Positions 1 through 38,947 of a stretch of DNA of 38,947 nt are shown here, one piece after another. The number at the start of each line of letters is the position of its first letter. Within the stretch, counting starts at the first letter, position 1. The stretch covers positions 1-38,947 of the forward strand of contig DATLFN010000014.1 of assembly GCA_035540975.1 (NCBI GenBank), in the 5' to 3' direction. The stretch is from Acidimicrobiales bacterium. GTDB lineage: Bacteria > Actinomycetota > Acidimicrobiia > Acidimicrobiales > GCA-2861595. The notes below the pieces were generated by a model. It saw only the letters and a list, made by a program, of their open reading frames with translations. It did no database searches and was not told the origin of the DNA. The translations under genes were made by a program, and so were the position numbers.

Positions 1-1470
1 CGGGCCGGCCCCAAGGGGCGCACGACGGGGCGCGACCGCCCGCTCGGCCCCGGGCTCGCCCTCCGGGACGGGGAGGTGGTGCTGGCGGCCGGCGCCGACC
101 CGGGCGACCCGTCGATCGTGCTGCGGGCGGCGTCGGCCGCCGCCGAGGTGGGGACCGTGCTGTCCCGGGCCACGCTCGACCGCCTGGCCGCCGAGACCGC
201 CCCCCTGCCCGACCCGTGGCCGGCGTCCGCCCGCACCGCCCTGGTCACCCTGCTCGGGGCCGGCGGCCCCGCCATCCCCGTGCTCGAGGCGCTCGACCAG
301 CGGGGCCTGCTGGTGCGGGTCCTGCCCGAGTGGGAGGCGGTCCGGAGCAAGCCGCAGCGCAACGCCTACCACCGCTTCACCGTCGACCGGCACCTGTGCG
401 AGGCGGCCGCCAACGCCGCCACCCTGACCCGGCGGGTGGCGCGCCCCGACCTCCTGCTGGTGGGCACGTGGCTGCACGACATCGGCAAGGGCTTCCCCGG
501 CGACCACACCGAGACCGGCGTGGACGTCGTCGCCCGCATCGCGCCCCGGATGGGGTTCCCGCCCGACGACGCCGCCACCCTCGTCGCCATGGTCCGCCAC
601 CACCTGCTCCTGGCCGACGCCGCCACCCGGCGGGACCTCGACGACCCGGCCACGGTGGAGGCGGTGGCCTCCGCGGTGGGCGACCGGGACCTGCTCGAGC
701 TGCTCGCCGCCCTCACCGAGGCGGACAGCCTGGCCACCGGCCCGGCGGCGTGGGGGCCGTGGAAGGCGGGTCTGGTGTCGGACCTCGTCGCCCGTACCGC
801 CCGGCGGCTCATGGGCCACCACCTCGACGTGGCGCCGTCGCTCCCCACGGGGGCGCACCGGGCCGTCATGGCCGAACGGCGGGTGTCGGTCGAGGTGGAC
901 GGCGGGACGGTCACCGTGATCGCACCCGACCGCCCCGGCCTGTTCTGCCGGGTGGCCGGCGCCCTCGCCCTCCACGGGCTGGACGTGCGCTCGGCGGCGG
1001 CCGCGGGGGAGGACGGGATGGCGGTGGAGGTGTTCGAGGTGGAGCCCGCCTTCGGCAAGGCGCCCGACTGGGACCGGGTGACGGGCGACCTGGAGCGGGC
1101 CCTGGGCGGCCGGCTGTCGCTGGAGTCGCGCCTGGCCGACCGGGCGCGCGCCTACGCCGGCCGCCGGCGGGCGGCAGCGGCCCGCCCGGCCGAGCCGCGG
1201 GTGCTCTTCGACGACGGGGCCTCCGCCACCGCCACCGTGGTGGAGGTGCGGGCACCGGACGGGGTCGGCGTCCTCTACCGCATCACCCGCGCCCTGGCCG
1301 ACTGCGACCTCGACGTCCGAACCGCCAAGGTGTCGACCCTCGGCCACGAGGTGGTGGACGCCTTCTACGTCACCGACGCCACGGGGTCCAAGATCGCCGA
1401 CGACGCCCACCGGGGAGAGATCGAGCGGGCGGTGCTCCTCGAGCTCAGCCGGGTGGCCTCCAACTCGTAG
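1..1470 (+). CDS. glnD: GlnD-like protein (PII uridylyltransferase), 5'-truncated by window edge
   Basis: The frame is open from base 1, so the gene begins upstream and only the C-terminal part is seen; the GTG at 76 is not a credible start. The visible part has an HD-type phosphohydrolase domain, with HDIG and a following HH (RHHLLL) in the 470-610 base range. Two ACT domains follow: TVIAPDRPGLFCRVAGAL near base 910 and VRAPDGVGVLYRITRAL near base 1245. HD plus two ACT domains is the GlnD layout: an N-terminal nucleotidyltransferase (not seen here) uridylylates PII, the HD domain removes UMP, and the ACT domains sense glutamine. In actinobacteria the enzyme may instead adenylylate GlnK. The neighbours are not nitrogen genes within the window; glnK/amtB would be expected upstream. 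The reading frame ends at TAG, followed by a hairpin. Confidence 0.9.
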   Translation, partial: RAGPKGRTTGRDRPLGPGLALRDGEVVLAAGADPGDPSIVLRAASAAAEVGTVLSRATLDRLAAETAPLPDPWPASARTALVTLLGAGGPAIPVLEALDQRGLLVRVLPEWEAVRSKPQRNAYHRFTVDRHLCEAAANAATLTRRVARPDLLLVGTWLHDIGKGFPGDHTETGVDVVARIAPRMGFPPDDAATLVAMVRHHLLLADAATRRDLDDPATVEAVASAVGDRDLLELLAALTEADSLATGPAAWGPWKAGLVSDLVARTARRLMGHHLDVAPSLPTGAHRAVMAERRVSVEVDGGTVTVIAPDRPGLFCRVAGALALHGLDVRSAAAAGEDGMAVEVFEVEPAFGKAPDWDRVTGDLERALGGRLSLESRLADRARAYAGRRRAAAARPAEPRVLFDDGASATATVVEVRAPDGVGVLYRITRALADCDLDVRTAKVSTLGHEVVDAFYVTDATGSKIADDAHRGEIERAVLLELSRVASNS

Positions 1471-1472
1471 CG

Positions 1473-1498
1473 GGAACGACCCGGATCCGAGTCGTTCC
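1473..1498 (+). terminator. Hairpin after glnD, probable terminator
   Basis: Immediately after the glnD stop, GGAACGAC (1473-1480) and GTCGTTCC (1491-1498) form a perfect 8-bp stem around a 10-base loop. There is no T-tract, as is common for actinobacterial terminators, so Rho-independent function is inferred from position and symmetry only. Confidence 0.55.
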
Positions 1499-1533
1499 GG
1501 CTACAGGATGGAGCCCGGCGTACCCTTCTCGCC

Positions 1534-2226
1534 GTGAGCGACGCACCCGGCCCGGCGTCGGCCTCCGACCTGCTGCGCTGGAGCGAGGCGTTGTCGGCGG
1601 TCGCCCGCACCGGCCTGGGCTTCACCGACAACCTCTACGAGCGGGAGCGCTTCGAGGAGGTGCTGAAGGTGGCGGCCGACATGCGGGTGGCGGCCGGGTC
1701 GGCCCTGCGGTCCGACGAGCTGGTGGCCGAGTGGATGAAGGCGGTGGGCGAGGGCGTGAGTGGTTACGTCACCCCGAAGGTGGCGGTCGGCGCCGTCGTC
1801 GGCAACGAACGAGGCGAGCTGCTCCTGGTCCGGCGGGCCGACTCGGGTGTGTGGCTCTACCCGACGGGGTGGGCCGACGTCGGTTACTCGCCGTCGGAGG
1901 TGGCGGTCAAGGAGGTCTCGGAGGAGACGGGGATCGACGTCGAGCCCGTCCGGGTGATCGCCGTGTTCGACGGCCTGCGCCTCGGCTTCACCCGCATCCC
2001 CCTCTACTCCGTGGTGTTCCACTGCCGGGCCGTCGGCGGCACGCTCCGCCCGCACCCGCTGGAGTGCCTCGACGTGGGCTGGTTCGCCGAGGACTCGCTC
2101 CCCGGCCCGCTGGCCGGTGTCGACCGGTGGCGCACCACGGCGTTCGCCGCCATCCGGGGCGAGGTCGTGGACGCCATGTTCGACCCGCCCCGCACGCCCG
2201 TGCCGCCGCGGCCGTCAGCCGGCTGA
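1534..2226 (+). CDS. Nudix hydrolase with N-terminal Nudix_N_2-like helical domain
   Basis: A 230-residue protein starting at GTG. The first ~85 residues are a helical segment (DLLRWSEALSAVARTGLGF...) typical of the N-terminal extension in YjhB-like Nudix hydrolases, which act on nucleoside-diphosphate derivatives such as ADP-ribose or nucleotide sugars. The Nudix box starts at GWADVGYSP and ends KEVSEETGI. It keeps the metal-binding EExG core, but the consensus REUxEE Arg is Lys, and the upstream Glu of Gx5Ex7 is Tyr. Substrate cannot be told from sequence. The gene follows the glnD hairpin, so it probably has its own promoter in the 63-base gap. Its last 12 bases overlap the end of the convergent minus-strand gene. 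Confidence 0.85.
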   Translation: MSDAPGPASASDLLRWSEALSAVARTGLGFTDNLYERERFEEVLKVAADMRVAAGSALRSDELVAEWMKAVGEGVSGYVTPKVAVGAVVGNERGELLLVRRADSGVWLYPTGWADVGYSPSEVAVKEVSEETGIDVEPVRVIAVFDGLRLGFTRIPLYSVVFHCRAVGGTLRPHPLECLDVGWFAEDSLPGPLAGVDRWRTTAFAAIRGEVVDAMFDPPRTPVPPRPSAG

Positions 2227-2694
2227 CAGCTGGGCCAGCAGGCTCTCGACCACCGAGACCCGCCCGCCCGTGCGCTCCCAGTCGTCACCGATACGGCGGT
2301 GGTCGACCAGGCCCCACGCGTCGGGCCCGATGCCGAGGGAGCCGGTGGCGGCGGCCTGGAGGGGTGACGGCTCCGTCTCGTCGCCGTACGCCGGGTACGC
2401 CTCCAGCCCGTCCCACAGGGCCTCCGGCGGCGCCACGGGCGGCTCGCCCCGGGCCAGCGCCAGGGCGACGCCGGGGAGCAGGTCGTCGGTGCCGGCCCCC
2501 CCGGGCCGTCGGAAGCCCGCCACCGGGTGGAGGCGCCACTCGAGGGCGATGCCGCCCGGGCCGTCGTCGCGGATCCACACCTGGGAGCCGTTGACGTAGG
2601 CGTCCAGGGGCTCCCCGAACCTCTCGTCGAGCGCCACGACGAGCGCCGGCGAGATGCGCCACACGCACGTAGGGGTGAGCCGGACCGGCGCCAC
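2215..2694 (-). CDS. Hypothetical protein, 159 aa
   Basis: A minus-strand frame whose C-terminal ~155 residues read like a genuine soluble protein, with mixed composition and segments such as RISPALVVALDERFG, VNGSQVWIRDD and DAWGLVDHRRIGDDWERTG. Further upstream the same frame is low-complexity Ala/Pro/Arg that mirrors the opposite gene. I therefore place the start at the GTG at 2694; a later GTG in the CVWR segment is an alternative. I recognise no family, signal peptide or membrane segment. It is convergent with the Nudix gene (12-base overlap) and divergent from the metallopeptidase gene, leaving about 80 bases for both promoters. Confidence 0.6.
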   Translation of the reverse strand: MAPVRLTPTCVWRISPALVVALDERFGEPLDAYVNGSQVWIRDDGPGGIALEWRLHPVAGFRRPGGAGTDDLLPGVALALARGEPPVAPPEALWDGLEAYPAYGDETEPSPLQAAATGSLGIGPDAWGLVDHRRIGDDWERTGGRVSVVESLLAQLSAG

Positions 2695-2776
2695 GGGGCG
2701 ACACGCTACGGCGGCGGCGCGACCGTCCGGCGCCGCCGCGCCCGCTGGGCGCCGCCGCACCTGCCAGCATGGGCCC

Positions 2777-4297
2777 GTGCGCCGACTCGCCACCCTCCTC
2801 GCCGCCGCCGTCCTCGCCGGCGCCTGCGGCGGCGACGGGGACGACTCGGCGGGGCCGGCGCCGTCGGCCTCCGTCACCACGGCGACGGCGCCGGCGGAGG
2901 CGACGAGCACCACCGCCGCGGCTCCCGCCACCACGGCACCGTCCAGCGCGGCGACGTCCACGGCGGCGCCGGGGCCCGGCGGGACGGCGGCGGCCCCGAC
3001 GACGCGGGCGCCGGCCGCGGCCGGGCCCGGGCGGCCGGCGGCGTCGTGCCCGGCCATCCCGGCCCGGCCGGCGCCGCGGGAGGACCGCTCGCGCTACACC
3101 CTGCGCATCGACGTGAAGCCCGACCGGAACGTGGTGGAGGGCGACCTCACGGTGCGCTTCACGCCCGACCTGCCCACCGACCAGCTGGTGTTCCGCCTGT
3201 GGGCCAACTCCCCGCGCACGGCGGCGGCCGGCGCCCGCCTCGACGTCGCCGGCGTGTTCGTCGGCGGCCAGCGGGTGGACGCCGTGCAGCCCGACGCCAC
3301 CACGGTGGTGGCCCGTCCCGGGCCGCTGGCGCCGGGCCGGGCGATCGACGTGAACGTGCCCTGGAGGCTGACGCTGCCGGGCACGGTGTCGGACCGGATC
3401 TCGCGCACCGGCGACGCCATCCGCCTCGGCTCGTTCTTCCCGATCCTGGCCTGGGAGCCGGGAGTGGGCTGGGCCGTGCAGCCGGCTACCTCCGGCTTCG
3501 CCGAGGCGTCGATGACCCCGCAGGCCGACTTCGCCGCCACCGTGTCCGTGCCGCCCGGCTTCGACGTGCTGGCCACCGGGGTCAACGACGGGAGCGGCCG
3601 GTGGACGGCGACGGCGGTGAACGACTTCGCCATGTCGGTCGGGCACTTCTCGATGGCGTCGGCCACCGCCAATGCCCCCCAGCCCGTGCAGGTGACCGTA
3701 GGCGTCCACCAGGGGATCGCCGAGTCGCCCGCCGCCTACGCCTCGCGCATCGTGCGTGCCCTGGAGGACTTCGGGCGGCGTTTCGGTCCCTACCCGTGGC
3801 CGACCTACACGATGGCCGTCACGCCGCAGCTCGGCGGCGGCATCGAGTACCCGATGCACGTCCTCCAGGGCCCCGGCACGATGGGGCGCACCACGTCGCA
3901 CGAGGTGGCCCACATGTGGTTCTACGGACTCGTCGCCAACGACCAGGGGCGCGACCCGTGGATGGACGAGGGCCTCGCCACCTATGCCGAGGGGCGCTTC
4001 GAGGGCAGCCTCGAGACCATCAGGTCGACGCCGGTCCCGGCGGCCGGACGGGGCCGCGCCGGCGAGCCGATGAGGTACTGGGAGCCGCGGCAGTCCATCT
4101 ACTACCGAAGTGTCTACACCCAGGGAGCGCAGGCGGTCGCCGCCCTCGGTGATGCCGAGCTGGTCGACTGCGCGCTGCGCGTCTACGTCGCCCGCAAGGG
4201 CTACCGCGTGGCGCGGCCGGGCGACTTCATCGAGGCGGCGAAGGCGGTGTTCCCCGACGCGGCGGAGGTCCTCGGGCGCTACGGGATCCGCTCATAG
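2777..4297 (+). CDS. M1-family zinc metallopeptidase, predicted lipoprotein
   Basis: A 506-residue protein. The GTG at 2777 is chosen because it gives a clean lipoprotein signal (VRRLATLLAAAVLAGAC, lipid-anchored Cys17). A Thr/Ala/Pro-rich linker to about residue 95 would space the enzyme from the membrane. The catalytic part shows the M1 signatures: an exopeptidase-type motif GGGIEYP (cf. GAMEN), HEVAH (His375, Glu376, His379) and the third zinc ligand Glu398 in PWMDEG. The protein is shorter than pepN-type aminopeptidases (~850 aa) and lacks the long C-terminal helical domain. It should act outside the cell on peptides. It is the last gene before the lanthipeptide operon on the same strand, 277 bases upstream. 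M1-type proteases are, as I recall, reported to remove class III lanthipeptide leaders, so it is a candidate maturation protease. Its role here is inferred. Confidence 0.87.
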   Translation: MRRLATLLAAAVLAGACGGDGDDSAGPAPSASVTTATAPAEATSTTAAAPATTAPSSAATSTAAPGPGGTAAAPTTRAPAAAGPGRPAASCPAIPARPAPREDRSRYTLRIDVKPDRNVVEGDLTVRFTPDLPTDQLVFRLWANSPRTAAAGARLDVAGVFVGGQRVDAVQPDATTVVARPGPLAPGRAIDVNVPWRLTLPGTVSDRISRTGDAIRLGSFFPILAWEPGVGWAVQPATSGFAEASMTPQADFAATVSVPPGFDVLATGVNDGSGRWTATAVNDFAMSVGHFSMASATANAPQPVQVTVGVHQGIAESPAAYASRIVRALEDFGRRFGPYPWPTYTMAVTPQLGGGIEYPMHVLQGPGTMGRTTSHEVAHMWFYGLVANDQGRDPWMDEGLATYAEGRFEGSLETIRSTPVPAAGRGRAGEPMRYWEPRQSIYYRSVYTQGAQAVAALGDAELVDCALRVYVARKGYRVARPGDFIEAAKAVFPDAAEVLGRYGIRS

Positions 4298-4574
4298 CAC
4301 CAAATCCACGAAAACCGACATACCGGTATTTGACCTTCACACAAAGCGTCATTTCTGCAATTGCCGCGTTTCTCCGCTCGGGGTCGTGGGTACTGAGACG
4401 ACGACCGGCGGACGGTCCGAGCTGTTTACGTACAAGACAACGGCAGAGCTGGAGCCGACCTTCGAATCGGGGCTCGCCGCTCCTAGGCGGGCGAGGCTGA
4501 ACATGCATTCCTCGCCGGCGTGACACGGCTGGCGGCTTTGAATCGTCGCGTCCCTACGGCGAGGAGGGAGGTTC
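4298..4574 (+). promoter_or_regulatory. AT-richer upstream region of the lanthipeptide operon
   Basis: A 277-base gap with no credible gene. Bases 4300-4370 are clearly richer in A/T than the surroundings and contain the perfect palindrome ATACCGGTAT (4320-4329), then a TTGACC (-35-like) at about 4330. A well-spaced -10 was not found. Another AT-rich patch (TTTACGTACAAGAC) lies near 4425-4440. A Shine-Dalgarno GGAGGGAGG sits just before the GTG at 4575. This is the only place for the operon promoter, since the downstream gaps are short. Assignment as promoter is by position. Confidence 0.5.
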
Positions 4575-7193
4575 GTGGACCACGGCTACGACGAGTTCTG
4601 CCTGGCGGACCCGTACTTCTACGACGCCTGCACCGTCACCAGGGGCGACGACGTCGACTTCCCCGTCGCCGACCGGCCGGTGGCCCCGGGCTGGAAGCGG
4701 ACGCCGTCGGACGACTGGCTCGTCTACTGGCCGGAGGACGCGGACGTCCCGCCCCAGGGCTGGAAGGTGCACGTCTCGGCGTGCCTCGGCAACGCCGAGG
4801 ACGTCCTCGGCGTGGTGTTCGACTACTGCACGCAGCGGCGGGTCCCGTTCAAGTTCGTCCGCAGCCTTCAGTGCGTGCTGCTGCGCAACGTCAAGTACGC
4901 CGACCGCGGGGCGAGCGGCAAGTTCGTCACCATCTACCCGTCGGACGACACCCAGCTGGAGACGATCCTCACCGAGCTCGGGGCGGCCCTGGAGGGCCAG
5001 CCCGGCCCGTACATCCTGAGCGACCTCCGCTTCGGGAACGGCCCGCTCTACGTCCGCTACGGGGGCTTCGCCGAGCGGTGGTGCGTCGGGGCGAACGGCC
5101 TCCTGGAGCTGGGCGTCGCCGACCCCGAGGGCCGGCTGGTGCCCGATCATCGAGGCCCCACGTTCAGCCCGCCGCCGTGGGCCACGCTGCCGGCGTTCCT
5201 GGAGCCGCACCTGGCGGCTCGGGCCGACGCCACCGTCCAGGAGCTTCCCTACCGCATCGAGCGGGCCATCCACTTCTCCAACGGCGGCGGCCTCTACGTG
5301 GGCGTGGACGAGCGCGACGGGGACCAGGTCGTGCTCAAGGAGGCGAGGCCGCACGCCGGCCTCGACACGTCCGGGGCCGACGCCGTCGAGCGGCTGCTCC
5401 ACGAGCAGCGCATGCTCGAGCGGCTGGCCGGCCTCGACGTGGTGCCGGCCGTGCGCGACTCCTTCACGATCGCCGACCACCGGTTCCTGGTCCTCGACCA
5501 CGTCGACGGCGTCTCGCTCAACTCGACGGTGGTCGACCGGTACCCGCTGCTCACCGACCGGGTCGACACCGACGAGGTGGCCGCGTACACCCGCTGGGCC
5601 CTCGACGTGGTGGCCGCCCTGGAGGGGGCGGTGGCGGCCCTCCACCGCCGCGGGGTCGTGTTCGGCGACCTCCACCCGGGCAACGTGCTGGTCCGCCCCG
5701 ACGGGCGCGTCGTGCTCGTCGACTTCGAGATGGCGAGCGATGTGGCGGACCACCGCCGGCCCACCCTCGCCGAGCCCGGCTTCGCGCCGCCGGCGGGCTG
5801 CGTCGGGCGCGACGTCGACCTCCACTCCCTGGCCGTGATGCGGGTGTTCCTGTTCCTCCCGCTCACCAACCTGTTCGCCCTCGACCGGGCCAAGGTGCGG
5901 CAGTTCGCGGTGGAGATCCCGCGGCTGTTCCCGGTCCCGGCCGACTACGTCGCCTCGGTGGTGCCCACGATCGCGCCCCCCGCGTTCTTCCCGGCGACCG
6001 AGGCCCCTCCGGCCGTCGAGCCCACGGCCGCGGGTTGGCGGGCGGCACGCGAGTCGATAACCGCGGCGATCCTGGCCAGCGCCACACCCGGGCGCGACGA
6101 CCGCCTGTTCCCGGGTGACGTCAAGCAGTTCCAGACGGGCGGGCTGAACCTCGCCCATGGTGCCGCCGGCGTCCTGTACGCCCTGGCGGAGACGGGGGCG
6201 GGCCGGTTCCCCGACCACGAGCAGTGGCTGCTCGACCGGGCCGTCCACCCCGCACCGGGCGCCCGCCTCGGCCTCTACGACGGCCTCCACGGCGTGGCCT
6301 TCGTGCTGGACCGGCTGGGCCATCGCGCCGAGGCGCAGAAGGTCCTCGACATCTGCACGGACGAGCTCACCGGCCGCGAGGACCGGCTCGGGCTGGACCT
6401 GTTCGGCGGGCTGGCCGGGATAGGCCTGAACCTCGCCCACTTCGCCGCCGCCCACGGGGACCCGGCCCTCGCCGAGGCGGCCCGGGCGGTGGCCGGGGTG
6501 GTGGCCGACCGACTGGGCGACGAGGACGACGTCGCGCCGGTCAGCGGCGGGGCCAACCCCTACGCCGGGCTGGTACGCGGCTCGTCGGGCCCGGCCCTGT
6601 TCTTCCTGCGCCTCTACGAGCAGTCGGGCGACGCCGCCCTTCTCGACCTGGCCGCCGCCGCCCTCCGCCAGGACCTGCGGCGCTGCGTCACCCGCGACGA
6701 CGGCGCCCTCGAGGTCGACGAGGGATGGCGCACCATGCCGTACATCGCCGACGGGAGCGCCGGGATCGGCATGGTCCTGGAGGAGTACCTGCGCCACCGG
6801 CCCGACCAGCGGTTCGAGCAGGCGGCGGCCGGCGCCCGGCGCACGGCGGCCACCGGCTTCTTCATCGAGCCGGGCCTGTTCTACGGCCGCGCCGGCATGA
6901 TCCTCTCCCTGTCACGCACGGCCGGTCGCGGCGACGGCGCCGTCGACGCCGCGGTGGCGGAGCACGTCCGCCGGCTGTCGTGGCACGCCATGGGCTACCA
7001 GGGGCATCTCGCCTTCCCGGGCGAGCAGCTCATGCGCCTCTCGATGGACCTGGCGACGGGAACGGCCGGCGTGCTGCTGGCCCTCGGCGCCGCCCTTCAC
7101 GATTCCCCCGTCCACCTCCCCTTCCTCGGCCTCGGCGGCCGGGTGGAGCCGGAGGTGGCGGCCACGGTGTCTACCAATCAGGGAAGGAGGTGA
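4575..7193 (+). CDS. Class III lanthipeptide synthetase LanKC (RamC/AmfT-like)
   Basis: An 872-residue trifunctional enzyme that dehydrates Ser/Thr of the precursor and forms (methyl)lanthionine or labionin rings. Order: N-terminal lyase domain (~1-200); Ser/Thr-kinase-like domain (~225-500) with Lys255 in VVLKEA, catalytic loop GDLHPGN (Asp365, Asn370) and DFE (Asp383) in place of DFG; C-terminal LanC-like cyclase (~515-870). The cyclase lacks the Zn ligands: where Zn-type LanC has WCxG the sequence is LFYGRAG (residues 768-774), and no CHG motif is present. This makes it class III rather than class IV. GTG start with a strong GGAGG 8-12 bases upstream. It is the first gene of the operon, and its stop lies inside the ribosome-binding site of the precursor gene. 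The length is typical for RamC/AmfT proteins. Confidence 0.95.
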   Translation: MDHGYDEFCLADPYFYDACTVTRGDDVDFPVADRPVAPGWKRTPSDDWLVYWPEDADVPPQGWKVHVSACLGNAEDVLGVVFDYCTQRRVPFKFVRSLQCVLLRNVKYADRGASGKFVTIYPSDDTQLETILTELGAALEGQPGPYILSDLRFGNGPLYVRYGGFAERWCVGANGLLELGVADPEGRLVPDHRGPTFSPPPWATLPAFLEPHLAARADATVQELPYRIERAIHFSNGGGLYVGVDERDGDQVVLKEARPHAGLDTSGADAVERLLHEQRMLERLAGLDVVPAVRDSFTIADHRFLVLDHVDGVSLNSTVVDRYPLLTDRVDTDEVAAYTRWALDVVAALEGAVAALHRRGVVFGDLHPGNVLVRPDGRVVLVDFEMASDVADHRRPTLAEPGFAPPAGCVGRDVDLHSLAVMRVFLFLPLTNLFALDRAKVRQFAVEIPRLFPVPADYVASVVPTIAPPAFFPATEAPPAVEPTAAGWRAARESITAAILASATPGRDDRLFPGDVKQFQTGGLNLAHGAAGVLYALAETGAGRFPDHEQWLLDRAVHPAPGARLGLYDGLHGVAFVLDRLGHRAEAQKVLDICTDELTGREDRLGLDLFGGLAGIGLNLAHFAAAHGDPALAEAARAVAGVVADRLGDEDDVAPVSGGANPYAGLVRGSSGPALFFLRLYEQSGDAALLDLAAAALRQDLRRCVTRDDGALEVDEGWRTMPYIADGSAGIGMVLEEYLRHRPDQRFEQAAAGARRTAATGFFIEPGLFYGRAGMILSLSRTAGRGDGAVDAAVAEHVRRLSWHAMGYQGHLAFPGEQLMRLSMDLATGTAGVLLALGAALHDSPVHLPFLGLGGRVEPEVAATVSTNQGRR
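7182..7193 (+). promoter_or_regulatory. Exceptionally strong Shine-Dalgarno for the precursor gene
   Basis: GGAAGGAGGTGATTGC just before the ATG at 7200 contains AAGGAGGTGAT, an almost full-length complement of the 3' end of 16S rRNA. Its TGA is also the stop codon of lanKC (7191-7193). Ribosomes ending lanKC therefore terminate on the precursor's ribosome-binding site, which favours coupled, high-level translation of the peptide substrate. Confidence 0.85.
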
Positions 7194-7199
7194 TTGCAC

Positions 7200-7340
7200 A
7201 TGGCGATCCTTGACCTGCAGGGTATGGAGCAGAAGCCGTCCGCTGGCGCCATCAAGGGCAAGAGCGGGGCGAGCAAGGGCTGCACGATCGGCGGTGGTGG
7301 TGGTGGCGGCGGCAGCCGTCTGAGCCTTCTCCTCTGCTAG
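7200..7340 (+). CDS. Class III lanthipeptide precursor (SapB/AmfS-like), two ring motifs
   Basis: A 46-residue peptide, too short for usual gene calling. The leader carries ILDLQGMEQ (residues 3-11), matching the (I/L)xDLQ recognition helix of RamS/AmfS-type leaders that binds LanKC. The core region has S22-G-A-S25-K-G-C28 and S39-R-L-S42-L-L-L-C46. Both fit the Ser-x2-Ser-x(2-5)-Cys pattern from which LanKC enzymes make labionin or lanthionine. The second closely resembles the SRASLLLC of SapB. Eight successive Gly residues (31-38) separate the two, and the peptide ends on the ring cysteine. It lies between lanKC and two ABC exporters, exactly as ramS does. The stop is doubled (TAG TAG). By analogy the product would be an amphiphilic, surfactant-like or morphogenetic peptide; that role is inferred. 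Confidence 0.93.
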   Translation: MAILDLQGMEQKPSAGAIKGKSGASKGCTIGGGGGGGGSRLSLLLC

Positions 7341-7358
7341 TAGCAGCACTGAGCGCCG

Positions 7359-7396
7359 CGGGGCAGCCGCCCGGCACGGTTCGGGCGGCCGCCCCG
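7359..7396 (+). terminator. Strong hairpin after the precursor gene (attenuator or mRNA stabiliser)
   Basis: CGGGGCAGCCGCCCG (7359-7373) pairs with CGGGCGGCCGCCCCG (7382-7396): 15 positions with a single A-C mismatch around an 8-base loop. No T-tract follows, and the exporter genes continue in the same direction. It is therefore more likely a partial terminator or a 3'-end stabiliser that raises precursor mRNA relative to the exporter genes. Confidence 0.7.
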
Positions 7397-7458
7397 AGGT
7401 GCAGACGACCGACGTTGTTCTGCGGGCGCCGCCCGCCGGGACGAGCAGGACGGAAAAC

Positions 7459-9276
7459 GTGAGCGACGAGCACAGCGACGACGCGGCGCGCGCGGACCAC
7501 CGCGCCGCCGACCGGCTGCTCGTGCGCGCCTCACGCCGCGGGGGGATGGCGCTGGGCGCGCTGGCGCTCACGTCCTTGGGGATGGCCGCCGCCGAGACGG
7601 CGCTGCCCGCCGTGCTCGCCCGGGCGGTGGACACCATCGTGGCCGGCGACGGGGGCTCGGGGGCCTGGGTGCTGTGGGGCGGCGTCCTCGTCGCAGCGCT
7701 GGTGGCGTTCGACCTCGTCGACGACCTGGCGGCGGGCGCCACCACGGCGCGCTCGACGGCGTGGCTGCGCCACTCGCTCCTGCGCCACGTGCTCGACCTC
7801 GGACCGAGGGCGGCGCGGCTGGCGCCGGGCGACGTCGCCAGCCGGATGGTCGCCAACACGGCGGCGGCCGGGAAGGCGGCCCCCGACGTGGTGCGGGCGG
7901 TGGCCAACCTGGTGCCGTCGGTGGGCGGCATCGTGGCGTTGGCGCTGATCGACCCGTGGTTGTGCGTCACCTTCCTCGCCGGCCTTCCCCTGCTCGTGGT
8001 CCTCCTGCGGGCGTTCGTGCGTGACGCCTCGTCGATGGCCAGCGGGTACCTGGAGACGCAGGCCGGGATCGCCGGCCGACTGGTGGGCGCCCTCTCCGGC
8101 ATCCGCACCATCGCCGCCGCCGGTGCCGTCGAGCGGGAGGTGCGCCGAGTCCTCCGCCCGCTGCCCGAGCTGCGCCGCTACGGGATGGGCATGTGGAGGG
8201 CCCAGCTGCGGCTGTCGACGCAGGACGCGCTGCTGCTCCCGCTGCTCGAGGTGCTGGTTCTCGCCGTCGCCGGGTTCCGCCTGGCCGGCGGCCACCTCAG
8301 CCCCGGCGAGCTGCTCGCCGCCGGCCAGTACGTCCAGTTGGCGTCCAACATCGGCGCAGCCGGTGCGACCGCCGACCGCCTGGCGCGGGCCCGGGCGGGG
8401 GCCGCCCGGGTCGCCGACGTGCTCGACCGGGAGCCGGTCGCCTACGGCGACGGCGCGCTCGCCGACGGAGACGGCTCGCTGGAGATGCGGGACGTCACCG
8501 TGCGGGCCGGCGGCCGGGTCGTGCTCGACGGGCTGACCCTGACCGTCCCCGGCGGCGCGCTGGCCGCCGTCGTCGGCACCTCGGGCTCGGGCAAGTCGCT
8601 GCTGGCCGCCCTCGCCGGCCGCCTGGCCGACCCCGACGAGGGCAGCGTCCTGCTCGACGGCGTCGACCTGCGCTCGCTGACCCGACACGAGCTGCGCCGG
8701 GCCGTCTCCTACGGCTTCGCCCGGCCGGCGCTCCTGGGCGAGACGGTGGGCGAGGCCATCGCCTTCGGCCATCACGAGCCGTCGGTGGAGGAGGTGGTCG
8801 CCGCCGCGTGCGGCGCCCAGGCCGACCCGTTCATCCGCCACCTGCCCCAGGGGTACGCCACCCCGGTCGCCGAGGCGCCGATGTCGGGCGGCGAGGCCCA
8901 GCGGGTGGGGCTGGCCCGGACGTTCGCCCACGCCGGCCGCCTCGTGGTCCTCGACGACGTGGCCGCCAGCCTCGACACGGTCACCGAGCACCAGATCGCC
9001 CGCGTGCTCACCGGGCGGTTGGCTGGGCGGACGCGCCTCGTCGTCGCCCACCGCGCCTCCACGGCGGCCCGAGCCGACGTCGTCGTGTGGCTCGAGGGCG
9101 GGAGGGTGAGGGCGGTGCGGCCGCACCAGGTGCTCTGGGACGATCCCGCCTACCGGGCCGTGTTCGGCGCCGAGCAACCGGGTGGGGCGCCCGACGAGCC
9201 GTTCGCCGCCGGTGCGGCGGGAGACGGCCGTTCCGCCGCTCCCGAGCCCGTCGAGGCCGCCCGGGGGGCGGCATGA
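7459..9276 (+). CDS. ABC exporter subunit 1 (RamA/AmfB-like), permease-ATPase half transporter with degenerate site
   Basis: A 605-residue half transporter if the GTG at 7459 (after GGACGG) is the start; an in-frame GTG at 7399 would add 20 residues. An N-terminal membrane domain (~30-330) is followed by an ATPase domain: Walker A GTSGSGKS, signature MSGGE (475-479), Walker B VVLDD (Asp499-Asp500) and H-loop VVAHR. The catalytic Glu after Walker B is Asp, as in the degenerate half of heterodimeric ABC exporters. It should pair with the product of the next gene and export the modified lanthipeptide. It has no peptidase (C39) domain, so leader removal must be done by another protein. Its stop overlaps the next start (ATGA). 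Confidence 0.9.
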   Translation: MSDEHSDDAARADHRAADRLLVRASRRGGMALGALALTSLGMAAAETALPAVLARAVDTIVAGDGGSGAWVLWGGVLVAALVAFDLVDDLAAGATTARSTAWLRHSLLRHVLDLGPRAARLAPGDVASRMVANTAAAGKAAPDVVRAVANLVPSVGGIVALALIDPWLCVTFLAGLPLLVVLLRAFVRDASSMASGYLETQAGIAGRLVGALSGIRTIAAAGAVEREVRRVLRPLPELRRYGMGMWRAQLRLSTQDALLLPLLEVLVLAVAGFRLAGGHLSPGELLAAGQYVQLASNIGAAGATADRLARARAGAARVADVLDREPVAYGDGALADGDGSLEMRDVTVRAGGRVVLDGLTLTVPGGALAAVVGTSGSGKSLLAALAGRLADPDEGSVLLDGVDLRSLTRHELRRAVSYGFARPALLGETVGEAIAFGHHEPSVEEVVAAACGAQADPFIRHLPQGYATPVAEAPMSGGEAQRVGLARTFAHAGRLVVLDDVAASLDTVTEHQIARVLTGRLAGRTRLVVAHRASTAARADVVVWLEGGRVRAVRPHQVLWDDPAYRAVFGAEQPGGAPDEPFAAGAAGDGRSAAPEPVEAARGAA

Positions 9277-11009
9277 CGGCGCCCGCCGTGGCTCGCCGCC
9301 ACGAGGGCCGGCGCCTCCTGGCCCGATCGCTGTCGGGCCGCCGCCGGGTGGTGGCGGCACTGCTCGCCTGGTCGACCGTCCAGGCCCTTCCCGCCTTCCT
9401 CAGCGGGCGGCTCCTGGCGCAGGCGGTGGACGACGGGTTCCTCGCCGGGCGCGCCGGGACGGGGTTCGCCTGGCTGGGAGCGCTCGGCGTGGCCGTCGTT
9501 GTCGGCGCCTGGGGCACCCGGGAGACCTACCTCCGCCTGGCGTCGCTGGTGGAGCCGTTCCGCGACGAGCTGGTGGAGGTCGTGGTGACGGGCGCTCTGC
9601 GCCGGGCGGCGGTGTCGGGGCGGCCGGCGGACAGCGGTGGCGTGGCCCGTCTCACCCAGCACGTGGAGATCCTGCGCGAGGCCTACGCCGGCGTCCTCAT
9701 GACGGTGCAGGGGTTCGCCATCACGGCGGGAGGCGCCGTCCTCGGCCTCTTCGGCCTCCTGCCCGCCGCCCTCGTCCTCGTCCTGCCGCCGCTCGTCGCC
9801 GGCCTCGCCGTCTTCGCTGCTGCGCTGCGCCCGATGGCCGCCCGCCAGCGAGCGTCCATCCTGGCCGACGAGGCCATCTCGGAGTCGGCGTCGGCCGTGG
9901 CCGACGGGCTGCGCGACGTCGTCGCCTGTGGCGGCGAGGGCGCCGTCGAATCCACCGTCGGCCGTCACGTCGACGCCCAGGCGGGGGCGACGGTGGCCCT
10001 CGCCCGGACGACGGCCGTGGGTACGGGGGCGGTGGCCGTCGGCGGGTGGCTGCCCGTCATCCTGCTGCTGGCCGCCGGCCCGTCGCTGGTGCGGGACGGT
10101 GCCACGACGGGCGAGCTGATCGGCGCGCTGACCTACGTGCTGTACGGCATCCACCCCGCGCTCCAGACCCTCGTGCGCCAGCTGGGCGGCGCCGGCCTGT
10201 GGCTGTTCGTGACGCTCGACCGGGTGGTCGAGGCGACGGCCGGCGACCCGCCCGGCCCGGCGCCGTCCGACGCGCCCGGTGGGCGGGCGCCGGGCCCCGG
10301 GTCGGCGGACCTCCTCCTGGACGACGTGACGTTCCGCTACGGCGCGTCCCCCGACCCGGTGATCCGCCACCTCGACCTCGAGGTCCAGGAGGGGGAGCAC
10401 CTGGCCATCGTGGGGCCGAGCGGCGTGGGCAAGTCCACGCTCGCCGGGCTCATGGCCGGCCTGCTCGTCCCCCAGTCCGGAGAGGTGCTGCTCGGCGGGG
10501 TGAAGGCGGCCGACGTCGTCCCCGGGGAGCTGGCCCGGTGGCGGGCGCTCATCCCCCAGGAGGCCTACGTCTTCCCGGGGACGGTCCGGGAGAACGTGAC
10601 CTACCTGCGGGGCGGCGCGGGCGACGGCGAGATCGACGCCGTGGTGGACCTCCTCGGCGCCCGCCCGCTGGTCGACCGCCTGGGCGGGCTCGACGGCGGC
10701 GTCGACGGCGGCGCCCTCTCGGCCGGTGAGCGCCAGCTCCTCACCCTCGTGCGGGCCTACCTCTCGCCCGCCCCGGTGGTGGTGCTGGACGAGGCGACGT
10801 GCCACCTCGACCCGGCCGCCGAGGCCCGGGTGGAGCTGGCGTTCGCCCGCCGTCCCGGCACGCTGATCGTGATCGCCCACCGCATCAGCTCGGCGCTGCG
10901 GGCCCGGCGGGTGCTGGTCCTCGACGGCGCCGGCACGGCGGCGGGCACCCACGACGAGCTCCTCGACGGCTCCGTGCTCTACCGGGACCTCGTCGGCCAC
11001 TGGGGCTGA
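9273..11009 (+). CDS. ABC exporter subunit 2 (RamB/AmfA-like), catalytically canonical half
   Basis: A 578-residue permease-ATPase half transporter. Its ATG overlaps the stop of subunit 1 by four bases. Membrane segments occupy ~25-300 and the ATPase domain ~340-575: Walker A GPSGVGKST, signature LSAGE (482-486), Walker B VVLDEAT (Asp506, Glu507) and H-loop IVIAHR. The catalytic Glu is present here but the signature has Ala for Gly. Together with the Asp in subunit 1, one composite ATP site is normal and the other degenerate, which is typical of an obligate heterodimer. It is the last gene of the lanthipeptide operon, followed by a convergent gene. No regulator or protease gene follows, unlike ramR in Streptomyces. 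Confidence 0.9.
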   Translation: MTAPAVARRHEGRRLLARSLSGRRRVVAALLAWSTVQALPAFLSGRLLAQAVDDGFLAGRAGTGFAWLGALGVAVVVGAWGTRETYLRLASLVEPFRDELVEVVVTGALRRAAVSGRPADSGGVARLTQHVEILREAYAGVLMTVQGFAITAGGAVLGLFGLLPAALVLVLPPLVAGLAVFAAALRPMAARQRASILADEAISESASAVADGLRDVVACGGEGAVESTVGRHVDAQAGATVALARTTAVGTGAVAVGGWLPVILLLAAGPSLVRDGATTGELIGALTYVLYGIHPALQTLVRQLGGAGLWLFVTLDRVVEATAGDPPGPAPSDAPGGRAPGPGSADLLLDDVTFRYGASPDPVIRHLDLEVQEGEHLAIVGPSGVGKSTLAGLMAGLLVPQSGEVLLGGVKAADVVPGELARWRALIPQEAYVFPGTVRENVTYLRGGAGDGEIDAVVDLLGARPLVDRLGGLDGGVDGGALSAGERQLLTLVRAYLSPAPVVVLDEATCHLDPAAEARVELAFARRPGTLIVIAHRISSALRARRVLVLDGAGTAAGTHDELLDGSVLYRDLVGHWG

Positions 11010-11037
11010 GCGCCGCCCGGGCCCGGCGACTGCGGCA

Positions 11038-11913
11038 CTACTCGGGCGACTGGTCCCGCAGGAAGCGCTCGACCTCGCCGGCCAGGTCGGGGGGTGGGGG
11101 CCACGGCAGCTCGTCGGGCTCCTCGTCGTCGCCGCCGTCGCCGTCGCCCAGCTCCTCGAGGCGGGCGACGTAGCCGGCCACGTCGTCGTCCTCCGACACC
11201 ACCTCGCTCACCTGGCGCTCGTAGGCGGCGGCCGCCACCTCGAGGTCGAGCGTCTCGATCCTCGCCCCCAGCAGGGACGCCGTGCGCTCGACCAGGGCGA
11301 GGGCGGCCTTGGGCGACGGCGTGCCGGACACGTAGTGGGGGACGCCCGCCCACAGCGACGCCGAGGGGATCTCGGCCCCGGCCAGGGCGTCGTGGAGGAC
11401 CCCGACGATGCCCGTCGGCCCCTGGTAGCGGGACCGCTCCAGGCCGAGCCGGCGCTCCAGCTCGGGGTCGGCGGCCGTGCCCGTGACGCGCACGGGCATG
11501 GTGTGCGCCACCTCGGCTCCCAGCCCGCCCAGGGTGATGGCGATCTCGACGCCCAGCGACCGGGCCACCTCCACCAGCGCGCCCGTGTACGTCCGCCACC
11601 GCAGCTGCGGCTCGGCGGCGTGGAGGAACACGACGTCGTGGGCGGTGCCGACAGGCGAGGCGGCGCTCAGCTCGCCGTCCGGCCAGCTGACCTCGCGCCG
11701 CGTCCCGTCGCGAAGGGCGACCCGCGGCCGGGTGACCGTGAAGTCGTAGAACTCCTCGGGGTCGATGGTGGCGAACTGGCGGGCGGCCCACTGGGCGGCG
11801 AGGTAGCGGGCGGCCAGCGAGGCGCACTCGCCGGCGTCGTTCCAGCCCTCGAACGCCGCCACCAGCACGGGCCGGCGCAGGCGCGGGCGGTCGTCCCAGC
11901 GCACGGGGTCCAC
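11038..11913 (-). CDS. PAC2-family protein
   Basis: A 291-residue protein with the PAC2 family pattern: AFEGWNDAGE near the N-terminus, a central LGGLGAEVAHTMPV segment and PSASLWAGVPHYV followed by SPKAALALVER. PAC2 proteins are ATP-grasp-unrelated relatives of proteasome assembly chaperones and are common in actinobacteria, where the true role is not established. The last ~45 residues are acidic and proline-rich (DGDGGDDEEPDELPWPPPP), then a short helix. GTG start at 11913. It is convergent with the exporter gene and divergent from the helicase, whose start is 64 bases away, so the two may share a promoter region. Confidence 0.85.
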   Translation of the reverse strand: MDPVRWDDRPRLRRPVLVAAFEGWNDAGECASLAARYLAAQWAARQFATIDPEEFYDFTVTRPRVALRDGTRREVSWPDGELSAASPVGTAHDVVFLHAAEPQLRWRTYTGALVEVARSLGVEIAITLGGLGAEVAHTMPVRVTGTAADPELERRLGLERSRYQGPTGIVGVLHDALAGAEIPSASLWAGVPHYVSGTPSPKAALALVERTASLLGARIETLDLEVAAAAYERQVSEVVSEDDDVAGYVARLEELGDGDGGDDEEPDELPWPPPPDLAGEVERFLRDQSPE

Positions 11914-11977
11914 GGGCGAACGCTAACCCGGGGCGACCGGGAAGCCGTACTCACGGCGCGGTCCTACGCTTGGCGGC

Positions 11978-14900
11978 GTGCCGTCGCTGGACCGGTTCTC
12001 GCCGATCACGCGGGCCTGGTTCACGGCCACCTTCGAGGCGCCGACGCCGGCCCAGGAACGGGGATGGGACGCGGTCAGCCGGGGCGAGTCCGCCCTGGTC
12101 CTGGCGCCCACCGGGTCGGGCAAGACGCTTGCCGCCTTCCTGTGGACGCTCGACCGCCTGCTCACCACGCCGCCGCCGGAGGACGCCGGGAAGCGCTGCC
12201 GGGTGCTGTACGTGTCGCCCCTCAAGGCCCTGACGTACGACGTCGAGCGCAACCTGCGCGCCCCCCTCGCCGGCATCGCCCTGGAGGCGCAGCGGGCCGG
12301 CCTCGACCCGCCGTCGGTGACGGTCGCCACCCGCACCGGCGACACCCCCGCCCGCGAACGCCGCGACATCGCCCGCCACCCGCCCGACATCCTCATCACC
12401 ACGCCGGAGTCCCTGTACCTGGTCCTCACCTCGGCGGCGTCGGGGATCCTCGGCTCGGTCGAGCACGTGATCGTCGACGAGATCCACGCCGTCGCCGCCA
12501 CCAAGCGGGGGACCCACCTGGCGCTCTCCCTGGAACGGCTGGAGCGGCTGGTGGCCCGGGCCGGCGGCGCGCCGCCGCAACGCATCGGCCTGTCCGCCAC
12601 CCAGCGCCCCCTGGAGGAGCTGGCCCGCTTCCTGGGCGGCCGGGCGCCCGACGGCACCGCCCGGCCCGTCACCATCGTGGACGCCGGGAGCCGCAAGGCG
12701 CTCGACCTCGAGGTCGTCGTGCCCGTCGAGGACATGGGCGAGCTCGGCAAGCCGCTCCGACCGGGCGGCCCGGACGACCTGGTGATGAGCGGGCCGGCGG
12801 CGGGCGACCCGGAGGTGCGGTCGTCGATCTGGCCCGCCATCCATCCGGTGCTGCTGGACCTCGTGCGCCGCCACGTCTCGACGCTCGTGTTCGTGAACTC
12901 CCGGCGGCTGGCCGAGCGCCTGGCCGGGCGGCTCAACGAGCTGGCCGGCGAGGAGCTGGTGCGGGCCCACCACGGCTCGGTGGCACGCGAGCAGCGGCTG
13001 GAGGTGGAGGACGCACTCAAGGCGGGCAGGCTGCCGGCCCTGGTCGCCACCTCGTCGCTCGAGCTCGGGATCGACATGGGGGCGATCGACCTCGTGGTCC
13101 AGGTGGAGGCGCCGCCGTCGGTCGCCGCCGGCATGCAGCGGATCGGCCGGGCCGGCCACCGGGTGGGGGAGCCGTCCAAGGGGCGCATCTTCCCGAAGTT
13201 CCGCGGTGACCTCCTGGTGGCCGCCGTCGTCGCCCGGCGCATGACCGAGGGGCTCATCGAGGAGACGGCCATCCCCCGCAACCCGCTGGACGTCCTCTCG
13301 CAGCAGATCGTGGCCATGGTGGCGGTCGAGGACCTGAGCGTCGACGAGGTCTCCCGGGTCGTGCGGGGCGCCTACCCCTTCGCCGACCTGACCGGCGAGG
13401 CGCTGGAGGGCGTGCTCGACATGCTGGCCGGGCGCTACCCGTCCACCGAGTTCGCCGAGCTGCGTCCCCGCCTGGTGTGGGACCGGGCGGCGGGGATGCT
13501 GCGGGCCCGGCCCGGTGCCCGCATGCTGGCCGTCACCAGCGGCGGGACGATCCCCGACCGCGGGCTGTTCGGCGTCTACACGCCCGAGGGCTCGCGGGTG
13601 GGCGAGCTGGACGAGGAGATGGTCTACGAGAGCCGGGTGGGCGAGACGTTCGTCCTGGGTGCCACCACCTGGCGCATCGAGGAGATCACCCGCGACCGGG
13701 TGGTGGTCACGCCCGCCCCCGGTGTGCCGGGCAAGATGCCCTTCTGGCACGGCGACCAGGTCGGCCGCCCCTACGAGCTCGGTCGGGCCGTCGGGGCGTT
13801 CCTGCGCCAGGTCGGCGACCTGCCCGACGAGCGCCTGGCCGAGGACCACCGGCTCGACCCGCTCGCCCTCCGCAACCTCCGCGCCTACCTGGACGAGGAG
13901 CGGGAGGCGACGGGCGGCGTGCTGCCCACCGACCGCCAGGTGGTGGTCGAGCGCTTCCGGGACGAGCTGGGCGACTGGCGCATCTGCGTGCTCTCCCCGT
14001 TCGGCGCCCGGGTCCACGCGCCGTGGGCCCTCGCCATCGAGGCGGGGATCCGGCGCCGCCTGGACGTCGAGGTGCACGCCATCTGGTCCGACGACGGCAT
14101 CGTCGTGCGCCTGCCCGAGGCCGACGACGCCCCGCCCGCCGATGCCGTCGTCCTCGACCCCGAGGAGGTCGAGGAGCTGGTTGTCGGCGAGCTGGGATCG
14201 GCCGGGCTGTTCGCCTCCCGGTTCCGGGAGAACGCCGCCCGCGCCCTCCTGCTGCCCCGGCGCCGGCCGGGGTCGCGCACGCCGCTGTGGCAGCAGCGCC
14301 AGCGGGCCGCCGACCTGTTGTCGGTGGCGTCCAACTACGGCTCGTTCCCGATCCTGCTGGAGACCTACCGGGAGTGCCTGCGGGACGTGTTCGACCTGCC
14401 CGCCCTGGTCTCGCTGATGACCGACGTGCGGGCCCGCAAGGTGCGCGTCACGTCGGTGGACACGCCGTCGCCCTCGCCCTTCGCCTCGTCCCTCGCCTTC
14501 TCCTACGTGGCCTCGTTCATGTACGAGGGCGACGCCCCCCTGGCCGAGCGGCGGGCCCAGGCCCTCACGCTGGACCGGCGCATGCTGGCCGAGCTGGTGG
14601 GGTCCGACGAGCTGCGGGAGCTGATCGACCCGGCCGCCCTGGCCCAGCTGGAGGCCGAGCTCCAGGCCCTGGACGAGCGCCGGTGGGCGGCCACCGCCGA
14701 CGCCGCCTCCGACCTGCTGCGCCGGCTGGGCGACCTGTCGGCCGCCGAGCTGGACGCCCGCTGCCGCCGCCCCTTCGCCGCCGAGCTCCTCCGGGACCGG
14801 CGGGCGGTGGAGGTGCGGGTGGCCGGTGAGCGCCGGCTCATCGCCGCCGAGGACGCCGGCCGCTACCGCGACGCCCTCGGGGTGTCGCCTCCCGCCGGCG

Positions 14901-16366
14901 TGCCCGAGGCGTTCCTGGAGCCGGTGCAGGACGCCCTGGCCCAGCTGGTGCGGCGCTGGGCCCGCACCCACGGGCCGTTCCGCACGGCCGAGCCGGCGCT
15001 CCGCTTCGGGCTCCCCACCGAGGCCGTGCGGGCCGAGCTGGCCGCCCTGGCCCGCGCCGGCGCCGTCCTGCGGGGCGAGTTCCGTCCCGACGGCACCGAG
15101 CGGGAGTGGTGCGACGCCGAGGTGCTGCGGGTGCTGCGCCAGCGCTCGCTGGCCGCCCTGCGCCGGGAGGTGGAGCCGACGCCGCCCGACGCACTGGCCC
15201 GCTTCCTCCCGGCGTGGCAGGGGATCGGCGCCGACGCCGGTGGTCCGGATCGCACCTTCGAGGTCGTCGCCCAGCTCCAGGGCGTGGCCGTGCCGGTCAG
15301 CGTGCTCGAGCGCGACGTCCTGCCGGCGCGCGTGCGCGGCTACTCCCCCCGGCTCCTGGACGAGCTGCTCGCCGCCGGCGACGTGATGTGGGTGGGCGCC
15401 GGCTCCCTCGGGAGGGACGACGGCAAGGTGGTGCTCCTGCTGCGGGGCACGCCGCTGGCGCGCACGGCACCGCTCGGTGACCGGCCCGAGGGGCCCGAGC
15501 ACGGTCGCATCCGCGAGGTGCTGGCGTCACGGGGTGCGTGCTTCTTCCGGGAGCTGGGCGGCGCCGACGACGGCGCCACCCTCGACGCCCTGTGGGACCT
15601 GGTGTGGGCGGGCGAGGTCACCAACGACTCCTTCGCCGCCGTGCGTGCGCTGCGCAGCGGGAGGCGCTCGGGCTCGCGCACCACGAGGTCGGGCCGGCCG
15701 CGCGTCGGCAGCCTCAGCGCGCTCGGGCCCCCGCGGGGCCAGGGCCGGTGGTCGCTGGTCGAGCGGGGCGGCGTGAACGCGACCGAGGCGGCCGCCGCCC
15801 GGGCGGCCGCCCTGCTGGAGCGCCACGGCGTGCTCACGAGGGAGGCGGCCCGGGGCGAGGGCGTACCCGGCGGGTTCGCCGGCGTGTACCCCGTGCTGCG
15901 CGCCATGGAGGAGTCGGGGCGGGTGCGGCGGGGCTACTTCGTCACCGGGCTGGGCGGCGCCCAGTTCGCGCTCCCGGGAGCGGTCGACCGCCTGCGCTCG
16001 GTGCGCGACGCCGGCGGCTCCGGCCGCGCACCCGCCGCCGCCGTGCTGGCCGCCACGGACCCGGCCAACGCCTACGGCGTGGCGCTGCCGTGGCCCGTCC
16101 CCGGTCCCCGGCGGGTGGCGGGGGCGTACGTCGTGCTGCTGGACGGGCTGGCGTCGCTCTACGTGGAGAAGGGAGGCCGGGCCCTCGTCGCCCTGCGCCC
16201 CTACGACGGCGAGTGGGAGTCCTTCGCCGTCGCCGCGCTCACCACCCTCCTGGCCGACGGCCGGCTGGCCCGCCTCGGCGTCGAGCGCTACGACGCCGAG
16301 CTGGCACCCGCCCTCGCCGCCGCCGGCTTCGTCCCCACGCCCAAGGGGCTGGTGCGCTACGCCTGA
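11978..16366 (+). CDS. lhr: Lhr-family large ATP-dependent helicase
   Basis: A 1462-residue superfamily 2 helicase, close to full Lhr length (~1500). Motifs in order: Q-like segment FEAPTPAQERGWDAV, Walker A APTGSGKT (~residue 43), DEIH box (~167), SAT motif (SATQRP), the RecA2 segment SSLELGIDMG and motif VI QRIGRAGHR. Then comes the long winged-helix and Lhr-specific C-terminal region (DEAD_assoc-type), through GLVRYA. Lhr translocates on single-stranded DNA and unwinds RNA:DNA hybrids in repair. The GTG at 11978 has little Shine-Dalgarno, but the protein begins directly with the helicase fold. It is followed, after a palindrome, by a base-excision glycosylase. The two are commonly adjacent in actinobacteria, suggesting a repair pair. 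Confidence 0.93.
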   Translation: MPSLDRFSPITRAWFTATFEAPTPAQERGWDAVSRGESALVLAPTGSGKTLAAFLWTLDRLLTTPPPEDAGKRCRVLYVSPLKALTYDVERNLRAPLAGIALEAQRAGLDPPSVTVATRTGDTPARERRDIARHPPDILITTPESLYLVLTSAASGILGSVEHVIVDEIHAVAATKRGTHLALSLERLERLVARAGGAPPQRIGLSATQRPLEELARFLGGRAPDGTARPVTIVDAGSRKALDLEVVVPVEDMGELGKPLRPGGPDDLVMSGPAAGDPEVRSSIWPAIHPVLLDLVRRHVSTLVFVNSRRLAERLAGRLNELAGEELVRAHHGSVAREQRLEVEDALKAGRLPALVATSSLELGIDMGAIDLVVQVEAPPSVAAGMQRIGRAGHRVGEPSKGRIFPKFRGDLLVAAVVARRMTEGLIEETAIPRNPLDVLSQQIVAMVAVEDLSVDEVSRVVRGAYPFADLTGEALEGVLDMLAGRYPSTEFAELRPRLVWDRAAGMLRARPGARMLAVTSGGTIPDRGLFGVYTPEGSRVGELDEEMVYESRVGETFVLGATTWRIEEITRDRVVVTPAPGVPGKMPFWHGDQVGRPYELGRAVGAFLRQVGDLPDERLAEDHRLDPLALRNLRAYLDEEREATGGVLPTDRQVVVERFRDELGDWRICVLSPFGARVHAPWALAIEAGIRRRLDVEVHAIWSDDGIVVRLPEADDAPPADAVVLDPEEVEELVVGELGSAGLFASRFRENAARALLLPRRRPGSRTPLWQQRQRAADLLSVASNYGSFPILLETYRECLRDVFDLPALVSLMTDVRARKVRVTSVDTPSPSPFASSLAFSYVASFMYEGDAPLAERRAQALTLDRRMLAELVGSDELRELIDPAALAQLEAELQALDERRWAATADAASDLLRRLGDLSAAELDARCRRPFAAELLRDRRAVEVRVAGERRLIAAEDAGRYRDALGVSPPAGVPEAFLEPVQDALAQLVRRWARTHGPFRTAEPALRFGLPTEAVRAELAALARAGAVLRGEFRPDGTEREWCDAEVLRVLRQRSLAALRREVEPTPPDALARFLPAWQGIGADAGGPDRTFEVVAQLQGVAVPVSVLERDVLPARVRGYSPRLLDELLAAGDVMWVGAGSLGRDDGKVVLLLRGTPLARTAPLGDRPEGPEHGRIREVLASRGACFFRELGGADDGATLDALWDLVWAGEVTNDSFAAVRALRSGRRSGSRTTRSGRPRVGSLSALGPPRGQGRWSLVERGGVNATEAAAARAAALLERHGVLTREAARGEGVPGGFAGVYPVLRAMEESGRVRRGYFVTGLGGAQFALPGAVDRLRSVRDAGGSGRAPAAAVLAATDPANAYGVALPWPVPGPRRVAGAYVVLLDGLASLYVEKGGRALVALRPYDGEWESFAVAALTTLLADGRLARLGVERYDAELAPALAAAGFVPTPKGLVRYA

Positions 16367-16388
16367 CACCGCCGCCACCACGGCTCCG

Positions 16389-16438
16389 GTTCTCGCACCA
16401 GGAATCGACCGCCTGCGGTCGATTCCTGGTGCAGGAAC
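16389..16438. repeat. Long perfect palindrome between lhr and nei
   Basis: GCACCAGGAATCGACCGC (16395-16412) and GCGGTCGATTCCTGGTGC (16415-16432) are perfect inverted repeats of 18 bases with a 2-base centre (CT). After one mismatch the pairing extends another five positions on each side (with one G-T pair), for a 50-base element. It ends 32 bases before the nei ATG. It could be a bidirectional terminator, but the near-zero loop and high symmetry also fit a dispersed palindromic (REP-like) element. No second copy was found in this window. Confidence 0.85.
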
Positions 16439-16470
16439 GGTCGGGGGCGGTGCCAGACGGGCCGGGGACG

Positions 16471-17274
16471 ATGCCTGAGGGCGACACCATCCTCCGGGCC
16501 GCCCGGTCGCTCGGGCGCTGGCTGGAGGGGCGGGAGATCACGGCGGCGCGCTCGCAGCGCCTCAAGGTGCCGGCCGACCGGCTGGTCGGCCACACCGTCG
16601 AGTCGGTGGAGGCGCGGGCCAAGCACCTGCTGATCCGGCTGTCGTCGGGCGACGTGCTGCACACCCACATGCGCATGACCGGGTCGTGGCACGTGTACCG
16701 GGCAGGGGAGCGGTGGCGCAAGCCGGGGTGGCAGGCCCGGGTGGTGCTGGAGGCGGGCGACCGGGTGGCCGTGTGCTTCGACGCCCCGGTGGTCGAGCTG
16801 CTGTCGCCGGGCGAGGTGGAGCGCCACCCGTCCATCGCCCGCCTGGGGCCCGACGTGCTGGTCGACCCGTTGGACACCCACGAGGTGGCCCGGCGGGCGG
16901 CGGCCCGCCCGGCGGACGTCCCGATCGGCGACGTCCTGCTCGACCAGCGGGTGGTGTCCGGCATCGGCAACATCTACCGCTGCGAGTCGCTGTTCCTCGC
17001 CGGTCTGCACCCGGCGACGCCCCGGTCGGCGGTGGAGGGCCGGACGCTGGCCGACCTGGTCCGCACCGCCTCGGACCTCATGCGGGCCAACCTCGAGCCC
17101 GGCGCCGGGTTCGACCGCCGCTTCGCCCCGCTCGGCGGCCCCCGCGGCGCCTGGGTGTACGGGCGGGGCGGCCGGCCGTGCTACCGGTGCCGCACGCCCG
17201 TCGCCACCGCCGTCCTCGGCGACCCGCCCAGGGACGTGTGGTGGTGCCCGTCGTGCCAGCCGGCACCCGCCTGA
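16471..17274 (+). CDS. nei: Fpg/Nei-family DNA glycosylase/AP lyase
   Basis: A 267-residue protein. The ATG at 16471 is fixed by the N-terminal MPEGDT: after Met removal, Pro2 is the Schiff-base nucleophile and Glu3 the proton shuttle. Lys51 (ARAKHLLI) matches the conserved beta-hairpin Lys, and HTHMRMTGSWHVY is the typical central strand. The helix-two-turn-helix region contains VVSGIGNIYRCE. A C-terminal zinc finger has Cys237, Cys240, Cys259 and Cys262. The enzyme excises oxidised pyrimidines or purines and cleaves the abasic site; Nei (endonuclease VIII) type is favoured by MPEGDT rather than MPELPE. It lies on the same strand as lhr, separated by the palindrome. Confidence 0.93.
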   Translation: MPEGDTILRAARSLGRWLEGREITAARSQRLKVPADRLVGHTVESVEARAKHLLIRLSSGDVLHTHMRMTGSWHVYRAGERWRKPGWQARVVLEAGDRVAVCFDAPVVELLSPGEVERHPSIARLGPDVLVDPLDTHEVARRAAARPADVPIGDVLLDQRVVSGIGNIYRCESLFLAGLHPATPRSAVEGRTLADLVRTASDLMRANLEPGAGFDRRFAPLGGPRGAWVYGRGGRPCYRCRTPVATAVLGDPPRDVWWCPSCQPAPA

Positions 17275-17293
17275 CATTCCGCGGGAGCGTCAC

Positions 17294-17713
17294 CTAGTGC
17301 CCCGGCCAGAAACGTTCGCGCGCTTGAAATGTCATGAAATTACTCAGCTTGCGGATGCTCCAGTGGGTGAAGGGCCGCCCAACCTTCTCCGGGCGGGCCT
17401 TGGCCGTCGCCACGATGAAGGCCTCGTCCTCAGTCGTTATCCGGCGGGGCCGGCCACCCGCCCACTGAGGGTCCAGCGACTTCATCCCCATCTCGTTGAA
17501 CCGGTGGATCATCTCCCGGACCCGGTCGGGGGAGGTCTGCACCAGGCGGGCGATGACCTCGACGGTGTTGCCGCCTGCCGAGGCCAGCACCACCATGGCC
17601 CTTCGATACCGGACGACGTTGACTTGGGCCTTGCCCCCTCCACGCCGCACGATCCGCTGCAGCTGCCGTCCTTCCTCATCGGTGAGGCGACGGACCTTCA
17701 CCCGTTGGCTCAT
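17294..17713 (-). pseudogene. IS630-family transposase, N-terminal fragment
   Basis: A 139-residue minus-strand frame starting MSQRVKVRRLTDEEG with the helix-turn-helix region of IS630-type transposases (YRRAMVVLASAGGNTVEVIARLV, VREMIHRFNEMG, DPQWAGGRPRRI). The match continues to FTHWSIRKLS (about residue 119). It then changes to an unrelated tail (FMTFQARERFWPGH), so the whole DDE catalytic part is missing. Full IS630 transposases are ~330-370 residues. The break lies near 17345. I could not find matching terminal repeats or an unambiguous TA duplication, so the original ends are unknown. It sits exactly between the repair genes and the polysaccharide locus and marks a past insertion or rearrangement point. 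Confidence 0.88.
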
Positions 17714-17784
17714 GTCCCAAACGGTGGCGCGTTCGAGTTCAGTAGCGGTGGACCCCGAACGAGCGAAGGATGCCGGTCAGGGCA

Positions 17785-19227
17785 CTAGCCAGCGAGCGGC
17801 TGGAGGTGCTTCTCGTCTTCGGGGGACGAGCCGGCCGTACCGGCGACCGGCAGAGCCAACAACAGGATGGCCAGGGGCAGCATCTGCACCCGCTGGCGGG
17901 CGAGCAGACCGAAGTTCCCGAAGCTCGACAGGGCGACCGCGCACAGGACGGTGAACGCCACCGCGAACGCGACGTAAGGCCTCGTCCAGGCGAGGCGTGG
18001 GAGTCGCAGCAGACTGCGGGCAGCGGCGACGTAGAGCAGCAGGAGGAGCGCTCCCTCAAGAGACGAGGCGAGCGCCTGGATGTTCTGCGCCTCGTGCGGG
18101 AAGGGCCGGAACATGGCCGTGACCAGGGCCCCGGGAATCTCGAGCGGCGACGGGATGTCGCCCGGGCGTCGGTCGGCGACGTACGAGCTGCCGCCGTAGC
18201 TGCTGTTCGACGTGGTGTTCGCCAGCACCGTCTCGGCGGATCCCCGGTCCAGGTCGTCGATGCCGAAGAAGGTCTCAACCCGGGCGACGAGCAGCGCGCC
18301 GACCGCCAACAGCGCGGCCAGCCCGACCAGCTTGGTGCCGACCGCCCACGTCATCCGCCGTGTCCGCCGCAGCAGGTACGAGACGGCGACGCCGACGAGG
18401 ACCAGCAGGGTGATGTGCGGTCGTACCATCGCCGACCCGGTGAGCCCGAGAGCGACGGCCCACAGGCCGCCACCATGATGGGTCAGGAACCGGGCGAGGC
18501 CCCACGCCACCATCCCGAGCATCAACGTCATCCATGCCTCTTTGCCCACGCTCGACGACCAGAACAGCAGCGACGGCAGGAAGAACAGCAGGGCGGCGTA
18601 GCGCCGACGGCGACCCTCCGGGAAGCCGATGCAGAAGGCTCGGTAGAACAAGAGCAGCCCCCAGAACCCGAGCCAGGAGAAGATCAGTGCCCCCCCGAGT
18701 CGGGTGGCACCGATGACCGCGTAGACGATGCCGGTGAGGAGGACGATGAAACCGGTGCCCACCAGGCGGTAGCCCTCTCCGAGGTCGACGTCGAAGTCGC
18801 CGCGACGGAGTGACTCGGCGACGATCGTCCCCTGGTCGTGATAGAAGGACGCGTCGGCGGCGCCCTTGTAAAGCTCGGCGGACACGGCGAACAGCGCGAT
18901 GGCCCCCACGAGCTTCAGGACGAGGGCGGCGATGAGGACGCCGCCGAGCGCCGGGTCGCCGCTGCGCTCGGCCGCCCGTTGGAGGCGACGGATGCTGGCA
19001 AACACGATCACCGGGGCGATGACGAAGGCGGCCCACACGTCGTAAGTGGCGTGCTGCAAAGACCACCCGAAGGCGACGAGGTAGATCGCCACGGCGGTGA
19101 GGGCCACGACGGTGAACGCCCGTGGTGCCTCTCCCCGCCGCCGGCCAGGCGCTCCGGCTGCGACGAGCCACTCCACCTGGGCAAGGATAGAGGCGACGTC
19201 GCGCCCCGGGGGCAAAGGAGCAACCAT
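17785..19227 (-). CDS. Polytopic membrane protein, candidate polysaccharide polymerase or GT-C enzyme
   Basis: A 480-residue protein if it starts at the ATG at 19227; the GTG at 19176 or later starts are possible. About ten hydrophobic segments are visible, for example VVALTAVAIYLVAFGW, FIVLLTGIVYAVIGA, GALIFSWLGFWGLLLFY and AMVRPHITLLVLVGVAVSYLL. Between them are polar loops with FYHDQGTIVAESLRRGDFD and LFWSSSVGKEAWMT, a style seen in Wzy-like or GT-C-type integral membrane enzymes of polysaccharide clusters. I cannot assign a named family. It is the first gene of the polysaccharide locus and diverges from the aminotransferase gene. The putative start codons overlap by two bases, so one start is likely misplaced, and the weaker ribosome site is on this side. 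Confidence 0.72.
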   Translation of the reverse strand: MVAPLPPGRDVASILAQVEWLVAAGAPGRRRGEAPRAFTVVALTAVAIYLVAFGWSLQHATYDVWAAFVIAPVIVFASIRRLQRAAERSGDPALGGVLIAALVLKLVGAIALFAVSAELYKGAADASFYHDQGTIVAESLRRGDFDVDLGEGYRLVGTGFIVLLTGIVYAVIGATRLGGALIFSWLGFWGLLLFYRAFCIGFPEGRRRRYAALLFFLPSLLFWSSSVGKEAWMTLMLGMVAWGLARFLTHHGGGLWAVALGLTGSAMVRPHITLLVLVGVAVSYLLRRTRRMTWAVGTKLVGLAALLAVGALLVARVETFFGIDDLDRGSAETVLANTTSNSSYGGSSYVADRRPGDIPSPLEIPGALVTAMFRPFPHEAQNIQALASSLEGALLLLLYVAAARSLLRLPRLAWTRPYVAFAVAFTVLCAVALSSFGNFGLLARQRVQMLPLAILLLALPVAGTAGSSPEDEKHLQPLAG

Positions 19228-20410
19228 GTCGAGTTCCACCAACGGCGCCCGCCCCGCGATCCTCGGCGGGCGGGCGGCCTTCCCTGGCGGGCTGGCCTTC
19301 TTCCGCCCTGCGACGCCACCGCTGAAGCGGGTCGTGGCCCGTCTCGAGCACTCGTGGGAACTCGGCGTGCTCACGAATGGACCGCTGGTGCGGGAACTGG
19401 AGGAGGCCGTCGCGGCCCGCCTCGACGTTCGCCACGCCGTCGCCGTCTCGTCCTGCACTTCGGGCCTGCTGTTGAGCCTGCGGGCGCTCCGGCTCTCGGG
19501 CCGTGTCGTCCTCCCCAGCTTCACGTTCTCCGCCTCCGCGCATGCGGTGGCCTGGAACGGGCTGGAACCCGTCTTCGCCGAGTGCGATCGGGCGACCTTC
19601 CAGGTCGACCCGGCCGATCTGGAGGCACGCGTCGCGGCATGCGACGGCGTCCTGGCGACCCACGTCTTCGGCGCCCCGTGTGACGTAGAGCGTGTGACGG
19701 CCGCCGCCGACACCGCCCGGGTGCCCGTTGTGTTCGACGCCGCTCATGCCCTCGGCACGAAGCGCCGCGGAGAGCCGATCGGCGGGTTCGGTGACGCCGA
19801 GGTCTTCAGCTTGAGCCCCACCAAGCCGGTCGTCGCCGGCGAGGGGGGAATGGTCACCACCGATCGCGACGATGTCGCCGAAGCGGTGCGCATCGGGCGC
19901 GACTACGCCAACCCCGGCGACTACGACACCCGCTTCATCGGGCTCAACGCCCGGATGTCCGAGCTACACGCGGCGCTGGCCTTGGAGTCGCTCCACGAGA
20001 TCGACGAGAACCAGCGACGCCGCCGAGCGGTTGCCGCCCGGTACCGGGCCGGCCTCTCAGAGCTTCCCGGTATCACCCCCCAGGCGGTCGACGAGGGCGA
20101 CGAGTCGTCCTACAAGGATTTCACGGTCATCATCGACGAGGAGTTCGGGCTCCGACGCGACACTCTCGGCCGGGCGCTGCTCGCTGATGGCGTCGACACG
20201 CGGCGGTACTTCGACCCGCCCGTCCACCGCCACCAGGCGTATGCCCATCTCCCTCCGGTACCGCTGCCCGTCACCGACGACGTGGCCAGCCGGGTCATCA
20301 GCCTGCCGATGTCGGCGGTGCTCCCGCCGGAGGCGGCCGACCGCGTGGTGGAGGTGATCGCCGCGCTGCATGAGCACGCGACCGACGTCGAGGCCATGGT
20401 CGCACCATGA
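19226..20410 (+). CDS. DegT/DnrJ/EryC1/StrS-type PLP sugar aminotransferase
   Basis: A 394-residue protein starting at ATG after AAAGGAG (5-base spacing); a longer in-frame extension upstream lacks coding character. The N-terminal part has the family's LTNGPLVRELEEAVA and VSSCTSGLLLSLRAL, FTFSASAHAV and DAAHALGTK. The PLP lysine is Lys200 in FSLSPTK followed by GEGG. C-terminal features include the GLNARMSELHAALAL motif and DTRRYFDPPVHRHQAY. These enzymes convert keto-sugar nucleotides to amino-deoxy sugars. It would act after a 4,6-dehydratase (the CapD homologue at 37361) and before the formyltransferase (30263-31051). The stop overlaps the start of the next gene (ATGA), so the three genes 19226-22193 form one operon. 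Confidence 0.92.
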   Translation: MSSSTNGARPAILGGRAAFPGGLAFFRPATPPLKRVVARLEHSWELGVLTNGPLVRELEEAVAARLDVRHAVAVSSCTSGLLLSLRALRLSGRVVLPSFTFSASAHAVAWNGLEPVFAECDRATFQVDPADLEARVAACDGVLATHVFGAPCDVERVTAAADTARVPVVFDAAHALGTKRRGEPIGGFGDAEVFSLSPTKPVVAGEGGMVTTDRDDVAEAVRIGRDYANPGDYDTRFIGLNARMSELHAALALESLHEIDENQRRRRAVAARYRAGLSELPGITPQAVDEGDESSYKDFTVIIDEEFGLRRDTLGRALLADGVDTRRYFDPPVHRHQAYAHLPPVPLPVTDDVASRVISLPMSAVLPPEAADRVVEVIAALHEHATDVEAMVAP

Positions 20411-21396
20411 CCCCGGAGCCCTTGTCGACGCTCCTCGACGGGGCGGAGTTCCGTACCGCCGTTGCCTTCGGCTTCGCCGGGCTCGTCGCGGGCATGGGTG
20501 TGGCCGTCGCCTGGCGGGCAGCCCGTCGCCGTGGCACCCCGCCGGTCGTCGGCATCCTCGTCGTGACCGCGGGTGCGCTCGCCGTGAGGGAGCCGGTCGC
20601 GCCCGCGCCCGGCCGCCTGCTGGACGACCCGAGCCTGCCCGGCGGGCTGGTGGTCGCCTTCGGCGTCCTCGTCGTGGCCGGCATGGTGGCCGATTTGGCG
20701 CGATGGCCGGTCGGCGCTGGTGCGCTGCTCGCCCTCCCGGGGGCGTTCCTTCTCGCCACGCGTGCCGAGATCGTCGAGGTCACCTGGATCCGGGTCGCCG
20801 CCGGTGCCGCCACCCTGGCGGGCGGCTGGATGGTCGCGTCGTTCGACCGCCGTTGGGAGGGGCAGGGAGTGGCACCGGCGATGCTGGCGCTGTCCGCCGT
20901 CGGCGTGTACTTCACCGTCCCGGACACGGAGGAGGCCATGGTGCTGCTCGGCGTCTCGGCGCCGATCGCCCTCCTGGGTTGGCCGCTGTGCCTGGCGAGG
21001 ATCGGCACAGGTGGTTCTTTCGCGGTGATGGGGCTGCTTTCCTGGACCGTCGCCGAAGGCGGCTACGGCCGGCACAGTTCGATCGTCGGGGGTCTTGCGT
21101 GCGTGGGGTTGTTCGCCGTCGAGCCCCTCGTCGGTCTGGCCGCTCGGGTTGACGGCTGGCGCAGATCGAGGTCACCGCTCGTTCCACTCGGGGTCATGGC
21201 GGTCCACCTGGCGCTCGTCTTCGTGGCGTCCCGCGTCGCCGGCCTCCGGCTCACCGTGCCGGCCGCCCTCGCCATCGTGGGCGCCGAGTTGGTGGTCGCC
21301 ACCGGCGTCCTGGCGGGCCTCAGCCGCGCCCTGCGGGCACCGACGGAAGGCTCGCTCGGCACCCAGGGCGCCGTGGCGACAGAGCGGCAGGCATGA
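20407..21396 (+). CDS. Integral membrane protein of unknown family
   Basis: A 329-residue protein with roughly nine hydrophobic segments, including VAFGFAGLVAGMGVAVAW, LVVAFGVLVVAGMVADL, GALLALPGAFLLAT and VPLGVMAVHLALVFVASRVAGL. It shows few charged loops and no signature that I recognise. The ATG overlaps the stop of the aminotransferase gene and the TGA overlaps the start of the glycosyltransferase gene, so all three are translationally coupled. By context it serves surface glycan assembly, as a transport, O-acyl-type modification or scaffold protein. None of these is supported by motifs. Confidence 0.75.
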   Translation: MTPEPLSTLLDGAEFRTAVAFGFAGLVAGMGVAVAWRAARRRGTPPVVGILVVTAGALAVREPVAPAPGRLLDDPSLPGGLVVAFGVLVVAGMVADLARWPVGAGALLALPGAFLLATRAEIVEVTWIRVAAGAATLAGGWMVASFDRRWEGQGVAPAMLALSAVGVYFTVPDTEEAMVLLGVSAPIALLGWPLCLARIGTGGSFAVMGLLSWTVAEGGYGRHSSIVGGLACVGLFAVEPLVGLAARVDGWRRSRSPLVPLGVMAVHLALVFVASRVAGLRLTVPAALAIVGAELVVATGVLAGLSRALRAPTEGSLGTQGAVATERQA

Positions 21397-22193
21397 GAAT
21401 CGCCACGGTCACCGTCATGCGCGGCGAGGTCGGTCAGTTGAGGCGGCTGCTGGCGTCACTGGAATGGGCTGACGAGCGTCACGTCGTCGAGACGGGGCCG
21501 GAGGTCGAGGCCACCGTCGACGCGGCCGGCGACGCCGTGGTCCACCACGCGCCACGGCCGCTCGGGACGGGGTTCGACGACGCAAGGGCGGTGGCGCTGA
21601 CCGCGGTGGAAGCCCAGTGGGTCCTGGTGGTGGACACCGACGAGGAGATCCCCGAACCGTTGGTGGATCGCCTGAGGACCGAGGCGGAGTCATGGCACCG
21701 GGAAGGGGTGGCGGGTGTGTGGCTCCCGCGCCTCAACCACGTGCTCGGTACGCCGTTGCTGCACTCCAGCACCTGGCCGGACTACCAGATGCGTTTCCTG
21801 CGTCCCGAGGCGGCGGTCTTCAGCCCGGTCCTGCACGAGCCGCTCGGGGTGGGTGGCCCGGCACGATGGCTCCCGGCCGACCCACGGTGCGCCATCCAGC
21901 ACCACAACTTCCGGTCGACCACCCAGTTCGTGGAGAAGCTGAACCTCTACTCCACGATCGAGGCGGGCCAAGGCGGCCGGGGTGGCAGGCCCACCGTACG
22001 GGCCGCGGTCCGGGCCGGGGTTCGTGAGTTCCTCGCGCGCTACGTGAAGATGCGGGGCTTTCGCGACGGCCCCGAAGGGCTGCACTACTGCATTCTGCAC
22101 GGAATGTACCGCTACCTCATCGGGTCCAAGCTGTGGGAGCAACGCGGTCGCGGCGGTGGGGGTTCGTCCAGGGGTCATCCCCGGCGCAGGTAG
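21393..22193 (+). CDS. Family 2 glycosyltransferase
   Basis: A 266-residue protein with a GT-A fold pattern: short N-terminal strand MRIATVTVMRGE, then VLVVDTDEEIP, where Asp81-x-Asp83 is the metal/nucleotide-sugar DxD motif. A central WPDYQMRFLRP (~residue 130) and HHNFRST segment resembles GT2 enzymes that elongate surface glycans. The C-terminal 60 residues are basic and include a likely amphipathic helix (YCILHGMYRYLIGSKLWEQR). No transmembrane domain is seen. It is the last gene of the 19226-22193 operon and convergent with the beta-helix gene; the 182-base gap between them contains no gene. Confidence 0.87.
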   Translation: MRIATVTVMRGEVGQLRRLLASLEWADERHVVETGPEVEATVDAAGDAVVHHAPRPLGTGFDDARAVALTAVEAQWVLVVDTDEEIPEPLVDRLRTEAESWHREGVAGVWLPRLNHVLGTPLLHSSTWPDYQMRFLRPEAAVFSPVLHEPLGVGGPARWLPADPRCAIQHHNFRSTTQFVEKLNLYSTIEAGQGGRGGRPTVRAAVRAGVREFLARYVKMRGFRDGPEGLHYCILHGMYRYLIGSKLWEQRGRGGGGSSRGHPRRR

Positions 22194-22375
22194 CCCTGTG
22201 GCGTCGTGGGAGGCGACGTGGGAGTGGGAGTGGACGGTGAGTCGAGTCCCTGGCGAGGCGCACCCCGGCCACCGATGCATCCCGGTCTTGCCCAACCGCT
22301 GACGCTGGGCGCCTCAGTGTGAGGACGCTTGCTACCCCGCCGGTCGGCTGAATGGGCTGGGGTGGGCCCGTTCCC

Positions 22376-24055
22376 TCAAAGCGTGTTTGCCGACGCCGTG
22401 ACGGCGGTGCTCAGGTGGTCATTCACCACGGCCTCCGTGGCGCCCGAGAAGGCGTTGCCGGTCACGGAAACCACATGGGCGTTGGCCAGACGTACACCGG
22501 CGCGCGTCCCGCAGCCCGCGTCGGTGAACGTGACGGTGTTTCCCGCCACCTCGGCACCGGCGACCCCCCGCAGTTCGACGGCGTCGCCGAAGGAGAGGAG
22601 GCGGTTGCCGGTGATGGTGTACCCCGCGCGGAGCCCGCCGTCCGGTGTCTCGACGAACACCGGCGGCCTGCAGCTCACCAGCGGGCCGACCATGGTGTTC
22701 CCCGTGATGGTGATCTCTCCCACGTTGACGGCGGCGCCGCCGCCGGCGTTGGCCAGCACCGAGAAACGGATTCGCCCGAACGTGTTGTTCTCCAGGCGGA
22801 TGCCGGTCGCCCGAGCCTCCAGGAAGTCGGGCTCGATGTCGACGGCATTCATGTTCACCTCGCCGAGATAGGACCCCTCCACGAGCAGTCCTTCGACGTT
22901 CGTGGGGGAGATCCCCTGGCGGCCGTTGCGTTCGAACCGGGCGTTGCGGATCGTCACGTTGCGCGCCGGTGCCGTCGTCGTCGGGTCGTAGCGCTCGTCG
23001 TGGTGGATCGCCACGAAGTCGCCGTGGACGTCGTGAGCGCCGACGCCGTCGAGCGTGGCGCCCTGCGTCCCCTCGATCGAGTACGCGTGCTGGAACTCGT
23101 AGGACGGGTCGTACGCGCCTTCCACGATGCCGGCGGTGGGGTTCGCGCCGCGGGCGGTCATGTTCCGGAGCGTGACGCTCTTGCCGCCCTGGAGCCGCCA
23201 GTTCCGCCGAGTGCTGCTCCCCTTGGTCAGCGCCGCGAACGTGGCGCCGTTGCCGTCGACGGTGAGGTTCGTCCGGTCCGCCAGCACGATGGAGCCGTCC
23301 ACCCCATAGCAGCCGCCCGGCGCGAACCGCGCGACGGCGTGGTTCGGGACCCGGGCGAGCCAGTCCATGATCTCGGCGTCGACGGGGCGCGAGCAGTCAG
23401 CTGCGATCGAGCTGGGCACCTCATAGACGGGCGACGGGGGAATAGGCGTGGCGACGCCGGTGCACCGCGAGACCTGGGAGACCTCGATGCCCGACACCAT
23501 CGGGTTCTCGACCACCTTGGTGAACTCGAGGCTCACGGCACCGTCGGGGACGTCGGCGTCAAAGCTGCGCACCAGGGCGGCGTGCCTGCCGGCGACGGCG
23601 AGCACGTCGAGGCGGGAGATGCGCTCCGTGCCCTCGGCCGACACATTGAACACGCGCTGGCCGGGCGCGTACCAGTACACCTCGGCGAAGTGCAGGTCGA
23701 CGCGGTACCTGGCCGGGCACGGCACGGGCACGTCGTAGCCGGACATCGCCCAGCGGTGCTTCGTGTACAGGTCGTCGTCGTCCGTGCCGGCCACCGGAAC
23801 GGGCACCGGCGCCGAGGGGGCGCCGCCGACGAAGCCGGTATCGGCCGACCAAATCCGCCCCGCCGAGTCGGTGTAGGCGTTCCCTCCCGCGCTGACCCGG
23901 ACGGAGAACGCCGCGTCGGTCGCGAGGGACCGCCCTCTGGGCAGGACGAGCCCGACAGCCGACAGGAGGAGGACGAGCACCAGAACGGTGTGGCGGCGTG
24001 CCGCGGTTGCGCGGCGGCGACGCGCTCGCCGGGCGGGGATGTTCGTCGTCACCAC
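22376..24055 (-). CDS. Secreted malectin-like + right-handed beta-helix protein (paralogue A)
   Basis: A 559-residue protein with a basic N-terminus and one hydrophobic segment (~22-45: TVLVLVLLLSAVGLVL) serving as a signal peptide or anchor. A malectin-like carbohydrate-binding domain (~50-190) has the strands FSVRVSAGGNAYTD, YRVDLHFAEVYWY and RVFNVSAEG. A beta-helix domain (~215-559) shows many short repeated strands (VTIRNARFERNGRQGIS, IRLENNTFG, ITITGNTMVG, VSVTGNAFSG). Four cysteines (DCSRP, GGCYG, SCRPP, AGCGT) are shared with both paralogues and probably form disulfides. Beta-helix proteins of this type include polysaccharide lyases, epimerases and phage-like depolymerases; catalytic residues are not evident. 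GTG start. It lies in the same direction as paralogue B, 140 bases downstream of it. Confidence 0.85.
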   Translation of the reverse strand: MVTTNIPARRARRRRATAARRHTVLVLVLLLSAVGLVLPRGRSLATDAAFSVRVSAGGNAYTDSAGRIWSADTGFVGGAPSAPVPVPVAGTDDDDLYTKHRWAMSGYDVPVPCPARYRVDLHFAEVYWYAPGQRVFNVSAEGTERISRLDVLAVAGRHAALVRSFDADVPDGAVSLEFTKVVENPMVSGIEVSQVSRCTGVATPIPPSPVYEVPSSIAADCSRPVDAEIMDWLARVPNHAVARFAPGGCYGVDGSIVLADRTNLTVDGNGATFAALTKGSSTRRNWRLQGGKSVTLRNMTARGANPTAGIVEGAYDPSYEFQHAYSIEGTQGATLDGVGAHDVHGDFVAIHHDERYDPTTTAPARNVTIRNARFERNGRQGISPTNVEGLLVEGSYLGEVNMNAVDIEPDFLEARATGIRLENNTFGRIRFSVLANAGGGAAVNVGEITITGNTMVGPLVSCRPPVFVETPDGGLRAGYTITGNRLLSFGDAVELRGVAGAEVAGNTVTFTDAGCGTRAGVRLANAHVVSVTGNAFSGATEAVVNDHLSTAVTASANTL

Positions 24056-24133
24056 GAGACCGTCCCCTCGCTCGGATCCGGATCCAGGAGCCGTCGCCGG
24101 CCCGTCGGGGCGGACAGTACCGGTTCGCCACCT

Positions 24134-24175
24134 TTACGGCAATGGCCGCTTCGGTACCTTACGGCGCCCTACGGC
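24134..24175 (-). repeat. Three GCCGTA-type direct repeats upstream of paralogue A
   Basis: On the minus strand GCCGTAG (24175-24169), GCCGTAA (24165-24159) and GCCGTAA (24140-24134) recur with 10- and 25-base steps, ~80-120 bases before the start of the beta-helix gene at 24055. Direct heptamers one helical turn apart look like an operator; the function is inferred only from this spacing. Confidence 0.5.
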
Positions 24176-24195
24176 AAGCGTGACCAGGCGGCCGC

Positions 24196-25968
24196 TCAAG
24201 GCGTGTTGTTCGCCGTCGTGACGCCGGTGCTGAGGCTGTCCTGGGTGATCGCCCGTTCGGCACCGTCGAACGAGTTGCCGGTCACCGAGACGCCGTGCGA
24301 GTCCACCAGCCCGACGCCCGAGCTGGTGCCGCAGCCGCCGAAGACGAAGCTGACCGTGTTGCCCGACACCTCGACGCTCTTGGAGCGGATGAAGTCGAAG
24401 GCGTTGCCGAGCGTCATGAACCGGTTGTTCGTGATCACGTAGCCCGAGCGGTAGCGACCGGCCGCGGCGGTCTCGGCGTGGACGGGGGGCCGGCAGCTCA
24501 CCAGGGGGCCCACCATCGTGTTGGCGTCCAGCGATATCGGGCCCACGTTGGGATCGACCCCAGCGCCCACGTTGGCCAGCACCGAGAAGCGGACCGGCCC
24601 GAAGGTGTTGCCCACGATCCGGATGTCCTTGCCCTTCGCCTCGTCGAAGTCCAGCTCGATGTCGACCGCGTTCATGTTCACGTCGCCGAGGTACGAGGAC
24701 TCGAGGAGCAACCCTTCCACGTTGGTCGGCGACACCCCTTGGCGGCCGCTGCGGGCGAAGTGCGCGTTGCGGATGGTGATGTCCCGAGCCGGGTCGGTCG
24801 TGTAGGGGTTGAACCGCTCGTCGTGGTGCACGGCCACGAAGTCACCGTAGACGTCGTAGGCCTTGACGTTCTCGAGCACTGCGCCCTGGGTGCCCTCGAT
24901 CGAGTACCCGTGCTGATACTCGTACGCCCCGTCGTAGGACCCCTCGAAGATCCCGGCCTTGGGGTTGACACCGCGAACGGTCATGTTCTTGAGCGTGATC
25001 CGGCTGCCGCCTTGGATGCGCCAGTTCCGCCGGCCGATATCGCCCTGCGTCACCGCCTTGAAGGTGGCGCCGTTTCCGTCGACCGTGAGCTCCGTGCGGT
25101 CGCTCAGCACGATGGTGGCGTCCTGGCCGTAGCATCCGCCGGCCGCGAACCGGGCGACCGCGTTGTCGGGAACGCTGGCCAGCCAGGCGCGGATCTCGGC
25201 GTCCACCGGCCGGGAGCAGTCAGCGGCGATCGTGGCGGGCGCGTCGTACGTCACCGGGACGGGGGCTGGAGAAGGCGCGGAGGCGCAGTCCCCGACCCTC
25301 GCGACCTCGATGCCCGACACCATGGGCTGGTCGACCTTCTTGACGAAGCCGAGGATCAGGCTGCCGTCGTTCACGGCCACGTCGAAGCTGCGGGCGAGGG
25401 CCGTCTCCTTGCCCACCGCTGCCGCGATGTCGAGGTTGGCGAGCTTCGTCTGCCACTCGGCCGTCACGCTGAACACCCGCTGCCCCGCCGCGTACCAGTA
25501 CGTCTCGGCGAAGTGGAGCGTCACCCGGTAGGTCCCGGCACACGGGACGGCCACGCTGTAGCTGCTCATGGCCCAGCGGTGCTTCTGGTAGAGCGGGCCG
25601 GCGTCCGTCCCGGAGATGGGCGCCGGAGTCGGCGACGCCGGCGCTCCGCCCACGTAGCCATGGTCGGGTGACCAGGTGTGACCCGCCGGGTCGGTGTACT
25701 GCGAAGCTCCGCCGGTGTTGATGCGGGTCACGAACGGCGGTGCCGGGGGCGGAGGCGCCGTCGTGGTCGTCGTGGTGGTGGGGGCTAGGGTCGTCGTCGT
25801 GGTCGCGGGCGCAGTGGTCGTCGTGGTGGCCGTCGTGGTCGTCGTGGTCACGGGCCGTGGCTTCCGTGGACGGGCGGCTGCGACGTCGGGAAAGGCTGCG
25901 ACGACGACGAGGAGGAAGCTGACCACGGCGGCCCAGGTGGTGGCCGAGACGCGCAGGGATCGAGACAT
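24196..25968 (-). CDS. Secreted malectin-like + right-handed beta-helix protein (paralogue B)
   Basis: A 590-residue protein. The ATG at 25968 is chosen because it gives a clean signal peptide (MSRSLRVSATTWAAVVSF..., ending near AAA/RPRKP) with GAGGAG 12-17 bases upstream; the longer open frame above it is not coding. A Thr-rich linker (~40-75), a malectin-like domain (~80-225: RINTGGASQYTD, VTLHFAETYWY, RVFSVTAEW) and a beta-helix domain (~250-590) follow. The helix closely matches paralogue A, including VEGLLLESSYLGDVNMNAVDIE and the HHDER loop. The Thr runs are candidates for O-glycosylation and could span the cell wall. Secretion and domain order are clear; enzymatic activity is not. Confidence 0.87.
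   Translation of the reverse strand: MSRSLRVSATTWAAVVSFLLVVVAAFPDVAAARPRKPRPVTTTTTTATTTTTAPATTTTTLAPTTTTTTTAPPPPAPPFVTRINTGGASQYTDPAGHTWSPDHGYVGGAPASPTPAPISGTDAGPLYQKHRWAMSSYSVAVPCAGTYRVTLHFAETYWYAAGQRVFSVTAEWQTKLANLDIAAAVGKETALARSFDVAVNDGSLILGFVKKVDQPMVSGIEVARVGDCASAPSPAPVPVTYDAPATIAADCSRPVDAEIRAWLASVPDNAVARFAAGGCYGQDATIVLSDRTELTVDGNGATFKAVTQGDIGRRNWRIQGGSRITLKNMTVRGVNPKAGIFEGSYDGAYEYQHGYSIEGTQGAVLENVKAYDVYGDFVAVHHDERFNPYTTDPARDITIRNAHFARSGRQGVSPTNVEGLLLESSYLGDVNMNAVDIELDFDEAKGKDIRIVGNTFGPVRFSVLANVGAGVDPNVGPISLDANTMVGPLVSCRPPVHAETAAAGRYRSGYVITNNRFMTLGNAFDFIRSKSVEVSGNTVSFVFGGCGTSSGVGLVDSHGVSVTGNSFDGAERAITQDSLSTGVTTANNTP
25759..25850. repeat. Low-complexity Thr-codon tract in paralogue B
   Basis: Plus-strand runs of GTCGTGGTC/GTCGTCGTGG encode, on the minus strand, clusters of consecutive Thr in the linker after the signal peptide. 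Short-unit repeats of this kind can expand or contract by slippage, so linker length may vary among strains. Confidence 0.8.
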
Positions 25969-26201
25969 GGGACGAAGGGCTCCTCGGGGACGGCCGGACG
26001 GGTTCACCGCGGAGTGCGTTGCGAGACGGCCGGCCAACGGCCGGCGTCGTGCCGCCCGCGCCGGCCTGAGTGCGGCGGTGACCGGTCCAGGAGTGCTGGA
26101 TTCAGTGAACTGAGGACTGTGTCGACCGCTTCGTCGGCGCCCTTGAGGGGACATCTGCGAGCGGTAGGTGCACCCGCGCCCGCCGGTTCCCCCGCCGTCC
26201 G
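25969..26201. promoter_or_regulatory. Divergent intergenic region, paralogue B / flippase
   Basis: A 233-base divergent gap without a credible gene. It includes a GGCCGGCCAACGGCCGG partial inverted repeat (~26030-26046) and a small operator-like palindrome TCAGT-GA-ACTGA (26102-26113). It must carry the promoters for the minus-strand beta-helix gene and the plus-strand flippase operon. No clear -35/-10 pair was recognised. Confidence 0.4.
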
Positions 26202-27596
26202 GTGACGCCACCGATGGGCGTGCCTGCATCCCAGGGCGGAAGTGCGACCCTGCTGCACGACAGCGGCCTGCTCCTCGCCGCTCGCGCCGCGCAGACCCTG
26301 TTCGGGGCCGTCACCTTCGTCGTACTGACCCGCCGCCTCGGGCCCGCCGGGTTCGGCGAGGTGGTGACGGCATCGGGGTTCGTCAGCGTCGTCGGGGGCG
26401 TCGTCGGGACGGCGTTGAGCGACGCCGCGGTGACCGCCGGAGGCGATCTGCCGCGGTTCGGCAGGGTCACCGCAGCGGTCGCGCTCGTTTCCGGCGTCGC
26501 CGTCGGGCTGGCCTGGGCCGCCAGCGGCGGTGATGGCGACGGCCTGGTGGCGGCGCTCGGAGGGGCGCTGTTCGTGTCGGCATCGGCGGCGACGGCAGGG
26601 AGGACGGCGCTTGCTCGGGTGGGGGGCGACGCCTGGCAGCTGGCCCTCCTGCAGGCGGGCGGCGCCCTGGCCACGCTGGCGGTGGTCGGCTCCCTCGCCT
26701 CCGCAGGCGTGAGCCGCTGGGGACCGTACGTCCTCGCCTACGCGGCGCAACCGGCCGCGCTCCTCCTCCTCCGGCGGTCGCCCCGAGGAGCCGCCGGGCC
26801 GCCGACGGCAACGACGCTGCGGGACCTCGTCCGGACGGCCGGCCCCTTCCTGTTGTCACAGGCGATATGGCCGCTTCTCGGGCTGACGAACATCGTGGTG
26901 CTCCGGGCGCTCAGTGGCCCGGCCACCGTCGGCCGCTACGGGGCGATGGTGCGGATCCTCGACCTCGTCGGGCTCGTCGGGCCTCTCCTCGGCACGTTCG
27001 CGCTGCCGGCCTTCGCTCGCCTCCAGCGGACGCCGGCACGCCGGTCCGAGATCTCGCGGCTCAATCTCACCATCGCCGTGGCCGCAACGCTGCCCGTCGT
27101 CGCGGGGATGCATCTGGCGTGGGTCGGCTGGAGGCTCGCCTATCCCGACCTGCGATTTCCCGTGACGGCGTTCGCGGTCCTGGCCGCCGCGTACGGGCTC
27201 AACAGCGCGTGCGGCCTACCGGACCGAGTGCTGCAGAGCGGGGGAGCCGCCCCCGTCGTCGCCCGTGCCGCGTCAGCGGCCCTCGCCGCCGTTGCCGTCC
27301 TGAGCCCTCTCCTCGTGTGGCGGGCGTCGCTCGTCGGCGCCGGCGTAGCGCTCCTCCTCGCCGTGGGCGGGGTCAACGTCGCCATGCTCGTGGCCGCGCG
27401 GCCAACCCGCGCCGCCCTGGCCGGCCACGCGGTGATCGCTGCCGTCGTCGCGGGTGGCGCCTGCGCCGTGGCCTCCGGGTGGGCGACGGACTCCGCCGTC
27501 AAGTCGGGGCTGCTCGTCGTGGCGTCGGTGGTGCCGCTCGTGGTCGGCGTCGTGTCGGTCGACCGCTGGCATCGCCGCGCGTGGGCGTCCCCATGA
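26202..27596 (+). CDS. Wzx-type polysaccharide flippase (MATE/MOP superfamily)
   Basis: A 464-residue protein (from the GTG at 26202; the ATG at 26214 would remove four residues) with about 12-14 hydrophobic helices and the start typical of the MOP superfamily: LLLAARAAQTLFGAVTFVVLTRRLGPAGFGEV. Later the segment FLLSQAIWPLLGLTNIVVLRALSGPATVGRYGAM marks the second half-repeat. These transporters flip undecaprenyl-linked oligosaccharide repeat units to the outer face of the membrane. It is followed, with an ATGA overlap, by a glycosyltransferase, so the two are coupled. Sequence does not tell which glycan it exports, but its place among the glycosyltransferases fits the repeat unit of this locus. 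Confidence 0.85.
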   Translation: MTPPMGVPASQGGSATLLHDSGLLLAARAAQTLFGAVTFVVLTRRLGPAGFGEVVTASGFVSVVGGVVGTALSDAAVTAGGDLPRFGRVTAAVALVSGVAVGLAWAASGGDGDGLVAALGGALFVSASAATAGRTALARVGGDAWQLALLQAGGALATLAVVGSLASAGVSRWGPYVLAYAAQPAALLLLRRSPRGAAGPPTATTLRDLVRTAGPFLLSQAIWPLLGLTNIVVLRALSGPATVGRYGAMVRILDLVGLVGPLLGTFALPAFARLQRTPARRSEISRLNLTIAVAATLPVVAGMHLAWVGWRLAYPDLRFPVTAFAVLAAAYGLNSACGLPDRVLQSGGAAPVVARAASAALAAVAVLSPLLVWRASLVGAGVALLLAVGGVNVAMLVAARPTRAALAGHAVIAAVVAGGACAVASGWATDSAVKSGLLVVASVVPLVVGVVSVDRWHRRAWASP

Positions 27597-28609
27597 GGTT
27601 GGCGTTGATCCTCCCCGCGCAGATCGAGGGCTGGGGTGGTGTGCAGAGGTTCGGCGCCTGCCTCGAGCCGGCGCTCGCATCGATCGCCGAGGTGTCGGCC
27701 TACCGGCTCCATCCCGCTCCGGGGGCGTCGCGGCTGGCAGCGCTCGTCACCGGTGTGCGCGACCTCGGTCGTGACCACCGCCGCCAGCACTTCGACGCCG
27801 TCGTCAGCACGTTCCACTGGCCACCGCGCCTGCTCGGCGTGCCCATGGTCGGCGTGGTCCACGACCTGCGACGGCGGGCAGGGGCCCGGAGCGGGTCGCT
27901 TGCCGCCCACCTGGAGCGAGCGGTCCTCCGGACATGGGACCTCGTGCTCGTCCCGACGGAACACGTGCGTGACGAGGTCGCGTCCTTCGTCGGCGAGCGA
28001 AGGATCGCGGTCATAGGGGAGGGGACCGACCACCTCGACCACCTTGCGCCGCCGCCCGCCGAACGCCGCCTGGTCGTCGTGCTCGGCGGGCGGGCCCCGC
28101 ACAAGCGGGTCGAGCTCGGTGTCCGGGCGGCCGCCGAGGCGGTGGCGCGGCTCGACGCCGAGGGCGTGGTGCTGGGCGCCGCGCCCCACCTCCGCATGGG
28201 CCCGAGGATCCGCGTCCTCGAGGTTCCTGCCGACGAGGAGATCGCCGAGGTGCTCAGCCGTGCCCGCGTGGTGCTCGCCCCGAGCCGGTACGAGGGCTTC
28301 GGCCTGGCCGCCGGCGAAGCCCTCCGCCTCGGTGCCCCCGTCGTCTTCGCGGCGGACGGACCGCTCGGCGGACTCGTCGGCAGCGGCGGCCTACCCTCGG
28401 CGCCGTCGGCGTCGGCCATGGCTGACGCCACGGTGGCGGCGTGGAGACAACACGACGCGCTGAGCGTCGCAGCCCGCGACGCAGTCCGCCGGCTGACCTG
28501 GGACGCGACTGCCCGGCGGATCGTCCGAGAAGTCGGGTTTCTCGTCCAATATCCGCCCTTGCATGCCCGAAAAACGGTTCGCGGTCTTTTCCGTTTGCGT
28601 CCACGGTGA
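27593..28609 (+). CDS. Family 4 glycosyltransferase (GT-B)
   Basis: A 338-residue protein. The ATG overlaps the flippase stop. The N-terminal Rossmann-type half starts LALILPAQIEGWGGVQRF, where the GG loop is typical of GT4 acceptor domains. The C-terminal donor domain shows VVVLGGRAPHKRVELGVRA and APSRYEGFGLAAGEALRLGAPVV, whose E-x7-E (EGFGLAAGE) binds the nucleotide-sugar. It should act on the cytoplasmic face, adding a sugar to the lipid-linked repeat unit. The enzyme is a little shorter than usual (~370). No signal peptide or membrane helix. The following gene begins 49 bases downstream with its own strong ribosome site. Confidence 0.88.
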   Translation: MRLALILPAQIEGWGGVQRFGACLEPALASIAEVSAYRLHPAPGASRLAALVTGVRDLGRDHRRQHFDAVVSTFHWPPRLLGVPMVGVVHDLRRRAGARSGSLAAHLERAVLRTWDLVLVPTEHVRDEVASFVGERRIAVIGEGTDHLDHLAPPPAERRLVVVLGGRAPHKRVELGVRAAAEAVARLDAEGVVLGAAPHLRMGPRIRVLEVPADEEIAEVLSRARVVLAPSRYEGFGLAAGEALRLGAPVVFAADGPLGGLVGSGGLPSAPSASAMADATVAAWRQHDALSVAARDAVRRLTWDATARRIVREVGFLVQYPPLHARKTVRGLFRLRPR

Positions 28610-28658
28610 GACACACTGGCAGGGACCGACCGTGCTGTCCGGATACAGGGAGGTCTCA

Positions 28659-30236
28659 ATGGGCCGCGGGAACCACGCCACGTCCGGACCTCAGACGTCC
28701 CCATGCCCGCGCCGGAGACGGCTGCGCTGGAGCCTGCCGGTCCTCCTGGCGACGGTCGCGGCGGGCCTCGCCGGCGCCGATACCGCCGCCGCTGGGACGA
28801 CCGTCTTCAGCGGGCGGCTCAGCACCGCCAGCCCGACACAGACGTTCACCCTCGTCACGGGCGCCGGAACGCTCGACGCCACGCTGACGTTCTCACGGCT
28901 CCCGAGCGTCACCCTCACCGTGCTCGACGCCTCGGGGGCCGTTCTGGCGGAGCAGACCTCCTCCACCAGCCCGCTGGTGGTGCAGGCACCGGTGGCAGGG
29001 GGAACCCAACAGCTGCGGGTGCGTGGCAACGGCACCTGGCCCGGATCGCCGAAGTTCAGCCTGAGCGTCTCGTATCCCGACACGGCGACCACCACGACGT
29101 CCACCCCGGCCACGACTACCACCACGACCACAACCACGACCACGACCACCACGACCACGACGATGCCGCCGTCGGGGGAGGTCCACACCGTCCCCTCGTC
29201 CATCCCGGCCGACTGCTCGCGCCCCGTCGAGGGGGAGATCATGACGTGGATGCGTTCGGTTCCCGACAACGCGACGCTGCAGTTCGCGGTCGGCGGCTGC
29301 TACGCCCAGGACGACACGATCCTCGTGCGCGACCGGGACGGCCTCGTCATCGACGGCAGAGGCTCGACGTTCCGTGCGGTTACCGTCGGCCACAGTCACC
29401 GCGCCAACTGGCGCTTCGAGTCAGGCGCCGATCTCACGGTTCGGAACATGGTGGTGCAGGGGTCGAACCCGGCGGCGGGGATCACGGGCACGGCGTACTA
29501 CCCGCCCCTCGAGTGGCAGCACGGTTACTCCATCGACGCCGTCCAGGGGATCACGCTGGACGGCGTCGCCGCCTCCGACACCTACGGCGACCTGCTTGGC
29601 GTCCAGTACGACGAGCGCCTCGGGGTGTTCCAGTCGCCGCCCGCCCGCAACGTCACCGTCGTCAACTCCAGGTTCGAGCGCAGCGGCCGTCAGGCGATCG
29701 CGCTGAGCCACGTCGAGGGAGCGCTCATCCAGCGCAACTATATCGGCGACAGCAACATGAACGGCGTGGACGTCGAGCTGAACGACCCGACGGAGAAGGG
29801 GCTCGACATCCGGATCCTCGACAACACGTTCGGCGCCCTGCGATTCTCCATGGTGGCGAATGTGGGGTCCGGGTACGATCCCAACGTCGGGCGGATCACC
29901 GTCGAGCGGAACGTGATGAACGGTCCCCTCGTGACGTGCCGCCCGCCGGTCTACGTCGAGACGCATGACGATCTGTTTCGGACCGGCTACACCGTCCGCG
30001 ACAACCAGATGCTCGCCTACGGTGACGGGCTCGACTTCATCGGCGTCAAGGAGATCGTCGTTTCCGGGAACACGATCAGGTTCACGAACGGCGACTGCGG
30101 CACGCTGGCCGGGGTGGGGCTGGTGAACTCGCACAACGTGTCGGTGGTCGACAACGCCTTCCTCGGCGCCGCCGAGGCGGTGAAGCAGGACGCCAGGACC
30201 ACGAATGTGACCCAGTCCGGGAACCGGCTCTCGTAG
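28659..30236 (+). CDS. Secreted beta-sandwich + right-handed beta-helix protein (paralogue C)
   Basis: A 525-residue protein. The ATG at 28659 follows GGGAGG at 7-base spacing; the open frame above it is leftover. The signal peptide is RRLRWSLPVLLATVAAGLAGA (~18-40). Unlike A and B, residues ~48-140 are not malectin-like. They form a beta-strand-rich module (FSGRLSTASPTQTFTLVTG, PSVTLTVLDASGAVL, GTQQLRVRGNG) resembling pre-peptidase C-terminal-type domains. A tract of ~18 Thr (~145-172) then joins it to a beta-helix (~180-525) homologous to A and B, with the same four cysteines. The loop HHDER of A/B is QYDER here. It is the only copy on the plus strand. Probably surface or extracellular, acting on or binding glycan. 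Confidence 0.85.
   Translation: MGRGNHATSGPQTSPCPRRRRLRWSLPVLLATVAAGLAGADTAAAGTTVFSGRLSTASPTQTFTLVTGAGTLDATLTFSRLPSVTLTVLDASGAVLAEQTSSTSPLVVQAPVAGGTQQLRVRGNGTWPGSPKFSLSVSYPDTATTTTSTPATTTTTTTTTTTTTTTTTMPPSGEVHTVPSSIPADCSRPVEGEIMTWMRSVPDNATLQFAVGGCYAQDDTILVRDRDGLVIDGRGSTFRAVTVGHSHRANWRFESGADLTVRNMVVQGSNPAAGITGTAYYPPLEWQHGYSIDAVQGITLDGVAASDTYGDLLGVQYDERLGVFQSPPARNVTVVNSRFERSGRQAIALSHVEGALIQRNYIGDSNMNGVDVELNDPTEKGLDIRILDNTFGALRFSMVANVGSGYDPNVGRITVERNVMNGPLVTCRPPVYVETHDDLFRTGYTVRDNQMLAYGDGLDFIGVKEIVVSGNTIRFTNGDCGTLAGVGLVNSHNVSVVDNAFLGAAEAVKQDARTTNVTQSGNRLS
29088..29162 (+). repeat. ACC/ACG low-complexity tract encoding poly-Thr
   Basis: Nearly uninterrupted Thr codons in paralogue C (ACC, ACG, ACT and ACA mixed). 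The mix of synonymous codons suggests selection on the Thr run itself, although slippage is still possible. Confidence 0.85.
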
Positions 30237-30262
30237 CCGCGCACCCTTCTCGTCCGCGGCGT

Positions 30263-31051
30263 TCACCGCACGCCACGGAGCGCGTGGCGTGCCCACGTCC
30301 AGGCGGTCGGGTGGCTCCGCAGCTTCGACGGCAGGTCGGCGACCGGCGCCTGCACGGCGAGGGGCTCGCCCGCCAGGGCGCGCCCGGCGACCGAGACGAT
30401 GGCCGGCAGGGCGGCCGCCACGTGCAGGTAGGGGTACGTGGCGAAGGAGTCGCGCGGCGTCACCGCGATCGTTCGCTGCGCGAGGATGCCGCCCGTGTCG
30501 ATCCCGGCGTCGACGAGGTGCACGGTGGAGCCGGCGAGGTCCGGGCGCCCCTCGGCCAGCGCCCAGTACCCGCCGTGCACCCCCCGGTACGCCGGCGTGA
30601 TGCCGGCGTGATAGTTGACCACCGGTGCGGTGAACGTTCGCAACGTCTCCGCCGAGATGATCCGAGTCCCGCAGACGACGACGACCGCTGGCTGAAGGCG
30701 CTCGACGACGGCTCGGGCCGATTGGTCGTTGACCGACGGCACCCGGTGGACCGCATGAAACGGTCCGTCGTCCAGGGAGAACTCCCGCTTGATCTCCTCG
30801 ATCCGCGCCCGCCCGGTCCGCCGGAGCACCGGCACGACGAGCGCCAGGAACAGCGCCTGCCCGAGCACCGTGGCGGCGCCGAGCCGTCGGAGCCGGCGCC
30901 ACAGGAGCCTTGTCCGGGGAACGGGGTCCTCGACGACCACCACCACGTCCGGGAAGTGCGAGCCCAGGCGGTGGTAGACGATCCGGCTGGCGTCACAGTC
31001 TGTGCACAACAGGACGAGCCGACCGCCTGTCGGTCGCGAAGGACCGGCCAT
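30263..31051 (-). CDS. Formyltransferase-family protein, probable sugar N-formyltransferase
   Basis: A 262-residue protein whose second half carries the formyltransferase core: VVNYHAGITPAYRG (Asn146, His148) and STVHLVDAGIDTGGIL (Asp185). These form the Asn-His-Asp catalytic set that uses N10-formyl-tetrahydrofolate. The first ~100 residues (LVLLCTDCDASRIVYHRLG, then a hydrophobic stretch 60-75) are not those of methionyl-tRNA formyltransferase, and the C-terminal OB domain of Fmt is absent. Within a glycan locus that also encodes a DegT aminotransferase, N-formylation of an amino-deoxy sugar nucleotide is the best hypothesis. ATG start. It is convergent with paralogue C (26-base gap) and divergent from the next glycosyltransferase gene. 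Confidence 0.85.
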   Translation of the reverse strand: MAGPSRPTGGRLVLLCTDCDASRIVYHRLGSHFPDVVVVVEDPVPRTRLLWRRLRRLGAATVLGQALFLALVVPVLRRTGRARIEEIKREFSLDDGPFHAVHRVPSVNDQSARAVVERLQPAVVVVCGTRIISAETLRTFTAPVVNYHAGITPAYRGVHGGYWALAEGRPDLAGSTVHLVDAGIDTGGILAQRTIAVTPRDSFATYPYLHVAAALPAIVSVAGRALAGEPLAVQAPVADLPSKLRSHPTAWTWARHALRGVR

Positions 31052-31116
31052 GGCGCGGAGTGTACGGGTCGACGGCGCCGCGAGAGGGGCGCCGCCGCGA
31101 GGTCGGAGCCGGGACG

Positions 31117-32253
31117 GTGCTGAGAGTCCTAGGGGTTGCCGCGTACCCGCTGACGGCGGCCGCGACCCGGTACCGGCTGGTCCAGCTCATCGAGCCGCTC
31201 GCCGCCCGAGGGGTCCAGCTCGAGGTGGTGACCTTCCTCGACGACGCCACGTTCGCCACTCTCTACGACCGGTCGGCCTGGCCGTCGACTACCCGGGGCC
31301 TGCTCCGGGGCACCGCCCGGTTGTGCACGGTGCCGTGGCGTGCCCGGTCGACCGATGTGCTGCTCGTCCAGCGCGAGGCGGCGTTGGTCGGCCCACCGGT
31401 GGTCGAGCTCGCTGCCCGAGCGATCGGGCGCGTCCCACTCGTCCTCGACCTCGATGATGCCACTTACATCGGCCACACGAGCCCCATCTATGGCCGCGTC
31501 GCCCGGTTGCTGAGGTCGCCCGGCAAGGCCGACACCCTCATTCGCCGCGCCGCCGTGGTGACGTGCGGAGGCACGGTACTGGCCGACTATGCCCGCTCCC
31601 TCGGAGCACGTACGGCGATCATTCCCACCGTCGTCGACACCGATCGGTTCCGCCCGCGAACCGATGATCGGCTCCATCGCATGCCGGTCGTGGGTTGGGT
31701 CGGGTCCCACTCCACCTTTCCCTGGTTGGAGGCGCTCCTGCCGGCGCTCGCGCAGGTGGCGCTCCGCCGGCCGTTCCATCTCCGCGTGATCGGCTCGGGC
31801 CGGGACTCGTTCACCGTCGGCGAGCTCCACGTCGATTGCGTCCCGTGGACGCTCGGCGGTGAGGTCGCAGAGTTCCAGCAGCTGGACGTCGGCCTGTACC
31901 CGATGGCCGATACGCCTTGGACGGCCGGAAAGTCGGCGTTGAAGTCGGTCCAGTACATGGCGGTCGGCGTCCCGTTCGTCGCCAGCCCCGTCGGCGCCGC
32001 CGTCGAGGTCGGCGAGGCGGAGGTGACGCACCTGACGGCGACGTCACCGCAGGAGTGGCAGGATGCGCTCGAGCGACTCCTGGCGGACCCGGGACTGCGG
32101 GCCCGGTTGGGCGCCGCGGGCCGCGAGCACGCCGTGCGGCGCTACCACGTGTCCATCGTCGCCGACCGGCTGGCGGCGGTGGTCTCCGAAGCCGCAGCCA
32201 GCCGCGGTCAGCCTCCCAGAGGCGCGTCCGGCGGCACATCCGCGGGGCGGTGA
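31117..32253 (+). CDS. Family 4-type glycosyltransferase
   Basis: A 378-residue protein. The GTG at 31117 begins VLRVLGVAAYPLTAAATRYR; the longer upstream frame is antisense to the formyltransferase gene and not coding. The GT-B pattern is visible: an N-terminal Rossmann half with LVLDLDDATYIGHTS and TCGGTVLADYAR, then VVGWVGSHSTFPWLEALLPAL at the domain junction. The donor domain has LYPMADTPWTAGKSALKSVQYMAVGVPFVASPVGA, in which GKSALK replaces the usual EGFG acidic motif. Similar enzymes occur in O-antigen and capsule loci. The last 46 bases overlap the convergent methyltransferase gene. Confidence 0.87.
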   Translation: MLRVLGVAAYPLTAAATRYRLVQLIEPLAARGVQLEVVTFLDDATFATLYDRSAWPSTTRGLLRGTARLCTVPWRARSTDVLLVQREAALVGPPVVELAARAIGRVPLVLDLDDATYIGHTSPIYGRVARLLRSPGKADTLIRRAAVVTCGGTVLADYARSLGARTAIIPTVVDTDRFRPRTDDRLHRMPVVGWVGSHSTFPWLEALLPALAQVALRRPFHLRVIGSGRDSFTVGELHVDCVPWTLGGEVAEFQQLDVGLYPMADTPWTAGKSALKSVQYMAVGVPFVASPVGAAVEVGEAEVTHLTATSPQEWQDALERLLADPGLRARLGAAGREHAVRRYHVSIVADRLAAVVSEAAASRGQPPRGASGGTSAGR

Positions 32254-33188
32254 GCGACGACGAACCATCCCGCCTCATCACGGGCGTTGAGCACCTCCAG
32301 ACCGGCGCTCGAGAACCATCGGGCGATGTCCTCCCAGAGGTAGCGGGCCTCGAGCGGGGCGCTCAGCCGGTCGAAGGTGTCGAGCCAGAGACTGCGGAAC
32401 GGCTTCGAGCGGTAGGCCGCCAGCGGGAGGTGCGACGCCCGCGTGAGCCCGGGAACGGCACGCCCCGGCAACACGAGCGTCACCCACAGGATGGCGGCGA
32501 CCACGGCGCTGGCGGATCGCAGCGCCGGGTGCGGGACGCGCACGGTCAGCCTGCGCAGCGCTCGTGCCGCAGCGAGGCCGACGGCTCGCAGCCCCCTCGT
32601 CGTGGCCCGGCTGTAGACGTAGATCAGCAGGAACCCGTCCGGCTCGAGGAGCCGCACCAGCTCGGCGAACCCGTCCTCGGGATCGGGGAGGTGATGGAGC
32701 ACCCCGAGGCAGGAGATGAAGCCGAAGGAGCGGTCGTCGAACGGCATGGACCGGACATCCGACTTGACGACCAGCGCGTTGGCGCTCGCCGAGAGGTTGT
32801 TGACTGCTGCCTCGACGGCCGCGGAGCCGTCCACCGCCGCGATCGCGTCCACGTGCCGAGCGGTGAAGTAGGTGAAGCGGCCCTTGCCGCAGCCGGCGTC
32901 GAGGGCGACGCGTCCATGTAGGCGGTCGAGGGGGACGTCTCGGAAGTAGACCTCCCAGAACTGCTCGTCCTCGGGATGGACCGCATCGAACCTCGTCCAC
33001 TCGTACCCGAAGCTCGCCAACGTCCGTGCCACGTCGGGATCGGTTGCCGGCGACGAGGCGTCCAGATAGCCAGGGCGCGTCGACATGCGGTGCCCGTCCG
33101 GGCACCGCATGTCGACGTCGCCCGGGACGACACGCTGCCCGCACGCCGGGCACCGGAGACGCTCCAGGAGCCGAGCAGGGAGGTTCAC
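32208..33188 (-). CDS. SAM-dependent methyltransferase with N-terminal zinc-ribbon
   Basis: A 326-residue protein starting at GTG. The first ~40 residues contain RCPACGQ and MRCPDGH, a Trm112-like zinc ribbon often fused to class I methyltransferases. The SAM-binding motif I is VALDAGCGKGRFTYF (~90-105), followed by AVDGS (motif II), PFDDRSFGFISCLGVLHHL (motif post-I/III) and LLEPDGFLLIYVY (motif IV). The C-terminal half has two hydrophobic segments (SASAVVAAILWVTLVLPG) that could contact the membrane. It probably methylates a sugar or a lipid-linked intermediate. The gene overlaps the 3' end of the glycosyltransferase gene by 46 bases. The substrate is unknown. Confidence 0.85.
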   Translation of the reverse strand: MNLPARLLERLRCPACGQRVVPGDVDMRCPDGHRMSTRPGYLDASSPATDPDVARTLASFGYEWTRFDAVHPEDEQFWEVYFRDVPLDRLHGRVALDAGCGKGRFTYFTARHVDAIAAVDGSAAVEAAVNNLSASANALVVKSDVRSMPFDDRSFGFISCLGVLHHLPDPEDGFAELVRLLEPDGFLLIYVYSRATTRGLRAVGLAAARALRRLTVRVPHPALRSASAVVAAILWVTLVLPGRAVPGLTRASHLPLAAYRSKPFRSLWLDTFDRLSAPLEARYLWEDIARWFSSAGLEVLNARDEAGWFVVAHRPADVPPDAPLGG

Positions 33189-33547
33189 CCCGCGTCGCCG
33201 TCCGCCTTCCACGCGGTGAGGTTCGTGGCGGGTGCGGGCGGCCGCCTCCGAGGCCCGAACTGCGGGCGTCGTGCGACGGGCGGGAGCGGGGCGGCCGTTA
33301 CCATGGGCGCCATGTTGCTCCCGGCGGCACGGGCGACGCCAGCGGGCGCACGTCCCGACGGGCTGGCCGTGCGCGCCGACGACCGCAGGGCGGCGACGGG
33401 TCGTCGTCGGTGACCTGCGTCGGTATTTCCGGCCCGGCGTCGAGTCGAGGGCGGGGCGCCATGGCGGCTCCGTCCGCGGCGACCTCCTGAGCACCCGGTG
33501 CGTGCCGGCGGCGGGCCCGGTAGGCGGCGACATAGGGCGCCGGGATC
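33189..33547. other. Intergenic region without a recognisable gene
   Basis: A 359-base divergent gap between the methyltransferase start and the next glycosyltransferase start. Both strands carry short open frames rich in Arg/Ala/Gly typical of random high-GC sequence, with no ribosome sites before them. It must contain the promoters of both flanking genes. I found no convincing promoter, repeat or RNA. Confidence 0.5.
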
Positions 33548-34714
33548 GTGAGCGCACCCGGAGCAGCAGGCACGCCGTCGGGAGACGACCACGGGCGCCG
33601 TCGCCGGCTCCGGGTCCTGTGGGTCACCAAGGGGCTCGAGGTCGGCGGGATCGAGCGGCTCCTGTGCTGGATGGCGGCCGCCCGTGACGGCGCGAGCTTC
33701 GACTGCGAGGCCGCCTATGTCCTCGCTTGGGCCGGCACGCTCCACGACCAGCTCGGCGCCACCGGCGTGGCTGTCCACCGCCTCGGCGCCCGCAGCGAGC
33801 TCGATCCCCGGTGGGCGCTCAGGCTGCGCCGCCTGCTCGACGCCCGCCGTTTCGACGTCGTGCACTTCCACTCGCCCTACGTGGCCGGCGTCGGGCGCAT
33901 GGTCGTGCGGTCGTTGTCGCCCGGCCGCCGCCCGCTGATGGTCTCGACCGAGCACAACGTCTGGAGCGACTACCCGGTCCCGACACGGGCGCTGAACGCG
34001 CTGACCACCCGCCTCGACGACGCCCACGTGGCGGTCTCCGAGCGGGTGCGGCAGTCGATGGCATCGGCGGTGCGGAACCGCGTCGACGTGGTGCTGCACG
34101 GCATCCCGCTCGAATCGGTGCGTGTGCACCGGTCGCTGCGGGGCGAGGTCCGCCGCGAGCTCGGCGTCGCCGAGGACGACGTGGTGGTCGGCACGGTGGC
34201 GAACCTGCGGGCCCAGAAGGGCTACCCCGACCTGCTCGAGGCGGCCCGCCGGCTGCTCGGCGACGGCCTCCCCGTCCGGTTCCTGGCCGTCGGTCAGGGC
34301 CCGATGGAGGAGGAGCTGCGACGGCTGCACGCCGCACTCGGGCTCGGGGACCGGTTCCGCTTCCTCGGCTACCGGGAGGACGCCGTCCACCTCCTGGCCG
34401 GCTGCGACCTGTTCGTGCTCGCCTCACGCCACGAGGGCGGCCCGCTGGCGGTGCTCGAGGCACTCGCCATGGGCCTGCCCGTCGTCGCCACCACCGTGGG
34501 CGTCGTCCCCGACGTGGTCACCGACGGCGTCGAGGGCATACTCGTGCCGCCGCGACGGCCGGACCTCCTCGCCGACGCGCTCGAGCGGCTGGTCCTCGAC
34601 ACCGGCCGGCGAGCGGCGATGTCGGCTGCCGCCCTACGGCGAGCCCACGACCTGGATGTGGTGTCGACTGTGCGGCACCTGGAGGAGCTGTACCGCCGCC
34701 TCGCGGCCCGCTGA
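33548..34714 (+). CDS. Family 4 glycosyltransferase (GT-B)
   Basis: A 388-residue protein from GTG. After a short Arg-rich lead, the N-terminal half begins LRVLWVTKGLEVGGIERLL, the GG-containing loop of GT4 acceptor domains, then DVVHFHSPY and LMVSTEHNVWSD. The donor half shows VGTVANLRAQKGYPDLLEA and ASRHEGGPLAVLEALAMGLPVVAT, whose E-x7-E motif (EGGPLAVLE) is the sugar-nucleotide site. It should elongate the repeat unit in the cytoplasm. It is followed by 112 bases that hold an inverted repeat and the ribosome site of the Tat-protein gene. This is the strongest GT4 match of the three. Confidence 0.91.
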   Translation: MSAPGAAGTPSGDDHGRRRRLRVLWVTKGLEVGGIERLLCWMAAARDGASFDCEAAYVLAWAGTLHDQLGATGVAVHRLGARSELDPRWALRLRRLLDARRFDVVHFHSPYVAGVGRMVVRSLSPGRRPLMVSTEHNVWSDYPVPTRALNALTTRLDDAHVAVSERVRQSMASAVRNRVDVVLHGIPLESVRVHRSLRGEVRRELGVAEDDVVVGTVANLRAQKGYPDLLEAARRLLGDGLPVRFLAVGQGPMEEELRRLHAALGLGDRFRFLGYREDAVHLLAGCDLFVLASRHEGGPLAVLEALAMGLPVVATTVGVVPDVVTDGVEGILVPPRRPDLLADALERLVLDTGRRAAMSAAALRRAHDLDVVSTVRHLEELYRRLAAR

Positions 34715-34732
34715 GGGGAGGATACCGAGCGG

Positions 34733-34754
34733 TGCGTACCAGAAAAAATACGCA
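34733..34754. promoter_or_regulatory. Inverted repeat TGCGTA-N10-TACGCA, putative operator
   Basis: TGCGTA (34733-34738) and TACGCA (34749-34754) are exact inverted repeats around an A-rich spacer, 72 bases before the ATG of the Tat-exported protein. The half-site recurs in the element at 35570-35602 before the double response regulator. Confidence 0.55.
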
Positions 34755-34826
34755 GATCGTCAGAGGCGGGCGTGGCCCCCCGCTCCGTAGTGTCGCCTCG
34801 ACAACCACGAGGCGGAGGTGTTGGTC

Positions 34827-35501
34827 ATGGAAACCACGGAGCAGACCCGCAGAGACTTCATCAAGAAGGGCGCCATGGTGGGCGGCGTCGCCTGGGCGGC
34901 CCCCACGATCCTCTCCATGAGCAGCGCCCATGCGCAGACCGCGCTGTACCAGTGCTGCCCGGACTGCCGGGCGGCCGCCACGGGACTCAGGGTCAACCTG
35001 CCGCTGGTCAACCCGGTGAGCTTCGGCGTCGCCACCGGTCCCAGCCAGACCTGCGCAGTGGTGACCAATGTCGGGAACGTCCTCGCCGCCGGCGTCGCCT
35101 GCGGGTCGGCGAACAGCGACCAGTGCACCGCCACCGGTGAGCTCGTCGCCAACCCCAACACGCCCGGCCAGCCGGCCAGCGTCAACGTGGGGGGCGTCGT
35201 CCTCATCACCGCGTCGGTGCTGCGGGGCCAGGTGCGCTGCGGCCCGAACGGGCTCGAGGGCTCGAGCACCATCGTGGCGCTGACCATCAACGGCAATCCG
35301 GTCACTCTGACCTCCAACTGCCAGAGCGTCATCAGCATCACGGGCGCCACCATCACCCTGAACGAGCAGACCTGCAACAACGGACGGCTCACCGTGCGCG
35401 CACTCCACGTGGTTGTCCCGGGCCTCGGGATCGACGTCGTCGCCGGCGAGGCGAGCGCCGGTGCCCCCGGGTGCACCTGCGTGGCGGCGCCCCGCTGCTG
35501 A
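34827..35501 (+). CDS. Tat-exported protein with beta-strand-rich domain, possible choice-of-anchor P family
   Basis: A 224-residue protein from ATG with GGAGG upstream. The twin-arginine signal is explicit: TRRDFIKKG (Arg8-Arg9), a hydrophobic core VGGVAWAAPTILSM, and a likely cleavage at SSAHA (after residue 36). The mature part begins with CCPDC and is mostly short beta strands (LRVNLPLVNPVSFGVA, VGGVVLITASVLRGQV, STIVALTINGNPVTL), ending GRLTVRALHVVVPGLGIDVVAGEASA. That pattern resembles choice-of-anchor P secreted proteins, but I am not certain. Several cysteines suggest disulfides, and Tat export implies folding before export. It stands alone between a hairpin and a possible operator. 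Confidence 0.8.
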   Translation: METTEQTRRDFIKKGAMVGGVAWAAPTILSMSSAHAQTALYQCCPDCRAAATGLRVNLPLVNPVSFGVATGPSQTCAVVTNVGNVLAAGVACGSANSDQCTATGELVANPNTPGQPASVNVGGVVLITASVLRGQVRCGPNGLEGSSTIVALTINGNPVTLTSNCQSVISITGATITLNEQTCNNGRLTVRALHVVVPGLGIDVVAGEASAGAPGCTCVAAPRC

Positions 35502-35520
35502 GCTGAACCCGACAACTGAC

Positions 35521-35560
35521 GACGAGCGACCCGGGCGGCGACCTGCCCGGGTCGCTCGTC
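35521..35560 (+). terminator. Perfect 16-bp hairpin after the Tat-protein gene
   Basis: GACGAGCGACCCGGGC (35521-35536) and GCCCGGGTCGCTCGTC (35545-35560) are perfect inverted repeats with an 8-base loop, 19 bases after the stop. There is no T-tract, but strong GC stems of this kind act as terminators in actinobacteria. Confidence 0.8.
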
Positions 35561-35569
35561 CGCGTCTGA

Positions 35570-35602
35570 TGCAAATTGCGTAGGATGCCTACGCCTTTTG
35601 CA
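35570..35602. promoter_or_regulatory. Inverted repeat with GCGTAGG half-sites, putative operator
   Basis: TGCAAATTGCGTAGG (35570-35584) and CCTACGCCTTTTGCA (35588-35602) are inverted repeats of 15 bases with two mismatches, centred on ATG. The core GCGTAGG/CCTACGC and the outer TGCAAA/TTTGCA are exact. It lies 77 bases before the double response regulator gene, in the only AT-richer stretch of the region, consistent with an operator or promoter element. Confidence 0.6.
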
Positions 35603-35679
35603 GGTTGCCGCGATTGGCGACGAGGACTTGACTGCTAAGACGCGATTCGCGGCGGATCGCAGTATCTGGGGGGCGGTGA

Positions 35680-37053
35680 ATGGGAGTGGGCACTTTGTGC
35701 GTTCGTGTCGTCAGCCCGTGCCCGCTGCTGGGGGAGTCGCTGACCCGCCTGCTCGAAGCGCAGAGCGAGTTCGAGGCGGCGTGGGACGCCGTGGAGGACA
35801 TCGAGCGGGAGGCCGACGCCGGGTCGCGCCCGGACCTCGTCCTCGTCGACGCCGGCAGGCACGACAACCCGCCTGACCTCGGCCCACGCATCCAGCGGCG
35901 ATGGCCGGGCGTGGTGATGATCGAACTGGTCCGGGCCGGCGCCCGAGGTGAACGGCACCGGCCCGTCCAGGGCGCGGTGGCGACGCTGGGAGGGACGCTC
36001 GACGCCGACGACCTGGCCGTGTCGCTCCGCCGGATCCACGAGCACGGCCGCCTCCGGCCCACCAGCGTGCCTCGACGCCGGGCGCCGGAGGAGGACGACC
36101 CCGAGGGCTCCGCCGTCGCCCGGCTCACCGAGCGCGAGACTGAAGTGCTCCGACTGCTCGTCGCCGGCCACCCGCCGGCCGAGATGGCCCGCGTGCTCGG
36201 TCTGTCCGTCAACACGCTGCGGGCCCACGTGCAGAACCTCCTGGTCAAGCTCCAGGTCCATTCCCGCCTCGAAGCCGCCGCCCTCGCCCGCCGGGTCGGC
36301 CTGGGAGGTGCCCCGGGGCCTTCCGCCGCCGCCGCCGCCGACCGGCCGGACGGCGACGGCCGGGGAACGGCGGCGACCCGGGAGAGGGCGGCCCGGGTCC
36401 TCGTCGCCGACGGCCGTGCGCTCGTCCGCACCGCCCTGCGGGTCGCGCTCGACGCCGAGGACGGGGTCGTCGTGGTCGCCGAGGCCGCCGACACCGAGGA
36501 GGCGGTCGCCGAGGCCCACCGGGTGCGGCCCGACGTCGTGCTCCTCGACGCCCAGCTGCCGCCCGGCGGTGGTGTGGAGGCCTGCGCCCTCATCAAGTCC
36601 GCCGATCTCGTCACCCGTGTCCTGGTGGTCAGTGAGCACCCCGACGAGGAGCGCCTCCTGGCCGCCGTGGAGGCAGGCGGCGACGGTTACTCGGAGTGGA
36701 GCGGCGGGATCGCCGGCCTGAGCGCCGACATCCGCCGGCTGCACGCCGGCGAGGCGAGCATCCCTCCGGGGATGCTCGGGCTGCTCCTCCGCCGCCTGAT
36801 CCAGCGGGGCCGCGAGGCGGATCGGGCGGTGGACCGGTTCTCCCGGCTGAGCCGGCGTGAGCGGGAGATCCTCGCCCTCATGGTCGAGGGCATGGACAAC
36901 CACTCCATCGCCCGGGCCCTCGTGATCTCCCCGCACACCGCCCGGACCCACGCCCAGAACGTCCTTTCCAAGCTGGGCGTCCACTCCCGGGTCGAGGCGG
37001 CGGCCGTCGCCGCCGAGTTCGGGCTCATCGAGCGCTTCATGGGGGCGTCGTGA
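35680..37053 (+). CDS. Fused double NarL/LuxR-type response regulator (REC-HTH-REC-HTH)
   Basis: A 457-residue protein with two complete regulator units in tandem. Receiver 1 (~8-110) keeps a possible phospho-acceptor Asp57 (LVLVDAG) but has lost the N-terminal acidic pair (VVSPCPLL instead of VVDDHPLV). HTH 1 (~149-205) is LTERETEVLRLLVAG...VNTLRAHVQNLLVKLQVHSR. Receiver 2 (~240-355) has LVADGRALVR and Asp290 (VVLLDAQLPP), but the conserved C-terminal Lys region reads GGDGYSEWS. HTH 2 (~390-450) is LSRREREILALMVEG...HTARTHAQNVLSKLGVHSR. NarL-type regulators are normally ~210 aa, so this is a fusion or duplication. The receivers are atypical and may not be phosphorylated. First gene of an operon with the PqqD-like and CapD-like genes (GTGA overlaps). 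No histidine kinase is nearby. Confidence 0.88.
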   Translation: MGVGTLCVRVVSPCPLLGESLTRLLEAQSEFEAAWDAVEDIEREADAGSRPDLVLVDAGRHDNPPDLGPRIQRRWPGVVMIELVRAGARGERHRPVQGAVATLGGTLDADDLAVSLRRIHEHGRLRPTSVPRRRAPEEDDPEGSAVARLTERETEVLRLLVAGHPPAEMARVLGLSVNTLRAHVQNLLVKLQVHSRLEAAALARRVGLGGAPGPSAAAAADRPDGDGRGTAATRERAARVLVADGRALVRTALRVALDAEDGVVVVAEAADTEEAVAEAHRVRPDVVLLDAQLPPGGGVEACALIKSADLVTRVLVVSEHPDEERLLAAVEAGGDGYSEWSGGIAGLSADIRRLHAGEASIPPGMLGLLLRRLIQRGREADRAVDRFSRLSRREREILALMVEGMDNHSIARALVISPHTARTHAQNVLSKLGVHSRVEAAAVAAEFGLIERFMGAS

Positions 37054-37364
37054 CGAAGGTCGACCGCTTCCTCGAGGCCCGGCCCCGGCGGGCCGCCAGC
37101 CTGCGCCTCGCCCGGCGAGGCCACGGTTTCGTCCTGGCCGACGAGGGTGGCGACCGGTGCGAGATGAACGAGACGGCCGCCGCCGTGTGGGAGCTGTGCG
37201 ACGGCGAGACGACAGTGGCCGAGATGGTCGGCGCCGTGTGCCTGGCGTGCAACGTCGACCGGGCCGACGCCGTGGAGGACCTCCGCCGGGTCGTCGTCGC
37301 GCTGGCGTCGGAGGGCTTCGTCGAGTGGCGCGTCGGCGCGGCCGCCGGGAGCGACGGCCGGTGA
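37050..37364 (+). CDS. PqqD-family protein (RiPP recognition element-like)
   Basis: A 104-residue protein. The GTG overlaps the stop of the regulator gene by four bases. The central pattern CEMNETAAAVWELCDGETTVAEMV, then DRADAVEDLRRVVVALASEGFVEW, is the PqqD fold: a three-stranded sheet followed by helices of a winged-helix type. PqqD proteins bind leader peptides and present them to a partner enzyme, often a radical SAM protein. No such enzyme or precursor is seen within the window's end, so the partner is unknown. PqqD-like proteins also occur in glycan loci without RiPP genes. Its stop overlaps the start of the CapD-like gene. Confidence 0.82.
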   Translation: MTKVDRFLEARPRRAASLRLARRGHGFVLADEGGDRCEMNETAAAVWELCDGETTVAEMVGAVCLACNVDRADAVEDLRRVVVALASEGFVEWRVGAAAGSDGR

Positions 37365-38947
37365 CGGGGGACCGGCATGACGCCCCGGAGGGGGCAGCGG
37401 GGCGCCCTCCGTCGCTCGGGCTCCGGGCCGCCCGGCTGGCCATCCGTGCCCGCAGCGACATCACCCTCGTCCTCATCGACGCCCTCGTCACCGCCGGCGC
37501 GTACGCCGCCATGCTCGTCCTCCGCTTCGACGGCGCCGTCCCGCCCGAGTTCTGGGACCGCTTCCCGTTGTTCGTGGTCCTGGCCATGGCGATCCACCTC
37601 GCCGGCAACTGGATGCTCGGCCTGTACCGGCGGATCTGGCGCCACGCCGGCGTCGAGGAGGCGCGGGGCGTTCTCCTCGCCGGCGGCCTCGCCACCGCCC
37701 TGCTCCTGGCGTCCCAGCTGCTCGGGCCGCAGACCATGCCGCTGTCGGTGGTGGCTCTCGGTGGTTCGGCGGCGACCGTCCTCGTCGGGTTCCTGCGCTT
37801 CCAGTCGCGGCTGTTCGCCTTCCAGCGGTCGGGGCGAGACCAGTCCGGCCTGCGGGTGGCCGTGCTGGGCGCCGGGGACTCGGCCGCCAGCGTCGTCCGC
37901 GAGATGCAGCGGAACCGTGCCGACGGCCTCTCCCCGGTGGTGGTACTCGACGACGACCCGCACAAGCGGGACCGCTCCCTCCTCGGCGTCCCGGTCGTCG
38001 GTTCGATCGACGAGCTCCCCGAGGTGGCGCAGCGCTTCGAGCTCCACCAGGCCCTCCTCGCCGTGGCGTCGGCCGACACGGCGCTGGTGCGCCGGGCGGC
38101 GGACGCCGCCGAGGCGGCCGACCTGCCGCTGAAGGTGCTCCCCGGGGTCAAGGACCTGATCCGGGGGAGGGTCTCGGTGCGAGACGCCCGCGAGCTGCGC
38201 ATCGAGGACCTCCTAGGCCGCCAGCAGGTGTCGACCGACCTGGGGAGCGTCCGCGACCTGCTGGTGGGGCGCCGGGTGCTCGTCACCGGCGGCGGCGGCT
38301 CCATCGGCGCCGAGATCGCCCGCCAGGTCGTCGCCTGCGACCCGGCAGCCGTCGTCCTCCTGGACCACGACGAGACCCACCTCCACGACGTCGCCAGCGG
38401 ACTGGAAGGCCCGGTCGTCCAGGTCCTCGCCGACATCCGCGACGCCCGGCGCGTGGCCGAGCTGTTCGACCGCCACCGGCCCGAGCTGGTGTTCCACGCC
38501 GCCGCCCACAAGCACGTGCCGCTGCTCGAGGACCACCCGCGCGAGGCGATCGAGAACAACGTCTTCGGCACGGTGAACGTCGTCCAGGCGGCGCGCCGGG
38601 CGGGCGTCGACCGCCTGGTGTTCATCTCCACCGACAAGGCCGTCCGGCCCGCCAGCGTCATGGGCGCGTCGAAGCGCATCGGCGAGCAGGTGGTGCTCAC
38701 CATGTCGCCGCCCGGCGCCCGCTACACCGTCGTCCGGTTCGGCAACGTCCTCGGCAGCCGGGGAAGCGTGATCCCCACGTTCGCCCGCCAGATCGCCGCC
38801 GGCGGCCCGGTCACGGTCACCGATCCGCGGATGACGCGGTTCTTCATGAGCACCGAGGAGGCGGTCCAGCTGGTCCTCCAGGCGGCGGCGCTGGCGGACG
38901 CCGGGGGCGTCTACATGCTCGAGATGGGCGAGTCGGTGGACATCCTG
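37361..38947 (+). CDS. CapD/FlaA1-type NDP-sugar 4,6-dehydratase (partial, 3'-truncated by window edge)
   Basis: 529 codons are visible of a protein usually ~600-650 residues; it runs off the end. The GTG at 37361 overlaps the PqqD stop (GTGA). The N-terminal part has about four membrane segments (ITLVLIDALVTAGAYAAMLVL, FPLFVVLAMAIHLAGNW, VLLAGGLATALLLAS, ...). A first Rossmann-like domain (RVAVLGAGDSAASVV...VVVLDDDPHK) is followed by the catalytic SDR domain: VTGGGGSIGAE (308-318), STDKAVRP (Ser423, Asp425, Lys426) and VMGASKR, in which Met434 replaces the usual SDR Tyr with Lys438 (SMK type). These membrane-bound enzymes make 4-keto-6-deoxy sugar nucleotides from UDP-GlcNAc-type substrates, the step before the aminotransferase encoded at 19226. 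Confidence 0.93.
   Translation, partial: MTGDRHDAPEGAAGRPPSLGLRAARLAIRARSDITLVLIDALVTAGAYAAMLVLRFDGAVPPEFWDRFPLFVVLAMAIHLAGNWMLGLYRRIWRHAGVEEARGVLLAGGLATALLLASQLLGPQTMPLSVVALGGSAATVLVGFLRFQSRLFAFQRSGRDQSGLRVAVLGAGDSAASVVREMQRNRADGLSPVVVLDDDPHKRDRSLLGVPVVGSIDELPEVAQRFELHQALLAVASADTALVRRAADAAEAADLPLKVLPGVKDLIRGRVSVRDARELRIEDLLGRQQVSTDLGSVRDLLVGRRVLVTGGGGSIGAEIARQVVACDPAAVVLLDHDETHLHDVASGLEGPVVQVLADIRDARRVAELFDRHRPELVFHAAAHKHVPLLEDHPREAIENNVFGTVNVVQAARRAGVDRLVFISTDKAVRPASVMGASKRIGEQVVLTMSPPGARYTVVRFGNVLGSRGSVIPTFARQIAAGGPVTVTDPRMTRFFMSTEEAVQLVLQAAALADAGGVYMLEMGESVDIL

What the first reader, a model, noticed from the sequence alone, without database searches (positions are those of the whole stretch)
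4575..11009. Complete class III (SapB/AmfS-type) lanthipeptide cluster outside the usual Streptomyces setting
The order lanKC, precursor, ABC 1, ABC 2 equals that of ram/amf, yet the flanking housekeeping genes and gene order do not look like Streptomyces. A ramR-like regulator is missing next to the cluster. This would extend the SapB-type surfactant or morphogen family to another actinobacterial lineage.
Basis: partly seen in the sequence, partly recalled or inferred. Interest (0 to 1): 0.75.

Follow-up and report, generated by a model that had tools for sequence, protein, structure and literature searches.

The report
Class III lanthipeptide cluster in Acidimicrobiia
An uncultured actinobacterium far from Streptomyces carries a complete, probably old set of four genes for making and exporting a small ring-closed peptide related to the Streptomyces aerial-growth peptide SapB, but the peptide itself has a different ring layout and nothing shows that it does SapB's job.

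Summary
Window 4575-11009 holds lanKC, a precursor (7200-7340, MAILDLQGMEQKPSAGAIKGKSGASKGCTIGGGGGGGGSRLSLLLC) and two ABC half-exporters, in ram/amf order. The host is a MAG of class Acidimicrobiia, not Streptomyces. LanKC is 67, 63 and 59% identical to three other Acidimicrobiia and at most about 58% identical to any Streptomyces sequence found. It falls in a supported clade (97/98) separate from the Streptomyces SapB/AmfS clade: four Acidimicrobiia and four rare Streptomyces, one on a linear plasmid. Both exporters show the same grouping. The clade has its own core peptide: S-x-A-S-K-x-C, a variable, often Gly-rich spacer, then S-x-x-S-L-L-L-C at the C-terminus; SapB's second ring is absent. 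A RamR-like regulator is missing next to the cluster here and in G002 and G320, but present in the Streptomyces and Micromonosporaceae relatives checked. The cluster interrupts a conserved M1-PAC2-Lhr locus that is intact in cluster-free relatives; in a second genus it sits one gene over. No chaplins were found in the host genome, so a SapB-like surfactant role is unproven. Verdict: a real, ordinary class III cluster in an under-sampled lineage, with a modestly distinct precursor type.

The parts
4298..4574 (+). intergenic region upstream of lanKC (61% GC against 71-77% for the cluster); probable promoter region, no regulator gene
   Evidence: sequence and GC; no sigma-70-type consensus found
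4575..7193 (+). lanKC: class III lanthionine synthetase (RamC_N lyase - kinase - LanC-like), 872 aa
   Evidence: NF038151 1089.6 bits, PF25816, PF00069, PF05147; K255, D365 and D383 kinase residues invariant in 14 aligned LanKCs
7200..7340 (+). lanA: precursor MAILDLQGMEQKPSAGAIKGKSGASKGCTIGGGGGGGGSRLSLLLC; leader with LDLQ, core motifs SGASKGC and SRLSLLLC
7459..9276 (+). lanT1: ABC half-exporter (membrane domain + ATPase; no C39 peptidase; Walker B 'LVVLDD', Glu replaced by Asp)
   Evidence: the G002 match begins at the residue-1 position of this start
9273..11009 (+). lanT2: ABC half-exporter (Walker B 'VVVLDE')
2654..4297 (+). flanking M1-type metallopeptidase gene (HEVAHMW...E); part of the conserved locus, not of the cluster
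11038..11913 (-). flanking PAC2-family gene; part of the conserved locus
11978..16366 (+). flanking Lhr-type helicase gene; part of the conserved locus

Best explanation
A functional class III lanthipeptide cluster in an Acidimicrobiia bacterium. LanKC would bind the LDLQ leader of the 46-aa precursor, phosphorylate and eliminate Ser residues, and close Lan or labionin rings at S22-G-A-S25-K-G-C28 and S39-R-L-S42-L-L-L-C46, joined by a flexible oligo-Gly hinge. The two half-exporters would form one heterodimeric exporter. The leader would be trimmed by a chromosomal AplP-like M1 protease encoded outside the cluster. The product is most likely a secreted, membrane- or surface-active peptide. 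Shown by sequence: the genes, their families, order, phylogeny and the precursor motifs. Inferred: ring chemistry, export, leader removal and activity. The cluster has been in this bacterial family long enough to match its base composition, and it did not come recently from a Streptomyces SapB cluster.
For: Family assignments are far above the curated cut-offs for LanKC and above them for the precursor. The same four-gene cassette with the same precursor type occurs in two other Acidimicrobiia, G002 and G320, and in S. violens and S. sp. KN37; the S. sp. Ru73 contig ends within the first exporter, and S. ficellus keeps lanKC and the precursor but no exporters nearby. In the seven precursors of this type, LDLQ, S-[GR]-A-S-K-x-C and S-x-[LY]-S-L-L-L-C are conserved while the spacer varies from a few residues to about ten, which is what selection on two rings and a hinge predicts. 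LanKC, ABC1 and ABC2 trees agree on the grouping of Acidimicrobiia with the rare Streptomyces. The genome has two full-length M1 peptidases elsewhere, 200 and 259 bits; M1 proteases of the AplP type remove class III leaders and are often unclustered (PMC10885120). Cluster GC3 of about 0.96 equals that of its neighbours.
Against: No expression, mass or activity data exist. The genome is a MAG. Ring topology (Lan or labionin) cannot be read from sequence. No adjacent regulator or dedicated protease was found. Whether the M1 proteins are functional AplP equivalents was not tested.
Confidence: 0.85

Rival explanations
1. It is a true SapB/AmfS morphogen cluster: the peptide is a biosurfactant that helps filaments leave the aqueous phase, as in Streptomyces.
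For: Same gene order, same leader motif and same S-x-x-S-L-L-L-C ring as the first ring of SapB; passes the SapB_AmfS model NF033212. One Acidimicrobiia genome with a more SapB-like two-ring precursor, G473, also has chaplin-like proteins.
Against: The second SapB ring is missing and another ring sits upstream. LanKC and exporters lie outside the Streptomyces SapB/AmfS clade. No chaplins in G000, G002, G320 or G334. No adjacent ramR.
Confidence: 0.15
2. The cluster was acquired recently from Streptomyces.
For: Four Streptomyces carry the same precursor type, one on a linear plasmid.
Against: 58% identity at best to Streptomyces against 67% to a sister genus; composition matches the host; the Streptomyces members form one tight subclade on a long stem while the Acidimicrobiia members are deeply divergent.
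Confidence: 0.04
3. The flanking M1 peptidase (2654-4297) belongs to the cluster as its dedicated leader protease.
For: It lies directly upstream in the same orientation; AplP-type M1 proteases process class III leaders (PMC10885120); it is also next to the locus in G002.
Against: It is conserved at 58-75% identity next to NUDIX and PAC2 in three relatives that lack the cluster, G001, G003 and G004, and PAC2 separates it from the cluster in G002. Only a short part fits the M1 model, whereas full M1 enzymes exist elsewhere in the genome.
Confidence: 0.08
4. The cluster was inserted twice, independently, into neighbouring gaps of the M1-PAC2-Lhr locus in two genera, rather than inserted once with later movement of PAC2.
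For: Window: M1-[cluster]-PAC2-Lhr. G002: M1-PAC2-[cluster]-Lhr. G004, of the same genus as G002, has the empty site.
Against: Two hits within about 1 kb by chance are unlikely; the two clusters are sisters in all three gene trees and diverge about as much as M1 and PAC2 do (67-71% against 73-76%).
Confidence: 0.4

Closest known systems
SapB (ramCSABR, S. coelicolor) and AmfS (S. griseus) clusters
   Same: Gene order lanKC - precursor - ABC - ABC; LDLQ leader; S-x-x-S-L-L-L-C ring; same NCBIfam precursor family
   Different: No adjacent ramR; no second C-terminal ring (GDSSLSxTTCN); extra upstream S-x-A-S-K-x-C; oligo-Gly hinge; enzymes in a separate clade; host class Acidimicrobiia; no chaplins found
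Unnamed SapB/AmfS-family cluster of Streptomyces sp. KN37 (plasmid NZ_CP139046, WP_320592329 and WP_223772607), S. violens, S. sp. Ru73, S. ficellus
   Same: Same precursor type, LanKC clade and (KN37, S. violens) exporter clade; about 58% LanKC identity
   Different: A RamR-like response regulator is present downstream in KN37, S. violens and S. ficellus; short spacer between the rings; S. ficellus lacks the exporters at the locus
Class III lanthipeptides with labionin (labyrinthopeptin, durhapeptin, rochsin A)
   Same: S-x2-S-x(2-5)-C motifs that can give labionin
   Different: Ring chemistry of the present peptide unknown; different core sequences

Membership tests
Class III lanthipeptide synthetase (LanKC) | Lyase - kinase - LanC-like three-domain enzyme above the curated NF038151 cut-off and preferred over class IV | tested here: met
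   1089.6 bits against cut-off 575; LanL 422.5 against cut-off 650; RamC_N, Pkinase and LANC_like
Class III lanthipeptide synthetase (LanKC) | No LanC zinc ligands (Cys-Cys-His) in the cyclase domain | tested here: met
   No Cys and no Cys-His pair in the motif-bearing stretch (FYGRAGM ... DLATGTAG) of the window protein, and no conserved ones in the 13 aligned LanKCs. Motif assignment to LanC from established knowledge.
Class III lanthipeptide precursor | LxLQ leader and S-x2-S-x(2-5)-C core motifs | tested here: met
   LDLQ at positions 4-7; SGASKGC and SRLSLLLC; motif definitions in PMC7268733 and PMC8960859
SapB/AmfS family lanthipeptide (NF033212, PF19402) | Precursor above the curated cut-off of the family model | tested here: met
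   36.5 bits against 25; RamS 38.4 against 24.3 (run on a copy one Gly short)
SapB morphogen proper | Two tandem C-terminal S-x2-S-x3-C rings, the second as in SSLSxTTC | tested here: not met
   Core ends at the Cys of the first SapB-like ring; the other ring lies upstream with x2 spacing
SapB morphogen proper | LanKC, RamA and RamB cluster with the Streptomyces ram/amf proteins | tested here: not met
   Separate clades for LanKC (97/98 and 100/100) and for both exporters
SapB morphogen proper | Adjacent ramR regulator | tested here: not met
   None next to the window, G002 or G320 clusters; best genome-wide match only 35% identical, among many generic response regulators
SapB morphogen proper | Surfactant activity or induction of aerial hyphae | not testable with these tools
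   Needs the purified peptide

The most novel reading that the evidence does not exclude
The clade is a separate lineage of class III lanthipeptides, with two dissimilar rings joined by a variable hinge. It would have arisen or diversified in Acidimicrobiia without aerial mycelium, would serve a non-morphogen role (for example antagonism or surface adhesion), and would later have been passed to a few Streptomyces, at least two of which also keep a separate AmfS-type cluster.
Probability: 0.25. Interest if true: 0.5.

Novelty: new member of a known kind. Interest (0 to 1): 0.32.

Why it matters
It documents class III lanthipeptide clusters in Acidimicrobiia: five genomes were found here in two overlapping samples of about 400 genomes each, and the literature searches combining Acidimicrobiia with lanthipeptides returned no report of one. 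It gives a natural test of whether SapB-like peptides predate or are independent of aerial growth. The shared precursor type in a few Streptomyces, two of which also carry an AmfT-type cluster, shows how such cassettes move, and offers a simple two-ring core for testing how LanKC reads spacing between rings.

Tried and rejected
M1 peptidase as a cluster gene: rejected, because it is conserved in cluster-free relatives. Recent transfer from Streptomyces: rejected on identity, trees and composition. Class IV (LanL) assignment: rejected. Viral or prophage origin: the scan of viral contigs with LanKC found nothing. 16S placement: no SSU gene was found in the MAG, so taxonomy rests on the genome tool's kinship codes plus an exact contig match to a named Acidimicrobiia MAG. 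Chaplin search with built-in controls only was uninformative, so it was repeated with two genomes of the phylum that ring strongly. Monophyly of all five Acidimicrobiia LanKCs is neither shown nor rejected (AU p 0.095); G473 tends to group elsewhere. Promoter and terminator scans gave nothing.

Full report
Observation. The window holds a complete class III lanthipeptide cluster at 4575-11009. LanKC (4575-7193, 872 aa) scores 1089.6 bits against the LanKC equivalog model, nearly twice the cut-off, and stays below the class IV cut-off; its RamC_N, kinase and LanC-like domains are all recognised. The precursor lies at 7200-7340: MAILDLQGMEQKPSAGAIKGKSGASKGCTIGGGGGGGGSRLSLLLC. It passes Pfam RamS and NCBIfam SapB/AmfS (one search used a copy one Gly short). 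The exporters are 7459-9276 and 9273-11009, overlapping by four bases. No peptidase domain was recognised in either. In the sequence, the first has Asp (VVLDD) and the second Glu (VVLDE) after Walker B, as is common in heterodimeric exporters with one degenerate site (inference from established knowledge).

Host. The contig is C14 of a 3.45 Mb MAG, 96.9% complete. G334 is given as being of the same class. Its LanKC contig is the exact reverse complement of JACDBE010000045.1, titled 'Acidimicrobiia bacterium isolate MGR_bin274'. The class is therefore Acidimicrobiia, and the refuting condition 'contig belongs to Streptomyces' fails. A full-length LanKC was found in 4 of 395 genomes sampled from the class and 4 of 397 sampled from the order, five different genomes in all: G000, G002, G320, G334 and G473. 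It is rare and scattered.

Phylogeny. The window LanKC is 67% identical to G002, 63% to G334 and 59% to G320. The best Streptomyces sequences are about 58% (S. ficellus, S. violens, S. sp. Ru73, plasmid of S. sp. KN37). In a tree of 42 LanKCs these eight form one clade (97/98), apart from the Streptomyces SapB/AmfS clade (100/100) and from a Micromonosporaceae/Glycomyces clade (98/99). S. violens and S. sp. Ru73 carry both this type and an AmfT-clade LanKC (L024 with L044, L025 with L089). The four Streptomyces members are close to each other on a long stem, while the Acidimicrobiia members are deeply divergent. That favours Acidimicrobiia, or an unsampled relative, as the older holder, but the root is not resolved. 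G473 is less like the window (57%) and tends to group elsewhere; monophyly of the five Acidimicrobiia is undecided (AU p 0.095). Trees of both exporters repeat the grouping: window with G002 and G320, then S. violens and KN37, apart from the SapB exporters. The cassette has travelled as a unit.

Precursor type. The seven precursors of the clade share LDLQ, then S-[GR]-A-S-K-x-C, a spacer of a few to about ten residues (eight consecutive Gly in the window), then S-x-[LY]-S-L-L-L-C at the very end. SapB-type precursors instead have S-x-x-S-L-L-L-C followed by GDSSLSxTTCN and no upstream ring. Upstream S-x-x-S-x-x-C motifs also occur in Actinoplanes and Glycomyces precursors, there with further rings downstream, so this is a variant within a known kind. 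G334's precursor is beyond its contig end. G473's precursor is of the SapB two-ring kind: MTLLDLQGMDTTGGHGGGGGGGKDHSGLSLLICGGSDSSLSIVIC.

Locus. HD/ACT, NUDIX, M1 peptidase, PAC2 (reverse strand) and Lhr helicase form a conserved locus in this bacterial family. G004 has NUDIX-M1-PAC2-Lhr, G001 has HD/ACT-NUDIX-M1-PAC2-Lhr, and G003 has HD/ACT-NUDIX-M1-PAC2, all without the cluster. In the window the cluster lies between M1 and PAC2; in G002 it lies between PAC2 and Lhr; G004, from the same genus as G002, has the empty site. Cluster genes of window and G002 differ about as much as M1 and PAC2 do (67-71% against 73-76% identity), and cluster GC3 matches its neighbours. An old acquisition in the family followed by losses and a local rearrangement is slightly favoured over two insertions. 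The M1 gene belongs to the locus, not to the cluster.

Regulator. The S. violens, S. ficellus, KN37, Actinoplanes and Amorphoplanes relatives all carry a RamR-like response regulator downstream. The window and G002 do not, and the genes downstream of the G320 exporters are lipid and glycan genes. Elsewhere in the genome there are only generic response regulators, the best 35% identical to the S. violens one. A 2013 review found ramR only in streptomycetes (PMC4255298), which the Actinoplanes and Amorphoplanes cases may qualify (orthology to ramR itself was not tested).

Mechanism. Inferred: LanKC binds the LDLQ helix, phosphorylates Ser at S22/S25 and S39/S42, eliminates phosphate and adds C28 and C46 to give Lan or labionin; which of the two cannot be told from sequence. 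The ABC pair exports the peptide. Leader removal most likely relies on an AplP-like M1 protease outside the cluster. The genome has two full M1 proteins, AplP-type enzymes are often unclustered, and one of their reported cut sites, S-A-(S/T), resembles PSAG and PSAS in the window and G002 leaders (PMC10885120).

Function. The S-L-L-L-C ring suggests an amphipathic, surface-active product. The SapB morphogen reading is weakened by the missing second ring, the separate clade, the absence of an adjacent ramR and the absence of chaplins in G000, G002, G320 and G334, against 11 matches in each of two control genomes. G473, with a SapB-like precursor and chaplin-like proteins, is a better candidate for a morphogen system in Acidimicrobiia, but those proteins lie on contigs of about 2 kb and may be contamination.

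Known or new. Class III clusters are widespread in Actinobacteria and SapB is the commonest precursor family (PMC7268733); diverse clusters in Acidimicrobiia have been reported in general (PMC8692599). Full-text searches for class III lanthipeptide or lanthipeptide together with Acidimicrobiia gave no report of such a cluster in this class. KN37's precursor is already annotated as SapB/AmfS family. This is a new member of a known kind.

Noticed in passing
L141 (G473:C91:4001-24000) 10050-16626; L144 and L147: A 6.4 Mb genome of the same order has a class III cluster with a SapB-like two-ring precursor and, on contigs of about 2 kb, chaplin-like proteins with repeats (five Pfam ChpA-C matches). 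Possible SapB plus chaplin pairing outside the classical actinomycetes; contamination not excluded.
   Followed up: partly
window 35680-37053: One ORF holds two NarL-type response regulators in tandem: the full-length regulator query matches twice, and Pfam finds two LuxR-type helix-turn-helix domains with a strong receiver domain only in the second half. An unusual fused double regulator next to polysaccharide genes.
   Followed up: no
window 19097-38947: Long surface-polysaccharide region: DegT aminotransferase, glycosyltransferase, polysaccharide synthesis proteins, formyltransferase, methyltransferase, and Malectin plus beta-helix proteins. Glycan genes also lie near the KN37 and G320 lanthipeptide clusters.
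   Followed up: no
L026 8001-11426: S. ficellus keeps lanKC, the precursor and the RamR-like gene but has no exporter genes at the locus, unlike its relatives.
   Followed up: no
window 7290-7313: The Gly hinge of the precursor is coded by a run of GGN codons (eight Gly), a likely site of length variation between strains.
   Followed up: partly

Follow-up and report, generated by a model that had tools for sequence, protein, structure and literature searches.

A probable two-ring SapB/AmfS-type lanthipeptide precursor in an uncultured Acidimicrobiia lineage, with an octaglycine run as a variable spacer

Does the small open reading frame that lies between a lanthionine synthetase gene and two ABC exporter genes encode a two-ring lanthipeptide, and is the run of eight glycines between its rings a design of its own? 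The sequence-only reading of the window, that is, the whole stretch of 38,947 nucleotides analyzed here, had proposed the two rings and had called a Gly8 hinge between rings unusual among class III cores. Re-reading the letters confirmed the frame as well as the placement of the leader, of SGASKGC at residues 22-28 and of SRLSLLLC at residues 39-46 (Table 1). The full peptide is MAILDLQGMEQKPSAGAIKGKSGASKGCTIGGGGGGGGSRLSLLLC. Its leader motif is ILDLQGMEQ, within which ILDLQ agrees with the LxLQ pattern of class III lanthipeptide leaders, and L4, D5, L6 and Q7 were invariant in our alignment A1. The AGGAGG core of the ribosome-binding site (7185-7190) is located 9 nt upstream of the precursor ATG, within the last codons of lanKC, whose stop codon occupies 7191-7193, so that translation of the precursor is likely coupled to that of the synthetase. 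A chance ORF was ruled out by the family scores, the operon context and the conservation described below. A second precursor copy was also looked for in the genome, and the search gave a single additional match, a weak one (E 0.1).

Table 1. Features of the precursor locus, numbered from the first letter of the window
Feature	Positions	Strand	Basis
M1-type zinc metallopeptidase, probable lipoprotein, HEVAHMW	2654..4297	+	Pfam Peptidase_M1, 29.5 bits (cut-off 27.7)
lanKC (ramC-like), class III lanthionine synthetase, 872 aa	4575..7193	+	NF038151; Pfam RamC_N, Pkinase, LANC_like
Ribosome-binding site AAGGAGG, inside lanKC 3' end	7184..7190	+	sequence
ramS-like precursor, 46 aa, ATG start, TAG stop	7200..7340	+	ORF; Pfam RamS; NF033212
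Predicted leader, residues 1-21, with the ILDLQ synthetase-recognition motif	7200..7262	+	alignment A1
Mini-ring motif SGASKGC, residues 22-28 (Ser-x2-Ser-x2-Cys)	7263..7283	+	S-[GR]-A-S-K-x-C in 15/15 precursors
Spacer TI + Gly8, residues 29-38	7284..7313	+	codons; 2 to 10 residues in relatives
SapB-like ring motif SRLSLLLC at the C-terminus, residues 39-46	7314..7337	+	invariant S39, S42, L43, L44, C46
Strong RNA hairpin in precursor/exporter gap, without T run	7353..7402	+	folding; paired changes
ramA-like ABC exporter	7459..9276	+	Pfam ABC_membrane, ABC_tran
ramB-like ABC exporter	9273..11009	+	Pfam ABC_tran

The precursor passed the Pfam RamS model (PF19402, 39.3 bits for a cut-off of 24.3) and the NCBIfam SapB_AmfS model (NF033212, 36.5 bits for a cut-off of 25). 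It is therefore a recognized class III lanthipeptide precursor, whose gene the curated family models would name. A third model, lanthi_III_b (NF038159), resembles the peptide in its full-length match, its two motifs and its Cys as final residue. The peptide scored 26.2 for a cut-off of 30, and 32.6 once Gly8 was removed, that is, the cut-off was missed because of the longer spacer; SGASK or SRASK precursors from other genomes (L003, L005, L006 and L007) exceeded it. SapB proper is defined by two Ser-x2-Ser-x3-Cys rings. The first motif here is Ser-x2-Ser-x2-Cys, and the peptide is therefore a divergent member of the RamS family and not a SapB orthologue. It shares with SapB/RamS of Streptomyces coelicolor the LDLQ leader, the ramC-ramS-ramA-ramB order, the S-x-x-S-L-L-L-C motif and a hairpin after ramS. 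In SapB, however, the SRASLLLC ring comes first and SSLSITTC second, whereas the window peptide has the 7-residue SGASKGC first, the SapB-like motif last and terminal, and the Gly run in between. Durhapeptin and rochsin A, class III peptides with two labionins, also carry two SxxSx(n)C motifs, and durhapeptin is likewise accompanied by a LanKC and an ABC transporter, but both durhapeptin motifs are SxxSxxxC and no Gly run separates them (PMC13380574).

The genes around the precursor follow the ramC-ramS-ramA-ramB order, with lanKC upstream and the two exporter genes downstream. The LanKC protein scored 1089.6 bits with NF038151 (cut-off 575) and under the cut-off of the class IV synthetase model. 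Its kinase motifs are FGDLHPGN at 363 and DFE at 383. The CHG zinc motif is absent, and the only Cys of the cyclase region are 594 and 704; judged from such motif positions, this would fit a class III cyclase that lacks the usual zinc ligands. The ramA-like frame is open from 7399, and the GTG at 7459 is its likely start; the ramB-like start overlaps the ramA-like stop. In genomes of the same family (G003) and of the same taxonomic order (G289), as well as in Streptomyces violens, the precursors are likewise flanked by homologues of the synthetase and the two exporters. The ramA-like exporter is 70% identical to its G003 counterpart and 60% to that of S. violens, and the ramB-like exporter is 64% identical to that of G003. 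The window genome contains three M1-type metallopeptidase genes, of which one immediately precedes lanKC. The protease AplP likewise belongs to the M1 type. Because this neighbor was retained only in G003 among the loci compared, we regard it as a weakly supported candidate for an accessory gene that might trim the leader. In G003, a PAC2 gene sits between the M1-type gene and lanKC; in the window, a PAC2 gene is found at 11038-11913 on the opposite strand.

Our searches yielded 14 more precursors of this layout, namely L003 (in G003), L084 (in G289) and 12 from Streptomyces (L005, L006, L007 and L103-L111); L003 and L084 come from the same actinobacterial class as the window. All 15 read S-[GR]-A-S-K-x-C, a spacer, and S-x-x-S-L-L-[LI]-C at the C-terminus, and every ring Ser and Cys, as well as the Ala and Lys of the mini-ring, was invariant. 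At the ring residues shared by the window, L003 and L084, codons differed only synonymously, as expected under selection on the protein. Thus, the Ser and Cys positions, a change of which in homologues would have told against two modified rings, were retained throughout, and family models, operon context and conservation agree with the proposal of a class III precursor that bears two Ser-x2-Ser-x(2-3)-Cys motifs with the SapB-like motif in second place. This ring order is not unique to the window, as the 14 other precursors share it.

We considered that only SRLSLLLC forms a ring and that SGASKGC belongs to the leader or serves as a cleavage or recognition element. In ordinary SapB precursors, a Gly run does sit immediately ahead of the SLLLC ring, close to where leader and core meet, and for this reason GGGGGGGGSRLSLLLC of the window aligns with GGGGGGGGSRASLLLC of L010. 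A plain leader, however, would have no need of a Cys, none of the 15 precursors deviates at the two Ser or the Cys of SGASKGC, and Actinoplanes precursors (L008 and L011) carry a comparable Ser-x2-Ser-x2-Cys motif, SSSS[AT]GC, as the first of three, ahead of two SapB-type rings where the window has one. A single ring therefore appears very unlikely to us, and two rings remain our reading. Three predicted ring motifs were also seen in the SapB-like precursors L013, L016, L022, L032, L050 and L071, in addition to L008 and L011.

How widespread is this precursor type? In the genus of S. violens, 11 of 393 sampled genomes matched at E up to 1e-9, which makes the SGASK type uncommon, not rare, in that genus. 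Of 390 genomes sampled from the class Acidimicrobiia, 7 had RamC_N, and the genome of the window has it once. A phylum search with alignment A1 returned the window only; the genomes listed were close kin, and G003 and G289 were missed or not drawn. A motif search for precursors in the distant LanKC clusters of G201, G216 and G225 found none. The synthetases of these clusters (L095 in G201, L097 in G216, L096 in G225) are distant RamC-type proteins, L096 showing about 33% identity across the N-terminal half, and after each comes another large ORF that contains the segment ALAxExAALPDRRDFAFSxEVGRVAWIDE. When 26 LanKC proteins were placed in a tree, the window grouped with G304, of the same class, with support 95/95; the G304 contig stops at the lanKC 3' end, before any precursor. 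One branch split five SGASK-type rows from three three-motif rows, unlabeled rows being uncounted. This tree, from which a length filter excluded the G003 protein and in which deeper branches are unresolved, is compatible with a single origin of the SGASK type. A literature search on the SGASK motif returned nothing relevant, such sequences being seldom printed in running text.

The spacer behaved differently from the rings. In the window it reads TIGGGGGGGG, with Gly8 at residues 31-38, and Gly8 is the only run of at least seven Gly in the six frames of the window. In the relatives it reads GR (L003), FLGGSAGEGP (L084), GGT (L005 and L006), GGA (L007), GGGA (L103), GGGGF (L104), GA (L105), GGG (L106 and L108), GG (L107), GH (L109), TGGGDAG (L110) and GGGGGG (L111). 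Its length thus ranges from 2 to 10 residues across the 15 precursors and from 2 to 7 within Streptomyces. The Gly run, which homologues were expected to keep, was therefore not retained, and the octaglycine linker cannot be taken as the defining design of peptides that keep their rings with such spacers. Gly8 is the longest between-ring run that we saw, and among 52 distinct precursors near LanKC genes only the window had a between-ring run of at least three Gly, but the later Streptomyces set showed such runs of three to six, with Gly6 at the same place in L111, and runs before the first ring are widespread, at least three Gly being found there in 22 of the 52 precursors and up to eight in L010 and L052. 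A literature search on polyglycine linkers in class III lanthipeptides returned nothing relevant, which carries little weight given how seldom papers spell sequences out in their text.

Since members of the family often have up to eight Gly directly ahead of the first SapB-type ring, the simplest reading is that Gly8 is an expanded form of a Gly-rich spacer that precedes the hydrophobic ring, and that the mini-ring of this branch lies on the upstream side of that spacer. Its codons, GGC(GGT)4(GGC)3, form a repeat open to replication slippage, and this suggests slippage as a route by which the run may have grown. Two rigid ring units joined by a flexible linker would be a plausible picture. A rival reading, in which selection maintains Gly8 as a flexible hinge of set length between two rigid rings, a design of its own, could draw on the at least one Gly found in every spacer of the 15 precursors and on Gly6 in L111 and Gly4 in L104 at the same place. 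It fits poorly with the mere GR of L003, from the same family, with FLGGSAGEGP in L084, with Streptomyces spacers that already differ from 2 to 7 residues, and with the near-perfect GGT/GGC codon repeat, and we hold it to be distinctly unlikely. Our preferred reading, to which we give a probability of about 0.88, is a two-ring class III lanthipeptide precursor of the SapB/AmfS kind in which the Gly run serves as a variable spacer. The evidence supports the ring motifs but gives the octaglycine linker no special status.

By analogy with characterized relatives, LanKC would bind the ILDLQ helix of the leader and would phosphorylate and eliminate Ser22, Ser25, Ser39 and Ser42, after which Cys28 and Cys46 would each close one thioether ring, either lanthionine or labionin. 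In ThurKC, the LELQL motif of the leader is critical for synthetase binding (PMC10604976). SapB and AmfS contain two lanthionines each and promote aerial growth, and for durhapeptin, with its two SxxSxxxC motifs, there is evidence for two labionins and for the induction of aerial hyphae (PMC13380574). We are unsure of the ring type of the first motif, given that two residues, not three, separate its second Ser from Cys. RamA/RamB would then export the product and a peptidase would remove the leader, perhaps an AplP-like protease, as reported for class III leaders in work that PMC8960859 cites.

The product is predicted to be an amphiphile, with SGASKGC as a small, cationic mini-ring at its head and SRLSLLLC as the hydrophobic ring at its end, and would likely act, as SapB does, as a surface-active morphogen or a secreted surfactant. 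Class III products have varied activities, and with the mini-ring being cationic, the same precursor chemistry might instead serve an antimicrobial lantibiotic. In core sequence and operon, however, its nearest relatives belong to the SapB/AmfS type, and we find an antimicrobial role unlikely. A search for chaplin genes in the window genome, run without a positive control, found none, and for this reason the context does not support a SapB-like developmental role.

We tentatively propose, at a little less than even odds, that precursors of the form S-[GR]-A-S-K-x-C, spacer, S-x-x-S-L-L-[LI]-C constitute a chemically distinct and uncharacterized SapB-like branch, in which a conserved cationic mini-ring, a Gly-containing spacer of freely varying length (up to Gly8 in the window) and a hydrophobic terminal ring would make a dumbbell-shaped amphiphile whose rings come in the reverse order to those of SapB. 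A complete SapB-type operon is now placed in an uncultured Acidimicrobiia lineage, a class in which the RamC-type synthetase is itself infrequent (see above). The conserved mini-ring motif offers a ring chemistry and a role that can be tested, and the natural series of spacers is well suited to asking what inter-ring distance LanKC tolerates.

The gap between the precursor and the exporter genes also folds strongly: the segment 7338-7410 gave -45.7 kcal/mol, with a z of -4.3. Each of the 12 SGASK-type sequences that were folded showed the stem, 7 of its 11 consensus pairs having changed on both sides, and ordinary SapB-type precursors also have strong stems downstream. The function of the hairpin may be to curb read-through towards the exporter genes or to shield the precursor mRNA. 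In the window, in L003 and in several Streptomyces relatives, the stem is interrupted once by an A-C mismatch, the flanking pairs of which differ. Further along the window, at 24199-34711, a malectin-domain protein, several glycosyltransferases and a methyltransferase are encoded, probably as a separate polysaccharide locus.

Follow-up and report, generated by a model that had tools for sequence, protein, structure and literature searches.

Beta-helix enzymes that act on a bacterium's own polysaccharide have been described previously. RbmB of Vibrio cholerae is a lyase that degrades the matrix polysaccharide of the organism that makes it (PMC11637428; PDB 9ozd, 9ozl), while WceF of Pantoea stewartii is a stewartan-degrading beta-helix glycan hydrolase encoded in the producer's own exopolysaccharide operon (PMC7949094). 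The latter paper cites VexL of Achromobacter denitrificans, a monomeric beta-helix hydrolase with a part in the modification of capsular polysaccharide. Here, we report on three paralogous proteins, designated A, B, and C, that are encoded in a 38,947-nt stretch of DNA (the window; contig DATLFN010000014.1) from an uncultured Acidimicrobiia actinobacterium.

RESULTS

A surface-glycan locus with three related genes

All three genes lie within a surface-glycan locus (Table 1), whose formyltransferase is likely a sugar N-formyltransferase. No Rfam family and no tRNA was found in the window. A, B, and C are open frames with GC content by codon position of the coding type, and each starts with a signal-type N-terminus. 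A crude comparison of their upstream regions returned no 10-mer common to the three and, therefore, no joint regulatory motif. We considered a prophage origin of A–C because of matches to phage tail proteins (see below) and rejected it, as the three proteins carry signal peptides and the window contained no recognizable phage genes.

Table 1. Features of the locus, in coordinates of the window
Feature	Position	Strand	Basis and remarks
DegT/DnrJ/EryC1 sugar aminotransferase	19097..20410	+	Pfam 6.2e-92
Predicted multi-pass membrane protein, no family	20407..21396	+	Sequence prediction
Weak GT2-type glycosyltransferase	21393..22193	+	Pfam 0.016, under cut-off
Paralogue A	22376..24055	-	559 aa: signal peptide, malectin, beta-helix
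Beta-helix domain of A	22379..23428	-	Sequence comparison
NMNAVDIE segment of A	22832..22855	-	D and E invariant across family
Malectin domain of A	23504..23902	-	Pfam PF11721, 7.7e-20
Paralogue B	24196..25968	-	590 aa: signal peptide, poly-Thr stalk, malectin, beta-helix
Beta-helix domain of B	24199..25248	-	AlphaFold model, pLDDT mostly >90; RbmB Z 36.8
NMNAVDIE segment of B	24655..24678	-	Contains D436 and E438
Malectin domain of B	25309..25731	-	Pfam PF11721, 1e-22; sequence match to solved malectins
Poly-Thr stalk of B	25759..25848	-	Residues 41-70, N-terminal to malectin; 23 Thr in 30
Wzx-type flippase (Polysacc_synt)	26202..27596	+	Pfam 4.6e-07
GT4 glycosyltransferase	27593..28609	+	Pfam 5e-11, on the longer listing of frame 26867-28609
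Paralogue C	28659..30236	+	525 aa: signal peptide, unnamed beta-sandwich, poly-Thr linker, beta-helix
N-terminal beta-sandwich of C	28794..29072	+	Model; no Pfam family over cut-off
Poly-Thr linker of C	29082..29171	+	Residues 142-171, joins sandwich and helix; 23 Thr in 30
Beta-helix domain of C	29181..30233	+	Model pLDDT 90.8 overall; RbmB Z 37.2
NMNGVDVE segment of C	29754..29777	+	Alignment
Formyltransferase	30263..31051	-	Pfam 1.4e-17
GT4 glycosyltransferase	30910..32253	+	Pfam 2.3e-10; real start probably further in
Methyltransferase	32208..33557	-	Pfam 7.5e-19
GT4 glycosyltransferase	33548..34714	+	Pfam 2.4e-38
CapD/FlaA1-type nucleotide-sugar dehydratase	36926..38947	+	Pfam Polysacc_synt_2, 2.9e-87; runs off window

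The shared beta-helix and its conserved residues

The helix domains of A, B, and C share common descent and fall into a single clade (100/99), with pairwise identities of 64.5% (A-B), 50.9% (A-C), and 51.2% (B-C) over 338 aligned residues. The same alignment bears out two features proposed by the first-pass annotation, namely four cysteines common to the three helices (A 221/249/462/515, B 251/279/492/546, and C 186/214/427/480) and the conserved NMN(A/G)VD(I/V)E and VEG segments, which were found in each protein. The first of these Cys pairs is present in most members of the wider helix family; the second was absent in all homologues aligned.

AlphaFold predicted confident right-handed beta-helices for B and C, and a structure search of the kind that had been suggested for glycan-active relatives returned the lyase RbmB as the best solved match for both (B: Z 36.8, 329 residues, 2.4 Å; C: Z 37.2, 328 residues, 2.2 Å). 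Close behind were mannuronan epimerases, φ29 gp12, and the adhesin PfbA, the B and C models align over >310 residues at Z 35-37, and nearly all of the best 50 structure matches were polysaccharide lyases, hydrolases, epimerases, or phage tailspikes. RbmB was not among the sequence matches to PDB chains, a chain set that may lack the 2026 RbmB entries. At the sequence level, A–C matched no characterized enzyme family and hit general beta-helix models alone, with Pfam Beta_helix over its cut-off in A and C and slightly under in B. A copper-binding function of the NosD type was dismissed, since the repeat similarity was weak: A and B scored under the cut-off, and C was borderline. The predicted structures support placing the helix scaffold in the polysaccharide-active, pectate-lyase-like beta-helix superfamily. 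The beta-helix fold is common to non-enzymes as well, e.g., PfbA (Z 34).

Four residues, D376, R409, D436, and E438 (B numbering), proved invariant in all aligned sequences (26/26), and R313, Q352, H353, Q410, and R507 were kept in 77-88% of them. Judging from strand register, the invariant D, R, D, and E are predicted to sit on consecutive coils, forming a ladder that looks like an active site. The crAss001 tail fiber gp22 aligns with the same four residues (E 3e-8), and they also occur in a Bacillus phage product that bears a glycoside hydrolase annotation and adjoins a poly-gamma-glutamate hydrolase.

AlgE enzymes occur as modular paralogues within one organism, and A–C could by this precedent be polymer-level epimerases of the AlgE kind, altering the stereochemistry of the finished chain with no cutting, each paralogue leaving a different pattern. 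The AlgE6 and AlgE4 A-modules nearly equal the RbmB score against B and C (Z 35.3-36.0); however, none of the three proteins contains the DPH tripeptide that belongs to AlgE active sites, no genes of a uronic-acid pathway could be recognized in the window, and we regard this possibility as very unlikely. Depolymerization, by a lyase or a hydrolase, is favored over epimerization, although lyase, hydrolase, and epimerase are not told apart here.

The N-terminal modules

The first-pass annotation had assigned a malectin-like domain to A and B and a different beta-sandwich to C, which agrees with both the Pfam matches and the C model. Malectin (PF11721; CBM57 in CAZy) scored 71.9 bits in A and 81.3 bits in B, vs a Pfam gathering cut-off of 23, and was not matched anywhere in C. 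The malectin domain holds an extra conserved Cys pair (A 113/198 and B 143/228). An NCBIfam match to beta-glucuronidase/arabinofuranosidase was set aside because it spans the malectin part alone. The sandwich of C was modeled confidently (pLDDT 84-95 over most of the domain); no library names it, and the genome holds no other copy. In the fold searches run with B and C, matches to the helix predominated, and none put a name to the sandwich of C. Poly-Thr stretches are confined to B and C, as had been noted, with the refinement that their position differs between the two; in comparison, the most Thr-rich 30-mer of A contains 5 Thr. Matches to New_glue, LysC, and Rz-like spanin fall on the Thr-rich, low-complexity stretch and were discarded. 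The term "swapped modules" holds as a description, but exchange is no likelier than gain of modules, because most relatives lack a large extra domain.

Alternatively, A–C could be non-catalytic matrix or adhesion proteins that bind the polysaccharide and tether it to the cell or cross-link it, as PfbA or a matrix lectin would. The presence of PfbA among the nearest folds (Z 34), the lectin-type module on A and B, the long Thr stalk, and the fit of paralogues with differing modules to such a scaffold all speak for it, yet a charged D/R/D/E set that is invariant over 26 diverged sequences and phage tail proteins is typical of a catalytic site more than of a lectin, which leads us to consider a non-catalytic role unlikely.

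Relatives in other genomes

A scan of the genome collection with B alone as the query found no relatives; with the family alignment, nine loci were recovered, and ~7% of the sampled genomes of the class contain relatives of the helix family. GT4 genes near the homologues did not exceed chance, with 3 non-overlapping genes vs ~1.7 expected from the genome average (17 stretches, 249 kb), and all three were in one locus. The clearest glycan-locus homologues were only those of G190, G524, and G002. Malectin is rare in the class (10/296 genomes) and shares an open frame with the helix family in the window, where it is N-terminal, and in one further genome (G160), where it is C-terminal. In the genome studied here, all malectin domains (4/4) are in glycan loci: two on the helices of A and B, one on an unrelated beta-helix family, and one cut at a contig edge.

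These data bear on whether A–C might instead be secreted enzymes that break down foreign polysaccharides as a food source or target the cell wall in general, the position of their genes being incidental. Most homologues are not in GT4-rich loci, and an N-acetylmuramoyl-L-alanine amidase (L049) and a sulfatase (L063) next to two of them suggest other roles. Nevertheless, the interspersion of the three paralogues among genes for glycosyltransferases and a flippase is hard to credit to chance, as is a second tandem malectin/beta-helix set of this genome that also adjoins glycan genes, and the window showed no gene recognizable as a sugar importer; we consequently rate this reading as quite improbable.

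DISCUSSION

The explanation that we favor, at about even chances, is that A–C are secreted polysaccharide-active beta-helix enzymes acting outside the cell on the surface polysaccharide of their own locus; RbmB, WceF, and VexL count in its favor as precedents for beta-helix enzymes encoded with the producer's own exopolysaccharide genes. Specifically, the proteins would be exported via their signal-type N-terminus and would trim, release, or remodel the polysaccharide, much as RbmB does with Vibrio polysaccharide, with the D/R/D/E ladder as the presumed catalytic site. The malectin and sandwich modules may direct the enzyme to differing sites on the polymer or the wall, and the Thr-rich stretches may serve as flexible, perhaps O-glycosylated stalks. 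As for the substrate, we infer it to be the product of the locus itself, which may contain an N-formylated amino sugar. The glycan-locus position of all four malectin domains in the genome, and the joining of this rare domain to the helix family here and in G160, add to the case; the occurrence of the fold in non-enzymes and the failure of A–C to match any characterized enzyme family by sequence weigh against it. The proposal that A–C recognize or remodel this polysaccharide is, accordingly, upheld in part: the superfamily, the ladder, the lectin-type module, and the glycan locus agree with it, but GT4 genes are not enriched in the 17 stretches around homologues, which partly bears out the concern that these lie mainly outside glycan loci.

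Among the enzymes that bacteria direct against their own matrix, the well-studied ones are mostly proteobacterial. With its three module-swapped paralogues, this actinobacterial glycan locus provides a testable set in which a common scaffold is combined with differing targeting parts. More tentatively, A–C may found an uncharacterized family of carbohydrate-active enzymes, recognizable by a GD / RQG / DxE ladder, with members among both the secreted proteins of actinobacteria and the tail proteins of phages (crAss001 gp22 being one), and of which the matrix loci of this bacterium would have collected sets with exchangeable lectin or sandwich modules, one polymer being edited at several places; we consider this conceivable but doubtful. 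Should the ladder be catalytic, it would also hint at what the beta-helix tail proteins of phages like crAss001 do; the consulted portion of the structure paper names no enzymatic role for gp22 (PMC10172136).

The N-terminal domains of A and B match solved animal malectins, but malectin of animals is a lectin of the ER, whereas the copies in A and B are domains of secreted bacterial proteins. Profile matches to the helix include crAss001 gp22, phrog_2234 tail spikes, and Bacillus phage 268TH002 gp94, with gp22 and gp94 retaining the D / R / DxE ladder; these are virion parts or phage products, unlike A–C, which are secreted bacterial proteins that carry signal peptides and differ in their extra domains. 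RbmB resembles B and C in its right-handed beta-helix and in being secreted, and it cleaves the matrix polysaccharide of its own producer, although identity in the structural alignment is 12-14% and the aligned RbmB chain is one helix of ~360 residues, without a malectin or sandwich module. WceF shares with A–C the beta-helix and a gene position among the producer's own exopolysaccharide genes, but it forms a trimer of the tailspike type, with a head domain and C-terminal regions that intertwine, parts that A–C seem to lack; A–C end with the helix, with no room for a C-terminal trimerization domain, and A and B carry a lectin-type module. VexL has the same fold, a likeness drawn from the citing paper's description. 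A–C are thus a variation on a known theme, with similar enzymes already found in other bacteria.

Paralogs A, B, and C and the surrounding surface-glycan locus

A, B, and C proved to be real genes where the first-pass annotation had placed them, and the genes around them form a surface-glycan locus (see the table). Within it, the co-occurrence of a dehydratase, an aminotransferase, and a formyltransferase suggests, by reference to known pathways, that the polymer may hold an N-formylated amino sugar. The first ~17 kb of the window carries genes unrelated to this locus; one group there resembles a class III lanthipeptide-type system.

Features of the window and of related loci
Feature	Source	Position	Strand
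RamC-like kinase with LanC-like domain, then ABC transporter	window	4575-9276	
DegT-type aminotransferase	window	19097	
Multi-pass membrane protein	window	20407	
GT2 (weak match)	window	21393	
A	window	22376-24055	(-)
B	window	24196-25968	(-)
Wzx-type flippase	window	26202	
GT4 enzymes	window	27593, 30910, 33548	
C	window	28659-30236	(+)
Formyltransferase	window	30263	
Methyltransferase	window	32208	
Small cysteine-rich protein in the glycan locus; twin-arginine-type signal (RRDFIKKG), no Pfam family	window	34818-35501	
Regulator in the glycan locus; response-receiver, LuxR, and sigma-70 region 4 like helix-turn-helix matches in one frame	window	35680-37053	
CapD-type dehydratase	window	36926	
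Second malectin/beta-helix set	L081 (G000:C76)	3-830, 1088-2632	
Second malectin/beta-helix set	L082 (G000:C158)	3-821	
Helix-family protein with C-terminal malectin-like domain	L064 (G160:C158)	9017-10852	
gp94, ladder kept, Q -> N	L080	2794-4554	
Tandem array, second beta-helix family	G249:C1	147999-154194	
Tandem array, second beta-helix family	G246:C245		
Tandem array, second beta-helix family	G194:C271		

By eye and hydropathy, the N-termini of all three proteins show a basic stretch and hydrophobic core of signal-peptide type, with no later stretch sufficiently hydrophobic for a membrane anchor. Their paralogy holds: Pfam beta-helix models matched all three, and the helix domains are 64.5% (A-B), 50.9% (A-C), and 51.2% (B-C) identical. 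The four common cysteines were likewise recovered by alignment, the first pair being present in the wider helix family and the second, among the aligned sequences, restricted to A, B, and C. As described initially, A and B carry a malectin domain (Pfam, 7.7e-20 and 1e-22, respectively; N-terminal halves 47.5% identical), and C has a different N-terminal module, a beta-sandwich, so that its N-terminal half has no domain in common with theirs. A poly-Thr run lies upstream of the malectin domain in B and between both domains in C.

Module history and a second malectin/beta-helix set

A tree built on 26 helix domains places A, B, and C in a single clade (support 100/99) with A and B as sisters (97/96). 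This indicates that copying of the helix scaffold took place in this lineage, the A/B branch and C carrying different modules. The majority of relatives have just a signal peptide plus the helix, and one (G160) carries malectin C-terminal, not N-terminal, to the helix. Of the domain exchange originally proposed, gain or replacement of modules is therefore shown, while a direct swap is not.

At E 1e-5, the genome yields four malectin domains in all, two of them in A and B, and malectin was found in just 10 of 296 class genomes. On contig C76, a Pro/Thr linker connects the third to a beta-helix from a different family, for which blastp against the A-C helices gave no significant match; directly upstream is a helix paralog with 74% identity, and downstream come genes for a GT2 and an asparagine-synthase-like amidotransferase. 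The fourth (contig C158) is cut off where the contig stops within a poly-Thr stretch; a few kb away lies a Bac_transf-family sugar transferase gene. Since C76 starts inside a poly-Thr stretch in matching orientation, the two contigs may abut within the linker. With this set besides A and B, the malectin/beta-helix pairing occurs in glycan settings at least twice in this genome. In other class genomes, copies of the second beta-helix family stand in tandem, three to five per array.

Distribution and neighborhoods of the helix family

The helix family was present in 22 of the 296 sampled class genomes, the window's own included, and in five besides it among 396 phylum genomes; named records among the matches are Acidimicrobiia and other uncultured Actinomycetota. 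Long matches in the class are mostly 27-41% identical, with higher identity in short ones alone. Clear glycan settings surround the homologs in G190 (GT4s, GT2, sulfotransferase), G524 (Wzy_C and polysaccharide-deacetylase domains in a single open frame; GT4s), and G002, which belongs to the same family (WbsX, sulfatase), and GT-C enzymes adjoin three more; among the remainder scanned, neighbors are mixed. The GT4 background (322 matches in 45.8 Mb) predicts 1.7 in the 249 kb around homologs versus three non-overlapping matches observed, all at G190, a rough comparison between different detectors (single-sequence search around homologs, Pfam profile genome-wide). Thus, the first-pass annotation's counter-scenario of homologs mainly outside glycan loci applies in part to the whole family, not to this genome. 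That A, B, and C are enzymes with other substrates, a reading the mixed neighborhoods leave room for and the locus itself does not favor, appears rather unlikely.

Predicted structures and conserved residues

AlphaFold models of B and C were built from an alignment of the window proteins and loci from collection scans. The B helix is confident (pLDDT mostly >90), its malectin part poor, with just one other malectin row in the alignment; both domains of C are confident (mean pLDDT 90.8). In the structural comparison that the first-pass annotation had proposed, re-alignment to solved chains placed the Vibrio cholerae lyase RbmB first (Z 36.8 for B, 37.2 for C), followed within one to three Z units by AlgE6/AlgE4, phi29 gp12, exopolygalacturonase, and PfbA, rows <1 Z apart being tied. 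The fold alone does not give the reaction type; AlgE6/AlgE4 rank close behind RbmB, and we regard epimerases as improbable.

Four residues (D376, R409, D436, and E438; B numbering), here called the ladder, are invariant in the 26 diverged helix domains, and conservation is 77-88% for R313, Q352, H353, Q410, and R507. Mapped onto the predicted strand register, the conserved polar positions R313 through E438 sit at or close to strand starts on successive coils, which would place them where superfamily enzymes have their groove. All four ladder residues align in the crAss001 tail fiber gp22 (E 3e-8) and in Bacillus phage 268TH002 gp94, an annotated glycoside hydrolase adjoining a poly-gamma-glutamate hydrolase gene, a neighbor that suggests a capsule-directed role. 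PHROG tail-spike family 2234 matches A (1.3e-11) as well as B and C. Two IMG/VR contigs listed as viral (L047 and L048) encode helix relatives with signal-like N-termini.

Proposed function and relation to known systems

We propose that A, B, and C are secreted and fold as beta-helices whose groove would bind and cut or remodel the surface polysaccharide built by the locus, with the malectin domains of A and B and the sandwich of C possibly anchoring them on different parts of the polymer. We put enzymes acting on their own polysaccharide at about even chances; the fold is also compatible with binding proteins lacking catalysis, which the invariant ladder makes us consider unlikely, if less so than other substrates.

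Systems of this type are already known: RbmB is a lyase for its producer's own matrix polysaccharide (PMC11637428), WceF of Pantoea stewartii is a beta-helix hydrolase encoded within its producer's EPS operon (PMC7949094), and VexL of Achromobacter denitrificans is cited in PMC7949094 as its monomeric counterpart. New here are a conserved ladder matching no characterized family in the libraries used, the actinobacterial setting, and the triplication inside the locus with different modules.
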